This document shows, in pieces, positions 1 to 64,000 of a stretch of 64,000 nt of DNA. The DNA comes from Boswellia sacra (Eukaryota; Streptophyta; Magnoliopsida; Sapindales; Burseraceae). Under the pieces are notes generated by a model, which searched no databases, had not been told where the DNA came from, and saw only the letters and a list, made by a program, of their open reading frames with translations. How positions within the stretch are numbered: the first letter of the stretch is position 1; each line of letters begins with the position of its first letter. Where the stretch lies: the NCBI GenBank assembly GCA_013180625.2, contig SNVD02013601.1:1-64000 (forward strand). Reading direction: 5' to 3'. The position numbers and the translations under genes were made by a program.

Positions 1-504
1 AGGAGTTCAAATCCTTTTGAGATGCATTCTGGGTCAGGAATGGCAGAGTAGGGAAGACCAGTTTGAACTCTTGAAACCCATTCTACCAATTTGTCATTTT
101 ATTCTTGCATTTTTGAAGACTTATTTGATATTATTTAGTCTTGATTTTTGAATTTTATAACAAGGAGGTCTTATTAAATTCGCTTTGAATCATTCAAATC
201 TATGAACTCTCACAACCTTATCATTTAATAAATTGTGTGCTTATGTGCTCATTAAGCAAGTATCTATGAATCTTTCTTCACACACACACATACCTTGATG
301 TATGATTGTGGGTGGCGAAATGAAATATTGCAATATTTAAGTTCTTTTGTTTTGTTTAGGAAAACAACAAAAGGAAGGGGAAAGTTTAAAAAAAAAATGA
401 AATGAAAAAATGAAAAAAATGAAAAATGAAAGAAAAAAAAAGAAAAAAAAGAAAAAAGAGAGAAAGCAATGGTGGATAAGTTTGGTCTTGTAGCCTCCTT
501 AATT

Positions 505-770
505 CGAGCAATTAAGCTCGAGGGATGCCTCAACACCTAATACCCTAAGACCAACTGGTTTGGGAGCTATTGGCCCAAAGCTCGCTACATGGATTAAGAA
601 AAAAGCTTAATGGGATTGAACATTGCACTATCCACAAGTTTCTAAGCAAAAATAAAGCATCGGCAACCCGAGTCGTTAAGCTCGTAGGGGTGTCTTAACA
701 CATAATGCCCTAAGGCCAACTGGTCTGGGAGTCATTAGCCTAAGGCTCGCTACATGGGTTAAAGATGCAT
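505..770 (+). repeat. Two diverged copies of a ~90-bp direct repeat
   Basis: Copy 1 (about 505-597) and copy 2 (about 672-765) share the pattern ATTAAGCTCG...CCCTAAG(A/G)CCAACTGGT...GGGAG...GCTCGCTACATGG. They lie about 168 bp apart inside the non-coding 3' part of the retrotransposon. No function is visible. Confidence 0.7.
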
Positions 771-1100
771 TCTTTCAAAAAAAAAAGAGAAAAAAAAAAA
801 GAAAAAAATGTATAAAATGAATGAATACCCCCTACCTAAGGTTGTTAGCCTTAACAAATACTAGAACCGATATGGCTTATTTCTAATAAGCCCCATAGTC
901 ATGTGTCAACTGAGCATAAAAGAAGGTTTGTGGATATCTTGACTGAAGGGTACATGAGTCATTTAAAAAAAAAATCAGTTGAGAGTTTGTTTATTTTGAT
1001 AAAATCAAGGAGAGTGCAATAATGATCACCTTGGATGTAAAATTCTATAAATCACTTATAAATAATAGCGCTTTAATTGCTAGGGACTAGCAATAAGCTA

Positions 1101-1109
1101 GTTGGGGGG
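1101..1109 (+). promoter_or_regulatory. Polypurine tract of the left LTR element
   Basis: GTTGGGGGG immediately precedes the TG start of the LTR. A G-rich tract here is the usual primer site for plus-strand DNA synthesis, and it shows that this LTR is the 3' one. Confidence 0.6.
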
Positions 1110-2641
1110 TGTGATGAACACTTAAATATGCATATTTAATAAGAGTTTAGTTCATCATATTGCATTAATAGTGTCATTAAATTCCTCAACTTAAGCATAT
1201 TTGTAGTCTTTGCATCTTTGGAATTAACTTCCTCTTAATTTTGGTTTTGTTACAGGTTCGGTAAAATGGGCATAACTCTTTATTTATAGATCAGAATGGT
1301 GCAATTCTTAATGTTTTGGAAAGCTGATTTAATTGTCTACAAGATTGCATTTCACAAGAATCATCAAATACGGGCTCTTAGTGGACCAAAATTGGGCTTG
1401 AAGTGAACCCATCTACAATCTCGGCCCAGTCTGACCAGGCCTTAGTATTTGGACCGTATCTCTCAAAATACGTATCCAAATTGTGCAAATCAATATGTTC
1501 TAGAAAGCTGAGAGAAATATCTACAACTTTCATGAAGACATGTGATTAAAATTCAAAACATTTCGATGTCAAAATTGATGGTCAAAGTCGGTGCCTAATG
1601 ATCCCAATTGTCAAAGATATTTACAACTAATATTTGACAATTATGCCCTTGTAATTTGACAAGTTTGCCCCAGGATGTATCTATAAATAGAGGTGCCTTG
1701 TGACCCATTAGGGCATCTTGGCCTTGGCTGGAACATTTTGGCTTTGGCTAGGATCTTGTATTGTGTTGTGTGTGTTTATGTTATTAATGAATTTCCTTTT
1801 TCTTGCATTTTATTTTCTTTCTATTATAATGTTCTTCTAATTTCTCTTTTGCTAAGGTGAAAGGGTGAAACCTTTGATATAAGAATAAGGATTCTCTAAC
1901 CCTTAATATGTGCTTAATAATCTTAATCTTATAATGTTTATTCAATATGATTTATATTTAATTTCTTAATCAATCTTGACACCACTTGTAAAGTGGAGGT
2001 CTTGATCCATTGTCGACAATCCTTGGCACATCAAATGCTTGGATCTTTTCTAAATGATGTATGGTTCTTCCTTACCGACACGAATCTAGTTAGGAACCTT
2101 GATTTGTTGTAGACATATGGTGATTGGCACATTGGATGCTTGAACCCATTTACAAGAAGTGGTATAAATATTTGTAACGAAACAAATATAATTCATATAA
2201 CTAAAATGGGTTAATTATCCTTATTTGAAATATCAAGGTCGGATCCCCTAACCTTAGCCTTCATTGTTATTGTGTTAATTCCTCTTGTATTTTAATTATT
2301 CTATTGTTTATGAACTTTTTATTTAATTTACTATGGTAGGTTCTACCACCTTATGAAATTGTTATTTAATTTACTATGGTTTGTTATACCACCTATTTCC
2401 ATGGATGGTTTTACCGCCTCTTGCTTTTTATTTTATATTTGAATGGTCGGTAATACCGCCTACCATCTTACATATTTATTGATATTATCTTGTCATTTCT
2501 TTGAATTACTCATATCATATTTGCTTATCTTATAATTTGTAACGCTAAAATCTCCTTCCTCGTGGATCGACCTCGGTCTCACCTGGTTTTATTACTTCGA
2601 CACTCCTATACTTGGGAGACAATCCTTTTTCGGATGTGTCA
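1110..2641 (+). mobile_element. 3' LTR (~1.5 kb) of the plus-strand retrotransposon
   Basis: The LTR begins TGTGATGAAC after the purine tract and ends ATGTGTCA. The right border is fixed well: the next base resumes the minus-strand gag reading frame of the element it interrupted. Near the 3' end (about 2560-2640) there is a passage around GTGGATCGACCTCGGTCTC that is typical of LTR ends in plant Ty3/gypsy elements of the Ogre/Tat/Athila lineage. The five bases after the border are TTCTC; the matching target-site duplication would be left of the window and cannot be checked. The left border could be 2 bp further right (TGATGAAC). Confidence 0.75.
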
Positions 2642-2953
2642 TTCTCTAACATGTACATACGGGTTTTCACTATCTAAACCATGAAAAGTTGGTAAAAGAT
2701 GTATCATCCTAGGGTGAAAGTCCAATTTTGGTGTATTAGGTGGAAATATGATACATGATGGTGTGGCTGTGCGGGAAGGATGCAAGTAATCTTTTAGAGT
2801 TTTAACGGGGTTTTCCTCATGTTGGCTCATTGTATCATAATTAGAAGATGAAGATGAACCAAGAATTGATTTTTCTTCGGTTGCAAAATCTTGTTGTGGT
2901 TCTAGTTCTGATTTTTTCATAAATCTCCCTCGTTTGTCTCTAGATTGCTTCAT
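2642..2953 (-). pseudogene. N-terminus of retrotransposon gag, truncated by an insertion
   Basis: About 104 codons from an ATG at 2953 encode a polar, low-complexity N-terminus followed by the motif PTFHGLDSENPYVHVRE, which is the start of the gag capsid domain in plant Ty3/gypsy elements of the Ogre/Tat/Athila type. The frame stops at 2641 only because the LTR of the inserted element begins there, so the truncation is by insertion rather than point mutation. Gag would form the retrotransposon's virus-like particle. The remaining gag is not in the window. Confidence 0.8.
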
Positions 2954-3112
2954 ACATCACTCACAATTTGTCTCTCTTTTTGTTTTTTTTTGTTTTTTTT
3001 GTTTTATTTATTTTTTTTTTTTTACACAAGAAAGTTCTCAAATAAAGTCAAAAAGCAATAAGATAACAAAAGTTAGAGAGAATAATAACAACAATAATAA
3101 TAAAACAAACAA

Positions 3113-3785
3113 GGTGGCAAAGCCAACCTTTGACAAGTATATATAGCAAAAAAAAAATTAAAACAACTAACAAGTAAAGGCGGCAAAGCCGACCTTTAAC
3201 AAGTAAAATAATAATAACAATAATAATAAAACAAACAAGGTGGCAAAGCCGACCTTTAACAAGTAAAAGAAATAAGGCGGCAAAGCCGACCTTTAACAAG
3301 TAATAACAATAATAATAATAATAAAACAAATAAGGTGGCAAAGCCGACCTTTAACAAGTAAAAGAAATAAGACGGCAAAGCCGACCTTTAACAAGTAAAA
3401 GAAATAAGGTGGCAAAGCCGACCTTTAACAAATAAAAGAAATAAGGCGGCAAAGCCGACCTTTAACAAGTAATAACAATAATAATAATAATAAAACAAAC
3501 AAGGTGGTAAAGCCAACCTTTAACAAGTAAAAGAAACAAGACGCAAAGCCGACCTTTGAAAAGTAAAAGAGCAAGGCGGCAAAGCCGACCTTTGAAAAGT
3601 AAAAGAGCAAAGCGACAAAGCCGACCTTTGAAAAGTAAAAAGAGCAAGGCGGCAAAGACGACCTTTGAAAAGTAAAAGAGCAAGGCGGCAAAGCCGACCT
3701 TTGAAAAGTAAAAAGAGCAAGGCGGCAAAGCCGACCTTTGAAAAGTAAAAGAGCAAGGCGGCAAAGCCGACCTTTGAAAAATAAA
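3113..3785 (-). repeat. ~16-copy minisatellite in the retrotransposon leader
   Basis: A unit built on GGCGGCAAAGCCGACCTTT(A/G)A(C/A)AAGTAAAA recurs about every 36-60 bp. I count about sixteen copies, at roughly 3118, 3178, 3238, 3274, 3334, 3371, 3408, 3445, 3504, 3539, 3575, 3611, 3647, 3683, 3720 and 3756. Spacers are A-rich, some with (AAT)n runs. Copies after 3540 use TTTGAAAAG and a tight ~36-bp period; earlier copies use TTTAACAAG and variable spacing. Each unit contains GGC...GCCG capable of pairing, so the leader RNA could form a row of small hairpins. The reading frames through it are repeat artefacts. Confidence 0.9.
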
Positions 3786-3793
3786 AGGAATAA

Positions 3794-3895
3794 GGTTAGT
3801 CAAAGTTATAAAAATTAGGCAAATTAGTCAAAGTTAGGAAATTTAGGCAAATTAGTCAAAGTTAGGAAAATTAGGCAAATTATTCCAAGTTAGGC
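3794..3895. repeat. ~29-bp tandem repeat, about four copies
   Basis: The unit TTAGTCAAAGTTA.(G/A)AAA(A/T)TTAGGCAAA repeats about four times directly next to the larger minisatellite, still inside the retrotransposon leader. Confidence 0.75.
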
Positions 3896-3949
3896 CAAAA
3901 AAAAAGAAAAGGAAATAAAAAATACAAACCGTCTTTCGTCCATTTTACC

Positions 3950-3967
3950 TCCCCGGCAACGGCGCCA
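3950..3967 (-). promoter_or_regulatory. Primer binding site for tRNA-Asp (minus-strand element)
   Basis: The plus strand reads TCCCCGGCAACGGCGCCA, identical to the 3' end (with CCA) of plant tRNA-Asp as I know it. On the element's minus strand this is an 18-nt complementary primer site. It is separated from the LTR by five bases, as expected. Confidence 0.9.
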
Positions 3968-3972
3968 ATTTT

Positions 3973-5360
3973 TGATTACGCCCAAAATATACCGTGGTTA
4001 TTGTAGTACATGTTGAGGTGTCGAATCCACAAGGAGGCCTTCGATAAAAGAGGTTCGTAAAACAAAAATATTAAAAAGATAATAAAAATGTAAAATTTAA
4101 CTTTGAAGTGATTAGTTATAAAGAAAATTCAGTGTTTAATAATTAGAAACAATCTCGAGAATCACTTATATGTTTTGTAAATCTAATCCCCACTTTGATT
4201 TAATAATTATAACTCAATTGAAAATTTCACATCCCAAACAATCAATCGGAAAATATGTATAGTATAGCATAAATGATAAACACATGTATTCGATATGCAT
4301 AAACTCTTTACAAGCAATATTTACCAACAACATTCATCCTTACAAGTTATCCAAGAGCGACAATATATCACATGACAATATTGTAGTAAAGGATTAACTC
4401 ATAAAACGAAACTACCAGTAACAATTATAATTCAACATGAATCACAAAGAAAGCATGACTGAATTTATATGAAATTGAGAATTATAATTTCTGAATTAAA
4501 AAGAAATCACAAGATGAGAAAGAGTTTAACACATAAACAAACATACAATCTTTATAGCCCTTGAGGTAGAATGAAAGTGAGAAATAGATAAACTACACAT
4601 ACAAGTTCATCTCTAGCCTTACCAAGAGTTCTAGCCTAACTTACAATTCATTCTTATCATTTCTAAAGAGAAAATACAAGAGAGAATTGTAATATACAAT
4701 GATAAAATGTGAACTCAAATGATTTTTTCTCTCTCCCATTCAATTCCTCAAGTTGTCCTTAAATAGGTGATGAAATGGAACTATTACACCAAACCTTCAC
4801 CAATTTTTCCACAATGTCGGCCACCAACTTACAGCTGATTTTTGACCACCAAATGGACCGAATTGGGCTTTGTGGAAAACATGAAAGTTGTAGAATTTTG
4901 TCTCAGCTTTCTAAGGCCACCAGATTCATGCAATTTGGACAAGTATTCTCTGAGATATGGCCCAAATACTGGACATGGGTCGGGCTGAGAAACAACTACA
5001 ATTTGGTTTTGTTGTGTCTTAATTTCGGCCCATCAAATGTTGGACTTGGGCTTTTGATTGTTCTTCAACTTTCTGTAAAATTGAGACATGTTGCTCCAGG
5101 TTCAATAATCTCTCCATTTTGATCTATAGATTGAGAGTTGTGTCCATTTTATTAAACCTGAAAAAATGATTTCCATTAATCACAATTTAAGGACAATACT
5201 TTATTTCAAGATAAAGACTAAAGAAAATGCAAAAGAAATGAAACAAATGTAAAAGAGGCATAAGCAAAATAATTATACTAAAACATCATAAAAGCTTTAT
5301 AATAATGTCCAATTAGCATTAATTATTTATGCTTAAGAGTGTACTTTCATGCGTTTATCA
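3973..5360 (-). mobile_element. 5' LTR (1,388 bp) of the minus-strand element
   Basis: Bounded by TGATTACG at 3973 and GTTTATCA at 5360, so read on the minus strand it is TGAT...ATCA. It is followed by a spacer and the tRNA-Asp primer site. It carries no gene; the frame at 4775-5122 has no recognisable domain. Past 5360 the sequence switches at once to the chromovirus gag. Confidence 0.85.
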
Positions 5361-7264
5361 GCTATTTTGTAAGTGGCCTAAAAGATAATATCAAAATAGA
5401 TGTTCAAGCATGCCATCCGTCAACTCTTTCTGTTGCAATTGGCTTGGCAAGGCTGTATGAGTCTTGTATTCAAAGTAATAGGAGGTTAAACAAATTTGAA
5501 GTAAAGAAACCAACATTTAACAGAGCTGCTCTACCGAATAAAAATCAGAATCAAATACCAGTGAAGAGGTTGACTCCTATAGAGCTTAAGGAAAGAAGAG
5601 AAAATGGGCTTTGCTTCAACTACAATGAAAAGTTTAGTCCAGGACATAGATGTAAAAAATTGTTCTTGATTGAAGGAATATGGCTAGAGGAAGAAGAGAA
5701 CAATGATAGAGAAGAGGAGAACATAAATGAAGAAATTGTGGAAGTACCAGAATTTTCTCTCAATGCAATTTATGGTGCTCACGCCCCTCAAACCATGAAG
5801 ATCCAAGGAAAGGTAGAAAATCAGTCTTGTACCTTTCTTGTAGATTCGGGAAGTACCCATAATTTTTTTAGCAATAAAGCTGCTAAAAAGGTAGGTATTA
5901 ATCCTACTGGGGTTGAAAAATTTGAGGTGGCAGTAGCAAATGGAGAAAAACTTTCCAGTGCGGGATTGTGTAAAGGGCTTTATATGGTGATTCAAGGAAT
6001 TCCAATTGTTGCTGACCTTTACTTACTTCCTTTGGAGGGATGTGATGTTGTGCTTGGAGCACAATGGTTGAGAACATTGGGCCCCATTATTTGGGACTTT
6101 TCCAAATTATGCATGAAGTTTAATATTGATGGGAAAGAAGTGATTTTTAAGGGCTTGACACCTCCAGAGGATAAGTACGTGGATGAACAAGAAATTGAGA
6201 AGGAATTAAAGAAAAGAAAAGATGGAGTTGTGGTACAACTATGTTCTTTCTCTTTGATGGCCCCACAAGGTACTTTTCCTTCCAATTTTCAATTGTCTTC
6301 GTTCAATTCACAAATTGAATATGTGTTGCAAGATTTCAAAGATGTGTTTCAAGAACTCTGTGGGCTCCCACCACCAAAGGAACATGATCATAAGATTCCT
6401 TTAAAAAAGGAAAGTGGTCCCGTGTGTGTAAGACCTTATAGGTACCCACACTTTCAAAAGAATGAAATTGAAAGGCTAGTTTCAGACATGCTAAAGGCAA
6501 AGATAATTCGGCCTAGTCAGAGTCCATATTCCTCTCCAGTATTACTTGTGAAGAAACATGATGGATCTTGGAGGCTTTGTATTGACTACAGAGCTTTGAA
6601 TCAGATGACAGTCAAAGACAAGTCCCCAATTCCAATTATAGATGAGTTACTTGACGAACTGCACGGAGCTAAATATTTCACCAAATTGGATTTGCGATCG
6701 GGCTATCACCAAATCCGAATGAATCCTAATGACATCGCCAAGACTGCATTTCGCACTCATCAGGGGCATTATGAATTTATGGTAATGCCATTTGGCCTCA
6801 CCAATGCTCCCTCTACTTTCCAGTCCTTGATGAACGACATTTTCAAGAAATTTATTCGTAAGTTCATTTTAGTGTTCTTTGATGATATTTTAATTTACAA
6901 TAAGACATGGGAAGATCACTTAGAACACTTGCGTATTGTGTTGTCTATTTTAAGAACTAACAAGTTATTTGTGAAAAGAGAAAAATGTTCATTTGAACAA
7001 GAGGAGGTGAAATACTTGGGGCATGTAATTTCCAGTAAAGGGGTTGCTATAGATCCTGAAAAAATTACTACAATGTTAGAATGGCCTAAACCTAACACTG
7101 TTAGGGGCCTGCGAGGGTTTCTAGGCTTGACAGGGTATTACAGAAAATTTATTAAGGATTATGGAAAAATTGCTAGGCCATTAACGCAGATGCTTAAGAA
7201 AGGAAATTTCAAGTGGAGTCATATGGCTGAAGATTCCTTTGAGCAACTCAAGATAGTGATGACA
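5361..7264 (+). pseudogene. Chromovirus (Ty3/gypsy) gag end, protease and reverse transcriptase
   Basis: The open stretch encodes, in order, the C-terminal gag segment, a zinc knuckle (about 5612-5653) in which the second Cys is Tyr (CFNY...PGHRC), an aspartic protease with VDSGSTHNF (about 5839), and a full reverse transcriptase with KLDLRSGYHQIR and FFDDILIY (about 6875-6898), the latter carrying the two catalytic Asp. The 5' part of gag is cut off by the minus-strand element at 5360. A TAG at 7265-7267 ends the frame where the family normally continues into RNase H. It is the long surviving part of a dead element; the codons through RT are still open, so decay is moderate. Confidence 0.9.
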
Positions 7265-7728
7265 TAGGCCCCTGTTTTAGCCTTATCGAATTTTGAAGAA
7301 CCCTTTATTGTAGAATGTGATGCATCTGGGTTTGGAATTGGTGGAATTCTCCAACAAAATAAAAGGCCAATAGCTTTTTTCAGCCAAGGCTTACAAGGTA
7401 AAAAAATTTGTTACTTTCTACTTATGAAAAAGAGATGTTGGCTTTAGTGCTTACGGTACAAAAGTGGAGGCCATACTTGCTTGGTAGAAAATTCATTGTA
7501 AGGAACAGAAAAACTTGAAGCATTTGTGGGAACAAAGGATAACGACAACAGCCCAAGAAAAATGGCTTGCAAAATTAGTGGGGTATGATTTCTCCATAGA
7601 ATATAAAAAAGGAAAAGAAAATGTGGTGGCAGATGCTCTCTCAAGGCAGAGTGACAGTGGAGTAATTACCGCTATTTCCACTCCAATACCGCAATGGTTG
7701 GAATCTATTCAAGATGAAGTGCAAAATA
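7265..7728 (+). pseudogene. Degenerate RNase H region of the chromovirus
   Basis: After the TAG at 7265 the frame continues with a recognisable RNase H start ([13 protein letters not shown]) and later WLAKLVGYDFSIEYKKGKEN and VADALSRQ, the usual end of this domain. Between them are frameshifts near 7400 (an A-run) and near 7505, so at least three lesions are present. At 7728 the frame is cut by a CACTA transposon and resumes at 26,456. Confidence 0.85.
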
Positions 7729-7744
7729 CACTACAAGAAAAAAT

Positions 7745-8850
7745 GTCATATTTGGTGGTCTTTGACCGTCAAATATGACCATATTTGGCGGTCATAAAAA
7801 CGACACCAATGGCACCGCCAAATATGGTATATTTGACAATATTTGACGGTCGGCCAAAACGCCAAATATAGTGTAAATCATATTTGTCACATAAAAGCGC
7901 CAAATATAACTCAAAATATTCTGTACAAAAAATCACATATTTGTCACTTTTTTGACAAATTTAGTCGTTTCTAACGGTTAAAATTTTTAAATTTTACTAT
8001 ATTTATCACTTTTTGACCGCCAAATATGGTTTACTAACGGTCAAATTTTTTAAATTTTATCATATTTGACACTTTTTGACCGATAAATATGATTCAATTT
8101 TGAATTGAATCATATTTATCGCTTTTTGCCCGTTAAATATAGCTTGCTAACGGTCAAATTTTTTAAATTTCATCATATTTGACGCTTTTTGACCGATAAG
8201 TATGATTCCATTTTGAAATGTATCATATTTATCACTTTTTGCCCGATAAATATGACTTGTTAACGGTCAAATTTTTTAAAATTCATCATATTTGACGCAT
8301 TTTAACCGATAAATATGATCTCATTTTGAATTGTACAATATTTATCGCTTTTGCCCGATAAATATGGCTTGCTAAAGGTCAAATTTTTTTAATTTTGTCA
8401 TATTTGACGCTTGTTGACCGATAAATATCATTCCATTTTGAATTGTATCATATTTATCGCTTTTTGCCCGATAAATATGGCTTGCTAAAGGTCAAATTTT
8501 TTTAATTTCATCATATTTAACGCTTGTTGACCGATAAATATGATTACATTTTGAATTGTACCATATTTATCGCTTTTTGCCTCATAAATATGGCTTGCTA
8601 CCGGTTAAATTTTTTAAATTTCATCATATTTAACGCTTATTGACCGATAAATATGATTCCATTTTGAATTGTACCATATTTGTCACTTTTTGCCCGATAA
8701 ATATGGCTTACTACCGGTTAAATTTTTTAAATTTCATTATATTTAACGCTTATTGACCGATAAATATGATTCCATTTAGTATTGTACCATAGTTATCGCT
8801 TTTTGCCCGATAAATATGGCTTGCTAACGACAAATATGGTTTTTGCTGCT
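7745..8850. repeat. Subterminal tandem repeat array (113-bp unit, 7 clear copies)
   Basis: The word GACCGATAAATATGATTCC recurs at about 8078, 8191, 8304, 8416, 8529, 8642 and 8756, a period of 112-114 bp. Each unit also has CATATTTATCGCTTTTTGCC and GATAAATATGGCTTGCTA, which pair as short inverted words. Arrays of this kind near CACTA ends are the usual transposase-binding region. The first ~330 bp hold a less regular version. Confidence 0.9.
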
Positions 8851-11720
8851 TAAGAAAAATAATAGTACTAATTTTTGTTATTTTTCTACCCTGTGCAATT
8901 TTGTCAATACTCCAATTTGGCATATACAACACACACAAATATCTCCTCTCCTAGATTTATCATACACTATTGAAATAAATGATCTGTGTGAGTGTTTAAT
9001 TAAAAAGAGATATAAATGGTTCTTTGTAACAATCATAATAGTAGACATGTTAACAAATAAATTAAATAGTATTAGAAAAAGAACAACTGAAGCAAATTTT
9101 AACCAGCAGCTACACTTTTTACCCGTTGCTCCTGCATTTCAACATTTACTGCAAAAGTAGAGCAGATTGCAACCCCAAATATTAGATTTATAGTACTAGA
9201 ACTTAAGACATTATTTGACAGATCATTTATTGATAACGTCTGTTTTATTGATAACGTCAAGAGTCAAGACACAAATACCTTATCCAATATAACCAAAAAA
9301 AAAATCCATGAAACCTATTTACGAAGTCAACCTACTACTTAACAGTGCACAAAATTAAACTTAAACTTTACCAAATCAACACACTTAAGTTGTTTATAAC
9401 AAATTCAATTTAACTTGTTCATAACAAATTCAATTTACAAATTACTTAAGTAGATTAGCTTAGAAAATTAATCATGTACATGCAATGGTCAACAGTACAT
9501 CATGAACAAATTGTTTTTGATTTAAATTACATCAAAACATAGGAAAGGCAATATGCTTAAATTAAAATCAAGCTAACCAGCCAACTTCTGTGGTACATCA
9601 CATCATAAATTGCCAAAACAAAGAAAAAACGACTAATATCAATTAAAACCCACTTACTAAACCTTGGTTAATATAGAAACTAAAAGCTAAAGATCTATTG
9701 GGTAGTTGAAGAAATTCAACTACAAAAAGACAAACTTGTTTTTCTCCATTTTGTTCATAATTCTAAAAAGAAATTAAATAATCATTTGCAACCACAAGAT
9801 AGTAATCATATTGAGAGAAATTACATTATCCAGAAAAGGTGAAATCATACAAAACTAGCACATTTTACACATGAAAATTTAATTTCAAAGCCAACATCTT
9901 TCTTCCTCCATCCACTTTATTTCTTGCATGTCCACAAAGGAATCAATGCCAAGACATAAGGGGCAAAATTTTACCTGAGTGCACCAAGTTCAATTTCACA
10001 CTTCCAAGTTAAATGTACAAATGGAGTTTTAAGAGAGAAATTGGCATACAAAAGAGGACACCTCAGAGAATTAAACCCAAGGAAGTTCTGGTCGGTATAC
10101 CATGGAGGTTGTGCATGTGTGTTTAAAAAGAGAGAGGAGTCAGTGAGAGGAAGAGATATAGAGGGAGAACAAACATGACTTTCCTTATGAATGCTCTATT
10201 TTCTTTAGCATAACTACAAGAAAGGTTGAAAAAACTCTAGATATAAAACCTAATATCTGTAGGGTAATTATCCTATAGAAAAATTAGCATGTTGAGAATG
10301 CTTGAGATGAGAAAACTTATCTTCACCCATGTATGACAGTATGACGTGTATAATTGAGAGTGTTAAGCTGTTTCACCAATAAATTTGAGATTGGTAATCA
10401 TGTTACAATTGTTTCACTATTCTGGTTCTTCAATACAAATAAAAAATCATCAGCATTCATTTTAGGCGTGGCTTGCTGGGCAGTATGACAGGCATGAACC
10501 ACTAACAACACAAGATGCAATAGAAATAAAGCATATTTCCTACAGAATTAATGCATACACAATGTCATCCAACATACAATTAATAGAAATATATGCACCA
10601 ATCAGTGCAAGAATAACATAACTTAGAGGAAGCACCAAAAAAAAAAAAAACCATGGATTAAAGCAATATATTTGGCCCTCTAACGATCAGCCACACAATC
10701 ATAGAAATTGAAAACAGGAGAAGCTAAGCCAACAATTTGTACCTAAGATTTCATGATACTAAGACCAGGAGGAGTCATGCAGGAACCCTTATAGTAACAG
10801 CTCGAAGTATTAAATGTAGGAAAAAGGATTCTGTAGCCAACAAACCTATTTTTGACATGACGCCTTCCTTAAGTCGAAATTCATAACCCGACCACACATG
10901 AATACCCACATGCACATCTCACATTCATATTGGTGTATAACTGTATATGTTCAAAAACTGTCTAGACAGATTAATCCACTAAACAATAGTAATGCTAGTT
11001 GCAAAATAGTTATTTCATTCACCTTTATTGTTGAAATAATTATCCTAATAAAATTCATCTTTTTATTTTTGTCTCATCAAATTAAACTGTAGATATTAAA
11101 TATAACTAATCATCTTAGGTTGATAAATCTGTTCCATAGTCATGGCATGTGAAATAATGAATTTTAATACAGAATAACTTATTCACAAAAGGAAAAGAAG
11201 AAGACAATAGAAGCATGCATCGATCTCAAATCAAACAAAAAAGGCTATTAGAAATTAGGACATACATTGCAACTTAAAATCCTGAGTTCTTAACAAGTTT
11301 CTAGAAAATGACAATGAGGTGAAACATAAGGATCTAAAGTTGCACCATTTACAAATACTTAGACAGAGAGTAGTTAACTTTCATCACATCACTGAAATCT
11401 ACCAGTATCAAAAGTTGTTTTAGAAACATAGTTGAAGTGCAACAATGTTCTCATGCAACTCAAACCTATGCCTCTTCCCTTCAAGCCATTTCATCTTTAA
11501 TTTTAGATCTTTAAAACATGTCTAGGAATGATTAGAATACACATTTTAAACCATCTGACATTAACCAAAGAAAGAATCCTCATGTAACACGAAATTTCCC
11601 AGAAGTTTATGCCGTTCATGATAAAGAAGATGACTCAAAACAAGGATCAAACGAACAACCTTTAGTCAAAGTTGTATTTACTAAAGCATAGAACCAGTAA
11701 CATACAATTTTATCATTTAC
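8851..11720. other. CACTA interior with no recognised gene
   Basis: AT-rich DNA with short reading frames only. I looked for exon-like stretches on both strands and recognised none. Given its surroundings it may be intron or flank of a captured gene. Splice-like signals are present but not informative. Confidence 0.5.
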
Positions 11721-12835
11721 CACACGAAACATTCCCTGGAGTGAAATTCCATTTCCACATCCGAGTGACATACCATCCAATATGGCAACCTGAAAAAATG
11801 TTATTCACTTAAGTTAACGATGGTAAAAGTTTGAGAAATTTCATATGAGAAAAGGGAAAAAGAAAGAATATATAACTCAAAAGAAAAGAAGAGAGGATTG
11901 AAAAATCATTTTCCACAGTAATAGATAATGTAGTCATATCTTGGATAATAATCCTCAAGTTCTAACTCATCTAAAACCTCAATATAGAAATCTCAAGAAG
12001 AGTTGAATTCTCACGTGGCTTCAAATATGTTCCTTGAAGGTATACAAACTTATATAACGTCTCAAAAAAGCTCTTATAAAGTCTTCAACTTTCCCTGCAT
12101 TCAAGGTAGTAGATGGAGCGTTATGTAAGAAACTTTGGCATACATAATGAAACAACCATTGTCTCATTGGAAAAAAAAAAACTGAATCTAAACCAAATTG
12201 AAATAGAATACTTCGGCTGTCAACATAACAATAATTGCAAGTCATCAATTATTTGTAGGATGGAGTTTTTTTTTTAATTGAATCTTATCATAAAAACCTT
12301 ATATTACTCGTGAGGAACACAGTAATTAATATGAACCATTCTTGGGTTGTTTTATCAAACAAAAATGTTAATTGTTTATAAAATTTACAAGGATTGAAAT
12401 GTGATTCACCTTCCTTAAGTAACTGATAAAGGGCGACGACATCTCCACCAGAGCAGAAAGCCCTGCCACTGCCCTTAAAAAAATAAAAAAAAAAGGCAGC
12501 ATAGACACCAAAAATATAACCAAATTAGAAACGTAAACACAAGCCATAATTCAACCTTAAGCACGTTTCCACAAGCTAATTAAATGAAAGTGACAGAGAC
12601 TTTCAATAACATAATTCAAAAGGTTTATCAAATCAGTTCCATCTACTTGAAACTTTACAACACATTCAAACGTTAAACTTGATATTGAGAACGAAATAAA
12701 GAATTCCTAGAAAACTGATGAAGAGCAATGCGTGCGGAAAGCAAGGTTGTACCTTCATTAATACAAATCCAATATCTGGGTCCTCTTCCCATGAATCCAT
12801 CTAGTGAGGTACAGCAATCCTTCATGGCCATCAAT
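11721..12835 (-). pseudogene. Captured 3-hydroxyisobutyryl-CoA hydrolase-like (enoyl-CoA hydratase family) fragment
   Basis: Four exon-like pieces occur in the right order on the minus strand. They are: about 12835-12753, ending WEEDPDIGFVLMK before a GT donor; 12473-12410, GSGRAFCSGGDVVALYQLL; about 12125-12040, GKVEDFIRAFLRRY; and 11789-11721, VAILDGMSLGCGNGISLQGM, with AG acceptor and GT donor. These are the substrate-binding and oxyanion-loop regions of the crotonase fold as used in plant CHY1/HIBCH-like proteins of valine breakdown. N- and C-terminal parts are missing, so this is a fragment rather than a gene. Introns are retained, which shows genomic DNA, not cDNA, was captured. Confidence 0.75.
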
Positions 12836-13460
12836 GTATTAATTGGCAAAATTGGGAAAAAAATGTATAGTACGAAAAATAGAAACGAATACAGAGAACA
12901 GAACAAACTCAAATCCCAAACAAACAAAAAAAAATGACAATGAACACAAGTCAAAATAGATTAGAAAGCCAAGAACTACCTAAATTAAATTGCTTCACAA
13001 TATGCATAGTTAAATCCCAACTCTGTTGAATTCTTTTCAGGACTGTAATAGGCTAGTAGCAAACCTTTTGATAGTTTTGTTGTCATGATAAATGTCAGTT
13101 TTGAGAAAACATTTCCCACCAGCAATCACAAACAAAATTTGCATTGTTTTGTCCATTTTGTATCAAATTGATCAAGATAGAGCTCTTTTGTCTTTTTATG
13201 TGCCTTATCATAGTTATTAATAGGTCTTCTCTTTTTGTGTTCTCTCGCATGTAGTTTTTCTTAAAAACCCTAACTCGCCTATAAAGAACCAGCTCCTCAC
13301 ATTGTAACAACCTGAGAAATCATACAATTGAAGAATCTGAGGTGATCCAACCATCATGTAAGGAAATATCATTTACGAAAGGGAAGTGATGCACAATGAT
13401 GAAAATTAACAGATGAATTCAGCAACTATCATTTTGCTTCCAAAGAATAAATTAAAAATT

Positions 13461-13494
13461 AAAGAGAGAGAGAGAGAGACACACACACACACAT
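13461..13494. repeat. (GA)n(CA)n microsatellite
   Basis: A run of GA dinucleotides passes directly into CA dinucleotides inside the CACTA element. Confidence 0.9.
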
Positions 13495-13960
13495 ATGACC
13501 AACCAAAAAGAATTTCAAGTTTCTAGCTCTGTTTTCCAAGCAAATTTTTTCTTTACATTTTGCTTTATTTAGTCTTGATTTTCATTTTGTTTTTAGATAT
13601 TTGCATACATGTGGTACCGCTAACTCCATTTCTTCTACCTAATATCATTTGGAGACAAGAGGCACACTTAAAAGATACATCTAAATCCTAAAAATCTATC
13701 AATGTTTATAAAAAAAATTAAAATGCTAAAAAAATATTAGTGCTCAACATAAATGTTAAATCAGTCACCAGATCCATTCATTTGTTCATCAATTAGGCAA
13801 TCACTCAGTATGACTACTCATAATTGTTGCACGCCATTTATATCAACCGCAAAACTCAGTTAAGCAAGAAATATTTTGACCATACTACTTATAGACAAAA
13901 ATGAAGCACTAGAATCCTAGATAATGGAAATTTAATAATATGATGAAGAAAACAATTTAC

Positions 13961-14081
13961 CATCAACCCTCGATTGCGTGAACGAGAAAGATCTTGAATA
14001 TACTTTTCAAAAGCTTCTAATCTGACTTTTCCTTTGACTTCTACAAGTTCAGACCACCTGACATTGGGCACCTTCTCACCA
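13961..14081 (-). pseudogene. Captured SPOC-domain exon
   Basis: A single 121-bp exon is bounded by TTATGTAG (acceptor) and GTAAATTG (donor). It encodes SGEKVPNVRWSELVEVKGKV, then RLEAFEKYIQDLSRSR. This matches, from memory, the SPOC domain of plant TFIIS-central-domain/SPOC (DIDO-like) proteins, where the core reads SGEK...W...VEIKGRVRL.AFEKF...LP.SRSR. No neighbouring exon was recognised. The SPOC assignment is from motif recall and should be searched. Confidence 0.6.
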
Positions 14082-15720
14082 CTACATAACAAGATCATCA
14101 TCAACAAGGTTAACAAAAAAAAAGGAAAAAAAATCAATTAAATAAACTCCAACTTTCATATATTCATTGAAAATATCTTGTGAGGTCATATTATTATCCC
14201 AAAAGAGTTGATGTGATATTCTAACGCTGAATTGATTTCCATAAGGTTCTAACCCCTCCCCGTGATATCAAAATCAATCAGTGTCTAACAAGGCCATGAA
14301 ATTCATGCACACAGAAGCAATAGAAACACCAGCATCAGTTGAGCATAAAAAAAAAAAAGTCTATTTGAAGAATCCAATAATTCATGAATGTTGTCTAAAA
14401 CCAGGGAAACAAATTTTCAAGAAATTACCAAGGGGAAATTGTAGCTGAGCAAAATAAAATCCAATAAAGAACCAACAAAATTTTAGAGAGCAAAATCTAT
14501 GGAAAGAAACAAGAACCAGGAGGTTCGATTAGAAAAGATAAAAGGAAAAATTATCCCAAAAGGAAATAACATCACAGAAGTGCTTCACCTTTTCATATGT
14601 TTGCTATCATTATGTCCAAGAAATTGTTACTATAGAGGGTTTTTTGGGTTTCTGTCTCATTAACTGCTGGATGTTGGATTCATTGATGAAGTTGGCTTAT
14701 GTAAATTCTATTAGAGTTTAATTAGCTGAACATACCTTATTTTTATCACTACAAGGAAATGGTAATCAGCTTACTTTGCATGCACTATGTTGCTTCATTT
14801 GGTTAATGTTTCAATCAACTAAAAAAACCTTTTTTTTCGCTTTGTTTCACTCTCTTTACATATAACCAAATCAACTGAAACTTTCTAGATACAAGTTCTT
14901 TTTCATAGTACTACTCCAAAAATAAGCTGTTTCTGTCATATTACAGTGCCTGTCAGGTGATTTTATAGATTTAGAATTAGAATGTGTCAAGGACTTCCTA
15001 GCAATAAGCACAAAATCAATATGGAAAGTATAAGAAAATTTTAAAACAATCATAAGAAGACAGAGGGATAACAAGGACTATACCACCATTAAACATTTCC
15101 AAGCATGTTGCCCGTCTTTCAACTTATAATATATTGAGTAACAATCCAGAGTTTTCAATGAACTTAAGATTTCCTTCATTTTAATAATAATCTAGTCTTC
15201 TTTTAGTCACAAGAAGTCCAGGGTCCAATTATTCGATAGCAATATAAGGGTCAAACAAACTTAAAAAGGTGAGTCAAAGTTGAAGAATACATAACCTGGA
15301 GCTGCTGATTCATAAAAATAGGAGGCAAAAGGCCACGCAAATAGTGGGCATCTCTCTCTTAGTGATAGCAAGCCCTTTGTTATGGCATAGATCCCCGAAC
15401 AAAGAGTACCTATTGCATGACCACCAAATCCAATCCAAACGAACATTAAATAAAATTCACCATTCAAACATTTTGCTTATCTTAAGATATCAAAAGTAAG
15501 CATCTTTTCAAAACAAATTAAAAGGTGAAGAACAATTATAGAGAAAGCGCAGATCAAACTTAGTATTAAAGGATTATATTTATATTTTTAAAATAACCAT
15601 GAAACTTAAAACGAACTTTTATAGAATTTTCCCAAAAAAAAAGGTGAATGCCATTTTTCCAAATTATGACTAAGCAACCAAAAGAAATTTCAATTCTCAA
15701 AATCTAAGCAATTCACTTAC
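14082..15720. other. CACTA interior, mostly non-coding
   Basis: AT-rich sequence. A minus-strand stretch at about 15420-15290 is exon-like (open in more than one frame, with better base composition than its surroundings) but I could not assign it to a family. Confidence 0.4.
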
Positions 15721-16463
15721 TGGAGTTAGACAACACACCCAAAAATTGCAGCTCAGAGGTTATCTCAGGGCTCTAAAAGCACAGATCTTCAGCCTTGGGA
15801 GCTGCTACGTTCTATTGGGTGTTAAAATTCTCGGGTTTTGTCTTCTGTTCATGCAGTGAATCAACCTCAGTCTCGACTTCTGATTAAGCATTGGGCACAG
15901 AAGAAACCACTTGTTTCCTTTCGGAGCAAGCAAGCATGCTTGTTTTGGAACCAATTGTAGACATTTGCCAGGTTCCTGCAATAACAAACACTACAACTTA
16001 ATCAAAAAGCCAATCTTACGTACGCATATTCACACACATACATACCCCACAAAGTGCTCTGAACTAAACATCCAAGAAACAAAACACAACATAACACAAA
16101 TCAACACACTAGATCAAGAAGAATCTTTTATCTTCCAATAACAGAATGAAAATGAAATCGTTTCCAACAGTTAACACCAAACCCACATCACAACACCACC
16201 AAGTCACAAGTTTTACGACATCTCCAAGAGATAGATCAAGAGAAAACTACAGTAAATGAAAAGGAAAATAGCCTTATGACATAAAAAATAGCAGAGCAGG
16301 CCCAGACAAAAACATGAGATATTTATAAATATAAACAAAACAAACTTGCAAGATCTTGCTGGGCAGAGAGGGATTTATGCATCTCAACAAGCTGTCCACA
16401 AATTTTAGCATAAACAGCAATCTGTTTCCTGAGAGTTTCAAGCTACTCATCAGTCATAACCTT
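15721..16463 (-). pseudogene. Captured WOX13-type homeobox gene fragment
   Basis: The first piece (16463-16346) encodes [19 protein letters not shown] and [15 protein letters not shown], the conserved N-terminal block of the WOX13 clade, with one in-frame stop (CAG to TAG). The second exon (15975-15721, acceptor TTATTGCAG, donor GTAAGTG) starts with NVYNWFQN from homeodomain helix 3. It then shifts frame and continues with SEVETEVDSLHEQKTKPENF and SPEITSELQFLGVLSNS, WOX13 C-terminal blocks. Most of the homeodomain is absent, and helix 3 is altered after WFQN (KHACLLRK where RRARSKRK is normal). WOX13 proteins are plant transcription factors; this copy cannot make one. Confidence 0.87.
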
Positions 16464-16600
16464 GAAATGGCAATAGCTTCATCCAGACCAGGCGGAGGAG
16501 TATCCAACAACTCTCCCAATTTTAGTCCTCCAAACTGTTTGACCAACCAAATCAGCTTTCTCCTGGGCATGTATCGCCCAAAGCAGCTTTCTCCTAACCC
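16464..16600 (-). pseudogene. Captured GET3/ArsA-type ATPase fragment fused to the WOX13 piece
   Basis: The minus strand encodes GLKLGELLDTPPPGLDEAIA, followed by IS. This matches the core of plastid GET3/ArsA-like anion-transporting ATPases (tail-anchored protein targeting). At about 16464 the sequence passes with no intron into the WOX13 start (GTTATGACTGATGAG), and the two frames differ. The 5' side reaches about 16600 before similarity is lost. The family call is from a short but distinctive motif. Confidence 0.65.
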
Positions 16601-16839
16601 TCAGCTTCCTCTCCAACTTAGAATCTAAGTCCCCTTAGAGGAACAAGACCCTTATACAAACTGCAAAAATTCAAGAAAATTGGTCATAGATGCACTCCCA
16701 CACAGTTTTGTTTACATTTCAAAGAACAAAAAGGAGCAAAATTAAATAAGCATACCCGAGATTAATTAAAACACCTATTAAGATTTTTTTTTAAGTTAAT
16801 CTAACAAGGGAATTATGTTGATATAAGTCCTTACATTGT

Positions 16840-18843
16840 ATTTTAGTATGTAGAAAGACGAATAACTAGCAATTGCCACCAAATCACCATTATCAGCCAA
16901 TACAGATTCTGGGATGTTTTAAAAGCATAATTAATATAATCCATAAAGCAATCATAGCTTGAAATGAAAAAAAAATGAAAACAGTCTATTTTAGGCACAT
17001 TAGCACTTACTTTCACAGTAACATCAATCCGTTTAATCAATCTGTATTCAGCACAGTCATAAAAGCCAATAAAATCATTTGAGCACATTGCCAGCAAAGT
17101 GCCCCCATAAGTGCACATTGGATCTATTTCTCCAGGCCAAAGCTATCTATATAATCTACTCACCATCTCCACAGACAACAACAAACCTCCCATTAGGATT
17201 GTGCTTCAAGCTCTGCAAGACAAAAAGAAATACAGTAATAACAATACCAATAACAACAGAGAGACCAAGAGACCATATAAACACATTAGATAAAACCTTA
17301 TTCCTCCATATCATTACACTTTAATTGGAAAATAAAGAAAAATTTGAAAAGTACCAGCTAGTACGGAATAGATTCTCCCATCATGTCCTTTAAACTCTTT
17401 AGAAACTACTATAACTTTTTCATTTGATCTCTACACACCTAAAACCTACTTAAAAAGGTGACTTCTGAAAACCTGATGACTATTAAATGCAAATAGTATC
17501 TGAAATAAATCAAGAATAAAATTTCCAACAGATAGAAAAATAGGCAACGTGGAACAACTAAAATTAGATCTTAAGCAGCAAAAATTGATGGTCTATTTCT
17601 ACATATACATGATTAAAGCAGCCAATGTTTAGATATACATCTATGAATATGCTTGGAAAGATTTACACTAAATAAGACATGGTGAGGAAGGAAGCAGAGA
17701 AAAGATAGAAATGCATAAAACAAAACATATCTGAGACAAATAAAAGCAAGCAGCAAAATGCCAACTCACTTGTGGGTAAAGATCTTAGGTTCCTAATTCC
17801 TTACTAGCCAAAGGCAATCTTTCTCCATCAGTAAGCTAAGATGAAAGAGAAGCCAATTACTTAAACCGTCATCTATTTTAGAAACATAACATGCAGCAAA
17901 GGAAGCAGACAGTCTAAGCTCAAACCTCAAAATCTGCTCCAACACTCTTGATGTTCACAGTTTGAATTTCATTGTGCTTAGCCCATATGATCTTTCCACT
18001 ATTATCCATAGTAGCTATAGGTTCTTCACGACAAATTTTCACCATGATGGTTCCTTCATCATAACCAATTATAATTCTGTGCAATGAAATGAATAGTAAC
18101 AGCGTCATGATAAATAAATAAATAAATAAGAAATTAAAAAAAAAAGTATATTCTTAAGTATGCATTAAATAGAAATTTACAACTTCAGTAGCATATATAA
18201 ATATAACTCTTCAAAAGCTTAACCGAAGAGAATTGATGTTTTTGAAACACTAGAACACATTCTCCAATGTATAGAAATCTACTGGAGACCCCATACATAC
18301 AAGATTATCAGCGGTAAAATTTATATTACATATGTATATGGAGAAACTCACCTGCGAGAACCTTTCATATACCCAATAGCCCAAACTCTTTCCAGACCAT
18401 AATTCAACGTGTTCTCAAGCTTGCAAGACAAGAAACTCAGTTTAGAAACATTTCAAAGAACTCTATATGGCTTAAGCAGATATAACAAATATTCAAAAAA
18501 TAATAATCATGATGACGATTATTATAATATAAAAGAAACTGCAGGATTTTTTTTCACAGGATTTTTTTTCACACATTCATGGTAAAAAAAAAATCCATAG
18601 TTTGATATTAAGCTTTCTATTTCAAAGCATTTACCAACATAAAGGATATAAAGTCTAAATAACCAATGGATAATTTAAAATACATCAAAGCTTGAATTTA
18701 AATTTGGAAATAAAATCTGATTGTGAACAAAAAATTACTAGCAGATGAAAGCCAAGCATAATCCATAAGCTTATAAACCTTGAAAAGTCAATAGAGCAGC
18801 TAAAAGGTTACCTATAAGTAGTTGCATGCCAAATACGAACTGT
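16840..18843 (-). pseudogene. Captured coatomer beta' (COPB2) WD40 gene fragment with introns
   Basis: At least six exon-like pieces occur in order on the minus strand. These are SRTVRIWHATTYR (18843-18806), LENTLNYGLERVWAIGYMKG (about 18425-18345), GYDEGTIMVKI with MDNSGKIIWAKHNEIQTVN (about 18075-17926), TDGERLPLASKELGT (about 17840-17775), SLKHNPNGRFVVVCGDGE (about 17215-17150), and YGGTLLAMCSNDFIGFYD (about 17115-17010) followed by NLYWA (about 16910). These are WD40-repeat and post-WD40 segments of the COPI coat subunit beta', which acts in Golgi-to-ER transport. At least one stop is present (GDGE* near 17150) and both ends are missing. Exon order and introns are preserved. Confidence 0.92.
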
Positions 18844-18955
18844 CCTTGAGCACTGTAACCAAGCAATGTAGGTACCCATCCCCTAAAGAAGCCCCTCACT
18901 CCCTGCTCCTTCAGCAAAACTCCAAAACTAGATGATATGCTCTTGTACTTAGTCG
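18844..18955 (-). pseudogene. Captured mitochondrial phosphate carrier exon fused to coatomer exon
   Basis: The minus strand encodes PTKYKSISSSFGVLLKEQGV, then RGFFRGWVPTLLGYSAQG, a signature of the plant mitochondrial phosphate carrier (MPT/PHT3) inner-membrane transporter. At GYSAQG it runs without an intron into the coatomer exon ending HATTYR. The carrier and coatomer frames differ by one step, so the fusion is out of frame. Only this one carrier exon is present. Confidence 0.87.
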
Positions 18956-20339
18956 GTTCCTCACGGGGCTGCTGGAGTCGGCGCTGCCTCTAGCCTATAA
19001 GTTCAAAAAGTAATTAGTTGTTTTAAAGTGCCAAAGAATTTGTAAAAAGCCTAAAAGATTAAGGTGTAAACCTTATGAACTTTAAGTTAAAATCTCAGCA
19101 AACATTGCTTAGAGAGCAGAGTTAAAAAAGAAAAAAAGAAAAAGTCGAAAAAACCATTTGAAACCTAGATTATACAGCGACGAAATGACACTCTTGAAAG
19201 TTAATATCTAAAGATAGTATCAACCAATCATTCTATAGAAATAGACTCATCTTTTCCAAGTAATTTATCAGGTGTTTGAGTTGCAGATAACAAAAACTAA
19301 AGAATGTGACTAAGATTTCTCGTGCATTTTACACATTTCTATTCAATTGGTAACAAAAATAATAATTAAAAAAAACAAGCTGCAAATTTAACATACCGTC
19401 AGTACCTATAATCTGAAAAAAAAAATAACGAAAGAAATAAGAAATCTAAGTTTAAGATGTAAAAGGAAATGTGAAATGAAACAAAATCCAGATAGTTGCC
19501 TACTAAACGATTAAAGAATGAGCAACTACTATGCCAAAAGAAAGAAAGAAAGATACTCAGCTGGGGTATTTGATCGAACCGGTGACAGGCATTAAAAAGT
19601 TGTACTTGTAGCTGCTAAAATGGGCAGATAAAGAACTTGCTTTTTGATAGACTTTTGATCTAACGTTCATTAAAATGGAAAAAAAAAAAACTCAATTATG
19701 AACACAGGTCAAAGTTTGTGGGCAACTTTTCCAATCAAATGTCCATAGCAAAGGATTTTTGCTCAGATCCAAACCTGTGAAACATTGACTACAAGTCTGG
19801 TGAGCATATATACAAGAGCAACGTGATAGTATAGAATTTTCTTGAACCAGTATGTCCACTAAATCCTTGCATGAGCATTTCCTCCTAAATCCATCTTTAA
19901 TCTGTATAAGAAAATGTCTACCATTGTTATAATCAAAAAGTTATGATTGCATAAGCCATCAAATTATGCATGAGACTTTAAAGGTGTACGGTGCACTGAA
20001 ATTTGACAGGGATAGAACAAGATTGCCTAAAGTTGCATGTTCTCAAAACAAGTTTATAAACATACACTAGCAGAAAACCCACAGACTTTGCCGTAGACAA
20101 TTAAAAGCAACAAAAAAGTGATTTCTTATATATAGAAGCCCAAGGGAATTCTGAATCCTCAGTAATAAGTTTGTACTATTTTTTTTCACTCAATTACTCG
20201 GTCTTCATAAGCTAAGGAGTTTTATAACAAAAATTCTTTTAAACTATTATACAAGACAAAATTATATTTACATTTCTAGTGCAGACTCACAGAACTTATC
20301 AGAACACCTCTAAAGAACTCAGAAAACTCTTAAGACCTA
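18956..20339. other. CACTA interior with no recognised exon
   Basis: AT-rich. A GC-richer patch at 18956-19000 directly next to the carrier exon may belong to a further captured fragment that I cannot name. The rest looks intronic or intergenic. Confidence 0.4.
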
Positions 20340-21910
20340 GATACCTTGGTTCTTTAGTTCCAAGAAGAAACAATGCCACAAAGCAGCTTCCAATAGCAAT
20401 TGAAGCGTATGCAATCCGCCGATACTACATATGGTAGATTAACTCAATAACCATGCCCAGAGGAAGTCTCTTAACCACCAAAATAAAAAATTTTCAATAA
20501 ACATACAAACCTGGTTTTCAAGATCAGTATGTGTTTTTTGCATTGGTCACGCCTAACACTATAAGAGCAATAGCATACAGGCTGAGGTTAGCTTTAGATG
20601 ACCAAAAAAATGAAGCACAACCTTCAATTATGCTGCATGAATTTGGTGAGAAACTGTACATCAAAATATTAAGTAAAGAGAAGAAGTCCATTGTAAAAGC
20701 ATTCCGGCAGTTGGTCAACATTACTCTGCTCATTGAATTAAGCGTAATGCAGTTCACCATTGACCTTCAACAGAATAGTTATAATTTAGATAATAAGTCA
20801 TTCATAATTATAGAAAGCTAAGCAAATGATTGTCTTTCTTCTTTTTGGCCAATGCTCTTGGGCAATCAATTCATTGCCCTGCTTAATGGAATGATTCCTA
20901 TATGATAACATAGAACTCTTCATTTGGGGCCCAAACAAAGAAATATTAATCCTATTATAGATATGCATATAACAATATAAGAGAAAACTTGAAGGGGATT
21001 GTTCTTATGGGTTTTCTAACAATAATGGAAGGAGATCAGCATTTCTATTGAGGGTGGTCTAAATCAAGAGGATCCAAATAACAACACGATACAAAAAACT
21101 CAAAAGTGCTGCTTTGTTCTGCTTAACAAATTTAAAATACGATGCTATCCACATTTGAACCATTAATTACTTAGATGTAAAGATCATTACAGATGGCAGC
21201 AAAAACACAGTATGAGATAGTTTACACGGTCAGTGCAAAAGTAGCAAGGATTCTACAAGGCATGCAACCGCCAAAAACTGAAGAAAACGAAACAGCAACC
21301 ATAACAGACCCTGCCCCATGCCACATTTTGAAATGTCCAAACCTATCGATCTGCCAAGTAAAATATTTGAAAGGAATTTAAAAAAAAAACCAAAAATATA
21401 AAAGGAAAATTTCGAGATTCTAAAAATTACATAAATTCCAACTATGACAAAACAGAACTACTTGATATTGGTTCCCATATATATCACATGGAAGTCAATA
21501 CTTTTTCAAACATATAATAAAAATTTGCAATAACCATGGTCCATGACATAATCACTTGCCTCTAGCTTAAAGGTGAGTGATTCTCCCATAAACTACATTC
21601 TCTTACAACATTATATGCATAGCAGCGGACTTTGTCAATTATTATATTTGCAAAGAAATTAATAACACAGAATTCTAGCTGGGCATTCTCTAGGTCACTC
21701 TAGGTGACAGTATTGTCAAGAGATGTTGGAAAAATAAGCAAGGCGGGGGTTGGAGGTGGTGGCGGGCACGGTGATAACCAAATGTAATAAGCCACTTATT
21801 ATGAATGAAATATATAAAGCATATTTACTATACCAGTTCACCAGTAAATATGGTTGCAAGCCCATCAGCTATCTTCCCAGAAAGTATAACAACAGCAGCA
21901 TCCCTATTAA
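20340..21910 (-). pseudogene. Captured GPH-type major facilitator (MFS) transporter fragment
   Basis: Minus-strand exons in order are AAVVILSGKIADGLATIFTG (about 21905-21840), DRFGHFKMWHGAGSVMVAVS with FSSVFGGCMPC (about 21365-21260), MVNCITLNSMSRVMLTNCRN then ANLSLYAIALIVLG (20760-20545), and IAYASIAIGSCFVALFLLGT with KEPR (about 20427-20345, GT donor). This resembles plant MFS transporters of the glycoside-pentoside-hexuronide:cation symporter group, with hydrophobic helices and the DRFGH loop. An extra ~30-residue stretch interrupts the third exon, so it is damaged there. Confidence 0.75.
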
Positions 21911-22228
21911 ACGAACACAACAAATTAGAAAATTAAAAAAATGTATTAAAAAAAATGAATGAAACCCAACCATTTTCTTATGATTTTAGTTATCTTACAT
22001 TTCATGGTTGGCAGTGCTAACCCAGTCATTTTCTTTCTTTTCTTCTCTATACTCCATAGACACACCCACACGTAATTGAAAAACTACGATTCTCAATTTA
22101 TAGTTAGTTAAAAAACGTCATTGAAACAAGCAATTCTCAGTCAACAATTTTAGTGTTAAACTAAGCAGACAACGCAAAGCCCCAACAACAAACAAATCAA
22201 ATAGCATTACAAGATCAGCTTACCTGAC

Positions 22229-22450
22229 TCAGTGTGGTAAAGATGGTAAAGCCCACATAGAGATCGATAACCTGCTTGAAATACTGATTTTATGCAAGAA
22301 AAAACCCACAAAATGTGTGTGTTTGTGAAGAGATAAATCAAATACTAACAAAAAAACTTGAAGTATTTCAACCCAGATCTGGGTCAATGCGCGATTATGA
22401 ACCAGCCTCTTCACCTTGAAAGCCATCGCACCCAGTTGCTGACGATGCAT
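22229..22450 (-). pseudogene. Unassigned exon-like fragment with a splice donor
   Basis: A 73-codon minus-strand frame starts at ATG 22450 (MHRQQLGAMAFKVKRLVHNR). A related stretch in another frame, QYFKQVIDLYVGFTIFTTLS, ends at a GTAAGC donor near 22224. I do not recognise the family. It sits upstream (on the minus strand) of the MFS transporter exons and could serve as a first exon for a chimeric transcript. Confidence 0.35.
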
Positions 22451-22479
22451 TGATGACTAATCTAGTTTGATGCCGCTCG

Positions 22480-22780
22480 AGCGACAAGGGCAATTTCATG
22501 GTTGATGATTTGGGTGAATGAGGGAATGAATGCTAGGGTAAATTTTCACAAAGGGGGAGAAAATGAAAGATAGAAGGAAATGAAAAAAAAAACAAAATAA
22601 ATATATCAGTCATATATTTGTCACACTTTTTTAAATATGATAAATATGTGAATAGAAAAAGACAAAAAACGAGAAATAAGGTAAGAAAGTGGGTTTGACC
22701 TTTAGATTAAAGTTTTATTTCTCACTTAAAAAAAAAAGAACGTCAAATAAAAAAAATAGAAAGAGATGTTAATTATGGAC
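22480..22780. repeat. Internal copy of the CACTA right subterminal region
   Basis: This block resembles the true right end (26,120-26,440). Shared words include GGTGAATGAGGGAATGA.../GGATGAGTGAGGGAGTGA, GCTAGGG(T/C)AAATTTT, CATATTTGTCA, GATAAATATG, and TATTTCTCACTT followed by CGTCAAAT/CGCCAAAT and AAAAAAAT. It lacks the terminal CTTGTAGTG. It divides the interior into a left module (7.7-22.8 kb) and a right module (22.8-26.45 kb). Confidence 0.7.
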
Positions 22781-22849
22781 CACATATTAGTTTGTATAAG
22801 AATTTAAAATTAAAAAAAAAAAAAAAGAAGTTGAGTTTAAAAGCCTGAT

Positions 22850-23281
22850 TGCTCTTTGCTCATATATGCCTCAGGACATGTTTCACTCTCCCTCTTAGAT
22901 TCCCAAACACTCTATACCTCCATAAATCTCCCTCTTTCTACCTCTCTTTTCACCAACTTCTTCTCTAAAAACAAATCAAACCCTTTAAAAACAAAACAAA
23001 AGAAAAAATGGCTCTTTCCCACTACCTTTCAGAAAGCAAAAAAAAAAATTAAGAATATTGAGATAGAGAAATTCAGAAGAGATGCCAACAGACACGAGTG
23101 AGAACAGCGCTAATGTTGCCGTTAGCAGCAACGCCAGCAACAACATCAACAAGAGACTGACCAAGTACGGAGGAACTCCCCCTCCCGAGCAAGAGCATCT
23201 CCCTTGCCCACGTTGCGACTTCACCAACACCAAGTTCTATTACTACAACAACTACAACTTCTCCCAGCCCAATCCCTCTTA
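22850..23281 (+). pseudogene. Captured 5' end of a Dof zinc-finger gene
   Basis: From ATG 23082 the plus strand encodes a Ser/Asn-rich N-terminus, then [20 protein letters not shown] and [11 protein letters not shown], the start of the Dof DNA-binding domain, ending at a stop at 23280. The first zinc-binding Cys pair (CPRC) is there but the second pair (normally CKSC) is missing, and a conserved Cys in KFCYYNNYN is Tyr. The preceding ~230 bp of CT-rich sequence looks like the source gene's 5' UTR or promoter. It is the only captured fragment on the plus strand. Confidence 0.87.
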
Positions 23282-23619
23282 ATAAAGAAGAGAGGAATCC
23301 CTTCAAATTGCTTAGAAACATGGTGTTTATCAAAAAAAAAAAAAAAAAGAAACAAGAAACAAGTTAAATTTCAACCCTTTTTATGTTGTTTCTTGGTTAA
23401 GGATAAGCATTACAGGTTATTGTAGCAGTTCCTGGCCAACAAAATAAATGATTTCATGGAAAATAGTTACTAGTAGATGTCAATGTTTTTGAATGTCATC
23501 TTCAAATTTTGCATTAGGGAAAGAAAGGAAGGTTGCTTCCTATTGACTTCTTAAGCCTGTGCCTTAATACTAGTGCTACCATCTGAAGATATACTTATTT
23601 TACTTACAGTGTACTTCTA

Positions 23620-24330
23620 CACTAGTTTCCTAAGCTTCTGCCGGACTCTTTTCAAGTTATCAACGGGCATAAAATGCTCCCACTGACACAGCTTCAAAAG
23701 CTCTTTCACCTCTTTCTCAATGTTTCTCCGACTAGCTCCTATATGCTCCATTATTCTGAGGAAAAATGTGGTAAGAACTCCTAAAACAAAATAAAAAATA
23801 TTTTAGAAATCAATGATTGAAAGCAAACTCACCTTGGCAAAAATTGCACATATAACCCAAATACATTGTGTAAAATCTTCTAATTCTCCTCCTGCTAGGG
23901 ACTGCATGATTAACAAAGAATTAGAAATTTTGAAACAAATACTGGTTCACAATAGTGCAACTCAAAAATTAATAAATCAAAAATAAAAATAAAAATGATA
24001 AAATAAGTAGTGAGTAATGAACCTGAACAATGCCATATTCACTCTCCTAAAACATAGCTCAGTTTCGCGAGATATCAATTCCTATTCCTGTTATAATTAT
24101 TAGTTTAATCCTTTAAAAGAACTGTATGTTATTTCCAACAATTAAAAATCAAAGGCTAAATCCAATAGCCAGTCTGTCTTACCTTGATACATTCCCAAGT
24201 ATCTACCAATCATGAATTGACCAAGAAAAGAAAAAAGAAGTTGGAGGCGCCCCCTAAATTCACCGATGCTGGATGTTTGCATGAACTCCTCCAAACTGCA
24301 ATATCCATCCCATTTGATTTTAAAAATAAT
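23620..24330 (-). pseudogene. Captured midasin-like (AAA ATPase) fragment
   Basis: Minus-strand pieces SLEEFMQTSSIGEFRGRLQL with LFSFLGQ (about 24300-24190) and RIMEHIGASRRNIEKEVKEL with LKLCQWEHFMPVDNLKRVRQ (about 23757-23640) look like the linker region of midasin (MDN1/REA1), the giant AAA ATPase of 60S ribosome maturation. The match is from memory of the GEFR.RLQLL and KEVKELLKLCQWE pattern. The intron between them is kept. Confidence 0.6.
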
Positions 24331-24383
24331 AATAATACCAGACATTAACACATTAACATAACTCTTCATCAATCAAAATCAAA

Positions 24384-24790
24384 TTAATTTAGAACACAAA
24401 ATGGCATAAAAAAATGGCATAGCACATGCCTACTTGCAACTCTGACAATGGAAGGTTCAGTACATATCATATAATCCAATAAAATTATTAAGAAATTGAG
24501 GGAAATAAATGAACTAAGAAAAGGTGTGAGAACAAAAGCATCAAGCTTTCCATACAAGTACTGGACAAAATTCCTGTGCATTTACAACAACGATGAATTA
24601 TTTCCACTGTTCAGTGCACTTACCCGTATCTCCATATTTATTTACATATGAACAAGTACATATACATGGCGCGGGGTACTTTAGCTTTTAGCAGCCTAAA
24701 CCATGTACACAACCATATTCTTATGATCTCAAACCTAAAAGAATTAAAAACATAAAATAAAAATTAAAAAAAGGGAAAAAAGCAGAAGCC
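24384..24790. other. CACTA interior between midasin-like and LRR-like fragments
   Basis: No domain recognised; AT-rich and probably intronic or flanking DNA of a captured gene. Confidence 0.4.
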
Positions 24791-24804
24791 CCTCCAAAGA
24801 AACT

Positions 24805-25330
24805 TACAGGCCAACAATTTCTAGATCAAGAAGAGATGGGCAAGCTGATAATGCCGTACAAAGCGATGCATTATCCATCCTTTCATATTGTAAAGGTGCA
24901 ACCTTCTCAAAAGAGACCTTAGAATATAAGAAAGGCAAATATTAAGGAAAAAATAAAATACGTTAACAAATACCAAATTATATACAAGTCAACATTCTCA
25001 AACGTACCCAGCAGCACCACTTTCCCCACTCAATGGGTTTAAGCAGGACCTTGTAAGAATAAAGGACTCTTTCCCTTGTCTAGTCTTTTTATCATTCCAA
25101 GAAAAACTTGATACGTCCACCAAGTTCCTCATAGTATAAACCAATGATTGACAGGACCAAGGAGATGCAGTTGGGCCAGGAACCACATCAAGCTTAAGAG
25201 ACCTGTATAACCATTTAAAAGAGCCAGGATTGTAAAACATAGAAAAGAAAAGAGTTGTATGCCAATCTTTAACAAAAAGAACACCAATGTAGGGAGAAAA
25301 GAAGCTATCTATACAACTAAACAATTAGCC
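24805..25330 (-). pseudogene. Captured F-box/LRR-like protein fragment
   Basis: A minus-strand exon (about 25205-25005) encodes SLKLDVVPGPTASPWSCQSL and SWNDKKTRQGKESFILTRSC. A following one (about 24925-24808) encodes VSFEKVAPLQYERMDNASLC then TALSACPSLLDLEIVGL, a leucine-rich pattern like plant F-box/LRR proteins. The spacing of Leu residues is clear; the exact family is uncertain. A further acidic exon-like piece (EEEEEGRVTAEVRSWHSLHA, about 26045-25985, GT donor) may be the 5' exon of the same or another gene. Confidence 0.5.
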
Positions 25331-26119
25331 ACCTGTTTTGAAGACATTATTGCAGAGATTTTCAAGTCTGCCTCTATATTGATCAAACAAAACACCGAGA
25401 TTTCAGAAGTGCGTACAATCCAAATAGTAGATAACATAAATTAACATAACCCTTCTTTAGTTCCCTGAAGGAAACGAAAAAGTGGAAGTGAGACCCTTTT
25501 ATTCTATAAAACAAAGAGAGAAATGAAGGATGAATTCTCTTATTTTATTTCCTCCCTTCCTCTTTACTTTTCCCCATCTGTCCCTTATCCTTCCCTCATC
25601 CCAAACACAGTTTTTGCATGTTCACTGCTTAATTTTTTATAGAGTATCACAATCACTGATGCAAGAAACGAGACCACTATTCAAGTTATAAATACAGTTA
25701 TTAGAGCACCGGGCAATACAGACAATAGAAAACAGAGAGAAAATACAACTGAAAATTTAAACTCCTTAAATAAAATGATACGGAAAGATCCAATTAGTCC
25801 GGCAAGAACAGAACTAAGAGATCAGAGTTGCAAGTAGGGAATCAATCAAAAGGAGTAAAAATAAAATTTTCTTGAAGACGGACTTTCTTACTGAAGAGAT
25901 TTTCTAACTCGTTAAACAAGGATAATGATATCTTGAAACCGATCTGAAATAGGGAGGAAGGTTACCTATTTGGATTTGGATAAGAGGCGTGAAGAGAATG
26001 CCACGATCGGACCTCAGCTGTCACTCTTCCTTCTTCTTCTTCTTCAAGGTCTACTGTTGGTGTGGTGTTAGGGTTTGGTTGCGTTCTTCGTTTTTGGCTT
26101 TTGACGTTTCAATCTGAGA

Positions 26120-26440
26120 TTTGGATGAGTGAGGGAGTAACTGGTGATTTGGATGAGTGAGGGAGTGACGGCTAGGGCAAATTTTTGCTAAGAGTTGAAA
26201 ATAAAAGATGAAGTGAGAGAGGCAAATGAAAATATATAGAGGAAAACGTGAGAGCCAAAAGGAATGATATGAAATCCATATTTGTCATTATTAAAAAAAG
26301 TGATAAATATGGGTTTAAATAAAGACAAATAGTGATAAATAAGGGAAATATGAGAGTTTGACTTTTAAAATATTATTATATTTCTCACTTTTTTTTTAAC
26401 CGCCAAATTAAAAAAATGCAAAGTGACAAGTAAGGAACAA
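26120..26440. repeat. Right subterminal region of the CACTA element
   Basis: Contains CATATTTGTCATTA, GTGATAAATATGGG and AGTGATAAATAAGGG words like those in the left array, but only two or three copies and no 113-bp period. An imperfect second copy lies at 22,480-22,780. Confidence 0.7.
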
Positions 26441-26455
26441 ATTCTTGTAGTGATA

Positions 26456-27824
26456 GTTCAACTTTGCAGCAAATAGTGAGATTGTGTGAACAAGGGGAAG
26501 CTATAGGACCATGGGAGTATAAGAATAAAGTCCTTTATTTCAAAAGCCGAATTTACTTGTTGGAAGACTCTCCATTAGTACAACCAATTGTGAGTGAAAT
26601 GCATTCAAGTACACATGAGGGTTATCACAAGACTTTGCAAAGGGTAAGATCTGTTTTTATTGGAAGGGAATGAGAAAAACAATAAAAGATTTTATCAAGC
26701 AATGTGATGTTTGTCAAAGACATAAGGCAGATAATACAGTTCCTGCAGGACTCCTCCATCCATTGCCAATTCCTTTGTAGGTATGGACTGATATCTCAAT
26801 GGACTTCATTGAAGGTCTCCCAAGTTCTCAAGGGAAGACAACTATTTTTGTGGTTGTTGATAGATTGTCAAAATTTGCTCACTTTATCCCAATTTCACAT
26901 CCATATACAGCCATAAGTATTGCCCAAGTGTTCTTTGATCAGATTTTCAAATTATATGGCATGCCTGGAAGTATTGTTTGTGATAGAGATGTTACATTTA
27001 CGAGTTTATTTTGGAAGGAATTATTCAAGTTGCAGGGAACAAGTTTCAATTTTAGCTCCTCATATCACCCCCAAACTGATGGGCAAATGGAGGTAGTTAA
27101 TAGGACAATAGAGATATACTTAAGATGCTTCACCAGCCATAGACCAAAAGAATGGGTGAAATGGATTCCTTGGGCAGCATACTGTTACAACACCAGCATC
27201 CACTCATCAACCAAGAAGACTCCATATGAGATAGTCTGTGGTAAATTGCCGCCTACACTATTGTCTTATGCTCCTGGAACTAGTCAAGTGGAAGCCGTTG
27301 ATCTAGCACTAAGAAATAGACATGAAGTGATGAAAGAACTAAGAGAAGAATTGATGAATGCCCAAAATCAAATGAAGAAGACATATGATACTAGACATAT
27401 TGAAAAAAGCTTTGAAATTGGAGACTTTGTGTATCTACGTCTGCAACCTTATCGTCAGGTGTCAGTAGCCATGAAAAGAAATATCAAGCTATCACCAAGG
27501 TTTTACGAGCCATTTGAAATAATTCAAAAGGTGGGACCAGTGGCATACAAGTTGAAGTTACCAGATAGCTCCAAAATACATCCTATTTTTCATGTGTCCT
27601 TATTGAAGAAACGTATTGGAGAAAGTGCAAGGGTGCAAACAAATTTACCAACTCTACCTCAAGACAATGATTCAATTATGCCTATGCCTCTAGCAATCCT
27701 AGATAGGTGGACAAGAAAAGGTGAAGAAGAGGTTTAAGTGCATTGGGAGGGATTGTCACCAGCTGAAGCAACTTGGGAAGATTCGGTGCAATTAAAAATG
27801 AGATATCCAGAATTTATTCCTTGA
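26456..27824 (+). pseudogene. Chromovirus integrase and chromodomain-like tail
   Basis: This resumes the chromovirus frame broken at 7728. A zinc-binding start (MHSSTHEGYHKTLQ ... CDVCQRHKA) precedes the catalytic core with FVVVDRLSKFAHF, CDRDVTFTS and YHPQTDGQMEVVNRTIE, which supply the D, D and E residues. The tail ends VHWEGLSPAEATWED, a chromodomain-like end. Lesions seen are a frameshift near 26,643, a TAG at 26,778-26,780, and TAA at 27,735-27,737 just before VHWEG. The integrase inserts the element's DNA into chromatin; this copy is inactive. Confidence 0.9.
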
Positions 27825-27840
27825 GGACAAGGAAGCTTTG

Positions 27841-27854
27841 TAAGGTGGGGGGAG
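27841..27854 (+). promoter_or_regulatory. Polypurine tract of the chromovirus
   Basis: AAGGTGGGGGGAG directly precedes the TGTTA start of the LTR, as expected for the plus-strand primer. Confidence 0.85.
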
Positions 27855-28259
27855 TGTTATGTGCTCAAATAATAATAATAATAAATTTATAAGAGTCCAA
27901 GTTTCGGTGGACTTAGTCTTAGTGGTATGATAACCAAGTCAAATAAAGTTAGCCTTATCTACAAGTGGGACAAGATTTTCAGGGGTTGTTTCAACTTTTC
28001 TGTTGGGTTGTTCCTACTTTTTTGTTTTTATTCGTTGCAATTAAATGTATAAATAACTCTCCTGAATGGAATGAAGGGCAAAGAATTTAGACTAAAAGCA
28101 AAAGCTTATTTCGGAGGTCACGGTCTTCCTCGAATTAGACCAACTGCATCCATTTCTTTATATATTAAATTTCTTTCCTTGGAATAATAGGTAAGAATAG
28201 ACACAGATTTTCTCCCACCAAAAGACCAATAACCAGGTTTGTTACGTCCACACGTAACA
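27855..28259 (+). mobile_element. 3' LTR (405 bp) of the chromovirus
   Basis: Starts TGTTATGTGCTC and ends CACACGTAACA, giving TGTTA...TAACA inverted ends. It follows the polypurine tract. Its 5' partner and target duplication lie outside the window. The short LTR suits small chromoviruses such as Reina, but the lineage is not proven. Confidence 0.88.
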
Positions 28260-30393
28260 GATCCACTAATATAATATAATAACTTTTAATTAATTCTTTC
28301 AAATTATTTTCTATAAAACAAAATATCTACAACATATCACATATATCAAGTTATTTATAATTAATATTAGAAATACAATAAAAATAATTTAATAAATAAT
28401 TATAAAGTATAGCAAGTTAAATTAAGATGAATAAATATAAATTTATAGTATGGAATTAATTATAAAAAATTAAAAAATTAAAATGTGAAATAAAGATACA
28501 TATATTTAATTTGATTAGTAATCTCCTAATCAATCAAAATAAGCATAGAATTTTTAAAATTTTTTGCGTGGTTAGTAATTAAGTATATTACATATGGATT
28601 CATATTTAATTCAAAATTTTTAGATTAAATTAATTTCTCAAAGTAAACATATTGTATATATGATAATTCAACTCTGCCTTACCTAGAAACGAATTCCTTA
28701 CATTTAATAGTACACTCAATTTAATAATATATTATTCGAATTTGATTATTAACCAATTAAACTACATATATAGCAGTGTCAAATTAGATTGACATTAATA
28801 AAGATAATTATGTAACAATAATATTAGACTTACAACATTGATACAATATAAACTCTATAATATGATGTGATAACTAACATGGCAAAATCCTATTGGAGAT
28901 GTAACTTCTCTTATCTATTTTTGTTTTTTCCCTCCTCTAGTGAATTTTTACCATGTAATTTGCTACATCATGTTGTAGATTTTATGTTGTATGAATGTTT
29001 TAAGTCTGACGTTACTCATTATGCAAATGAAATTATAATATTAATTTGATTCATAACTTCCTAATCAATCAAACTAAATTAAAAAAATTTTGTTCGAATT
29101 TGATTGATTTCGGTTATGATAATAGATTAATAAGATAAATTAATTTATTGATGTACATATATGTTAGAAATTGATAAAACCAACTAAATATAAAAGTAAT
29201 TATTTAATGTACAAGATAACTTTCATAATTATATTAAAATAATTTATAAATATTTACTAGAACTTTAATGGAGAATTTTCATCATTAGAACGTCACACCA
29301 AGCTATTCCATCCTTATTGTAAATATTCATCACATATTAAATTAATAATCCTTCTAATATTTAAATTTGTAAAAAATTATTTAATTAACTTAATGTTAAA
29401 TAAATATTAATAAAGTTATACAAAGTCTTACCCTTATTTATTGTATGCATAAATTATTGTACAAGTATTGATGCATACAAACATATTATAAAGCAATGAT
29501 CTTTATTGGATTCATTAGATTATATGTGTGGTAAAGTAACATGATTTATTCTAAGATTTTAACATTTAATTAATTTGTATGCATATAAAAGCTTTTCAAT
29601 TTGATTCCTAATCAATTAACTACATATAGAAGAAATTGTATATCAGAATTGAATTACTACTAAATCAAATACAAATGAGTTTTTACATTTTGGATTATAC
29701 TGACTTTAATTAATATAATTATATATAAATAAAATGTATAAAGCAATTAGCATTATGATAAAACCAGATAAAATCAACAAAATATGAAAGTTATTTAATT
29801 ATTTCATTACATTAGTATATATTATATACAAAAATGCTAAATGTAATTTAATATAAATTTTATTAAAATATTGATTTTTTTCAACTAATTCTTTCCATTT
29901 CAATTTGATGTAACATAAAATTAATCAGTAAATTACTAATCAACGAAATTATATATGACAATTACATTATATATAGTAATTCTCTTTATTCTTATAATAA
30001 CTATCTATTATTACATCAAGTTATTTTTTTCACTGTGCTAAATATAGCTTTAATAAACTAGTTCTTTCGTAATGGCATATCGCATGTCAATTACATTATA
30101 TATAGTAAAAATTAATTTCCACCTAGATGATTAATTATATCAATATAGTTATAGATTAAAAAATACTAATTAATCATTACATTATATTGTACATAAAAAT
30201 TAATAAATTTACAAATATTAATTATATCAATATTATAATTTGGGGTCATTTTTGGGATGCCAAAAAATGATGTAATAAATGTTGATATACAATTTTATTA
30301 AATATTTAAATATATGCTATGTTAAGGTAGTTATGCCAAAAAGGATTATTACAAAGTGGGTTAGTGCACTGAGAATTTTTTTTCTTTATGTAG
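28260..30393. other. AT-rich intergenic region, no gene seen
   Basis: About 2.1 kb of strongly AT-rich DNA with no coding frame of note, just right of the chromovirus. No transposon ends recognised. Confidence 0.6.
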
Positions 30394-30401
30394 GCTATAA
30401 A

Positions 30402-30586
30402 GAGTAATATTATTCTTACAAACTTTTTATATAAACATTCTTATAAGTGTCATGATTTGATTGAAGGGGTGCATTTCTAATTTTAATTAGATTAATTAAT
30501 ATAGATGCATGACGATTATTCAATAATATCACATAAGTTTATATCAATGTTTTTGTATGGATAATTTGTAAGAGTAGTGTCACTTG
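30402..30586. mobile_element. Probable hAT-type MITE (~185 bp)
   Basis: The left end (G)AGTAATATTATTCTTACAAA and right end, read in reverse, AGTGACACTACTCTTACAAA form imperfect inverted repeats. GCTATAAA flanks both sides (30394-30401 and 30587-30594), an 8-bp duplication. The ends resemble those of the MITE at 39,385. Confidence 0.6.
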
Positions 30587-30796
30587 GCTATAAAAAAATT
30601 ATAGAAATTGAATTTTTCAATATAAAATAGAAATAAAAATAAATTAAATAAATTTTATATTGTGTAATATTGTCCATGAGTTTAGTTGTTGTCCCTGTTA
30701 TTATTATTCTCATAGTAAATAGTATTAATGTGATTATAACTTAGACCACATTATACATTATTAATATATTGTTCGAAGTTACAATTTATGATATAT

Positions 30797-30813
30797 ATAC
30801 ATACATACATACA

Positions 30814-30850
<37 letters not shown>
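30797..30850. repeat. (TACA)n and (AT)n microsatellite
   Basis: Four-base ATAC repeats pass into an AT run of about 16 units. Confidence 0.95.
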
Positions 30851-31434
30851 CTTTTATAATCATAAATTATAATGAGATCAAATATCATATAATTATAATT
30901 GCATGAAAAGTCTCTCATTAGCTTATTTCTTAATTTAATGGGACATTTTTCATTTATCTTAAACTATCTTTATTTTTATTGCATAATACACACACACACA
31001 TATAGATCTTTTTTTAATGAATCCAAAAGAAATATGCATAATAAGATTTGATATCAAAAATAAAAATCAACATTAGTACTGAATTAATATATAAATTTTC
31101 AAAATAGAAGTCATATAAATTTATTCAATTTAAAATTAATGTTTTATTTCACCACATTTGGATAATTTTGACTGATATTATATATGTTTTAACTTAATCT
31201 ATATACTTTTTGTTTTATTTTTTTAATGTTTAAAATCAGTTTATTTATTAATAACAAATATAAACTATCTGTTTTCTTATTAATAAAAAATATATAAAAT
31301 TGCTAGATGCTATAAGATATTATATAGGGTTTAGAGAAGTCAAACAGTTAATATGTCAAGATTTATAAAATTGGTTTTTGAGTTCTATTAGTGGTTTACA
31401 ACTAACTTTTATATGTGAATTGTGATATTAGCTA

Positions 31435-33345
31435 TCAATTAGTTAAAAGGAATAGTACCATTTACAACTTTTTTATAGGTATTTACAATTTTTATACCCT
31501 TATTTATGATTTTTATATGTCTAGTTAATTACGACTTTTATACGGTTTTGAGAAATTTTAGCTAACTACCATAAGGTGTGAACAATAACTACATTTACGA
31601 CTTTTAATTTCTTGTTTACGATTTTTATACATTTAGTTACGAATTTATTCATTATTTATGACTTTTATATGTAATAATGAGGGTTGGCAATGGGGTGGGG
31701 CGGGTCTAGGACGGTAGTACCCCGCCTCGCCCCGACCCTAAACATTTATATTTTTACAATCACACCCCTATAATATTTATATTTTTGCAACCTCGTCCCC
31801 CTATATAAAGTTTATGTAAGTTTTCATTTTATTGGCATTATGCAAACTAAATGGTAACTGTATAAATTAGTTATACCATTTTAAAAAATAGTGAGCACTA
31901 ATTACCATTTGATTTTATTAGTAATAATGTTACATACTCTATTAGAAATAATATTAGAAGTATATTATTGTTTGTAAACTAGTTAATTGATAATTTTTCA
32001 AATAGTTAATAATACAATTAAATAAATTTTCAATAGCATGTGGATTTAATTTCAGTCTAATAATAATAATAAATGATTGACATATACTAATTAATTAACA
32101 TTATATATATTTATAAAACATTAATAATTCAATTAATTATATTAAATTACGATCAATCATATATTTAAGGTTATAAGACTGTTCTTATCATATTTCTATT
32201 TACATATTTAGAAAATAATATATTGATTATATTAAAAGTATACATTTTGGAAATGATCTTGTTAATATTGCAATAATTTATTTAGTACTTAATAATCTAT
32301 ATTAAGATTGTATATATTATACAAATTTAATTACTAAAAAATGTAAACATTTTATTTTGTTATTATAATATGATTAAATTGATGTTAATATACTAAAAGA
32401 TGTTAATTAAAATGTTACTTTTGTCAAAGTATTTGTATTGTTTGTAAAATTATGAAGAATTCACATATATAAAAAGTTAACAAATATAACCTAAACAACT
32501 ACAAACAGTCCTAAAATTTTGAAATTTTACAAAAACACCCCTATATTTTGTGGGGCGAGGCGAGGCGAGTTAATGGGTCCAAGGACCTGGACCCAGACCT
32601 GGACCCGCCCCAAACTAGTTTTGTGGCGGGGCAAGTTGTGGGACGGGTCTTGCCCCGCCCCGCCCCACCCCGCCCCGCCCCATTTTTACCGGCCACACTG
32701 GGACCCCGAATCCGGCGGGTCAAATTGTCATCCCTAGTAATGGTAAAGACTCAATCTTGGAAGGATAAATAATAGTTTTGGCTAGGAATTGATGAAAAGG
32801 AATAATATCTTTTTAGAACATTTATATTCCTGATTGCAGCTTTTATAAGGCTTTGAAAAATTTTAGTTAACTCCCATAACGTGTGAACAGTAACTTCATT
32901 TATGACTTTTGTACAAAATGATAAATGGGCATTCTATGAAAGATAAGTAGAACTTTTGGCTAGGATTTGGTGAAAAGGAATAGTGTTGTTTACAATTTTT
33001 ATATACGTATTTATAACTGTTATCATTATTTACGACTTTTATATGCCCCATTACGAATTTCATAGGGTTTTAAGAAATTTTAGTTAAATTCCGTAAGCCA
33101 TGAACAATAATTTCAATTACGAATTTTATTTTCTCATTTATGATTTTTGTACATTCATTTATGACATTTATTCGTTGTTTATGAGTTTTAAATGAAATGA
33201 TAAAGGGGCATTACTAGAAAGATGAATAGTACATTTGGCTAGTATTCGGTGAAAAAGAATATTGCCGTTTACAATCTTGGTATAGGTATTTACCACTTTT
33301 TAAATCCATATTTATTGCTTTTATATGCCTGTTACAACTTTTAAA
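31435..33345. repeat. Unnamed ~270-bp repeat family, several diverged copies
   Basis: Words such as TTTGGCTAG.ATT.GGTGAAAA, GAATAGT...TTTACAA, TTTATGACTTTTATA and TTTTGAGAAATTTTAGTTAA recur at about 31,440-31,680, 32,775, 32,955 and 33,233, spaced roughly 180-280 bp. The same sequence lies in UGT copy D's intron (63,590-64,000). A GC-ended element interrupts it at 31,680-32,734. No coding frame or clear termini; family not recognised. Confidence 0.7.
31680..32734. mobile_element. hAT-like non-autonomous element with GC-rich ends
   Basis: The left end AGGGTTGGCAAT and right end ATTGTCATCCC(T) are near-perfect inverted repeats. The flanks TAATAATG and TAGTAATG agree at seven of eight bases, fitting an 8-bp hAT duplication. 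About 60 bp at the left and 180 bp at the right are very GC-rich (GGGGCGGG/CCCCGCCCC), while the ~800-bp core is strongly AT-rich and without genes. The short frames through the GC-rich end are artefacts. A related sequence lies at 43,301-43,832. Confidence 0.65.
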
Positions 33346-34508
33346 AGGAAATTTCAATTATGAAATTGTTATTTATTGACTTTATATTATTTTCCATTAA
33401 ATTATTGTAATGTTTTTATTTTATTTTTCTTATTACATCATTTTGCCAAAAATTGAATAAATTTAAATTTAAAATTTTCTTTTATTAAAATTCTAAAGTT
33501 ATTAAAACCCACCCTTAAAATAATAATAATAATAATATATTACAAAAAGATTTGATATAGTTGAAAATTTTTTATTGATCTATTTGTTCAATTATTATCT
33601 CATGTTTTATTTAAATAGTAAACGTGCACAACAAAAGACATATTGATAAATACAGTACCTAATTTTATTTTACATAATTTAATATAAACTATATACTAAT
33701 TTTATTTTGCATAATTTAATATAAACTATGTGCTGAATTGCTGGGACCTATTGCAAATCATTTTTTTCTTATATAATTCCAAATTGATATGTATTGAAAT
33801 TTTATTGTATTATATTAATAAACTTATTTACTATAGAATATCTAGTTTTCTAAATACTATATTCTGAATTTGGAATTTTATTAAAATAATAATAACGCAT
33901 GGTCTAAAATGATAATGAAGTATTGTATATATAATAATATACTTGATGCAGTGCCTACTTTTCATTTTTTTCAAAAATAAAAAGTTAATAAAAATAATAT
34001 CAAAGTTTGGCAGGATGTCAAGTGGCGGGGAAAGCCCGCACTCTTTCAACAAAATGATGAATAATAATAATTTTAATATCAACATTAATATTTTAATTAA
34101 TTAAAATAATGTTAATTAATAGAATATCATGGCCTTTGTACATAAGCAATGATGCGCACTTTTTGTTTCATGAATCGTGTAGGATCCATTCCCGGCCACG
34201 TCTTTCTGATAGTTGCTAAATAAAGTTAATTGTCACTGCTTTATTGAACATACGAAATATAGTATATATCACGATGTTTTCAAAGACAAGATTTATAATA
34301 GTTGACTGTATAAGAAAGGGACACGAATGCATAGAGCTTGTTTTCACGAAATATGCTTTGGGCCTTTTCCTTTTAACCTAAGAGGCTAAGACAATCAATC
34401 TCGCAACAACTTTCAAACAAGGTTTAATTTATTTATAATATAAAGGATCTGAAATTTCAATTATTACTGTGATGGTTTGATTAAAATAAGAGTCAAATTG
34501 ATCTCGTT
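33346..34508. other. AT-rich intergenic region upstream of UGT copy A
   Basis: No gene seen. Contains a short duplicated phrase (CTATATACTAATTTTATTTTGCATAATTTAATATAAACTAT type) near 33,660-33,730. The last 200 bp share sequence with DNA upstream of copies B and D. Confidence 0.5.
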
Positions 34509-34596
34509 ACTTGGCCGCCAAGTATAATCGTGTGGTGTCTCCAATTGATCTTCTTATAGTTATAGTGATGTGCCCAGATTTACTTGGCCGCCAAGT
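34509..34596. promoter_or_regulatory. Two copies of a 15-bp palindrome upstream of UGT copy A
   Basis: ACTTGGCCGCCAAGT occurs at 34,509-34,523 and 34,582-34,596, a perfect palindrome around a central C. The second lies about 87 bp before the start codon. Both copies recur upstream of pseudogene D, and one altered copy lies upstream of C. The surrounding repeat GTGT(C)TCCAATTGATCTTCTTATAGT...GTCTCCAAGTATTAAAGCTTT is also shared. A binding-site role is inferred from symmetry and duplication only. Confidence 0.5.
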
Positions 34597-34682
34597 ATTG
34601 AGTTGTGTCTCCAAGTATTAAAGCTTTCACCCCTTGCATTCGAAACCCTCAAGTATTATGCGAGACGTAGTTTTGAAGGGAA

Positions 34683-36241
34683 ATGGAAGAACAAAGAGAT
34701 AGAGAAACCCATATCCTTGCAATCCCTTTCCCAGCACAAGGTCATATGAACCCTATGGTCCAATTGTCCAAGCGCCTAGCATCAAAAGGCCTCAAAGTAA
34801 CCTTAGTCATCCCCAAATCCACCCCTATATCCAATCAAAGCCAAAGCAGCTTGATCAACGTTGAGTCCATTTCCGATGGGTTTGATACAGGAGTAACAGT
34901 AGAAAACTCTGAGGCATTTGCGAAAAGCTTCCGAGTTGTATTTCCACAAAGCCTAGCCAAACTCGTTGAAAGGCATAAATGCTCAGAATATCCAGTAAAG
35001 TTTATCGTTTATGACTCACACATGCCGTGGATGCTAGATGTAGCCAGAGGATTGGGCCTCGATGGAGCTCCATTTTTCACTCAACCCTGGGCAGTTAATG
35101 CAATTTATTATCATCTTTATAAAGGGTCTTTGACAGTTCCTTCTGAAGGGTGTACGGTATCGTTGCCCGCGATGCCGCTGCTACGGTACGATGATCTACC
35201 AACGTTGATTTATGAAACTGGCGTGTACCTAGTTCATCGAAACACTGTCTTGAATCAAATGTCAAATATTCATGAACCCAAATGGATCATGTGCAACACT
35301 TACGATAGGCTAGAAGAAGAGGTAATTCAAGAATCCTTGATACGTGCATATAAAATTTCTTATCAGCTCATTTAGTCTTCAGATATATATTTTTGCTGCT
35401 GAATTGAATCCTTATATGTATAGAAATACTTGAAAAGTTCAAAGACCGTAATAGATAACTAATAGTTTCTAGTAATTAATAACATGTTTGGTAAAGAGCA
35501 TCTGTTAACTTCCTGCAGTTAGTGAATTGGATGGCGAGTCAATGCCCAATTAAGAGCATTGGACCTACAATTCCATCAATATACTTGGACAAGCGCTTGG
35601 AAAATGACAAAGATTACGGCCTCAGCCTTTTCAAACCCAACAGAGATGAAAGTATGACATGGCTAGATTCGAAGGAAATTGAATCTGTCGTTTACGTATC
35701 ATTTGGAAGCTTGGCGACGCTGGGCGAAGGGCAGATGGAGGAACTAGCATGGGGGCTGAAGAGGAGTAACTGCTACTTCTTGTGGGTAGTCAGGGAATCG
35801 GAAAAGGAAAAGCTTCCAAGCAACTTCTCTGAGGGAATATCCGAGAAGGGTCTCGTAGTGAGTTGGAGTCCTCAACTAGAAGTCTTAGCTCACAGGTCAG
35901 TAGGGTGCTTCGTGACACATTGCGGCTGGAACTCGATTCTTGAGGCTATAAGCTTGGCAGTGCCAATGGTGGCAATGCCACAATGGACTGATCAAACAAC
36001 TAATGCTAAGTTTGTTGCAGATGTGTGGCGAATTGGGGTTAGAGTAAGAGTAAATGAAAAAGGGATTGTGACAAGAGAGGAGATAGAGAAATGTATAAGG
36101 GAAGTCATGGGAGGAGAAAGAGCGAATGATATCAAAAGGAATTCGCAGAGGTGGAAAGAATTGGCCAGAAAGGCAGTAAATGGTGGTGGAAGCTCTGATA
36201 ATAACTTAGACGAAATTGTCGCCGATCTTGTAGGCAGTTGA
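34683..36241 (+). CDS. UGT74-type UDP-glucosyltransferase, intact (copy A, two exons)
   Basis: Transfers a sugar, most likely glucose, from UDP-sugar to a small acceptor in the cytosol; the acceptor cannot be read from sequence. Exon 1 is 34683-35321 (213 codons, ending LEEE before GTAATT) and exon 2 is 35519-36241 (after TCCTGCAG), giving 453 aa, normal for the UGT74 group. The conserved intron splits just after CNTYDRLEEE. The catalytic His21 sits in PAQGHMNPM and the partner Asp111 in IVYDSHMPW. The 44-residue PSPG donor box runs from Trp329 (WSPQLEVLA) through HCGWNS to Gln372 (WTDQ), the final Gln favouring UDP-glucose. One unusual point is SLAVPM where SLGVPM is common. ATG at 34683 begins MEEQRDRETHILAI, as in related UGTs. 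No stop or frameshift seen. Copies B, C and D nearby are broken relatives. Confidence 0.93.
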
Positions 36242-38040
36242 TCTTCGAACTATAATATTCTTTTTATAAAGTGATTTCGAAAATCACTTTGAAATCCAAT
36301 TTGTATGCGCATTATTATATCCGCGCACTAAGCACTATGAGCCAGATTTGATGCTCTACCCATGCCTGCTTGGGAGATCAAGTGGCCATTCTTTCTTTTT
36401 GCATAATCAAAGTAAATGATGTCAATGAAATTAAGACCGACCATCTATCAAATTCTCTCATTCAAAGTTTTGTTACGTAAGCAGTGATGTAGACAAAAAA
36501 TTATAGGATCCTTTTCCTCCCACGTGTCCTCGATAGGGGTTAAATTAAGGGGAAATAATATCCCCACGCCAGCTGATTTTTGTGATTCCAGCGAATCTCG
36601 CTGCAATAGATAAATTATATATCAGTGTGGTCCAACGCGTGCCTATAAATTATATATCAGCTGATTTTTTCGACTAGTGTTGTCTGCGAGTGTGGTATAG
36701 TATCATATCATAAGATTTATTTTACTAGTCTAAATCACACAACATGTTGATTTTTTGAGATGTACAATATGTTTAAAAGGAACTAATCACAAGATTTAGT
36801 TTTTCGAGCGTGGTTATGTTGTTAAAAGGATTAGTTTACATACATAGTGAGGCACTTAAATTTACATATCTGAGAGGAGAGGGTTTGTGACATTCCAAAG
36901 GTAATGTCTTCGAATCAATGGGAAGCGCATACTCAATAGAAATGTTGACATGATAATAACATGACGCTTCTTAATTGGTCCGAAGGCATTGCCTCCGGGG
37001 TACACAGACTCTCTTCGCTTAGAGAACTTTGCCTTGAAGGGTCCAAATGAAGTCTCGCAATCTCTCTCGCCTAAAAACATGACAACTCTCTTTGACTCAA
37101 TTTTCCCTTTGAAATTTAGAAATTTAGGCCGGATTGTCAAGGTTTTGATACATAAGCAATAATGTAAATGAAGGTGTTTATGCCTTTGTACGTAAGAAAT
37201 GATGTCAAAATTTTTGTGTTATAATTTATTAGGGAGAAGTCCACATACAACTTTGAGATTTGGTGAAACTAACAGTTGAAGACAGTTAAATTTTAAACTG
37301 ATAAATTAATCTTTGATTTTAATTTGATATATGATAATTTTGTTATTTGATAAAAAGAAATACAAATTAATTTTTTTGAAATTATACATAATTACCTCAA
37401 GTTTATGAAATATCATATACCTCCTTTACCTTTAATTTATGTCAAGTTTTATATTGTCATATCAATAAAATTAATATAGTTATGAAGTTGTCCTTTAACA
37501 TTAATATTAAAAAGTTATATTAATTTAAAATATAATGGGCTAAATATTAAATAGGTGTAATTTTTTTTCCAAAAAATTAATACTTGAGTATAAATATTTT
37601 TATTAATTTTCTTAAAAGCTATAAAAAAGTCTATTGGGCAACCATTCGCCGTAAATTTGAAGAAAAAATCGTTCTCAATCTTGTGATTCTTATTTAAAAA
37701 AGGGGAGAAAATACAGAAAATACAAAATAAAATAAAATCTTTATTAATAGTATGTCTCATATAGAACAATAAGTTTTTTTTCATCTTTATATATTTTTTA
37801 AAGTTTTTGTTGGTAAACTTTTCTAATTATTTTAATGAAAATATGTTTATACTAAATTACTAGTTTTTTTATTATATTTTTTTAATATATACTCTATTAA
37901 TTCTTGGATTCTTATACCCTTTTAATATTTAAGTTAGAAAATAATTTTGTTAATATATTAATTGTATTTATATGCATAACAAAAAACTTGATAAAAATTG
38001 ATAACAATGGGGAGAATTTGAGATTTTTAGAAATCTAAAG
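36242..38040. other. Intergenic DNA, partly duplicated downstream
   Basis: No gene. The stretch about 36,700-37,960 is a diverged copy of about 59,960-62,260. Both carry GAAATTTAGAAATTTAGGCC, TTATAATTTATTAGGGAGAA and CGCCGTAAATTTGAA-type phrases in the same order. It is part of the block that duplicated with the UGT genes. Confidence 0.65.
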
Positions 38041-38042
38041 CG

Positions 38043-38212
38043 ACACACACACACACGCACACGCACACACACGCACGCACGCACGCACACCCACACACAC
38101 ACACACACACACGCACGCACGCGCGCACGCATGCACGTACGCACGTACGCACACACGTGCACGCACGTACACACGCGCGCGCGCGCACATACATATATAT
38201 ATATATGTATAG
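38043..38212. repeat. ~170-bp (CA/CG)n microsatellite ending in (AT)n
   Basis: CACACA, CGCACG and CGCGCG dinucleotide runs alternate purine and pyrimidine almost without break, ending in ATATATATAT. The long minus-strand frame through it encodes only Cys/Arg/Val/Ala repeats and is not a gene. Confidence 0.95.
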
Positions 38213-39376
38213 GGAGATGATATTTTAACAAAAAATTTTTACACAATTTATTAACATAATTTTTAGCTATTGATCTCATAAAATCCAATTGTTGAGATTA
38301 AAAATCAATAAAATATATTTAATACTGCTAACTCATTAATCATCTCAACCATTGAATTTTTTAGATCAACGACTAGAAAATTATGTTTAGTCTTATGTTA
38401 AATGCTAATGCATTTACTGATTAACTCACTTTTTATATGCTTGATAACCAATTAAAATAATTGACTGGGACACATGTAATAAAACTATGATTGTGGATTT
38501 TGTGCATGAGACTGAGTGCATTTGATATTTGGAACACAAGTTAAAAGGTTGCCTTCGTCATTTTCTCGAACAGGTTGTACTTGCAGATTAGTAGCATCAC
38601 GTGCAGATGCTTCTCTCTTCTTGTTGACAAACCCCCCAATCTTTCAACTAAAAAAACAATGGCAGCTTAAATTAAACTAAGCCATTCAGCAAAAGCCACT
38701 GCAAAGTAATGCTATAAAATTATTAAATTCAAGAAATCATTAAACTAATAATATAAAATTATTAAACTAAAGTAGTGCTGGACAAGTCATGACCCGCTTT
38801 GAAGAAATTGTCTAGTACTTTAATAATTTACTCTTTTATGCTTTGACCGAATGCTTTTTATGCTTTGACCGAATGATATAAACCCATTAAAATTTAAAAA
38901 AAAATACTTTAAAAATTTCTTTGTGTTGTCTTCTTGGAAAAACTGTACCAACTTGGCTTGTCTTCTTCGTTGCAGAGAGCGTGAAGCTAGCTAACTAAGG
39001 GTAAAATTTATTAAGCACCATCAATTGCTTTTCAATACTTTACTCTTTTTGTGTTGCCAACTGAGTAGCAAAACGACGTAGTTTTTGTTTTTTTTTCTAA
39101 TTTCAAATTTCAAATTAAAAAAATTAATGATATTATTTGCCTTAAAATTTAAAACATAATTAAGTATATAAAATTATAAATTACTCATAATATATTTGAC
39201 AATTTAACTTTAATTTTTTTCTTTTAAAATCTCATTAAACAATTAAAAGTACTTTAAAGCATTAAATTATTTTAATCCAAACAATTTAATTTGATAATTG
39301 ATTACTTTTTAATGAAACTTTAACAAAGATGACACAATATACTTGAAAGCAGTCATCTTTAATTTTTACAAATAAA
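38213..39376. other. Intergenic DNA, no gene seen
   Basis: AT-rich. A short inverted pair near 38,230-38,390 (ACAATTTATTAACATAATTTT against AAAATTATGTTTAGTC) could be the remnant of a MITE. No coding frame stands out. Confidence 0.45.
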
Positions 39377-39384
39377 TGATGACA

Positions 39385-39575
39385 AGTAATGCTACTTTTA
39401 CAAACTATTTATACAAATTCATCCATACAAACTGACGTGACATAATATGATTTGATAAATATATATTAATAATAAATGACATTAATTAACATGGCTGATG
39501 TGGTGATCATATAGGGATGCCACATCAGTTTGTATGTGTAAGTTTGTATAAATAGTTTATTTGAGTAGCATTACT
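39385..39575. mobile_element. hAT-type MITE, 191 bp
   Basis: The left end AGTAATGCTAC and right end GTAGCATTACT are perfect inverted repeats, extended imperfectly inward (AAACTATTTATACAAA.T and CATACAAACTGA.GTG on both arms). An exact 8-bp duplication TGATGACA lies at 39,377-39,384 and 39,576-39,583. There is no coding capacity. Confidence 0.9.
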
Positions 39576-39583
39576 TGATGACA

Positions 39584-40443
39584 TTTGAAAAAAACTCTAT
39601 CATCTATTAAGTGACATTATTCAATACTACAAAAAATGAGACGAGTTTTTGAAGTTAAAACACTCATCTTCTACTCTTACACACAATGAAGACACTTTTA
39701 CATACTAACACTCATATATCCAGTGTCATTGTCTATGTGTAAATAAAAGGATGATAGATATAAATTATAACAATCATTAATGAAGTATCATTGTTTTACT
39801 TCAACATAAAAAATGACAAATAAAATCTAAACACTCATCTATTAATTGTCATAGTTCAATATTTTTGTAGTAGTATAGGCACTAACTTATTAGTTTAAAG
39901 TTTGATTGTCTTTGATTAATAGTTTAGCCAAATCTCAAAAGTGTTTGTAGACTTCTCTCTAATTTATTATAGATCATATATATATATATATATCATTTTC
40001 TTCGGTCCAAGCCAAGTCTCCCCTACAGCCGCCAGTAGTTTATAGCGCATATGCCAATTATTATAGTTGTTGATGTGGCAAAATTATGGTGATAAATAAA
40101 AAAAGAGAAGGATAAACTGGTTGTCTTGACCCAATATGCTTTTTGGTTTGGCGTCTCTTATCTTTTTTCCTAAAGACAAATGATCTCGCATCTAAGAAAG
40201 ATTGATTTTGTATTAAACATTTGAAGAATCTGAATTTTCAATATTTGATTAGAGTAAGAGCTAAGTTGATCAAGACAATAAACTTATTAATTCTTACCTA
40301 AAATTTACGGATTCAAAATTGCCTGTCGTTGGATTTTGGCTTTATCTCTATTTAATTTGTCAATTCATAGGCAATGTCAAATCCTCATCTGGCTCTTTAA
40401 ATGTTGTATGTTTGTATGTTATGTCTTAGAGTTTTGAAGAAAA
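39584..40443. other. Intergenic DNA upstream of UGT pseudogene B
   Basis: No gene. Bases about 39,910-40,120 match about 62,460-62,600 upstream of copy D (GACTTC...GCGCATATGCCAATTATTATAG against GGCACATATGCCGATTATTATAG). An imperfect inverted pair around 39,620-39,870 (ACTCATCTTCTACTC...) may be another MITE remnant. Confidence 0.5.
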
Positions 40444-41848
40444 ATGGAGGAGCAAAGACGCAGAGAGAATCATGCACCAATTTTCGAAGCGTCTAGCCTC
40501 AAAAGGCCTCAAAGTAACCCTAGTCACCCCCAAATCGTCTCCCATATCCACGCAAAGCGCAAGTAGCTTCGTTGACGTTGAGTCCATTTCTGATGGGTAT
40601 GATGTACGAGTAACAATACATAACTTTGCAGAATATATTGAACACTTGAGAGTTGTATTTCCACAAAGCCTAGCCAAAATCATTGAAAAGAGCAAACACT
40701 CTGGATATTGAGTTAAGTTGATCGTTTACGACTCATGTCAGCCATGGCTGTTAGACGTGGCCCGGGTATTTGGTGTCAATGGAGCTCCATTTTTCACTCA
40801 TTGTTGGGCAATCACCGCAGTTTACTATCATTCTTATAAGGGCACAATGGAAGTTCCTTCCGAAAGGTGTATGGTAACGTTGCCTTCGATGCCACTGCTA
40901 GCGAATAATGATCTACCATCATTCATTTGTAAAGTTGACACTTACCCGTAACTACGGAAGATTAGCGTGAAACAAATATGAAATATTCATGAAGCGAAGT
41001 GGATCTTGTGCAACACTTTCGATAAGCTGGAGGAAGAGGTAATTCAAAAGCCCCTAATGCATATTTCAAGCACGTAATTTGTTCAGTTCTGTCATAATAG
41101 TGTACTTGTTGTCGAGAATTTCTGTTAACTTCCTTTAGGTGGTAAACTGGATGGCGAGTTAGTTCCCAATTAGGAGCATTGGACCAACAATTCCATCAAT
41201 ATACTTGTACAAGTGCTTGGAAAAGGACAATGGTTTTACGACCTCAGCCTTATCAAACCCAACAGAGATGTTTGCATGTCATGGTTAGACTCAAAAGGAA
41301 ACCGAATCTGTTGTTTATGTAGCATTCGGAGACTTGGCTACATTGAGAGAAGAGCAGATGGAGGAATTAGCATGGGGGCCGAAGAGTTGTAACTGCTACT
41401 TCTTGTGGGTAGTCAGGGAATCGGAAAAGGAAAAGCTTCCAAGCAACTTCTCTGATCAGGAAAATATCTGAGAAAGGTCTGGTTGTAAGTTGGAGTCCTC
41501 AATTAAACGTTCTAACTAACAAGTCGGTGGGGTGTTTCATGACACATTGTTGGCGGAACTCAACAATTGAGGCTCTGAGCTTGGGAGTGCCGATGGTGTA
41601 CAGATCAACCAACTAATGCTAAGTTCATTGCGGATGTGTGGCAGGTTGGAGTTAGAGTAAATGAAAAAGGAATTGTGACAAGGGAAGAGATAGAGGTGTG
41701 TATAAGGGAAGTCATGGAAGGACAAAGAGCAAAATATATCGGAGGGAATTCCCAGAGGTGGAAGGAATGGGCCAAAGAGGTAGTAGATGAGGATGGAAGC
41801 TCTGATAAAATCTTATAGGAAATTGTCGCAGAGCTTGTAGGCAGGTGA
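40444..41848 (+). pseudogene. UGT74-type glucosyltransferase pseudogene (copy B)
   Basis: Same two-exon plan as copy A. After MEEQRRREN the segment holding the catalytic His (HILAIPFPAQGHMNPM in A) is deleted with a frame change, resuming at FSKRLASKGLKVTLVTPKSS. Exon 1 then has TGA near 40,709 (SGY*VK), TAA near 40,949 and more stops before CNTFDKLEEEV. Exon 2 (from about 41,140) has a stop after WMAS, several frameshifts, a disrupted PSPG box (MTHCWRNS instead of HCGWNS) and a deletion where PQWTDQ should be. The C-terminal stretch VRVNEKGIVTREEIEVCIRE (from 41,636) is still readable. No working enzyme can come from it. Confidence 0.92.
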
Positions 41849-42239
41849 TTCGTTAATGCAGATTTCTGAATCTTGAGGGATATTGATCCTCGGAATATAT
41901 TTTGTGCTTGCTTAATTAGGTCATTATTTTCAAAATTGATGCTTGGACATGTCTCAATTAATGTTGTTTTCCTTTTACATTTACACGCTTTTTTTTCAAT
42001 CAATTGGAAATATTCTTGACAATAGTTGACAAATTCTGAAAATAAAACAATCGAATTGTCAAGAAAGGTTCCAGTAAACATCTTTGCTCTTTTGTTGTAA
42101 CACAATCATTAGATAAAGTCTCCAATGCACCAGAGCATATAACCTGCCGTATATATTACTGCAAAACTTTATATTTGGGAATGTTTCCTTGCCACATACA
42201 ATTGGATGAAGAAACATTCACTCAGGGTAGAGTAATTGA
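41849..42239. other. Short intergenic stretch, no gene seen
   Basis: No transposon ends or exon recognised between pseudogene B and the kinase fragment. Confidence 0.5.
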
Positions 42240-42765
42240 TAGTTGTATGGTTCATATTGTTTCCATAAGAACAGGGAGAGAAAAGAATAAACTATTATCG
42301 GATGAAGTAAGTGACACATTTGAAAGAGTTATAACCTCATTAACAGAGGAAACCTCATTATCAGATGATGACTGAGATGATTCTCCAGCAACTTGGCCAA
42401 CAGATTCCAATAATTCTTCGGAAACACGTGACTCCACTAAATTTGGTCCATCAGCTCTAATGCATGTCCTTCACTCCAGAGTTTCCTTGTCTGAAACATT
42501 AAACAAGTCTAAATGCCCCAATCATGTGAAGTAACAATTTCAAATTGAAAACATCATTTAACGAGAAATCATTTTAAAAGTTATATATCCGGGATGGATA
42601 CATAAACAAGGAGGCTTTCACCATGTTCGGAAAGATAAAATCCATTATCTTGTTCCCACTCATAATCTCCATTAGAAGAACTCCAGAACTGGAAAACATC
42701 TGATTTACCTGAAAATAGTCCTTCCATAGCATATTCTGGCGCCATATATCCGCTGTTAAAAATGG
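42240..42765 (-). pseudogene. Receptor-like kinase fragment (cysteine-rich RLK type)
   Basis: The minus strand at about 42,765-42,600 encodes GYMAPEYAMEGLFSGKSDVF and GFYLSEHGESLLVY, kinase subdomains VIII-IX and beyond of plant CRK/DUF26 or related receptor kinases. The FGV..LEI part is deleted with a frame change. Further down (about 42,450-42,255) come ESRVSEELLESVGQ and a Ser/Asn-rich tail ending SSDNEVSSVNEVITLSN, like the C-terminal tails of such kinases. No extracellular, membrane or N-lobe sequence is present. It is a relic of a membrane signalling kinase. Confidence 0.75.
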
Positions 42766-43227
42766 GAATAATAAAATAATTAGCCTTATAATATGAAGTC
42801 ATAATCTGAAATCAATATAATGGAAGATAGGTTTAGTGAGGTTAATATGTAATCTTCCACCTCTGGCAGATAATTATATCACAAATCATCGCATTCACTT
42901 AAAAGTTTGTAGTAACAAATCAGCATACACCACTTGATGTTTGAAATTAATTTGTTTTTACATTTGCATTAATCCACTTAACAAAGCTATTAGTTAACAA
43001 ACTTGGCCTTACATGCCTTGTTATTAAATATCATTTTTTATCTTTAACTATCAAGCTAAACTTTCAAATGCAAACTTAATTGAAGAAAAATATTCTGTCA
43101 CAAAAAGAAGGCAGAAAGAAATTGCTGGGCATCACAGAAAAGAAGGCAATTTTTGAAAGAGGCGCCTTTGACTTGCCACAGATAGGAAATAAAGTGTAGA
43201 TAGAGTATATAATAGCAATAATAATAA

Positions 43228-43260
43228 TGACGACGAGACAACAACAACAACAACAACAAA
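43228..43260 (+). repeat. (CAA)n microsatellite
   Basis: A run of about seven CAA units in otherwise anonymous DNA. Confidence 0.9.
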
Positions 43261-43300
43261 GTCACTTGTTATGTTCTAACAACTCTTTTTTTATTTTTTA

Positions 43301-43832
43301 TAAGGCCCCGGTGCGACCCGTAAGACAAGGCCCGCCCCATTGCTTGTTAGGGGCGGATTTGGATCCCAAGAGATATTACCCCGGTCGGGGTGGATCCAAG
43401 GCCGAGTTTGGCTTCTAGACTCATTTGACCCGCCCTCTCCCACATTATAAAAGAGTGTATATAAAAAATTATAAAATATAGAGACTTATATGTAATTTTA
43501 AAGGATTATTTTGATAAGTTTTAATACATATATATATATGGGTGTTTTGAAATTTGACAAAGTATATAAAAAAAAAGTTTTTAAATAGAATTGGTCCACT
43601 CTACTAAAATTTATTTACATTTGTGTATAAAAATTTTTTTAAAATATAGTGGGCCTACTTTAAACAAAATTCCTATAAATTTATAAATGGATGGGGTAGG
43701 GCAGGTATAGATCCACCGAAATTTTTTTTGCCCCTCCCCGTTGAGGGGCAATGGGGTGGGGCGGGGCAGAAGATAATGCAGCAGGGCAAGGATCGATATC
43801 GGTTGTCCCGTACCCACCCCGCCTCGATTCTA
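43301..43832. mobile_element. Second GC-ended element related to the one at 31.7 kb
   Basis: GC-rich ends (GGCCCCGGTGCGACCCGTAA on the left; CAATGGGGTGGGGCGGGGCA and CCCACCCCGCCTCG on the right) flank an AT-rich core, the same build as 31,680-32,734. The word CAATGGGGTGGGGCGGG is shared. Borders and target duplication are not resolved. Confidence 0.5.
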
Positions 43833-45582
43833 AGCCTATTTATAACCAAGGTGTCTAGGTCAGCTCTCATAGTATTAGCTTCACTTTGAATTCCACCAAA
43901 TATCCTAGCAAATTCAAAGTCTTTGATGTCTTTGGGTTCATCTTATCTACACAAAAAGTAGATATTTGAATTAAATTTAATTATATAAATTGAGATGATA
44001 TTATTATATAATATAAAATTATTTATTTTAATTAATTTAATTACATAAACTGAGATTATATTATTATATAATGTAATATTATTTATTTTAATTAATATAA
44101 TTAATTTTTAAATTAATTCCAATAATTACAATATGTTGTAGTAGTCTGTAAAGTAAAATTGTAGAAGAAAAGGTGTAAATGTAGTTTTATTTTCAAAATG
44201 AAAATAGAAGATTTATTTATGTGTTTTTCAAGAGAATAAATGGATGTGCATTTTATGTTCTTCATTTTAAAATGATTGAAGATTAAGAAAAAAGTAATAA
44301 TAAAATGTAAAATTTCTTTAACTATTATAAAATAATTAGAAAATAAATTTTAATAAATAATAAAATTATAATAAAATTGCTGAATTATATTTATTTAAAA
44401 TTTAAAAAAAGAAAAGAGAAGAAAAGATAACTCAGGTGAGGGAGGTAAATGACCATGTGACTGAAGTAAGTTTGGAAACGAAAAAAAAAATGTTGATTTC
44501 AATATGGTAAATTGAAGGACTACTTGTCTGCTATTTTCCGTGTTTTCATGTGAATTTGGCTGTTCAACTATTTATTTATTTATTTTATGATTTAAGAGGA
44601 CTCCATACGGAAACCAAAATGGCTAAAACACCGGAAACGCTCATCCAAGACGGACATAGCCAGCTTTTTGCAAAAAGATAAAAGAGGATATGCAGCACTA
44701 TTTGTTTTTCTTCTTAAATTTTAGCAGATTATATTTACAGTTTTTTTCTACAAATATAACATTACAAACCGCTAAAGCAAATTATTTAAAAAGTAATTGT
44801 ATTAATTAAAATAAATAATATTTTAATTAATTTTATCCACCATATCGCAGTCAAGTGTCTTCTTAGCAAAGGCAAATTATTTGGAATTCGCCCATGAAGA
44901 ATTCGTCACACGCGTCCACATCATATTAATTATTAATTTTATCCTAATTAGATATGATCGAGAACATAAATCAGTTACCACCTCTTTTAACAGATTCTCT
45001 GTTGGCTAGCCATTAATTATCAAATATAGTTTTTAAAAGCATGTTCAATAATAAAGATGGAATGAAATTACTTTATATCCTCAAGTAAAATAAAATCTGT
45101 TGTTCTTGCAAATTAACTTGTCAAGTAAAATAATCTAATCACCTCTAATTCTTTATAATTCCTCTAGCCAACTATTTATAACATTTTTGTTCATAACTTT
45201 TAAGGAATAATTTAAATTTAAATGTACATATAAATTGTATTCATTGCTCTTAATATTTTAATAAAAAATTTAGATTACAAAACATCTTAAGTATTCAAGT
45301 ATTTTTGAACACTTATTTTAATTATTTGTGGACTCCAATAAACTAGAACCGAAACAAAAAATGCAAAAATACACAAAAATTGCCCATCCAAAGGCCCACT
45401 TGACTATTGGATCTTTTACGAAATTTTTCCAAGGCTGCTCCAAATTGGTGGCTTGACTTTTTGCTCTATTGGCTCTTCAATCAAGTGTCTTCTTGGCAAA
45501 GATAAATTTCGTATGCATGCAATGTCAAGCATAGCCGTGTGGTGTCTCCAATTTAACTTCTTATAGTGATGTCTCCAGATTT
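43833..45582. other. Intergenic DNA upstream of UGT pseudogene C, with duplicated blocks
   Basis: No gene. Block P (about 44,850-45,060; AAGTGTCTTCTT.GCAAAG...ATTTGGA.TTCGCC) and block Q (about 45,170-45,480; GCCCATCCAAAGGCCCACTTGACTA) are followed by a truncated second P (from about 45,482). Upstream of copy D the order is Q (about 60,240-60,540) then P (about 60,545-60,760). The 43,960-44,100 part has a short direct repeat (GAGAT.ATATTATTATATAATRTAA). Confidence 0.6.
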
Positions 45583-45597
45583 ACTTGAACGCCAAGT
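45583..45597. promoter_or_regulatory. Diverged palindrome upstream of UGT pseudogene C
   Basis: ACTTGAACGCCAAGT matches the ACTTGGCCGCCAAGT palindrome of copies A and D except at two bases, which breaks the symmetry. It sits about 87 bp before the ATG, as in copy A. Confidence 0.45.
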
Positions 45598-45683
45598 ATT
45601 GAGTGGTGTCTCCAAGTATTAAAGCTTTCACACTTTGCATCCCAAACCTTCAAGTGTTATGCAAAAGGTAGATTTGAAGGAAA

Positions 45684-45708
45684 ATGGAAGAACAAAGGGA
45701 TGGAGAAA
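45684..45708 (+). pseudogene. First codons of UGT74-type pseudogene C, cut by a copia element
   Basis: ATGGAAGAACAAAGGGATGG matches the start of copy A (MEEQRD). Eight codons in, the LTR of a Ty1/copia element begins. The reading continues after the element at 56,652 as THILAIPFSAQG. The five bases AGAAA are repeated on the two sides of the insertion. Confidence 0.92.
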
Positions 45709-46053
45709 TGCTGGAGAAGTCAATCCCATGTTAAGTCTTCATCGGTAGGTAAAGACTTGGGAAAGGTAGGTGACCAACCCACCTAATATTAGGTCACCAA
45801 CTTCCCACCTAAAATGTTGAATTGTAATGCAGAACTCCTCCTATAAATAGAGAACGAGTTTTGCAGAGTTTATAGATTCCAGAGAGAGTCCAAAATCCAA
45901 ATCAGAGAGTTTAGGATAGTGAGAGAGCCAAGAGAGCTCTAGGAAATTGAGCTTGGGGACTTTTTGTGTAATTCTTGTATATCAATTTTCTCTGTGAATA
46001 CGAGATATTTTTCTCCCAGAATCTGTTTTGAAGTGTCCATCGCATCCGCAACA
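45709..46053 (+). mobile_element. 5' LTR of the copia element (345 bp)
   Basis: TGCTGGAGAAGTC...CGCATCCGCAACA. Contains CTCCTCCTATAAATAGAGAA, a likely TATA box (TATAAATA) at about 45,841. It aligns end to end with the LTR at 56,305-56,646. Confidence 0.95.
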
Positions 46054-46055
46054 AG

Positions 46056-46068
46056 TGGTATTAGAGCC
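46056..46068 (+). promoter_or_regulatory. Primer binding site for initiator tRNA-Met
   Basis: TGGTATTAGAGCC follows the 5' LTR after two bases. Plant copia elements use TGGTATCAGAGC, complementary to the tRNA-iMet 3' end; there is one difference here (T for C). Confidence 0.9.
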
Positions 46069-46750
46069 CGGTTGAGCTCCTGGAGTTCCAGAACAGAGAG
46101 AGAAAAAGCAGAGAAAATTGTCCCCTATTTCTGGAAAATTTCGAATTTTCTGAAAGTGTTCAAATTTTAAATTTGAAGTATCCAGTGTGTTCGTGATATC
46201 GAGGCAATCATTCTGCAATTTTTCGGCGATCGAACAGACGCTTAGAGAAGCCACACGTGCCTTTCACCTTGTCGCGAGTGGGCGTCACTCGCTCCATACG
46301 CCACACGCTCCTTTTGCAGGTTGAAGACGACCAAGTCAGCGCCACATCATCGCCACGTCAGCAGCCACGTCAGAGACACGTCAGCTAAATTGCCACGCCA
46401 TCGAACAACGTCAGCAGTCACATCAGCACGTCAGAGAACGTAGTCACGTGTCATCCACGTCATCAGCCACATGTCCCGACCCTGCCATGTTAGCACATCT
46501 TTCACAAATTATAATTTGACCCCTGTAATTCTGGGTAATTCTTATGGACCTATAACTTTCTAAAATTTTTAGTTTAATCCTTAAAATTTTTAATTTAGTC
46601 CTTGAGATTTCCAAGCTTCGTGTTTCTTGCACAAAACGAATTTTTGAGCCCCGGAAGAGGCTATTCTACCATTTTTGACCGTTTTGGACTCAACGGTGGG
46701 CTCGAATTTTTGAAATTCAATTCCAATTTTAGTCAATTAATTGTTTTAAA

Positions 46751-47259
46751 ATGAAAGAATCATCTAAAGTCATGATTAAGTTGACTACTACCAATTACAC
46801 ACTATGGAGGCCCAGGATGGAGGATCTCCTCAGTTGTAAGAATCTATTTGATCCTATAGAATTTCAAGGGTAGAGACCTAAGACCGGAAAGATACAGAGT
46901 GGAAAAAGATGAACAGAAAATGCATCAATCAGATCAGACAGTGGATCAATAGCATCTTCCACCATGTAGTCAAAGAAGTAGATGCATATTCTCTTTGGAC
47001 AAAATTAGAGGGTATGTATCAGGCCAAGTCAGCACAGAATAAAGCCATCCTGATGAGACAGCTTGTAAACTTGAAGTTGCGGAGTGGAACTTCCATAGTA
47101 GAACACACAAGTGAGTTCTAGAACCTGGTAGATCAACTATCAGCAGTCCAAGTACAGCTTAGAGATGAAGAACAAGCTCTTCTATTTCTTAGCTCCCTTC
47201 CAGACTCATGGGAAATGTTGGTGGTCTCCATCAGTAATCCAGTCTCCGGTGGAAAACTT
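46751..47259 (+). pseudogene. copia gag, 5' part
   Basis: From ATG 46,751 (MKESSKVMIKLTTTNYTLWR) the typical start of copia gag is seen. Stops occur at 46,871 and after SGTSIVEHTSEF near 47,120, and there is a frame change in between. A later piece reads LSSLPDSWEMLVVSISNPVS. The frame is cut at 47,259 by a solo-LTR-like insertion and resumes at 49,129. Confidence 0.85.
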
Positions 47260-47584
47260 TGTTGACCCAGGTATGGCAATCCAAGAGGGGGGTGAATTGG
47301 GTTTTTATTTATCAAAACTGATTTAGAAAACTTTTCTTAAAAGATCAAAATTAGTTTACTCTTTCTTTGAGAATGAAGGTGAAGAAGATGAAATTAGAAG
47401 TTATCAAATATGTAATCAATAGAATAATAATAATAATGAACAATCACAAGTGCAAGTAAATGTAAAGAGTATAGGGATAGAGAGAGTGCAAACTCGATGT
47501 ACGTGGTTCGGCAAACCTTGCCTACGTCCACGAGCTCCTAGCTCCACGAGCTAAGCTTTCCACTAAGTTGTAGAAATATTTACA

Positions 47585-47905
47585 ACTTGCTTGATGAGCA
47601 ACCTCACCAAGACTTTTTCTTCCAACTCTTGATAACACCACACCAAGAGTTCTTCTTGATGAACAACCTCACCAAGGCAACTTCCTTCAACTCTTGATAA
47701 CAACACACCAAGAGTTTTTCTTGATGAACAACCTCACCAAGGCCACTTTCTTCAACCCTTGACAACACCACACCAAGAGTTCTTCTTGATGAACAACCTC
47801 ACCAAGGTAACTTTCTTCTACCCTTGATAACACCACACCAAGAGTTCTTCTTGATCAACAACCTCACCAAGGCAACTTTCTTCAACTCTTAATAACACAC
47901 AACAA
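47585..47905. repeat. ~62-bp tandem repeat, five copies
   Basis: The unit CTTGATGAACAACCTCACCAAGG.AACTTTCTTCAACCCTTGATAACACCACACCAAGAGTT repeats five times with few changes, inside the solo LTR. Confidence 0.9.
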
Positions 47906-48224
47906 GAGTTCTCTCAAGGATAACTATTATCCTTTACAAGAATATCTCACTCTCATCACAATACAAGAACAAAGATAATTTTTACAACAAAAGTATAACT
48001 CTCTTGAAAGAGTAGATAAAGAATATAAAAGCTCTCTAAACTTGATATTTCTCTTGTTTTTTTGTTGATAGATGCTTCTCTTCACATACTGAATGCATGG
48101 GAGAAGGGCTCCTTTTATAGGCAAATGAGATGAACTTAATCAAGTGAAGACACTATCTCCAAATTTTCTGCCCACCATAAAAACCGTAATCTTGTCTACC
48201 ATTTTTGCCATTGTTTAGCTTGAA

Positions 48225-48885
48225 ATTTGAAAAATTCAAAACATAAAAGATCTGTACATTTGAATAATCTTTCCAACGCATCAAGAATCAAGTCATTTGG
48301 ATATCTGTAGCTCAAGATATAGCCAAAACACCATTCGGTGCTCATGTGACTTGATTTTTCTTCCTTGTGTCAGTCTACCGAATTGAATGATAATTCTGTC
48401 AGCCTTTTGTTTGAAATTTGAATTTCTTCAAAACATAAAAGATCTGCATATTTGACTAAGCTTTTCAAAACATTAAGAATCAAAGAATTTGGATATCTCT
48501 ATCTTAACATATGGCCAAAAAACTATTTGGTGCTCATGTGAGTTGATTTTTCTTCCTTGTGTCAGTCCATCAACGTGTATGTCAATTATGTCAGCCTTCC
48601 ATTTGAAATTTGAATTTATTCAAAACATATGAAATGTGCCTCATTAAGTCAGCTTTCCAATGCCATAAGAATCAAGTGATTTGGATATTTGTAGCTCAAG
48701 ATATGTCCAAAAGAGTATTCGATGCTCATGTCAGCTGCTTCTATTTGTCTTTCAACTTGCATGATGATTTGGACGACTTACACTTGAAATTTGAATTTCC
48801 TTAAAACATATAAAACGTTATAAATTGAGTAAGCTTTCCAAAGGCTTAAGAATCATGTCATTTGGACATTTGTAGAGAAATATAT
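48225..48885. repeat. ~185-bp tandem repeat, about four copies
   Basis: Each copy has TTGAAATTTGAATTT.TTCAAAACATA, CTTTCCAA.GC.T.AAGAATCAAGT.ATTTGGATAT.TGTAG and GCTCATGT. Copies start at about 48,225, 48,410, 48,600 and 48,785. Confidence 0.85.
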
Positions 48886-49128
48886 GACCAATTGATTGAA
48901 CATTACTCATGTGTCACATTCCTTAAATCAAACCTTGTTCTTAAACTTTGGTGCCTTTAACATATAGTCTTCTCCTTATCTTCAACACTTCATTTTAATA
49001 AGCCTCTTCTTGATTTTATAATTATTTCAATGATCTTAGTCTTGCACATAAATAAACATGTTAGTAAATCTCAATTAATCAATGTGTATTGTTATCATCA
49101 AAATTATCATGTAGCCTTAGGGCTAACA

Positions 49129-49735
49129 AACTTAACTTGTCAATAGTTAAGGATGCCTTGATGAATAAGGAGACTAGAAGGAAAGATGCAAGTGCCAGTC
49201 AAGAGCAAGCCTACATCATGGAGAATCGAGGAAAACAGTCTCAAGGTGATCAAGATTGGAGGAGAGGTAGAAGTAAAAGCAAAAGCAGGTCGACAGACAG
49301 AAGGGCCAAGTCAACAGATGGGCAGAGACCCATGTACAAATGCTTTCACTATGGTAAAGAGGGCCATTTGAAGAAAAATTGTAGCAGTTTACAAAAGCAA
49401 AACCAAGAGAGTTCACAAGCACAAAGCAGTGAAGAGCCATAAGTTACACTTGTAGAAGATGTGACCATTTGTGTAGAAGAAACATGCTTCCACACAGCAG
49501 ACCAAAGAGTGGAATGGGTGATAGACACAGTAGCTTTCTGCCATGTCACTCCTTGCAAAGAAATCTTCACCATATACAAAGTAGGAGACTTTGGGATAGT
49601 GAAGATGGAAAATAATAGCACCACCAAAATTATGAAAATTGGTAATGTTCAATTCCAAACGAACGTCAGATGTACAATGACCTTCAAGGACGTTTGTCAT
49701 GTACCAAATCTTTGACTCAACTTGCTCTCGATAAA
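49129..49735 (+). pseudogene. copia gag end (zinc knuckle) and protease region
   Basis: NLSIVKDALMNKETRRKDAS continues gag after the nested insertion. A basic Lys/Arg/Ser-rich stretch leads to the zinc knuckle CFHYGKEGHLKKNC, whose second Cys has become Tyr. A stop at 49,441 follows. The next frame gives VEWVIDTVAFCHVTPCKE, the protease active-site region (D-T), then FKDVCHVPNL and a stop. Confidence 0.87.
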
Positions 49736-49829
49736 AGCCTTTGATCAACATGGAAGATGATGAAGGGGGTCATGGTGGTTGCTTGAGGAAAACTATATGA
49801 CAATCTTTACAGGACTCATGGAAAGATAG

Positions 49830-50511
49830 ACAGAGAAAGCTTTAATGTAGCAGAACACGTGGTCTCTCAAGATTTGTGGCATAAAAGGCTCAGTCACATA
49901 AGTGAGAAGGGTTTGACAATCCTTGAGAAGAAGAAGTTGATCACTGTTTCTAAGGATATAGCATCTCATCCTTGCAGCTATTTTTTGTACGGGAAATAAC
50001 GGAGGGTGTCATTCAGCTCTTCATTAGTGAGGAAATCAAAGTTGTTGGAACTAATACACTCTGATGTATGCAGACCTCTCGAAGTGGAGACCCTAGGCGG
50101 CAATAGGTATTTCTTGACCTTTATTGATGATGCATCTCGAAAGGTGTGGGTGTATTTCCTCAAGGCGAAGGATCAAGTTCTGGATAAGTTCAAGCTGTTT
50201 CACGCCATGGTAGAACGTGAAACAGGTTAAAATGCCTCTGATCAGATAATGGAGACGAGTATACCTCTAAAGAGTTCGAAGCTTACTATAGGAGATAAGA
50301 CATTCGTCATGAAAGAACGATCCCACGTACACCACAGCACAATGGAGTGGCCGAGAGGATGAACCGAACCATCACAGAATGGGTCAAGAGTATGCTCAAA
50401 ATGGCTAAGTTGTACAAGCCATTCTAAGGAGAGGTTGTTCATACAGCCAGTTATTTAATCAACAGATCACCATCGGTACCGCTAAACTTCGAGATTCCAG
50501 AAAAGGTATAT
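49830..50511 (+). pseudogene. copia integrase, N-terminal and core part
   Basis: The pre-integrase motif LWHKRLSHISEKGL is followed by a degraded Cys pair, then LLELIHSDVCRPLEVETLGG and FLTFIDDASRKVWVYFLKAK, the first part of the catalytic core with its Asp residues. Stops at about 49,999 and 50,228 and a frameshifted remainder (HSTMEWPRG region) show heavy decay. Cut at 50,511 by a CACTA-like element. Confidence 0.87.
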
Positions 50512-50526
50512 CACTACAATAGGAAG

Positions 50527-50935
50527 GACTATTTACGGCGGGCCAAAACCACCGTAAATAGTCATTTGCGACGGTTAACCGGCGCAAAAACAACCATAGT
50601 AAAAGATTTTACGGCGGTTTTGGCCCGCCGTAAATAAGTTTTTACGACGGTTTGGTTGTTCGACGCAAAAACAAACGACGAAATAGAATTGACAATCACC
50701 ATACCTTTTTACAGCGGTTTTTTGTCCGCCGTAAAAAGTTAGTATTTACGACGGATAAGAAACCGCCGTAAAAAATTTTTATACAATTTTTGAGCAACTG
50801 TCGTGGGTTGATGAGAAACCGTCGTAAATAGTTAGAAAAAACTTTTTGCATCAACCAGAAAACCGCCGTAAATAGTTAGAAAAAATTTTTCACAGCTTCA
50901 CTACTTGTGCTATTGTATATTTATTTACGGTTTAT
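50527..50935. repeat. Subterminal inverted/direct repeats of the CACTA-like element
   Basis: About ten copies of ACGGCGG/CCGCCGT or one-mismatch forms (ACGACGG, CCGTCGT), spaced 20-60 bp, often in facing pairs such as GGCGGTTTTGGCCCGCCGTA. The right end has AAGGCGGTTTTTAAAAACCG followed by CCGTAG. Confidence 0.85.
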
Positions 50936-51647
50936 AAAATAATTAAATATAATTATGTAATCATTCATTTAATGAATATAATAAAATCAAATCAAATACA
51001 AAAATATCTCATATAATGGTTCAATCATAATCCAAGAAAACCAAATATAACACAATCATCATCCATGCTATTCAACATGTTATAATCAAACAGTTAAACA
51101 ATATGTTAGTTCGATAGTTCAACAACTTTCACATAATTTAATCATCTGATAAGTAAATTTACACAAAACTTGGTAAACAACTTCCAACTTGGTAAAACTT
51201 GTTCCACGACTATCAAATTGGAAACGACTATGGTGTCCACTTGAAGCATCTAGGACCTATTTATAAAAAAAAAAGAAACATAAGTCAAAAATATAAGTCA
51301 ACTGAAATTAGATTTTTAACTTTAACAATTAATTAAATTTGCAATCTTAGAACATACTGAAACCCAATTCAAATACAGAAACCTAAAAGCCATAATTAGT
51401 TAATAAGAATAAGGAAGTAATCAGAAAATAGTTGTTTTACTTTTCAAGATGCACCAAAAAGGCCTGATTTCATCTCACTCAACCCAGAATACGTGGCAAA
51501 GCATCTAAGATAGACAATAATAGGATGGTTCGGTCTATGCAAACAACAACCAGGTCCAACTGACTGCCATCAACAATCAGCATTAAATCCAAATAAAATA
51601 TACCAAACATGTACTGTTTGGAAGCCAAATTTCAAGAAAGAACATAC

Positions 51648-51746
51648 CACATGCCCAACTGCCTGCCACGCTAGATGAGCTGCATCTCCTGAATAGCGCA
51701 ACCGCAGCAGCTCATCCCCAAGCACTAGACGTAACTCATTGTCTTC
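51648..51746 (-). pseudogene. Captured UPF1 RNA helicase exon
   Basis: A 99-bp minus-strand exon, bounded by acceptor CATTGTAG and donor GTATGTTC, encodes EDNELRLVLGDELLRLRYSG, then DAAHLAWQAVGHV. This matches the 1B/stalk region of UPF1, the nonsense-mediated decay helicase (normal: VPGDELRLRYSGD..HPAWQ..GHV). One extra Leu and a few substitutions are present. No other UPF1 exon was recognised in the element. Confidence 0.87.
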
Positions 51747-51749
51747 CTA

Positions 51750-54050
51750 CAATGATAGATGAAGCAGAAAACTTCAGCAAACATTTGAACCACAACCTGA
51801 GAATGGGAGTGAGACAGAGGAATTGTGCCCTGCTGAAACAAGGTTTGAACCCAAGTTTCTTAGAGGACAGTAGAAGAAGCTAAAGCAAGCATTTGAAATC
51901 ATATTTTATACACTATGCTTAAAAAACAGTATTATTACATGGTCCTGCAAACTCCCATTTCTTCCTGACTTCAGTACAACCATTAATTTATTTATTCGTA
52001 TATCAATAACTAACTAGGGGCAAAACCGATAATAATCAATTATTATCAAATTGAGTTATTTGTCAGGACTAGTAAAATCAAAGAAAAAACTTTCATCTTC
52101 AAACTTGTCTCAATCTTCATCCCAATCAGCGATTCTTTCTTGGATTCAGGCTGCCAACAAGGAAGAGCATTATCAAACTTATAAATATTTAAAAAAATTA
52201 AAATAATACACTTTTTTATAAGCTTAATCATATTAAAGTTATATAAATTAAATAAGGTTTTCAAAGCTTACCTTCTAGGCTTTAAAGTTTTTAAATTCAT
52301 GCTTTTCCTTATTGAAATAAACCAAATTCAAATTAATTACTCAAATTCAAACACAAGGAAGGATTCCAAATTGGTAAAATTGAAACAAATCAAACACCAA
52401 CTAAACTTCAAGTACTACAATTATAGACACAAATCAATAAATTAAAGGTAATTTTAACATAAACCTGCATCCAGTTTAACCCAATAATAACTATTAGTTT
52501 AACATTGCAATCCATGAAAATATATTAAAAAATCTTACCGAATGTTAATATATGAATAATTGTTATTATTTTTTAATTGTGCTACTTATCAAAAGGTACA
52601 AAAAGTAAAGCTACAGCATGTATAAACCATACCTAGAACTTAATAATTAAGTCTTTTCAATAATACTTTTAAAACATAAAGCTTTAAATGCTTGTCCCCC
52701 ACTTTCTTTAAAGCAAGACAACTTCGGTCACCTCATTGAGGCAATATTCAAAGTCTTATCTCTTTTATAAATGCTTCATTCTCTCTCACTTGCATTCGGT
52801 TTCACTTCCTCCACTCATGTTTTAAGAAAAACACTGGTTAGAGATCAATCAAACAACCTCATTGAGGTCATTTCAAACATTTCCTTAAAAAGTTTAAGCA
52901 CTAAGTCACAAAGAACCCAAAAAAACTACACGAAGTAGGAAAATTCCCAACTAACCTTTAATATCCACATAAGTTCTATGGTTAGGGATTATCAAAAGCT
53001 CATAACTTAATATTACGCCACCTGCAGAGCAATAAAAACATTATAAACCCCCATATATGCATCTTTTCTAATATGAATTCAATGGTAATTAAAAAATCAC
53101 AATCTCAAATTTACACTTTATAATAGAGCAACAACACATATATGTGTTTCTAACCATATATCATCAAACATACCTTTCAATTCCAAGTTTTTATACTGCT
53201 TGAACGAGTGCTTCGACTTCAGCAGGTGGCTCCTTTAATTACAAATGCAATGAGTTGGCTCCTTTAATTACATATATATAGAAATTAATTAATAGAGTAG
53301 CCTTTCCAGCTTTAGTGCCTACATCAATTCGTGGCATCTCAACCACAAATTAAATTAGCATGCAATTATATGAAATACCCCACTACTTGAATTCACCATG
53401 TCATTATTGGCTTTTTATTCATTATAAATTGGAGTCGTAATCATAGTAGTATATTTTATTAAAAGTTAATTTTAACCATCTTTTCTCAAATTAAATATAT
53501 GATAAATCGTAAAAATATAAAAGTCATATAAATAATTCATTATTCTTTAAACTATGTTATTTTTTTATATTAAAACACAAATTAGAAGACAACATCAATG
53601 CTTCTCCACCCAACACGGTGAACCACAACCAATAGCAGCACCGACACCACCATTACACTTTTTAACTCTTTGAGATTTTAATAGCAACCAAACAGAATTT
53701 TTTTTCCAAGAGTTCTCTAATGACATCGAGTTAGCACCAGATCAATAAATTTTAATAAATAAAATTTTACCTTTTTTGGGGGTGCATAGAGAATCAGAGG
53801 TTGGCAGCAGCAATGGATTCAAACCATAACAACACTAGGCTAGCTGGGTCAGCTGGATAGTGACAGTGTTGATGGTGCAGGAATGTTGATGTGGAGTGGT
53901 AGCTTTGCTTGAGAAAAGATGCTACGACCTTGCACTGGTTAGGGATTGCAGGGGCTAAAGAAAAGGAAAGTGAAAGAGATGTGAGAAGTTGGGGATTAGA
54001 ATGATGGGGGATTAGGGATGAGAAAGGAGGAGAGAAGAGAGAGACGATTA
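51750..54050. other. Interior of the CACTA-like element, no recognised gene
   Basis: AT-rich DNA with some exon-like short patches (about 51,440-51,530 and 52,090-52,160, minus strand) that I could not assign. The 139-codon minus-strand frame at 53,794-54,213 crosses the element's end and its protein looks like translated subterminal DNA, not a gene. Confidence 0.4.
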
Positions 54051-54180
54051 TAAAGCAAATGTGAAACTTTGTACTGCAGGCATGGCTGCCCGCCGTAGAT
54101 CGTGATGCGCGAACATTATTAAGGCGGTTTTTAAAAACCGCCGTAGAAGGTTGTAGTAAATAGCTTGTTTTCTTGTAGTG

Positions 54181-54700
54181 ATATGGTCTAATAAAAAGCC
54201 CTCCTATAATCAATTAAAAGTATTTGGTTGTTTAGCCTTCGCACATGTATCCAAGGAGCTCAAACAGAAGCTCGATGCAAAGACTGTTCCATGTATCTTT
54301 ATTGATTATGGAGATGAAGAATTCGGATACAGATTATGGGACCCGAAGGAAAAGAAAGTCATCCGAAGCAAAAATGTAATGTTCCACGAAGGCCAAACAT
54401 TTGAAGATGTTGAAAAGCCAATAATATCTATAAATCCCACTAGCAGTGCCCCAGATATTATTGCAGATTCTACCCCAGCATCAAATGCCACAGAAAATAA
54501 TGAGGTGCCAGAAGAAGTTCCAGAAGTAGATGAGAAGGAGGAAAATGAAGAGATTGCTAAGCCGGGGGAGCCACAATTACCTATAGAAGCTGCTGTGCCT
54601 CCTAAAGTTGAAGAACCTTAGCTAAGACGATCTGAGCGAGGTAGGATTCTGTCGAGGAAATATCTGAAATCTGAATATACACTGCTTACTGATGAGGGGG
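54181..54700 (+). pseudogene. copia integrase C-terminal part and linker
   Basis: WSNKKPSYNQLKVFGCLAFA and DAKTVPCIFIDYGDEEFGYR with WDPKEKKVIRSKNVMFHE are the standard end of copia integrase, followed by an acidic Glu/Pro-rich linker. The open frame ends at 54,621; the next part continues in the same direction toward RT. Confidence 0.9.
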
Positions 54701-56265
54701 AGCCATAAAGCTTTCGTGAAGCCTTATCTTACCGAGACAAAGAACCTTGGCTGCATGCAATGTAAGATGAGATGATTTCTCTAAAGAAGAATAAAACCTA
54801 TGAACTGGTCGAGCTCCCTGACGGAAAGAAGGCACTGAGTAATAAGTTGGTGTTCAAGCTCAAGAGAGATGGAAGAGGAAAGGTGATGAAACATAAAGCC
54901 CAGTTGGTGGTAAAAGGATTCCTTTAGAATAAAGGAATTGACTTTGATGAAATTTTCTCACCGGTGGTAAAAATGACCTCAATCCATGTCATCTTCGGAT
55001 TGACCACGAGTCTAGATGTGGAGCTTGAACAAATGGATGTGAAGACAAGATTTCTTCATGGAGACTTGCATGAAGAAATCTACATGAAGCAACCAGAAGG
55101 ATTCGAGATTCAAGGAAAAGAAAACCTCGTGTGCAATCTGAAAAAGAGCTTGTATGGCCTCAAACAAGCACCAAGGCAATGGTACAAGAAGTTTGACTCC
55201 TTCATGGTGAGTCATGAGTACAAAAGAATCGCTGCAGACTAGTGTGTCCACTTCCAGAAACTTCAAGGTGCAGATTTTGTTGTACTCATGTTATATGTGG
55301 ATGACATGCTGATCGTCGAAAAAGATGCAACAAAAATACAGCAGCTAAAGAATGAACTTTCAACAACCTTCGATATGAAGGATTTAGGACCAGTTCAGCA
55401 AATCTTAGGGATGTATATTCGTCGAGAAAAGAAACAGAAGAAATTATGGATGTCTTAGGAGAAATATATTGAACGTGTGATTCAAATGTTCAACATGGAT
55501 GGTACTAAGCCAGTTACTGTACCACTGGCTAATCATTTCAAGCTGAGCAAGAGATCATGTCCCTCATCCAAGAAAGAGATAGAAGACATGGCGTCGGTGC
55601 CCTATTCTTTTGCTGTAGGAAGTTTGATGTATGACATCGTGTGTACAAGGCCAAATATTGCTCATGCTGTAGGATTAGTGAGCAGATTTCTTTCCAACCC
55701 AGGGAAAGAACATTGGGAGGCAGTGAAGTGGATTCTCAGATACCTAAAAAATACTTCGAAGATATGCTTGTGTTACGGGGAACTGATCCAGTCTTGGAAG
55801 GCTATATAGATTCAGATATGGCTGGAGATGCTGACTGTGGAAAATCTACGTTAGGTTTTGTCTACACTTTTGCAGGGGGAGCTATGTTTTGGCAATCAAA
55901 ACTGCAGAAGTGTATTGCGCTATCCACAACAGAGGTTGAATATATTACCGTGGTGGAAGCTGGAAAGAAAATGTTGTGGTTGAAGCGGTTTCTCCAAAAA
56001 CTTAAGGTCAAGCAAAAAGAGTACAAAGTATACTATGACAGTCAAAATGCTCTAGATTTAAGCAAGAATTCAATGTATAATTCTCGAAAGAAGCATATTG
56101 ACATTTGCTATCATTGAACACTTGAGGTGATGGATAAATAACTGTTGAAACTAGTGAAGATCCATACAGAGGAGAATCCTGCAGACATGCTAACAAAGAT
56201 AGTCACAAGGAGCAAGCTAGAACTATATAGAGACATAGTCGGATTAGAAGCCGTCTGATTATCTT
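54701..56265 (+). pseudogene. copia reverse transcriptase and RNase H
   Basis: RT motifs LNYT-like start is eroded, but DVKTRFLHGDLHEEIYMKQP and KSLYGLKQAPRQWYKKFDSF are clear. The catalytic YVDDMLIV is at about 55,293. RNase H follows with SDMAGDADCGKSTLGFV and ALSTTEVEYITVVEAGKK. Stops include TAG at about 54,766, 54,928, 55,240 and 55,457, and there is a frame change near 55,790. Inactive. Confidence 0.92.
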
Positions 56266-56291
56266 TGTAGATATTCCCCTTCACATAGGAT

Positions 56292-56304
56292 GGAGGGGGA
56301 GAAT
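56292..56304 (+). promoter_or_regulatory. Polypurine tract of the copia element
   Basis: GGAGGGGGAGAAT lies directly before the 3' LTR. Confidence 0.88.
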
Positions 56305-56646
56305 TGTTGGAGAAGTCAATCCCATGTGAAGTCTTCATGGTTAAGTAAAGACTTAGGGAAGGTAGGTGACCAACCCACCTAATAAGGTCACCAACTTCCC
56401 ACCTAAAATGTTGAATTGTAATGCAAAACTCCTCCTATAAATAAAGAACGAGTTCGATAGAGTTTATAAATTCCAAAGAGAGTCTAGAATCCAAACCAGC
56501 GAGTTTAGGATAATGAGAGAGCCAGGAGAGCTCCAAGAAATTGAGCTTAGGAGTTTTTGTGTAATTCTTGTATATCAATTTTCTCTGTGAATACAAGTTA
56601 TGTTTCTCACAGAATTTATTCTGAAGTGCCAATCGCATCCCCAACA
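56305..56646 (+). mobile_element. 3' LTR of the copia element (342 bp)
   Basis: TGTTGGAGAAGTC...CGCATCCCCAACA, followed by the AGAAA duplication. It differs from the 5' LTR at roughly 30-40 positions by eye, including two small indels. Confidence 0.95.
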
Positions 56647-58180
56647 AGAAACACATATCCTTGCAATCCCTTTCTCAGCACAAGGTCGTATAAACCCCAT
56701 GCGCAATTATCTAAGCGCCTAGTATCAAAAGGCCTCAAAGTAACCTTAGTCACCTCCAAATCTACTCTTATATGCAATCAAGGCCAAAGCAGCTCGATTA
56801 ACGTTGAGTCCATTTCTGATGGCATTGATGCAGGACTAACAGTAGCAAACTCTGAGGCCCATATTAAACGCGTCCGAGTTGTATTTTCACAAAGCGTAGC
56901 CGAACTCCTTGAAAAGCATAAATGCTCAAAATATCAGTACAGTTTATCATTTATGACGCAGTCATGCCGTGGATGCTAGATGTAGCCAGAGGATTGGGCC
57001 TCAATGGAGCTCTATTTTTCCCTCAACCTTGGGCAGTTATTTACTATCATGCATCTTTATAAAGGGTCTTTAAAAATTCCTTCTGAAGGGTGTATGTTAT
57101 CGTTGCCTGGGATGCCGCTGCTAGGGTATGATGATCTGCCCATGTTTGTTCATGAAAATTGTTGTTACCCATCTATACAAAACGCCGACTTGAATATGAT
57201 GTCAAATATTCATGAACCCAGATGGATCTTGTGCAACACTTACGATAAGCTAGAAGAAGAGGTAACTCGATAATCCTTAATGCATGCATATAAAATTTCT
57301 TATAACTCATTTAGTCTTCATATATATATTTGTGCTTCTGAATTGAATCATTATATGTATAGAAATGCTTGAAAAGCTCAAAGCCTGTAATAGATAGCTA
57401 ATAACTTCTAGTAATTAATATCATGTTTGCTAAAGAGCATCTGTTAACTTTATACAGTTAGTGAATTGGATGGCGAGTCAATACCTAATTAACAGCATTG
57501 GACGTACAATTCCATCAGTATATTTGGACAAGTGTTTGGAAAATGACAAAGATTACGACCTCAGCCTTTTCAAACCCAACAGAGATAAAAGCGTGACATG
57601 GTTAGATTCAAAGGAAATTGGATCTGTCGTTTACGTATCATTTGGAAGCTTGGAGACGCTGGAGGAAAAGTAGATGGAGGAACTAGCATGGGGGCTGAAG
57701 AGGAGTAACTGGTACTTCTTGTGGGTAGTCAGGGAATCGGAAAAAAAAAAGCTTCCAAGCAACTTCTCTGACGAAATATCCGAGAAGGGTCTCGTAGTGG
57801 GTTGGAGTCCTCAACTAGAAGTCTTAGCTTACAAGTCAATAGGGTGCTTCATGACACATTGCGGCTGGAACTCGATTCTTGAGGCTGTAAGCTTGGCAGC
57901 GCCAATGGTGGCAATGCCACAATGGACTGATCAAACAACTAATGCTAAGTTTGTTGCAGATGTGTGGCAAATTGCGGTTAGAGTAAGAGTAAATAAAAAA
58001 GGGATTGTGACAAGAGAGGAGATAGAGAAATGTGTAAGGGAAGTCATGGGAGGAGAAAGAGCGAATGGTATCAAAAGGAATTCCCAGAGGTGGAAGGAAT
58101 TGGCCAAAGAGGCAGTAGAGGATGGTGGAAGCTCTGATAAGAACTTAGATGAAATTGTCACAGAACTTATAGGCAGCTAA
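56647..58180 (+). pseudogene. UGT74-type glucosyltransferase pseudogene C, main part
   Basis: Continues from 45,708. Exon 1 (to about 57,261, donor GTAACTCG) keeps HILAIPFSAQG, but the HMNPM motif has become RINPM, losing the catalytic His, and a 1-bp deletion follows near 56,702. More indels occur near 56,935 and 57,035. Exon 2 (57,458-58,180) is closer to copy A. It has one TAG at 57,671-57,673 (CAG in A), then a readable PSPG box (WSPQLEVLA ... HCGWNS ... WTDQ) to the stop at 58,178-58,180. The intron matches copy A's closely. Decay in exon 1 and the copia insertion both block function; which came first is not known. Confidence 0.93.
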
Positions 58181-58469
58181 TCTATATATTATATAAATTA
58201 TAATGCATTTGGGTAATGTGCGATAATATTTTTTCGGTCACTGTTTTTAAATATATTGGATAGCAGCATGACCACATCAAAAATATACATATGGTTATGA
58301 AGTAGAAAGCTAATTGAGAAAAGTACTTCTGTTGGGCAATATATAAATTATAGGTTAGTGTGGTCCCACATGTGTTCAGATTTTTCGTTAAATACTTGTA
58401 ATTATATTTAATATTGAGGGGCATAATAATAATTTAACATTATATATGAGTTTAAATCAATTTTATAAA
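58181..58469. other. 3' flank of pseudogene C, no gene seen
   Basis: AT-rich DNA; part (AATTATATAT...AGTGTGGTCC.AC.TGT) resembles the 3' flank of copy A near 36,610-36,640. Confidence 0.5.
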
Positions 58470-58535
58470 GTTTCGATTCGAACTCGAGACCTCCTACATT
58501 GTAAAGTGCTTGATTTACCACCAGACTACAAGATA
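58470..58535 (-). repeat. tRNA-like SINE head (box A and box B)
   Basis: On the minus strand TAGTCTGGTGG (58,529-58,519) fits a pol III box A and GTCTCGAGTTCGAATC (58,490-58,475) fits box B, 40 bp apart. It does not fold as a complete tRNA, so a tRNA-derived SINE is likelier. Confidence 0.55.
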
Positions 58536-58610
58536 TTTTTGTTTAAAGTCAACAAAAAATATATTTAAGCTATAAATTATGCTATGAAATATGTTAAATT
58601 TTAACTTGTT

Positions 58611-58670
58611 TGCGCTCAAACCTAGGACCCCCTCTCTTCTACATGGCATGTTCACCACTAGGCTACAACA
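58611..58670 (-). repeat. Second tRNA-like SINE head
   Basis: On the minus strand TAGCCTAGTGG (58,664-58,654) as box A and GGTCCTAGGTTTGAGCGC (58,629-58,612) as a weaker box B. Same orientation as, and about 130 bp from, the first. Confidence 0.5.
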
Positions 58671-58739
58671 TATTTATGCATAAAGTTAACAACAAGTAAG
58701 GTATAATTGATTCAAATTAATTATATATTCATACATTTT

Positions 58740-59140
58740 AACTAATTTATTAAAATAAATTAATAAATCTATAGTTCCTCTTATTTAATTTATAATTGAT
58801 TAAAATTAATTATAAATTTTAATTAATTTATTAAAACAAATTAATAAATTTATTAATAAGAATTAATAAATTAAAATAGATTAAAATAAAAATTAATAAA
58901 ATAAATTAATAAATCTATAGTTCCTCTTATTTAATTTATAATTGATTAAAATTAATTATAAATTTTAATAAATCTATTAATAAGAATTATAAATTAAAAT
59001 AGATTAAAATAAAAATTAATAAATCTTTAGCTCCTCTTATCTAATTTATAATTTATTAAAATTAATTATAAATTTTAATTAATATATTAAAATAAATTAA
59101 TAAAATTTATTAATGATAATTAATATATCAAAATAAAAAT
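58740..59140. repeat. AT-rich tandem repeat, three copies of a ~110-145-bp unit
   Basis: CTATAGTTCCTCTTATTTAA followed by TTTATAATTGATTAAAATTA recurs at about 58,770, 58,914 and 59,024 (the last with CTTTAGCTCCTCTTATCTAA). Almost pure A/T between. Confidence 0.85.
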
Positions 59141-59614
59141 ATATTAATATTAATATATATAAAAAATAAATTAATATATTTAGATTAAAATAGAAATTAA
59201 ACAAAAATAGATTAAAAAATTTAGATTAAAAAATTAAACAAAAATAATCAGTTTAATTTTTGTATATTTTTGTTAGCATTTTTTAACAGTTTTGTAATTT
59301 TATAGTACCAAAAATTCAAAAATTATAAATTTTAGATATTTTGCTGAGTATTTTGTGAATTTTTAAATATATTTGTGGATATTTTATTGGGTATTTTTCA
59401 ATTATTTCAAAATTAGTTTTATATTAGAAATACTTTGATAATATGAAAAATGAATATTATGCAAAATAAAATAAGTATTTTTTATATATTTGAATATATT
59501 TGAAAAATTTGAATTAAATAAAATTGACACTTTCTTTGAGTAACTAAATACAATAATTGATTCCTTAAAATAGTATTATAATAAATAATAAAGTACGGTA
59601 TGTTGAACAACTTT

Positions 59615-59685
59615 AAGCAGTTGGTATGGTGATAAGAAAGCTATACTACCTTTCTTGCAGGAATGGTTCGAATCACACTCTTTAA
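59615..59685 (+). repeat. Third tRNA-like SINE head, plus strand
   Basis: GCAGTTGGTATGGTGATAAG (box A-like) and GGAATGGTTCGAATCACAC (box B, GGTTCGAATC) lie about 42 bp apart. Confidence 0.5.
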
Positions 59686-59689
59686 CTTT

Positions 59690-62600
59690 TTAGAAATTTA
59701 TTCAGAGGGTATTTTAGTAATTGTAGTGGTTTTGGATGAAATAGTGATGTCATCTAATGGCAAAAGTAACGGAAGGGTGGTTTATGATGAATTTTGAAAA
59801 AGTCAGGGGTAGGCATTGATGATAAGTGGTAAACAGTAAATATGGACAAAATTAAATCAAAATCAAGAGAGGTTCATGTGATTAGCCCAATAATAAATTA
59901 TTCAATTTCGCTGGATTTGGAGCGTAATTTTTTTTTTAGTCGATTAGTGTTGTGGTTATGGAGTTGTTTGCGAGTGTGGTATGGTATAGCATCAGATAAC
60001 AAGATTTAATTTACTAATCTAAATTATACAACATGTTGATTTTTCAAGATTTACAATATTTACAATATGTTTAAAAAGGCACTAACCACTAATCACCAGA
60101 TTTGATTTTTCGAGCCAATTCAATTTACATCTCTCAGAGAAGAAAACTACTACGAACTTTGCCATGAGGGGTCCAAATGGACTCTCGCAATATTTCTCGG
60201 CTAACATCATGAGAGCTCTCTTTTACTCAATCTATAAATATTCTTGTCAATTATTTATAACAGTTTGTATATAACTTTTAGAGAATAATTTTAATTTAAT
60301 TAAATACATATATAAATTATAATATTACATATTACTCTTAATATTTTAAGAAAATCTTTAGATTATAAAAACATGTAAGTTATTTTTGAAAACATATTTT
60401 AATTATTTATGAACTCCAATAAACTTGAATTGACAAAAAAATGCAAAAAACACAAAAATTGCCCGTCAAAGGCCCACTTGACTAGTGGACTTTTACGAAT
60501 TTTTTTCAGGGCTGCTTCTTAATTGGCGGCTTGACTTTTTGCTCTATTGACTCTTCCACGACGCAATCAACTGTCTTCTTGGCAAAGACAAATTATTTGG
60601 AGTTCGCCAAAGAATTCGTCACTCGTCTCCGCATTATATTATTAATTTAATCCTAATCAGATATGATGAAGAACATTAACCAATTGCGAACTCTATTTAC
60701 AGATTCTTTGAGCCAGCCATTAATTACCAAACGTAGTTTTTAAAAGCATGTTCAATAATAAAGAATGGTATAAAATTACCTTTATATCCCTAAATAAAAT
60801 CAAATAAGAATTGTTGTCTTAGGTAATTAACTTATATAGACTTTACTAGTAACAAACTTTTTATTAACTTTATTTCTTTTGCAATCCCGAAGCTAAGTTG
60901 GTATAGGTGCAATGTTTAAAAATTTACAAGTACCACATTGTCAATATAATTTATCAAAAAATCAATTTTTGTTTCTAAAATCACCAATTATATTCATTGT
61001 TAAAGTAAATTATTTCTATAAACGTTAATTTGTTAATTATTTATACTATTATTATAGTTTTCAAGCTTTTCAAACTTATCTTGGAAATTGAATAAATTAG
61101 AAAAAAATCCCAAAGTTTAACTATGTATTGTAATAACAGTCATGTTCTCGAAAATTTGTATGCCATAGGCCTTTGTCCAGTTTAGATACCGTCAAACACT
61201 ATTTATTAAGTATCATAAGCCAATATATATTATTAGACGTACTCATCGGATACTACTGGATACTATCTAACACATTTATTGGACACATTTAAATGTCAAT
61301 TTGAGTCATACCATATAAATTTTTGAATAAAAGGTAATTTTTTATCAAAGAAAATCTCTAATTTAGATTATTTTCCCAGTTTTTCCTTTGAAATTTAGAA
61401 ATTTAGGCCGAATCGTCAAAGTTTTGAGACATAAGCAATGATGTCCAAATTTTTTGTGTTATAATTTATTAGGGAGAAGTCCACAAGCACCCTTAAGGTT
61501 TGATAAGACTGTTAGTTAAAGACAATCAACCTTTAAACTAACAAATTCATCTCTGATTTTAATTTAATGTAGGGTAATCTTGGTATTTGATAAAAAGAGG
61601 TTCAAATTAATTTCTTGAAATTATACGTAGCCACCTCAAGTTTATAAAATACTATATACCTCCTTTACTATCAATTTATGTCAAGTTTTATATTATTATA
61701 TCAATAAAATTAATATAGTTATGAAATTGCCTTCAAATGATAATATTAATTTAAAATATAATGGAGTACATATTAAATAGGTATAATTTTTTAAAAAAAA
61801 CTAATTCTTGAGTATGCATATTTTATTAATTTTTTAAAATACTATGGAAAAGTTTATCGGCCAACGATTTGCCGTAAATTGAAAGAAAAAATCGTTCTCG
61901 ATCTTGTGATTCTTATAAAAGAAATAGAGAGACAAATGCAGAAAATATAAAATGAAATAAAATTATAATCAATAGTATGTCTCATTCTAGAAAAAGAGTT
62001 TTTATCTTTATAGATTTTATTCAATTATTTAATAACAATAAAGTAAAAGTCTTCGTCAAATTCTTTTAAAGTGTTTGTTGGTAAACTTTTCTAATTTTTT
62101 TAAATAAAAATATACTTATACTAAATTATTAGTTATTTTTATTATATTTATTTAATATATACTCTATTAATTCTTGAATCACTACGTCCTTTTTAATATT
62201 AAATTTAATAAAATAATTTCATTAATATATTAATTTTATTTATATACATAACAAAAAAACTTGATAAAGATTGATAATAATGGGGAGTATTTAAGATTTT
62301 TGAAAACCTAAGTTAGCTATATGGGATTTTAAGAAATTTTAAGATATGTTTGTCCCTCTCTTTATCAAATACTCAAATTATCTCTCAATCAAATCAAACA
62401 AAAAATTAAATTTAAGACTAACTTGTAAGTTGAAAGTTTAACGTCGTCTTTTGCAACGGTTTGACCAAATCTCATGAGTGTTGTAGACTTCCTAATTTAT
62501 TATCCTCATATGCGGCAGGTCGTTTATGGCACATATGCCGATTATTATAGTCGTTGCTGTGACAAAATTATAGTGATAAATAAAAAAGAGAAAGATAAAG

Positions 62601-62768
62601 GATATAATTTTGTGCTTGTCTTCATGAAATATGCTAACCTAAGAAGCTAAGACAATAAACCTCGTATCAACTTTCAAACGAGATTAATTTGTATGTAATA
62701 TAAAGGATCTGAATTTTCAATTCTTATAGTGATGGTTCGATTAAATAAGAGTCAAGTTGATCTTGTTT
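59690..62768. other. Intergenic DNA duplicated from the UGT copy A/C surroundings
   Basis: No gene. About 59,960-60,240 and 61,375-62,260 match 36,700-37,960 downstream of copy A. About 60,240-60,760 matches blocks Q and P upstream of copy C. About 62,460-62,600 matches the upstream DNA of copy B. It is a mosaic of duplicated flanks. Confidence 0.65.
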
Positions 62769-62850
62769 ACTTGGCCGCCAAGTATAATTGTGTGATGTCT
62801 CCAATTGATCTTCTTATAGTGATGTCTCCAGATTTACTTGGCCGCCAAGT
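62769..62850. promoter_or_regulatory. Two palindrome copies upstream of UGT pseudogene D
   Basis: ACTTGGCCGCCAAGT at 62,769-62,783 and 62,836-62,850, identical to the pair upstream of copy A and at similar distance from the ATG (86 bp for the nearer). Confidence 0.5.
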
Positions 62851-62935
62851 ATTGAGTGGCGTCTCCAAGTATTTAAGGTTTTACATCTTGCATCCAAGAC
62901 CTTCAAGTGTTATGCAAAAGGTAGATTTGAAGGAA

Positions 62936-63573
62936 ATGTAAGAACAAAGAGGTAGAGTAACTCAAATCCTTGCAATCTCTTTCCCAGCACAAGGTCATAT
63001 GAACCCCATGCTCCAATTATCCAAGTGCCTAGTATCAAAAGGCCTCAAAGTAACCTTAGTCACCTCCAAATCCACCCCTATATCCAATCAAAACAAAAGC
63101 AGCTCGATCATTATTGAGTCAATTTCCGATGGGTTTGATACAGGATTACCAGTGGAAAACTTTGATGCATTTGCGAAAAGTTTCAGTGTTGTATTTCCAC
63201 AAAGCGTAGCCAAACTCGTTGAAAAGCATAAATTCTCAGAGTATCCAGTAAAGTTTATCGTTTATGACTCAGGCATGCCGTCGATGCTAGATGTAGCCAG
63301 AGGATTGGGCCTCGATGGAGCTCCATTTTTCACTCAACCTTGGGCAGTCAATACAATTTACTATCATCTTTACAAAGGGTCTTGAAAGTTCCTTATGAAG
63401 GTTGTATGATATTGTTGCCCCGGATGCCGCTGCTAATGTACGATGATCTACCAACGTTTGTTCATGAAAATTGCTGTTAGCCATCTCTACGAGACGTCGT
63501 CTTGAATATAATGTCAAATATTCATGAACCCAAATGGATCTTGTGCAACACATATGATAAACTAGAAGAAGAG
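62936..63573 (+). pseudogene. UGT74-type glucosyltransferase pseudogene D, exon 1
   Basis: The start codon is followed at once by TAA (ATGTAAGAACAA against ATGGAAGAACAA in A), a nonsense change at codon 2. The rest of exon 1 is well kept: FPAQGHMNPMLQLSK with the catalytic His, IVYDSGMPSMLDVARGLGLD with the partner Asp. A 1-bp deletion near 63,383 (GGGTCTTGAAAG) shifts the frame and a TAG lies near 63,478 (TAC in C). It ends CNTYDKLEEE at a GTAACT donor. Exon 2 is not in the window. Translation could in theory start at the ATG at 62,999, after the catalytic His codon, which would not help. Confidence 0.9.
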
Positions 63574-64000
63574 GTAACTCATGAATATGTCAATTTATTT
63601 TACCATTTACGATTTTTATACGTGTTAATTATGACATTTATTTGTTATTTAGGACTTTTATACGAAAGGATAAAGGGGTATTTTTTTAAAATATAAACAG
63701 AATTTTTTTTTTGTTAAGATTTGTGAAAAAGAATAGTGCGATTTACAACTTTTGTACAGGTATTTACAGTTTTTATATCTTTATTTACGGCTTTTATTTA
63801 CCCGGTTACGATTTTTATAAAGTTTTGAGAAATTTTAGTTAAATTCCATAAAACATAAATAGTAACTTCAATTATAATTTTTATTTTTCTGCATTCAATT
63901 ACGATATTTATTCGTTATTTATGATTTGTATACGAAATTGTAGAATGATATTCTTGGAAAGATGAATAGTACTTTTGGCTAATATTAGGTAAACAAGAAT
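63574..64000. repeat. Copy of the unnamed repeat family in the intron of pseudogene D
   Basis: After about 15 bases of recognisable intron (GTAACTCATGAATA) the sequence switches to the family seen at 31,435-33,345 (TTTACGATTTTTATA, TTTTGAGAAATTTTAGTTAA, AGATGAATAGTACTTTTGGC). It runs to the window end. The exact border is not clear. Confidence 0.7.

What the first reader, a model, noticed from the sequence alone, without database searches (positions are those of the whole stretch)
7729..26452. 18.7-kb Pack-CACTA element carrying fragments of about ten unrelated host genes
Clear CACTA termini with an ATA duplication enclose fragments of F-box/LRR-like, midasin, Dof, MFS-GPH, phosphate carrier, coatomer beta', GET3, WOX13, SPOC and HIBCH-like genes, with no transposase visible. 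The termini and several protein motifs are seen directly; Pack-CACTA capture is known in plants. This many donors, nine of ten on one strand, is unusual and might yield long chimeric transcripts or small RNAs against the parent genes.
Basis: partly seen in the sequence, partly recalled or inferred. Interest (0 to 1): 0.88.

Follow-up and report, generated by a model that had tools for sequence, protein, structure and literature searches.

The report
Fused gene-carrying CACTA transposon in a plant
This stretch of a plant genome is a jumping DNA element packed with pieces of about ten different host genes, and a broken-off transposon end left inside it shows that it was likely built when two smaller gene-carrying elements fused, a known kind of element caught with unusually clear traces of how it formed.

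Summary
Window 7729-26452 has inverted CACTACAAGAA ends and an ATA duplication; without it, the surrounding retrotransposon frame is open. A sister copy on C6471 (97% over 18.3 kb, TSD CTA) and a shortened copy on C5047 (TSD AGT) show a real mobile unit, not an assembly join. Seven internal blocks match loci with no CACTA end in the 3.5-8 kb fetched; three of these loci show exons beyond the captured edge (F-box by Pfam; HIBCH-like and MFS-like by reading). Introns came along, so DNA was captured. Five fragments are named by Pfam/PDB on the element, F-box/LRR by its donor; midasin, GET3, WOX13 and MFS-GPH rest on reading only. New here: window 22613-22785 is an internal CACTA 3' end lacking its last 29 or so bases. 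A complete 5.49-kb element (C5876, TSD AGA) carries the same sequence with that end intact, and C5410 carries the other side. So the element is most likely a fusion of two Pack-CACTA elements, as the published tandem-insertion model predicts. Its pieces recur on 70 other contigs of a capped list, in varied combinations. Transcription and small RNAs are untested. New member of a known kind.

The parts
7726..7728 (.). target-site duplication ATA (left)
7729..7739 (+). left terminal inverted repeat CACTACAAGAA
   Evidence: the left 400 bp recur at 40 of 40 scored places, window included
7985..8829 (+). left subterminal array, period 113 bp, 7.5 copies
9239..9762 (.). repeated block of unknown origin; 14 other listed places end exactly at 9762 (94-96%)
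   Evidence: one (C6560) fetched, no CACTA end in 2.2 kb
9756..11315 (-). block from C2300, about 570 bp downstream of an RRM-protein reading frame
   Evidence: L023, 92-95%; RRM_1 6.4e-16
11314..12794 (-). HIBCH-like (enoyl-CoA hydratase/isomerase) exons with introns; donor locus C6976
   Evidence: 93%; Pfam ECH_2 2.8e-14 on typed joined exons
13191..14961 (-). SPOC-domain gene fragment; matching locus C6473
   Evidence: 96%; Pfam SPOC 2.2e-6 on typed joined exons
14631..15403 (-). block matching C2967 (gene unnamed); overlaps the C6473 match
   Evidence: 95%
16350..16442 (-). WOX13-like peptide (name recalled; no Pfam hit)
16457..16634 (-). GET3-like peptides (name recalled; no Pfam hit)
17011..18389 (-). 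coatomer beta' exons with introns; 28 other contigs of a capped list cover 17400-17900
   Evidence: PDB 8d30 1.6e-31 on typed joined exons
18774..18989 (-). mitochondrial carrier fragment (phosphate carrier by recall)
   Evidence: Pfam Mito_carr 5.4e-8
19685..22056 (-). MFS/GPH-like transporter fragment (name recalled); donor locus C1194
   Evidence: 91-93%
22613..22785 (+). fusion scar: internal CACTA 3' end without its terminal repeat; junction about 22760-22767
23157..23270 (+). Dof zinc-finger fragment, the only named one on the plus strand
   Evidence: Pfam Zn_ribbon_Dof 3.9e-9
23366..24408 (-). midasin-like fragment (name recalled); matches C1579, C6270, C4700
   Evidence: 93-94%, one short piece 98%
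24443..25913 (-). F-box/LRR gene fragment; donor locus C4954
   Evidence: 95%; F-box-like 2e-5 in the locus, outside the captured block
26275..26452 (+). right terminal region ending TTCTTGTAGTG
26453..26455 (.). target-site duplication ATA (right)

Best explanation
The 18.7-kb stretch is a CACTA transposon carrying pieces of about ten host genes, likely formed by fusion of two smaller gene-carrying CACTA elements, and predicted to be moved by a transposase made elsewhere in the genome. Shown: intact ends, TSD, two further copies with their own TSDs, matching loci for seven blocks with introns included, and an internal 3' end cut short next to sequence that a second CACTA-ended locus carries. 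Inferred: two gene-carrying elements lay close together in the same orientation; the inner ends were deleted (3' end of the left one, 5' side of the right one); the transposase then used the outer ends and moved the whole as one unit. Earlier captures inside each half were probably made by the same route, and later copies lost or swapped blocks. Untested: that the minus-strand fragments are transcribed or spliced, or give small RNAs.
For: Ends and TSD. Joined flanks give one open frame across the site where the other two have stops. C6471 copy, 18.3 kb at 97%, TSD CTA; C5047 copy, TSD AGT, lacking 14494-21779. Scar: window 22560-22767 runs collinear with the 3' end of C5876 and then departs 29 or so bases short of its terminus; from 22760 on it follows C5410. 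C5876 is a complete element of 5,489 bp (C5876:234048-239536) with TSD AGA on both sides. The scar is also in C6471 and inside the C5047 match. The two parents share exactly AAAG at the join. Matching loci extend past the captured edge: F-box of L035; first HIBCH exons of L027 and outer exons of L026 by reading only (Pfam ECH_2 on the outer HIBCH exon was weak, E 0.27, and the two outer L026 pieces tested gave no Pfam family). Transposase_21: 150 of 150 scored candidates (1,265 first-look) over the cut-off in this genome.
Against: The left end of C5410 was not found within the contig, so the right-hand parent is not proven to be a complete element. C5876 has another left end than the window element (CACTACAAAAAAAATG, nearest to that of C3810 at 80%), so it is a relative of the left half, not the parent itself; right ends of five other relatives (C806, C3157, C5542, C3847, C3224) were not found in the 3.5-4.8 kb fetched of each. 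No left-end contig carries a listed transposase (0 of 40 shared with the 147 contigs of the 150 listed hits), so the helper is not identified. The profile that found the scar included the C5876 end, so its E-value (8e-29) is inflated; the L031 end alone also matched there (76% over 132 columns). Plain end-joining or template switching could make the same join.
Confidence: 0.8

Rival explanations
1. One element captured all fragments one by one by gap repair or template switching, and the internal 3' end was copied in as just another fragment.
For: Substitution levels to the matching loci differ between blocks (SPOC 40/1505, MFS 126/2188; p about 1e-5), so captures were probably spread over time; at two block borders the donor matches overlap by a few bases only (9756-9762 and 11314-11315).
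Against: The internal end is in the right orientation and exactly at the boundary between two sets of blocks that exist apart on C5876 and C5410.
Confidence: 0.15
2. Chimeric assembly of unrelated contigs.
For: The assembly has 7,431 contigs and apparent duplicate flanks.
Against: The same internal order at C6471 with other flanks and TSD, and in part at C5047.
Confidence: 0.02
3. A Helitron or a Pack-MULE that happens to carry CACTA-like ends.
For: Both kinds also carry several gene fragments (PMC6431247 passages: up to nine in maize Helitrons).
Against: CACTA inverted ends with 3-bp TSD in four elements (ATA, CTA, AGT, AGA).
Confidence: 0.01

Closest known systems
Pack-CACTA elements (Arabidopsis, maize; PMC8903248 sections 9 and 10 and passages seen; Catoni 2019 not held)
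   Same: CACTACAA ends, no transposase seen inside, host gene pieces from several loci, evidence of fusion of neighbouring elements
   Different: Much larger and with more donors than the two fusion examples described in the section read (Pack-PIF and Pack-Mariner, a few hundred bp; its CACTA examples are in a supplementary figure that I did not see); here a cut-off internal 3' end and a complete relative with that end intact are both visible
Tgm-Express1 of soybean (PMC1947982, abstract and passages seen)
   Same: CACTA element with exonic and intronic pieces of five unrelated host genes; there they were spliced into chimeric transcripts
   Different: 5.7 kb and five genes against 18.7 kb and about ten; here no RNA data, and the insertion lies in a retrotransposon, not in a host gene intron
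Tpn1 family of Japanese morning glory (seen only as cited in PMC8195511 passages)
   Same: Shared subterminal regions with varied captured gene fragments in between
   Different: Not compared at sequence level
Gene-carrying Helitrons of maize (PMC6431247 passages seen)
   Same: Many gene fragments in one element, up to nine cited
   Different: Other transposition mode; no TIR or TSD (recalled)

Membership tests
CACTA (En/Spm) superfamily | CACTA terminal inverted repeats | tested here: met
CACTA (En/Spm) superfamily | 3-bp target-site duplication (feature recalled) | tested here: met
   ATA; other copies CTA, AGT; relative AGA. One relative, C3810, does not match
CACTA (En/Spm) superfamily | multi-copy with repeated subterminal motifs | tested here: met
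CACTA (En/Spm) superfamily | moved by a Transposase_21-type transposase | tested here: inconclusive
   150 of 150 scored candidates over cut-off in the genome, none on a listed left-end contig
Pack-CACTA | host gene fragments between the ends, from identifiable loci | tested here: met
Pack-CACTA | no transposase gene inside | tested here: inconclusive
   no frame over 110 aa; Pfam run on 10 ORFs and 10 typed peptides only; contig C6568 is not among the 150 listed hits, but 1,265 candidates existed
Pack-CACTA | gene pieces transcribed or spliced | not testable with these tools
   no RNA data
Helitron | no TIR and no TSD, insertion between A and T (feature recalled) | tested here: not met

The most novel reading that the evidence does not exclude
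In this plant, large gene-carrying CACTA elements grow mainly by fusing with one another: whole captured gene sets are passed on as modules and recombined, so a pool of Pack-CACTA elements works as a shuffling system that assembles many-gene arrays with nearly all pieces in one reading direction.
Probability: 0.4. Interest if true: 0.65.

Novelty: new member of a known kind. Interest (0 to 1): 0.45.

Why it matters
A published model says that Pack-type transposons gain DNA when two neighbouring insertions lose their inner ends and move as one. This element shows such a leftover inner end, a complete relative that still has that end, and the sequence from the other side, in one genome, so the order of events can be dated and tested. 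Such arrays could also be mistaken for genes in annotation.

Tried and rejected
Rejected: ordinary gene cluster, assembly chimera, Helitron (see rivals). Considered: selection on the captured exons. Exon and other substitutions against the matching loci are close in most of the six blocks with exons marked (MDN 7/132 against 48/909, SPOC 8/243 against 40/1505, FBL 3/90 against 53/1376, C2967 block 3/90 against 29/680, HIBCH 6/201 against 58/1274) and lower in exons for MFS (4/182 against 126/2188); counts are too small to claim anything. Considered: strand bias as a mechanism. Nine of ten gives p = 0.02, but modules travel together, so the fragments are not independent. One related element, C3810, has both ends but its flanking triplets do not match (TTT against TTA).

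Led nowhere: PDB search with the midasin peptide (one chance hit, E 2.8) and with a peptide at 10401-10547 (one chance hit, E 0.037); Pfam on the retrotransposon flank pieces; right ends of five relatives. The Dof block also matches C2698 (94%, no CACTA end in 2.8 kb), but the reading frame there looks as broken as in the element (my reading), so I do not count it as a donor. An empty-site search in the genome and a search for the coatomer donor (PF04053) did not complete by the busy machine (empty site; PF04053).

Full report
Observation. The element runs from 7729 to 26452 with CACTACAAGAA at both ends, inverted, and ATA on both sides. The surrounding DNA reads as a Ty3-type retrotransposon polyprotein (recognised from recall; Pfam gave no hit on the two short pieces); with the element and one ATA left out, one frame is open across the site in the 120 residues shown, while the other two have stops. 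Just inside the left end lies an array of 7.5 copies of a 113-bp unit.

The genome. The window lies in G000, 638.6 Mb in 7,431 contigs. The first 400 bp match 40 of 40 scored places, the window included, at 91-100%, out of 1,572 first-look candidates. Some places share the same flank (C5047 with C6194, C6191 with C3264), so counts of places are not counts of insertions.

Copies. C6471 holds an almost complete sister, 18.3 kb at 97% with TSD CTA; over the 8,884 sites (window 8860-17783) aligned in one script the substitution level is 1.9%. C5047 holds a copy with TSD AGT that lacks 14494-21779. These speak against an assembly chimera.

Donors. Seven blocks match loci that show no CACTA end in the 3.5-8 kb fetched: C2300 (9756-11315), C6976 (11314-12794), C6473 (13191-14961), C1194 (19685-22056), C2967 (14631-15403), C4954 (24443-25913), and midasin-like C1579, C6270 and C4700 (23366-24408). 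The three midasin-like loci align with each other over 2.7-4.2 kb at about 93.5%, so which of them is the donor is open. C6473 and C2967 overlap in 14631-14961, so that part is held by both. C4513, in contrast, is another mosaic that joins the HIBCH and midasin blocks and carries left-end-like repeats. For C4954 an F-box lies outside the captured part; for C6976 and C1194 further exons outside are my reading, with weak or no Pfam support. Matches run through exons and introns alike, so DNA and not cDNA was captured. Substitutions per site outside marked exons run from 2.7% (SPOC) to 5.8% (MFS), all above the 1.9% between sister copies, although for SPOC the difference from the sisters is not significant (p = 0.058).

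Names. Pfam or PDB support Dof, mitochondrial carrier, HIBCH-like, SPOC and coatomer beta' on the element itself. Midasin, GET3, WOX13 and MFS-GPH are recalled readings; their searches gave nothing useful.

Fusion scar. At 22613-22785 the element contains a second CACTA right end in the same orientation as the true one, without its terminal repeat (the profile held the C5876 end, so the E-value of 8e-29 is inflated). Contig C5876 has this sequence with the end intact, inside a complete 5,489-bp element with TSD AGA on both sides that carries the MFS block. From 22760 on, the window instead follows C5410, which carries 22760-26452 with the same kind of right end; C2794 matches the same stretch. 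The parents share AAAG at the join. The sister on C6471 has the scar too, and the C5047 match runs through it. This is what the published model predicts: two neighbouring elements, loss of the inner ends, then movement as one unit (PMC8903248, section 9 read; PMC13317346, passages). The left end of C5410 was not found, and C5876 has another left end than the window element.

Shuffling. The places, put into one map, lie on 71 contigs including the window's and show many combinations of the same blocks, with recurrent edges such as 13185, 14491, 16455/16468 and 18845. Each search scored only 40 candidates, so these are lower bounds, and some contigs may be alleles. The coatomer stretch 17400-17900 is covered on 28 other contigs, and 13 matches end exactly at 18845. 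C1049 carries this module together with a further host fragment, a FAD-binding (P450-reductase-like, name recalled) piece, on the same strand; no CACTA end was seen in the 9.9 kb fetched there.

Function. No frame exceeds 110 aa, so a long chimeric protein would need splicing. Some splice-site motifs remain next to captured exons (for example GTAAGT after one coatomer exon and TTGCAG before another). In soybean Tgm-Express1 such pieces were spliced into chimeric transcripts (PMC1947982, abstract and passages). Whether that happens here is unknown.

Literature. Searches: Pack-CACTA, CACTA with chimeric transcripts, Tpn1, CACTA with host gene fragments, CACTA with same orientation. Seen: PMC8903248 sections 9 and 10 and passages, passages of PMC1947982, PMC13317346, PMC8195511 and PMC6431247. 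I make no claim that such a scar is absent from print.

Noticed in passing
window 9239-9762: A 0.52-kb block; 14 other listed places end exactly at 9762 and start at 9239, 9291 or 9295. It may be a small mobile element of its own.
   Followed up: partly
window 28001-34000 and 58001-60000: Very A+T-rich stretches (about 18-29% G+C) with tandem arrays near 58.7-59.2 kb.
   Followed up: no
window 47590-47912 and 48220-48731: Two tandem arrays with periods 65 and 192 bp.
   Followed up: no
L028 (C1049) 8568-8885: A FAD-binding (P450-reductase-like) fragment next to the WOX13/GET3/coatomer/carrier module, an extra host fragment in a related mosaic.
   Followed up: partly
L036 (C1579) 3234-3398: A glycosyl hydrolase 35 fragment beside midasin-like sequence in the same orientation, so this locus may itself be a captured mosaic and not the original midasin gene.
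   Followed up: no
window 16455-16468, L028 5358-6193: Relatives hold about 830 bp between the WOX13 and GET3 pieces that the window element lacks; the edges overlap by about 14 bp, which suggests a deletion between short repeats.
   Followed up: partly
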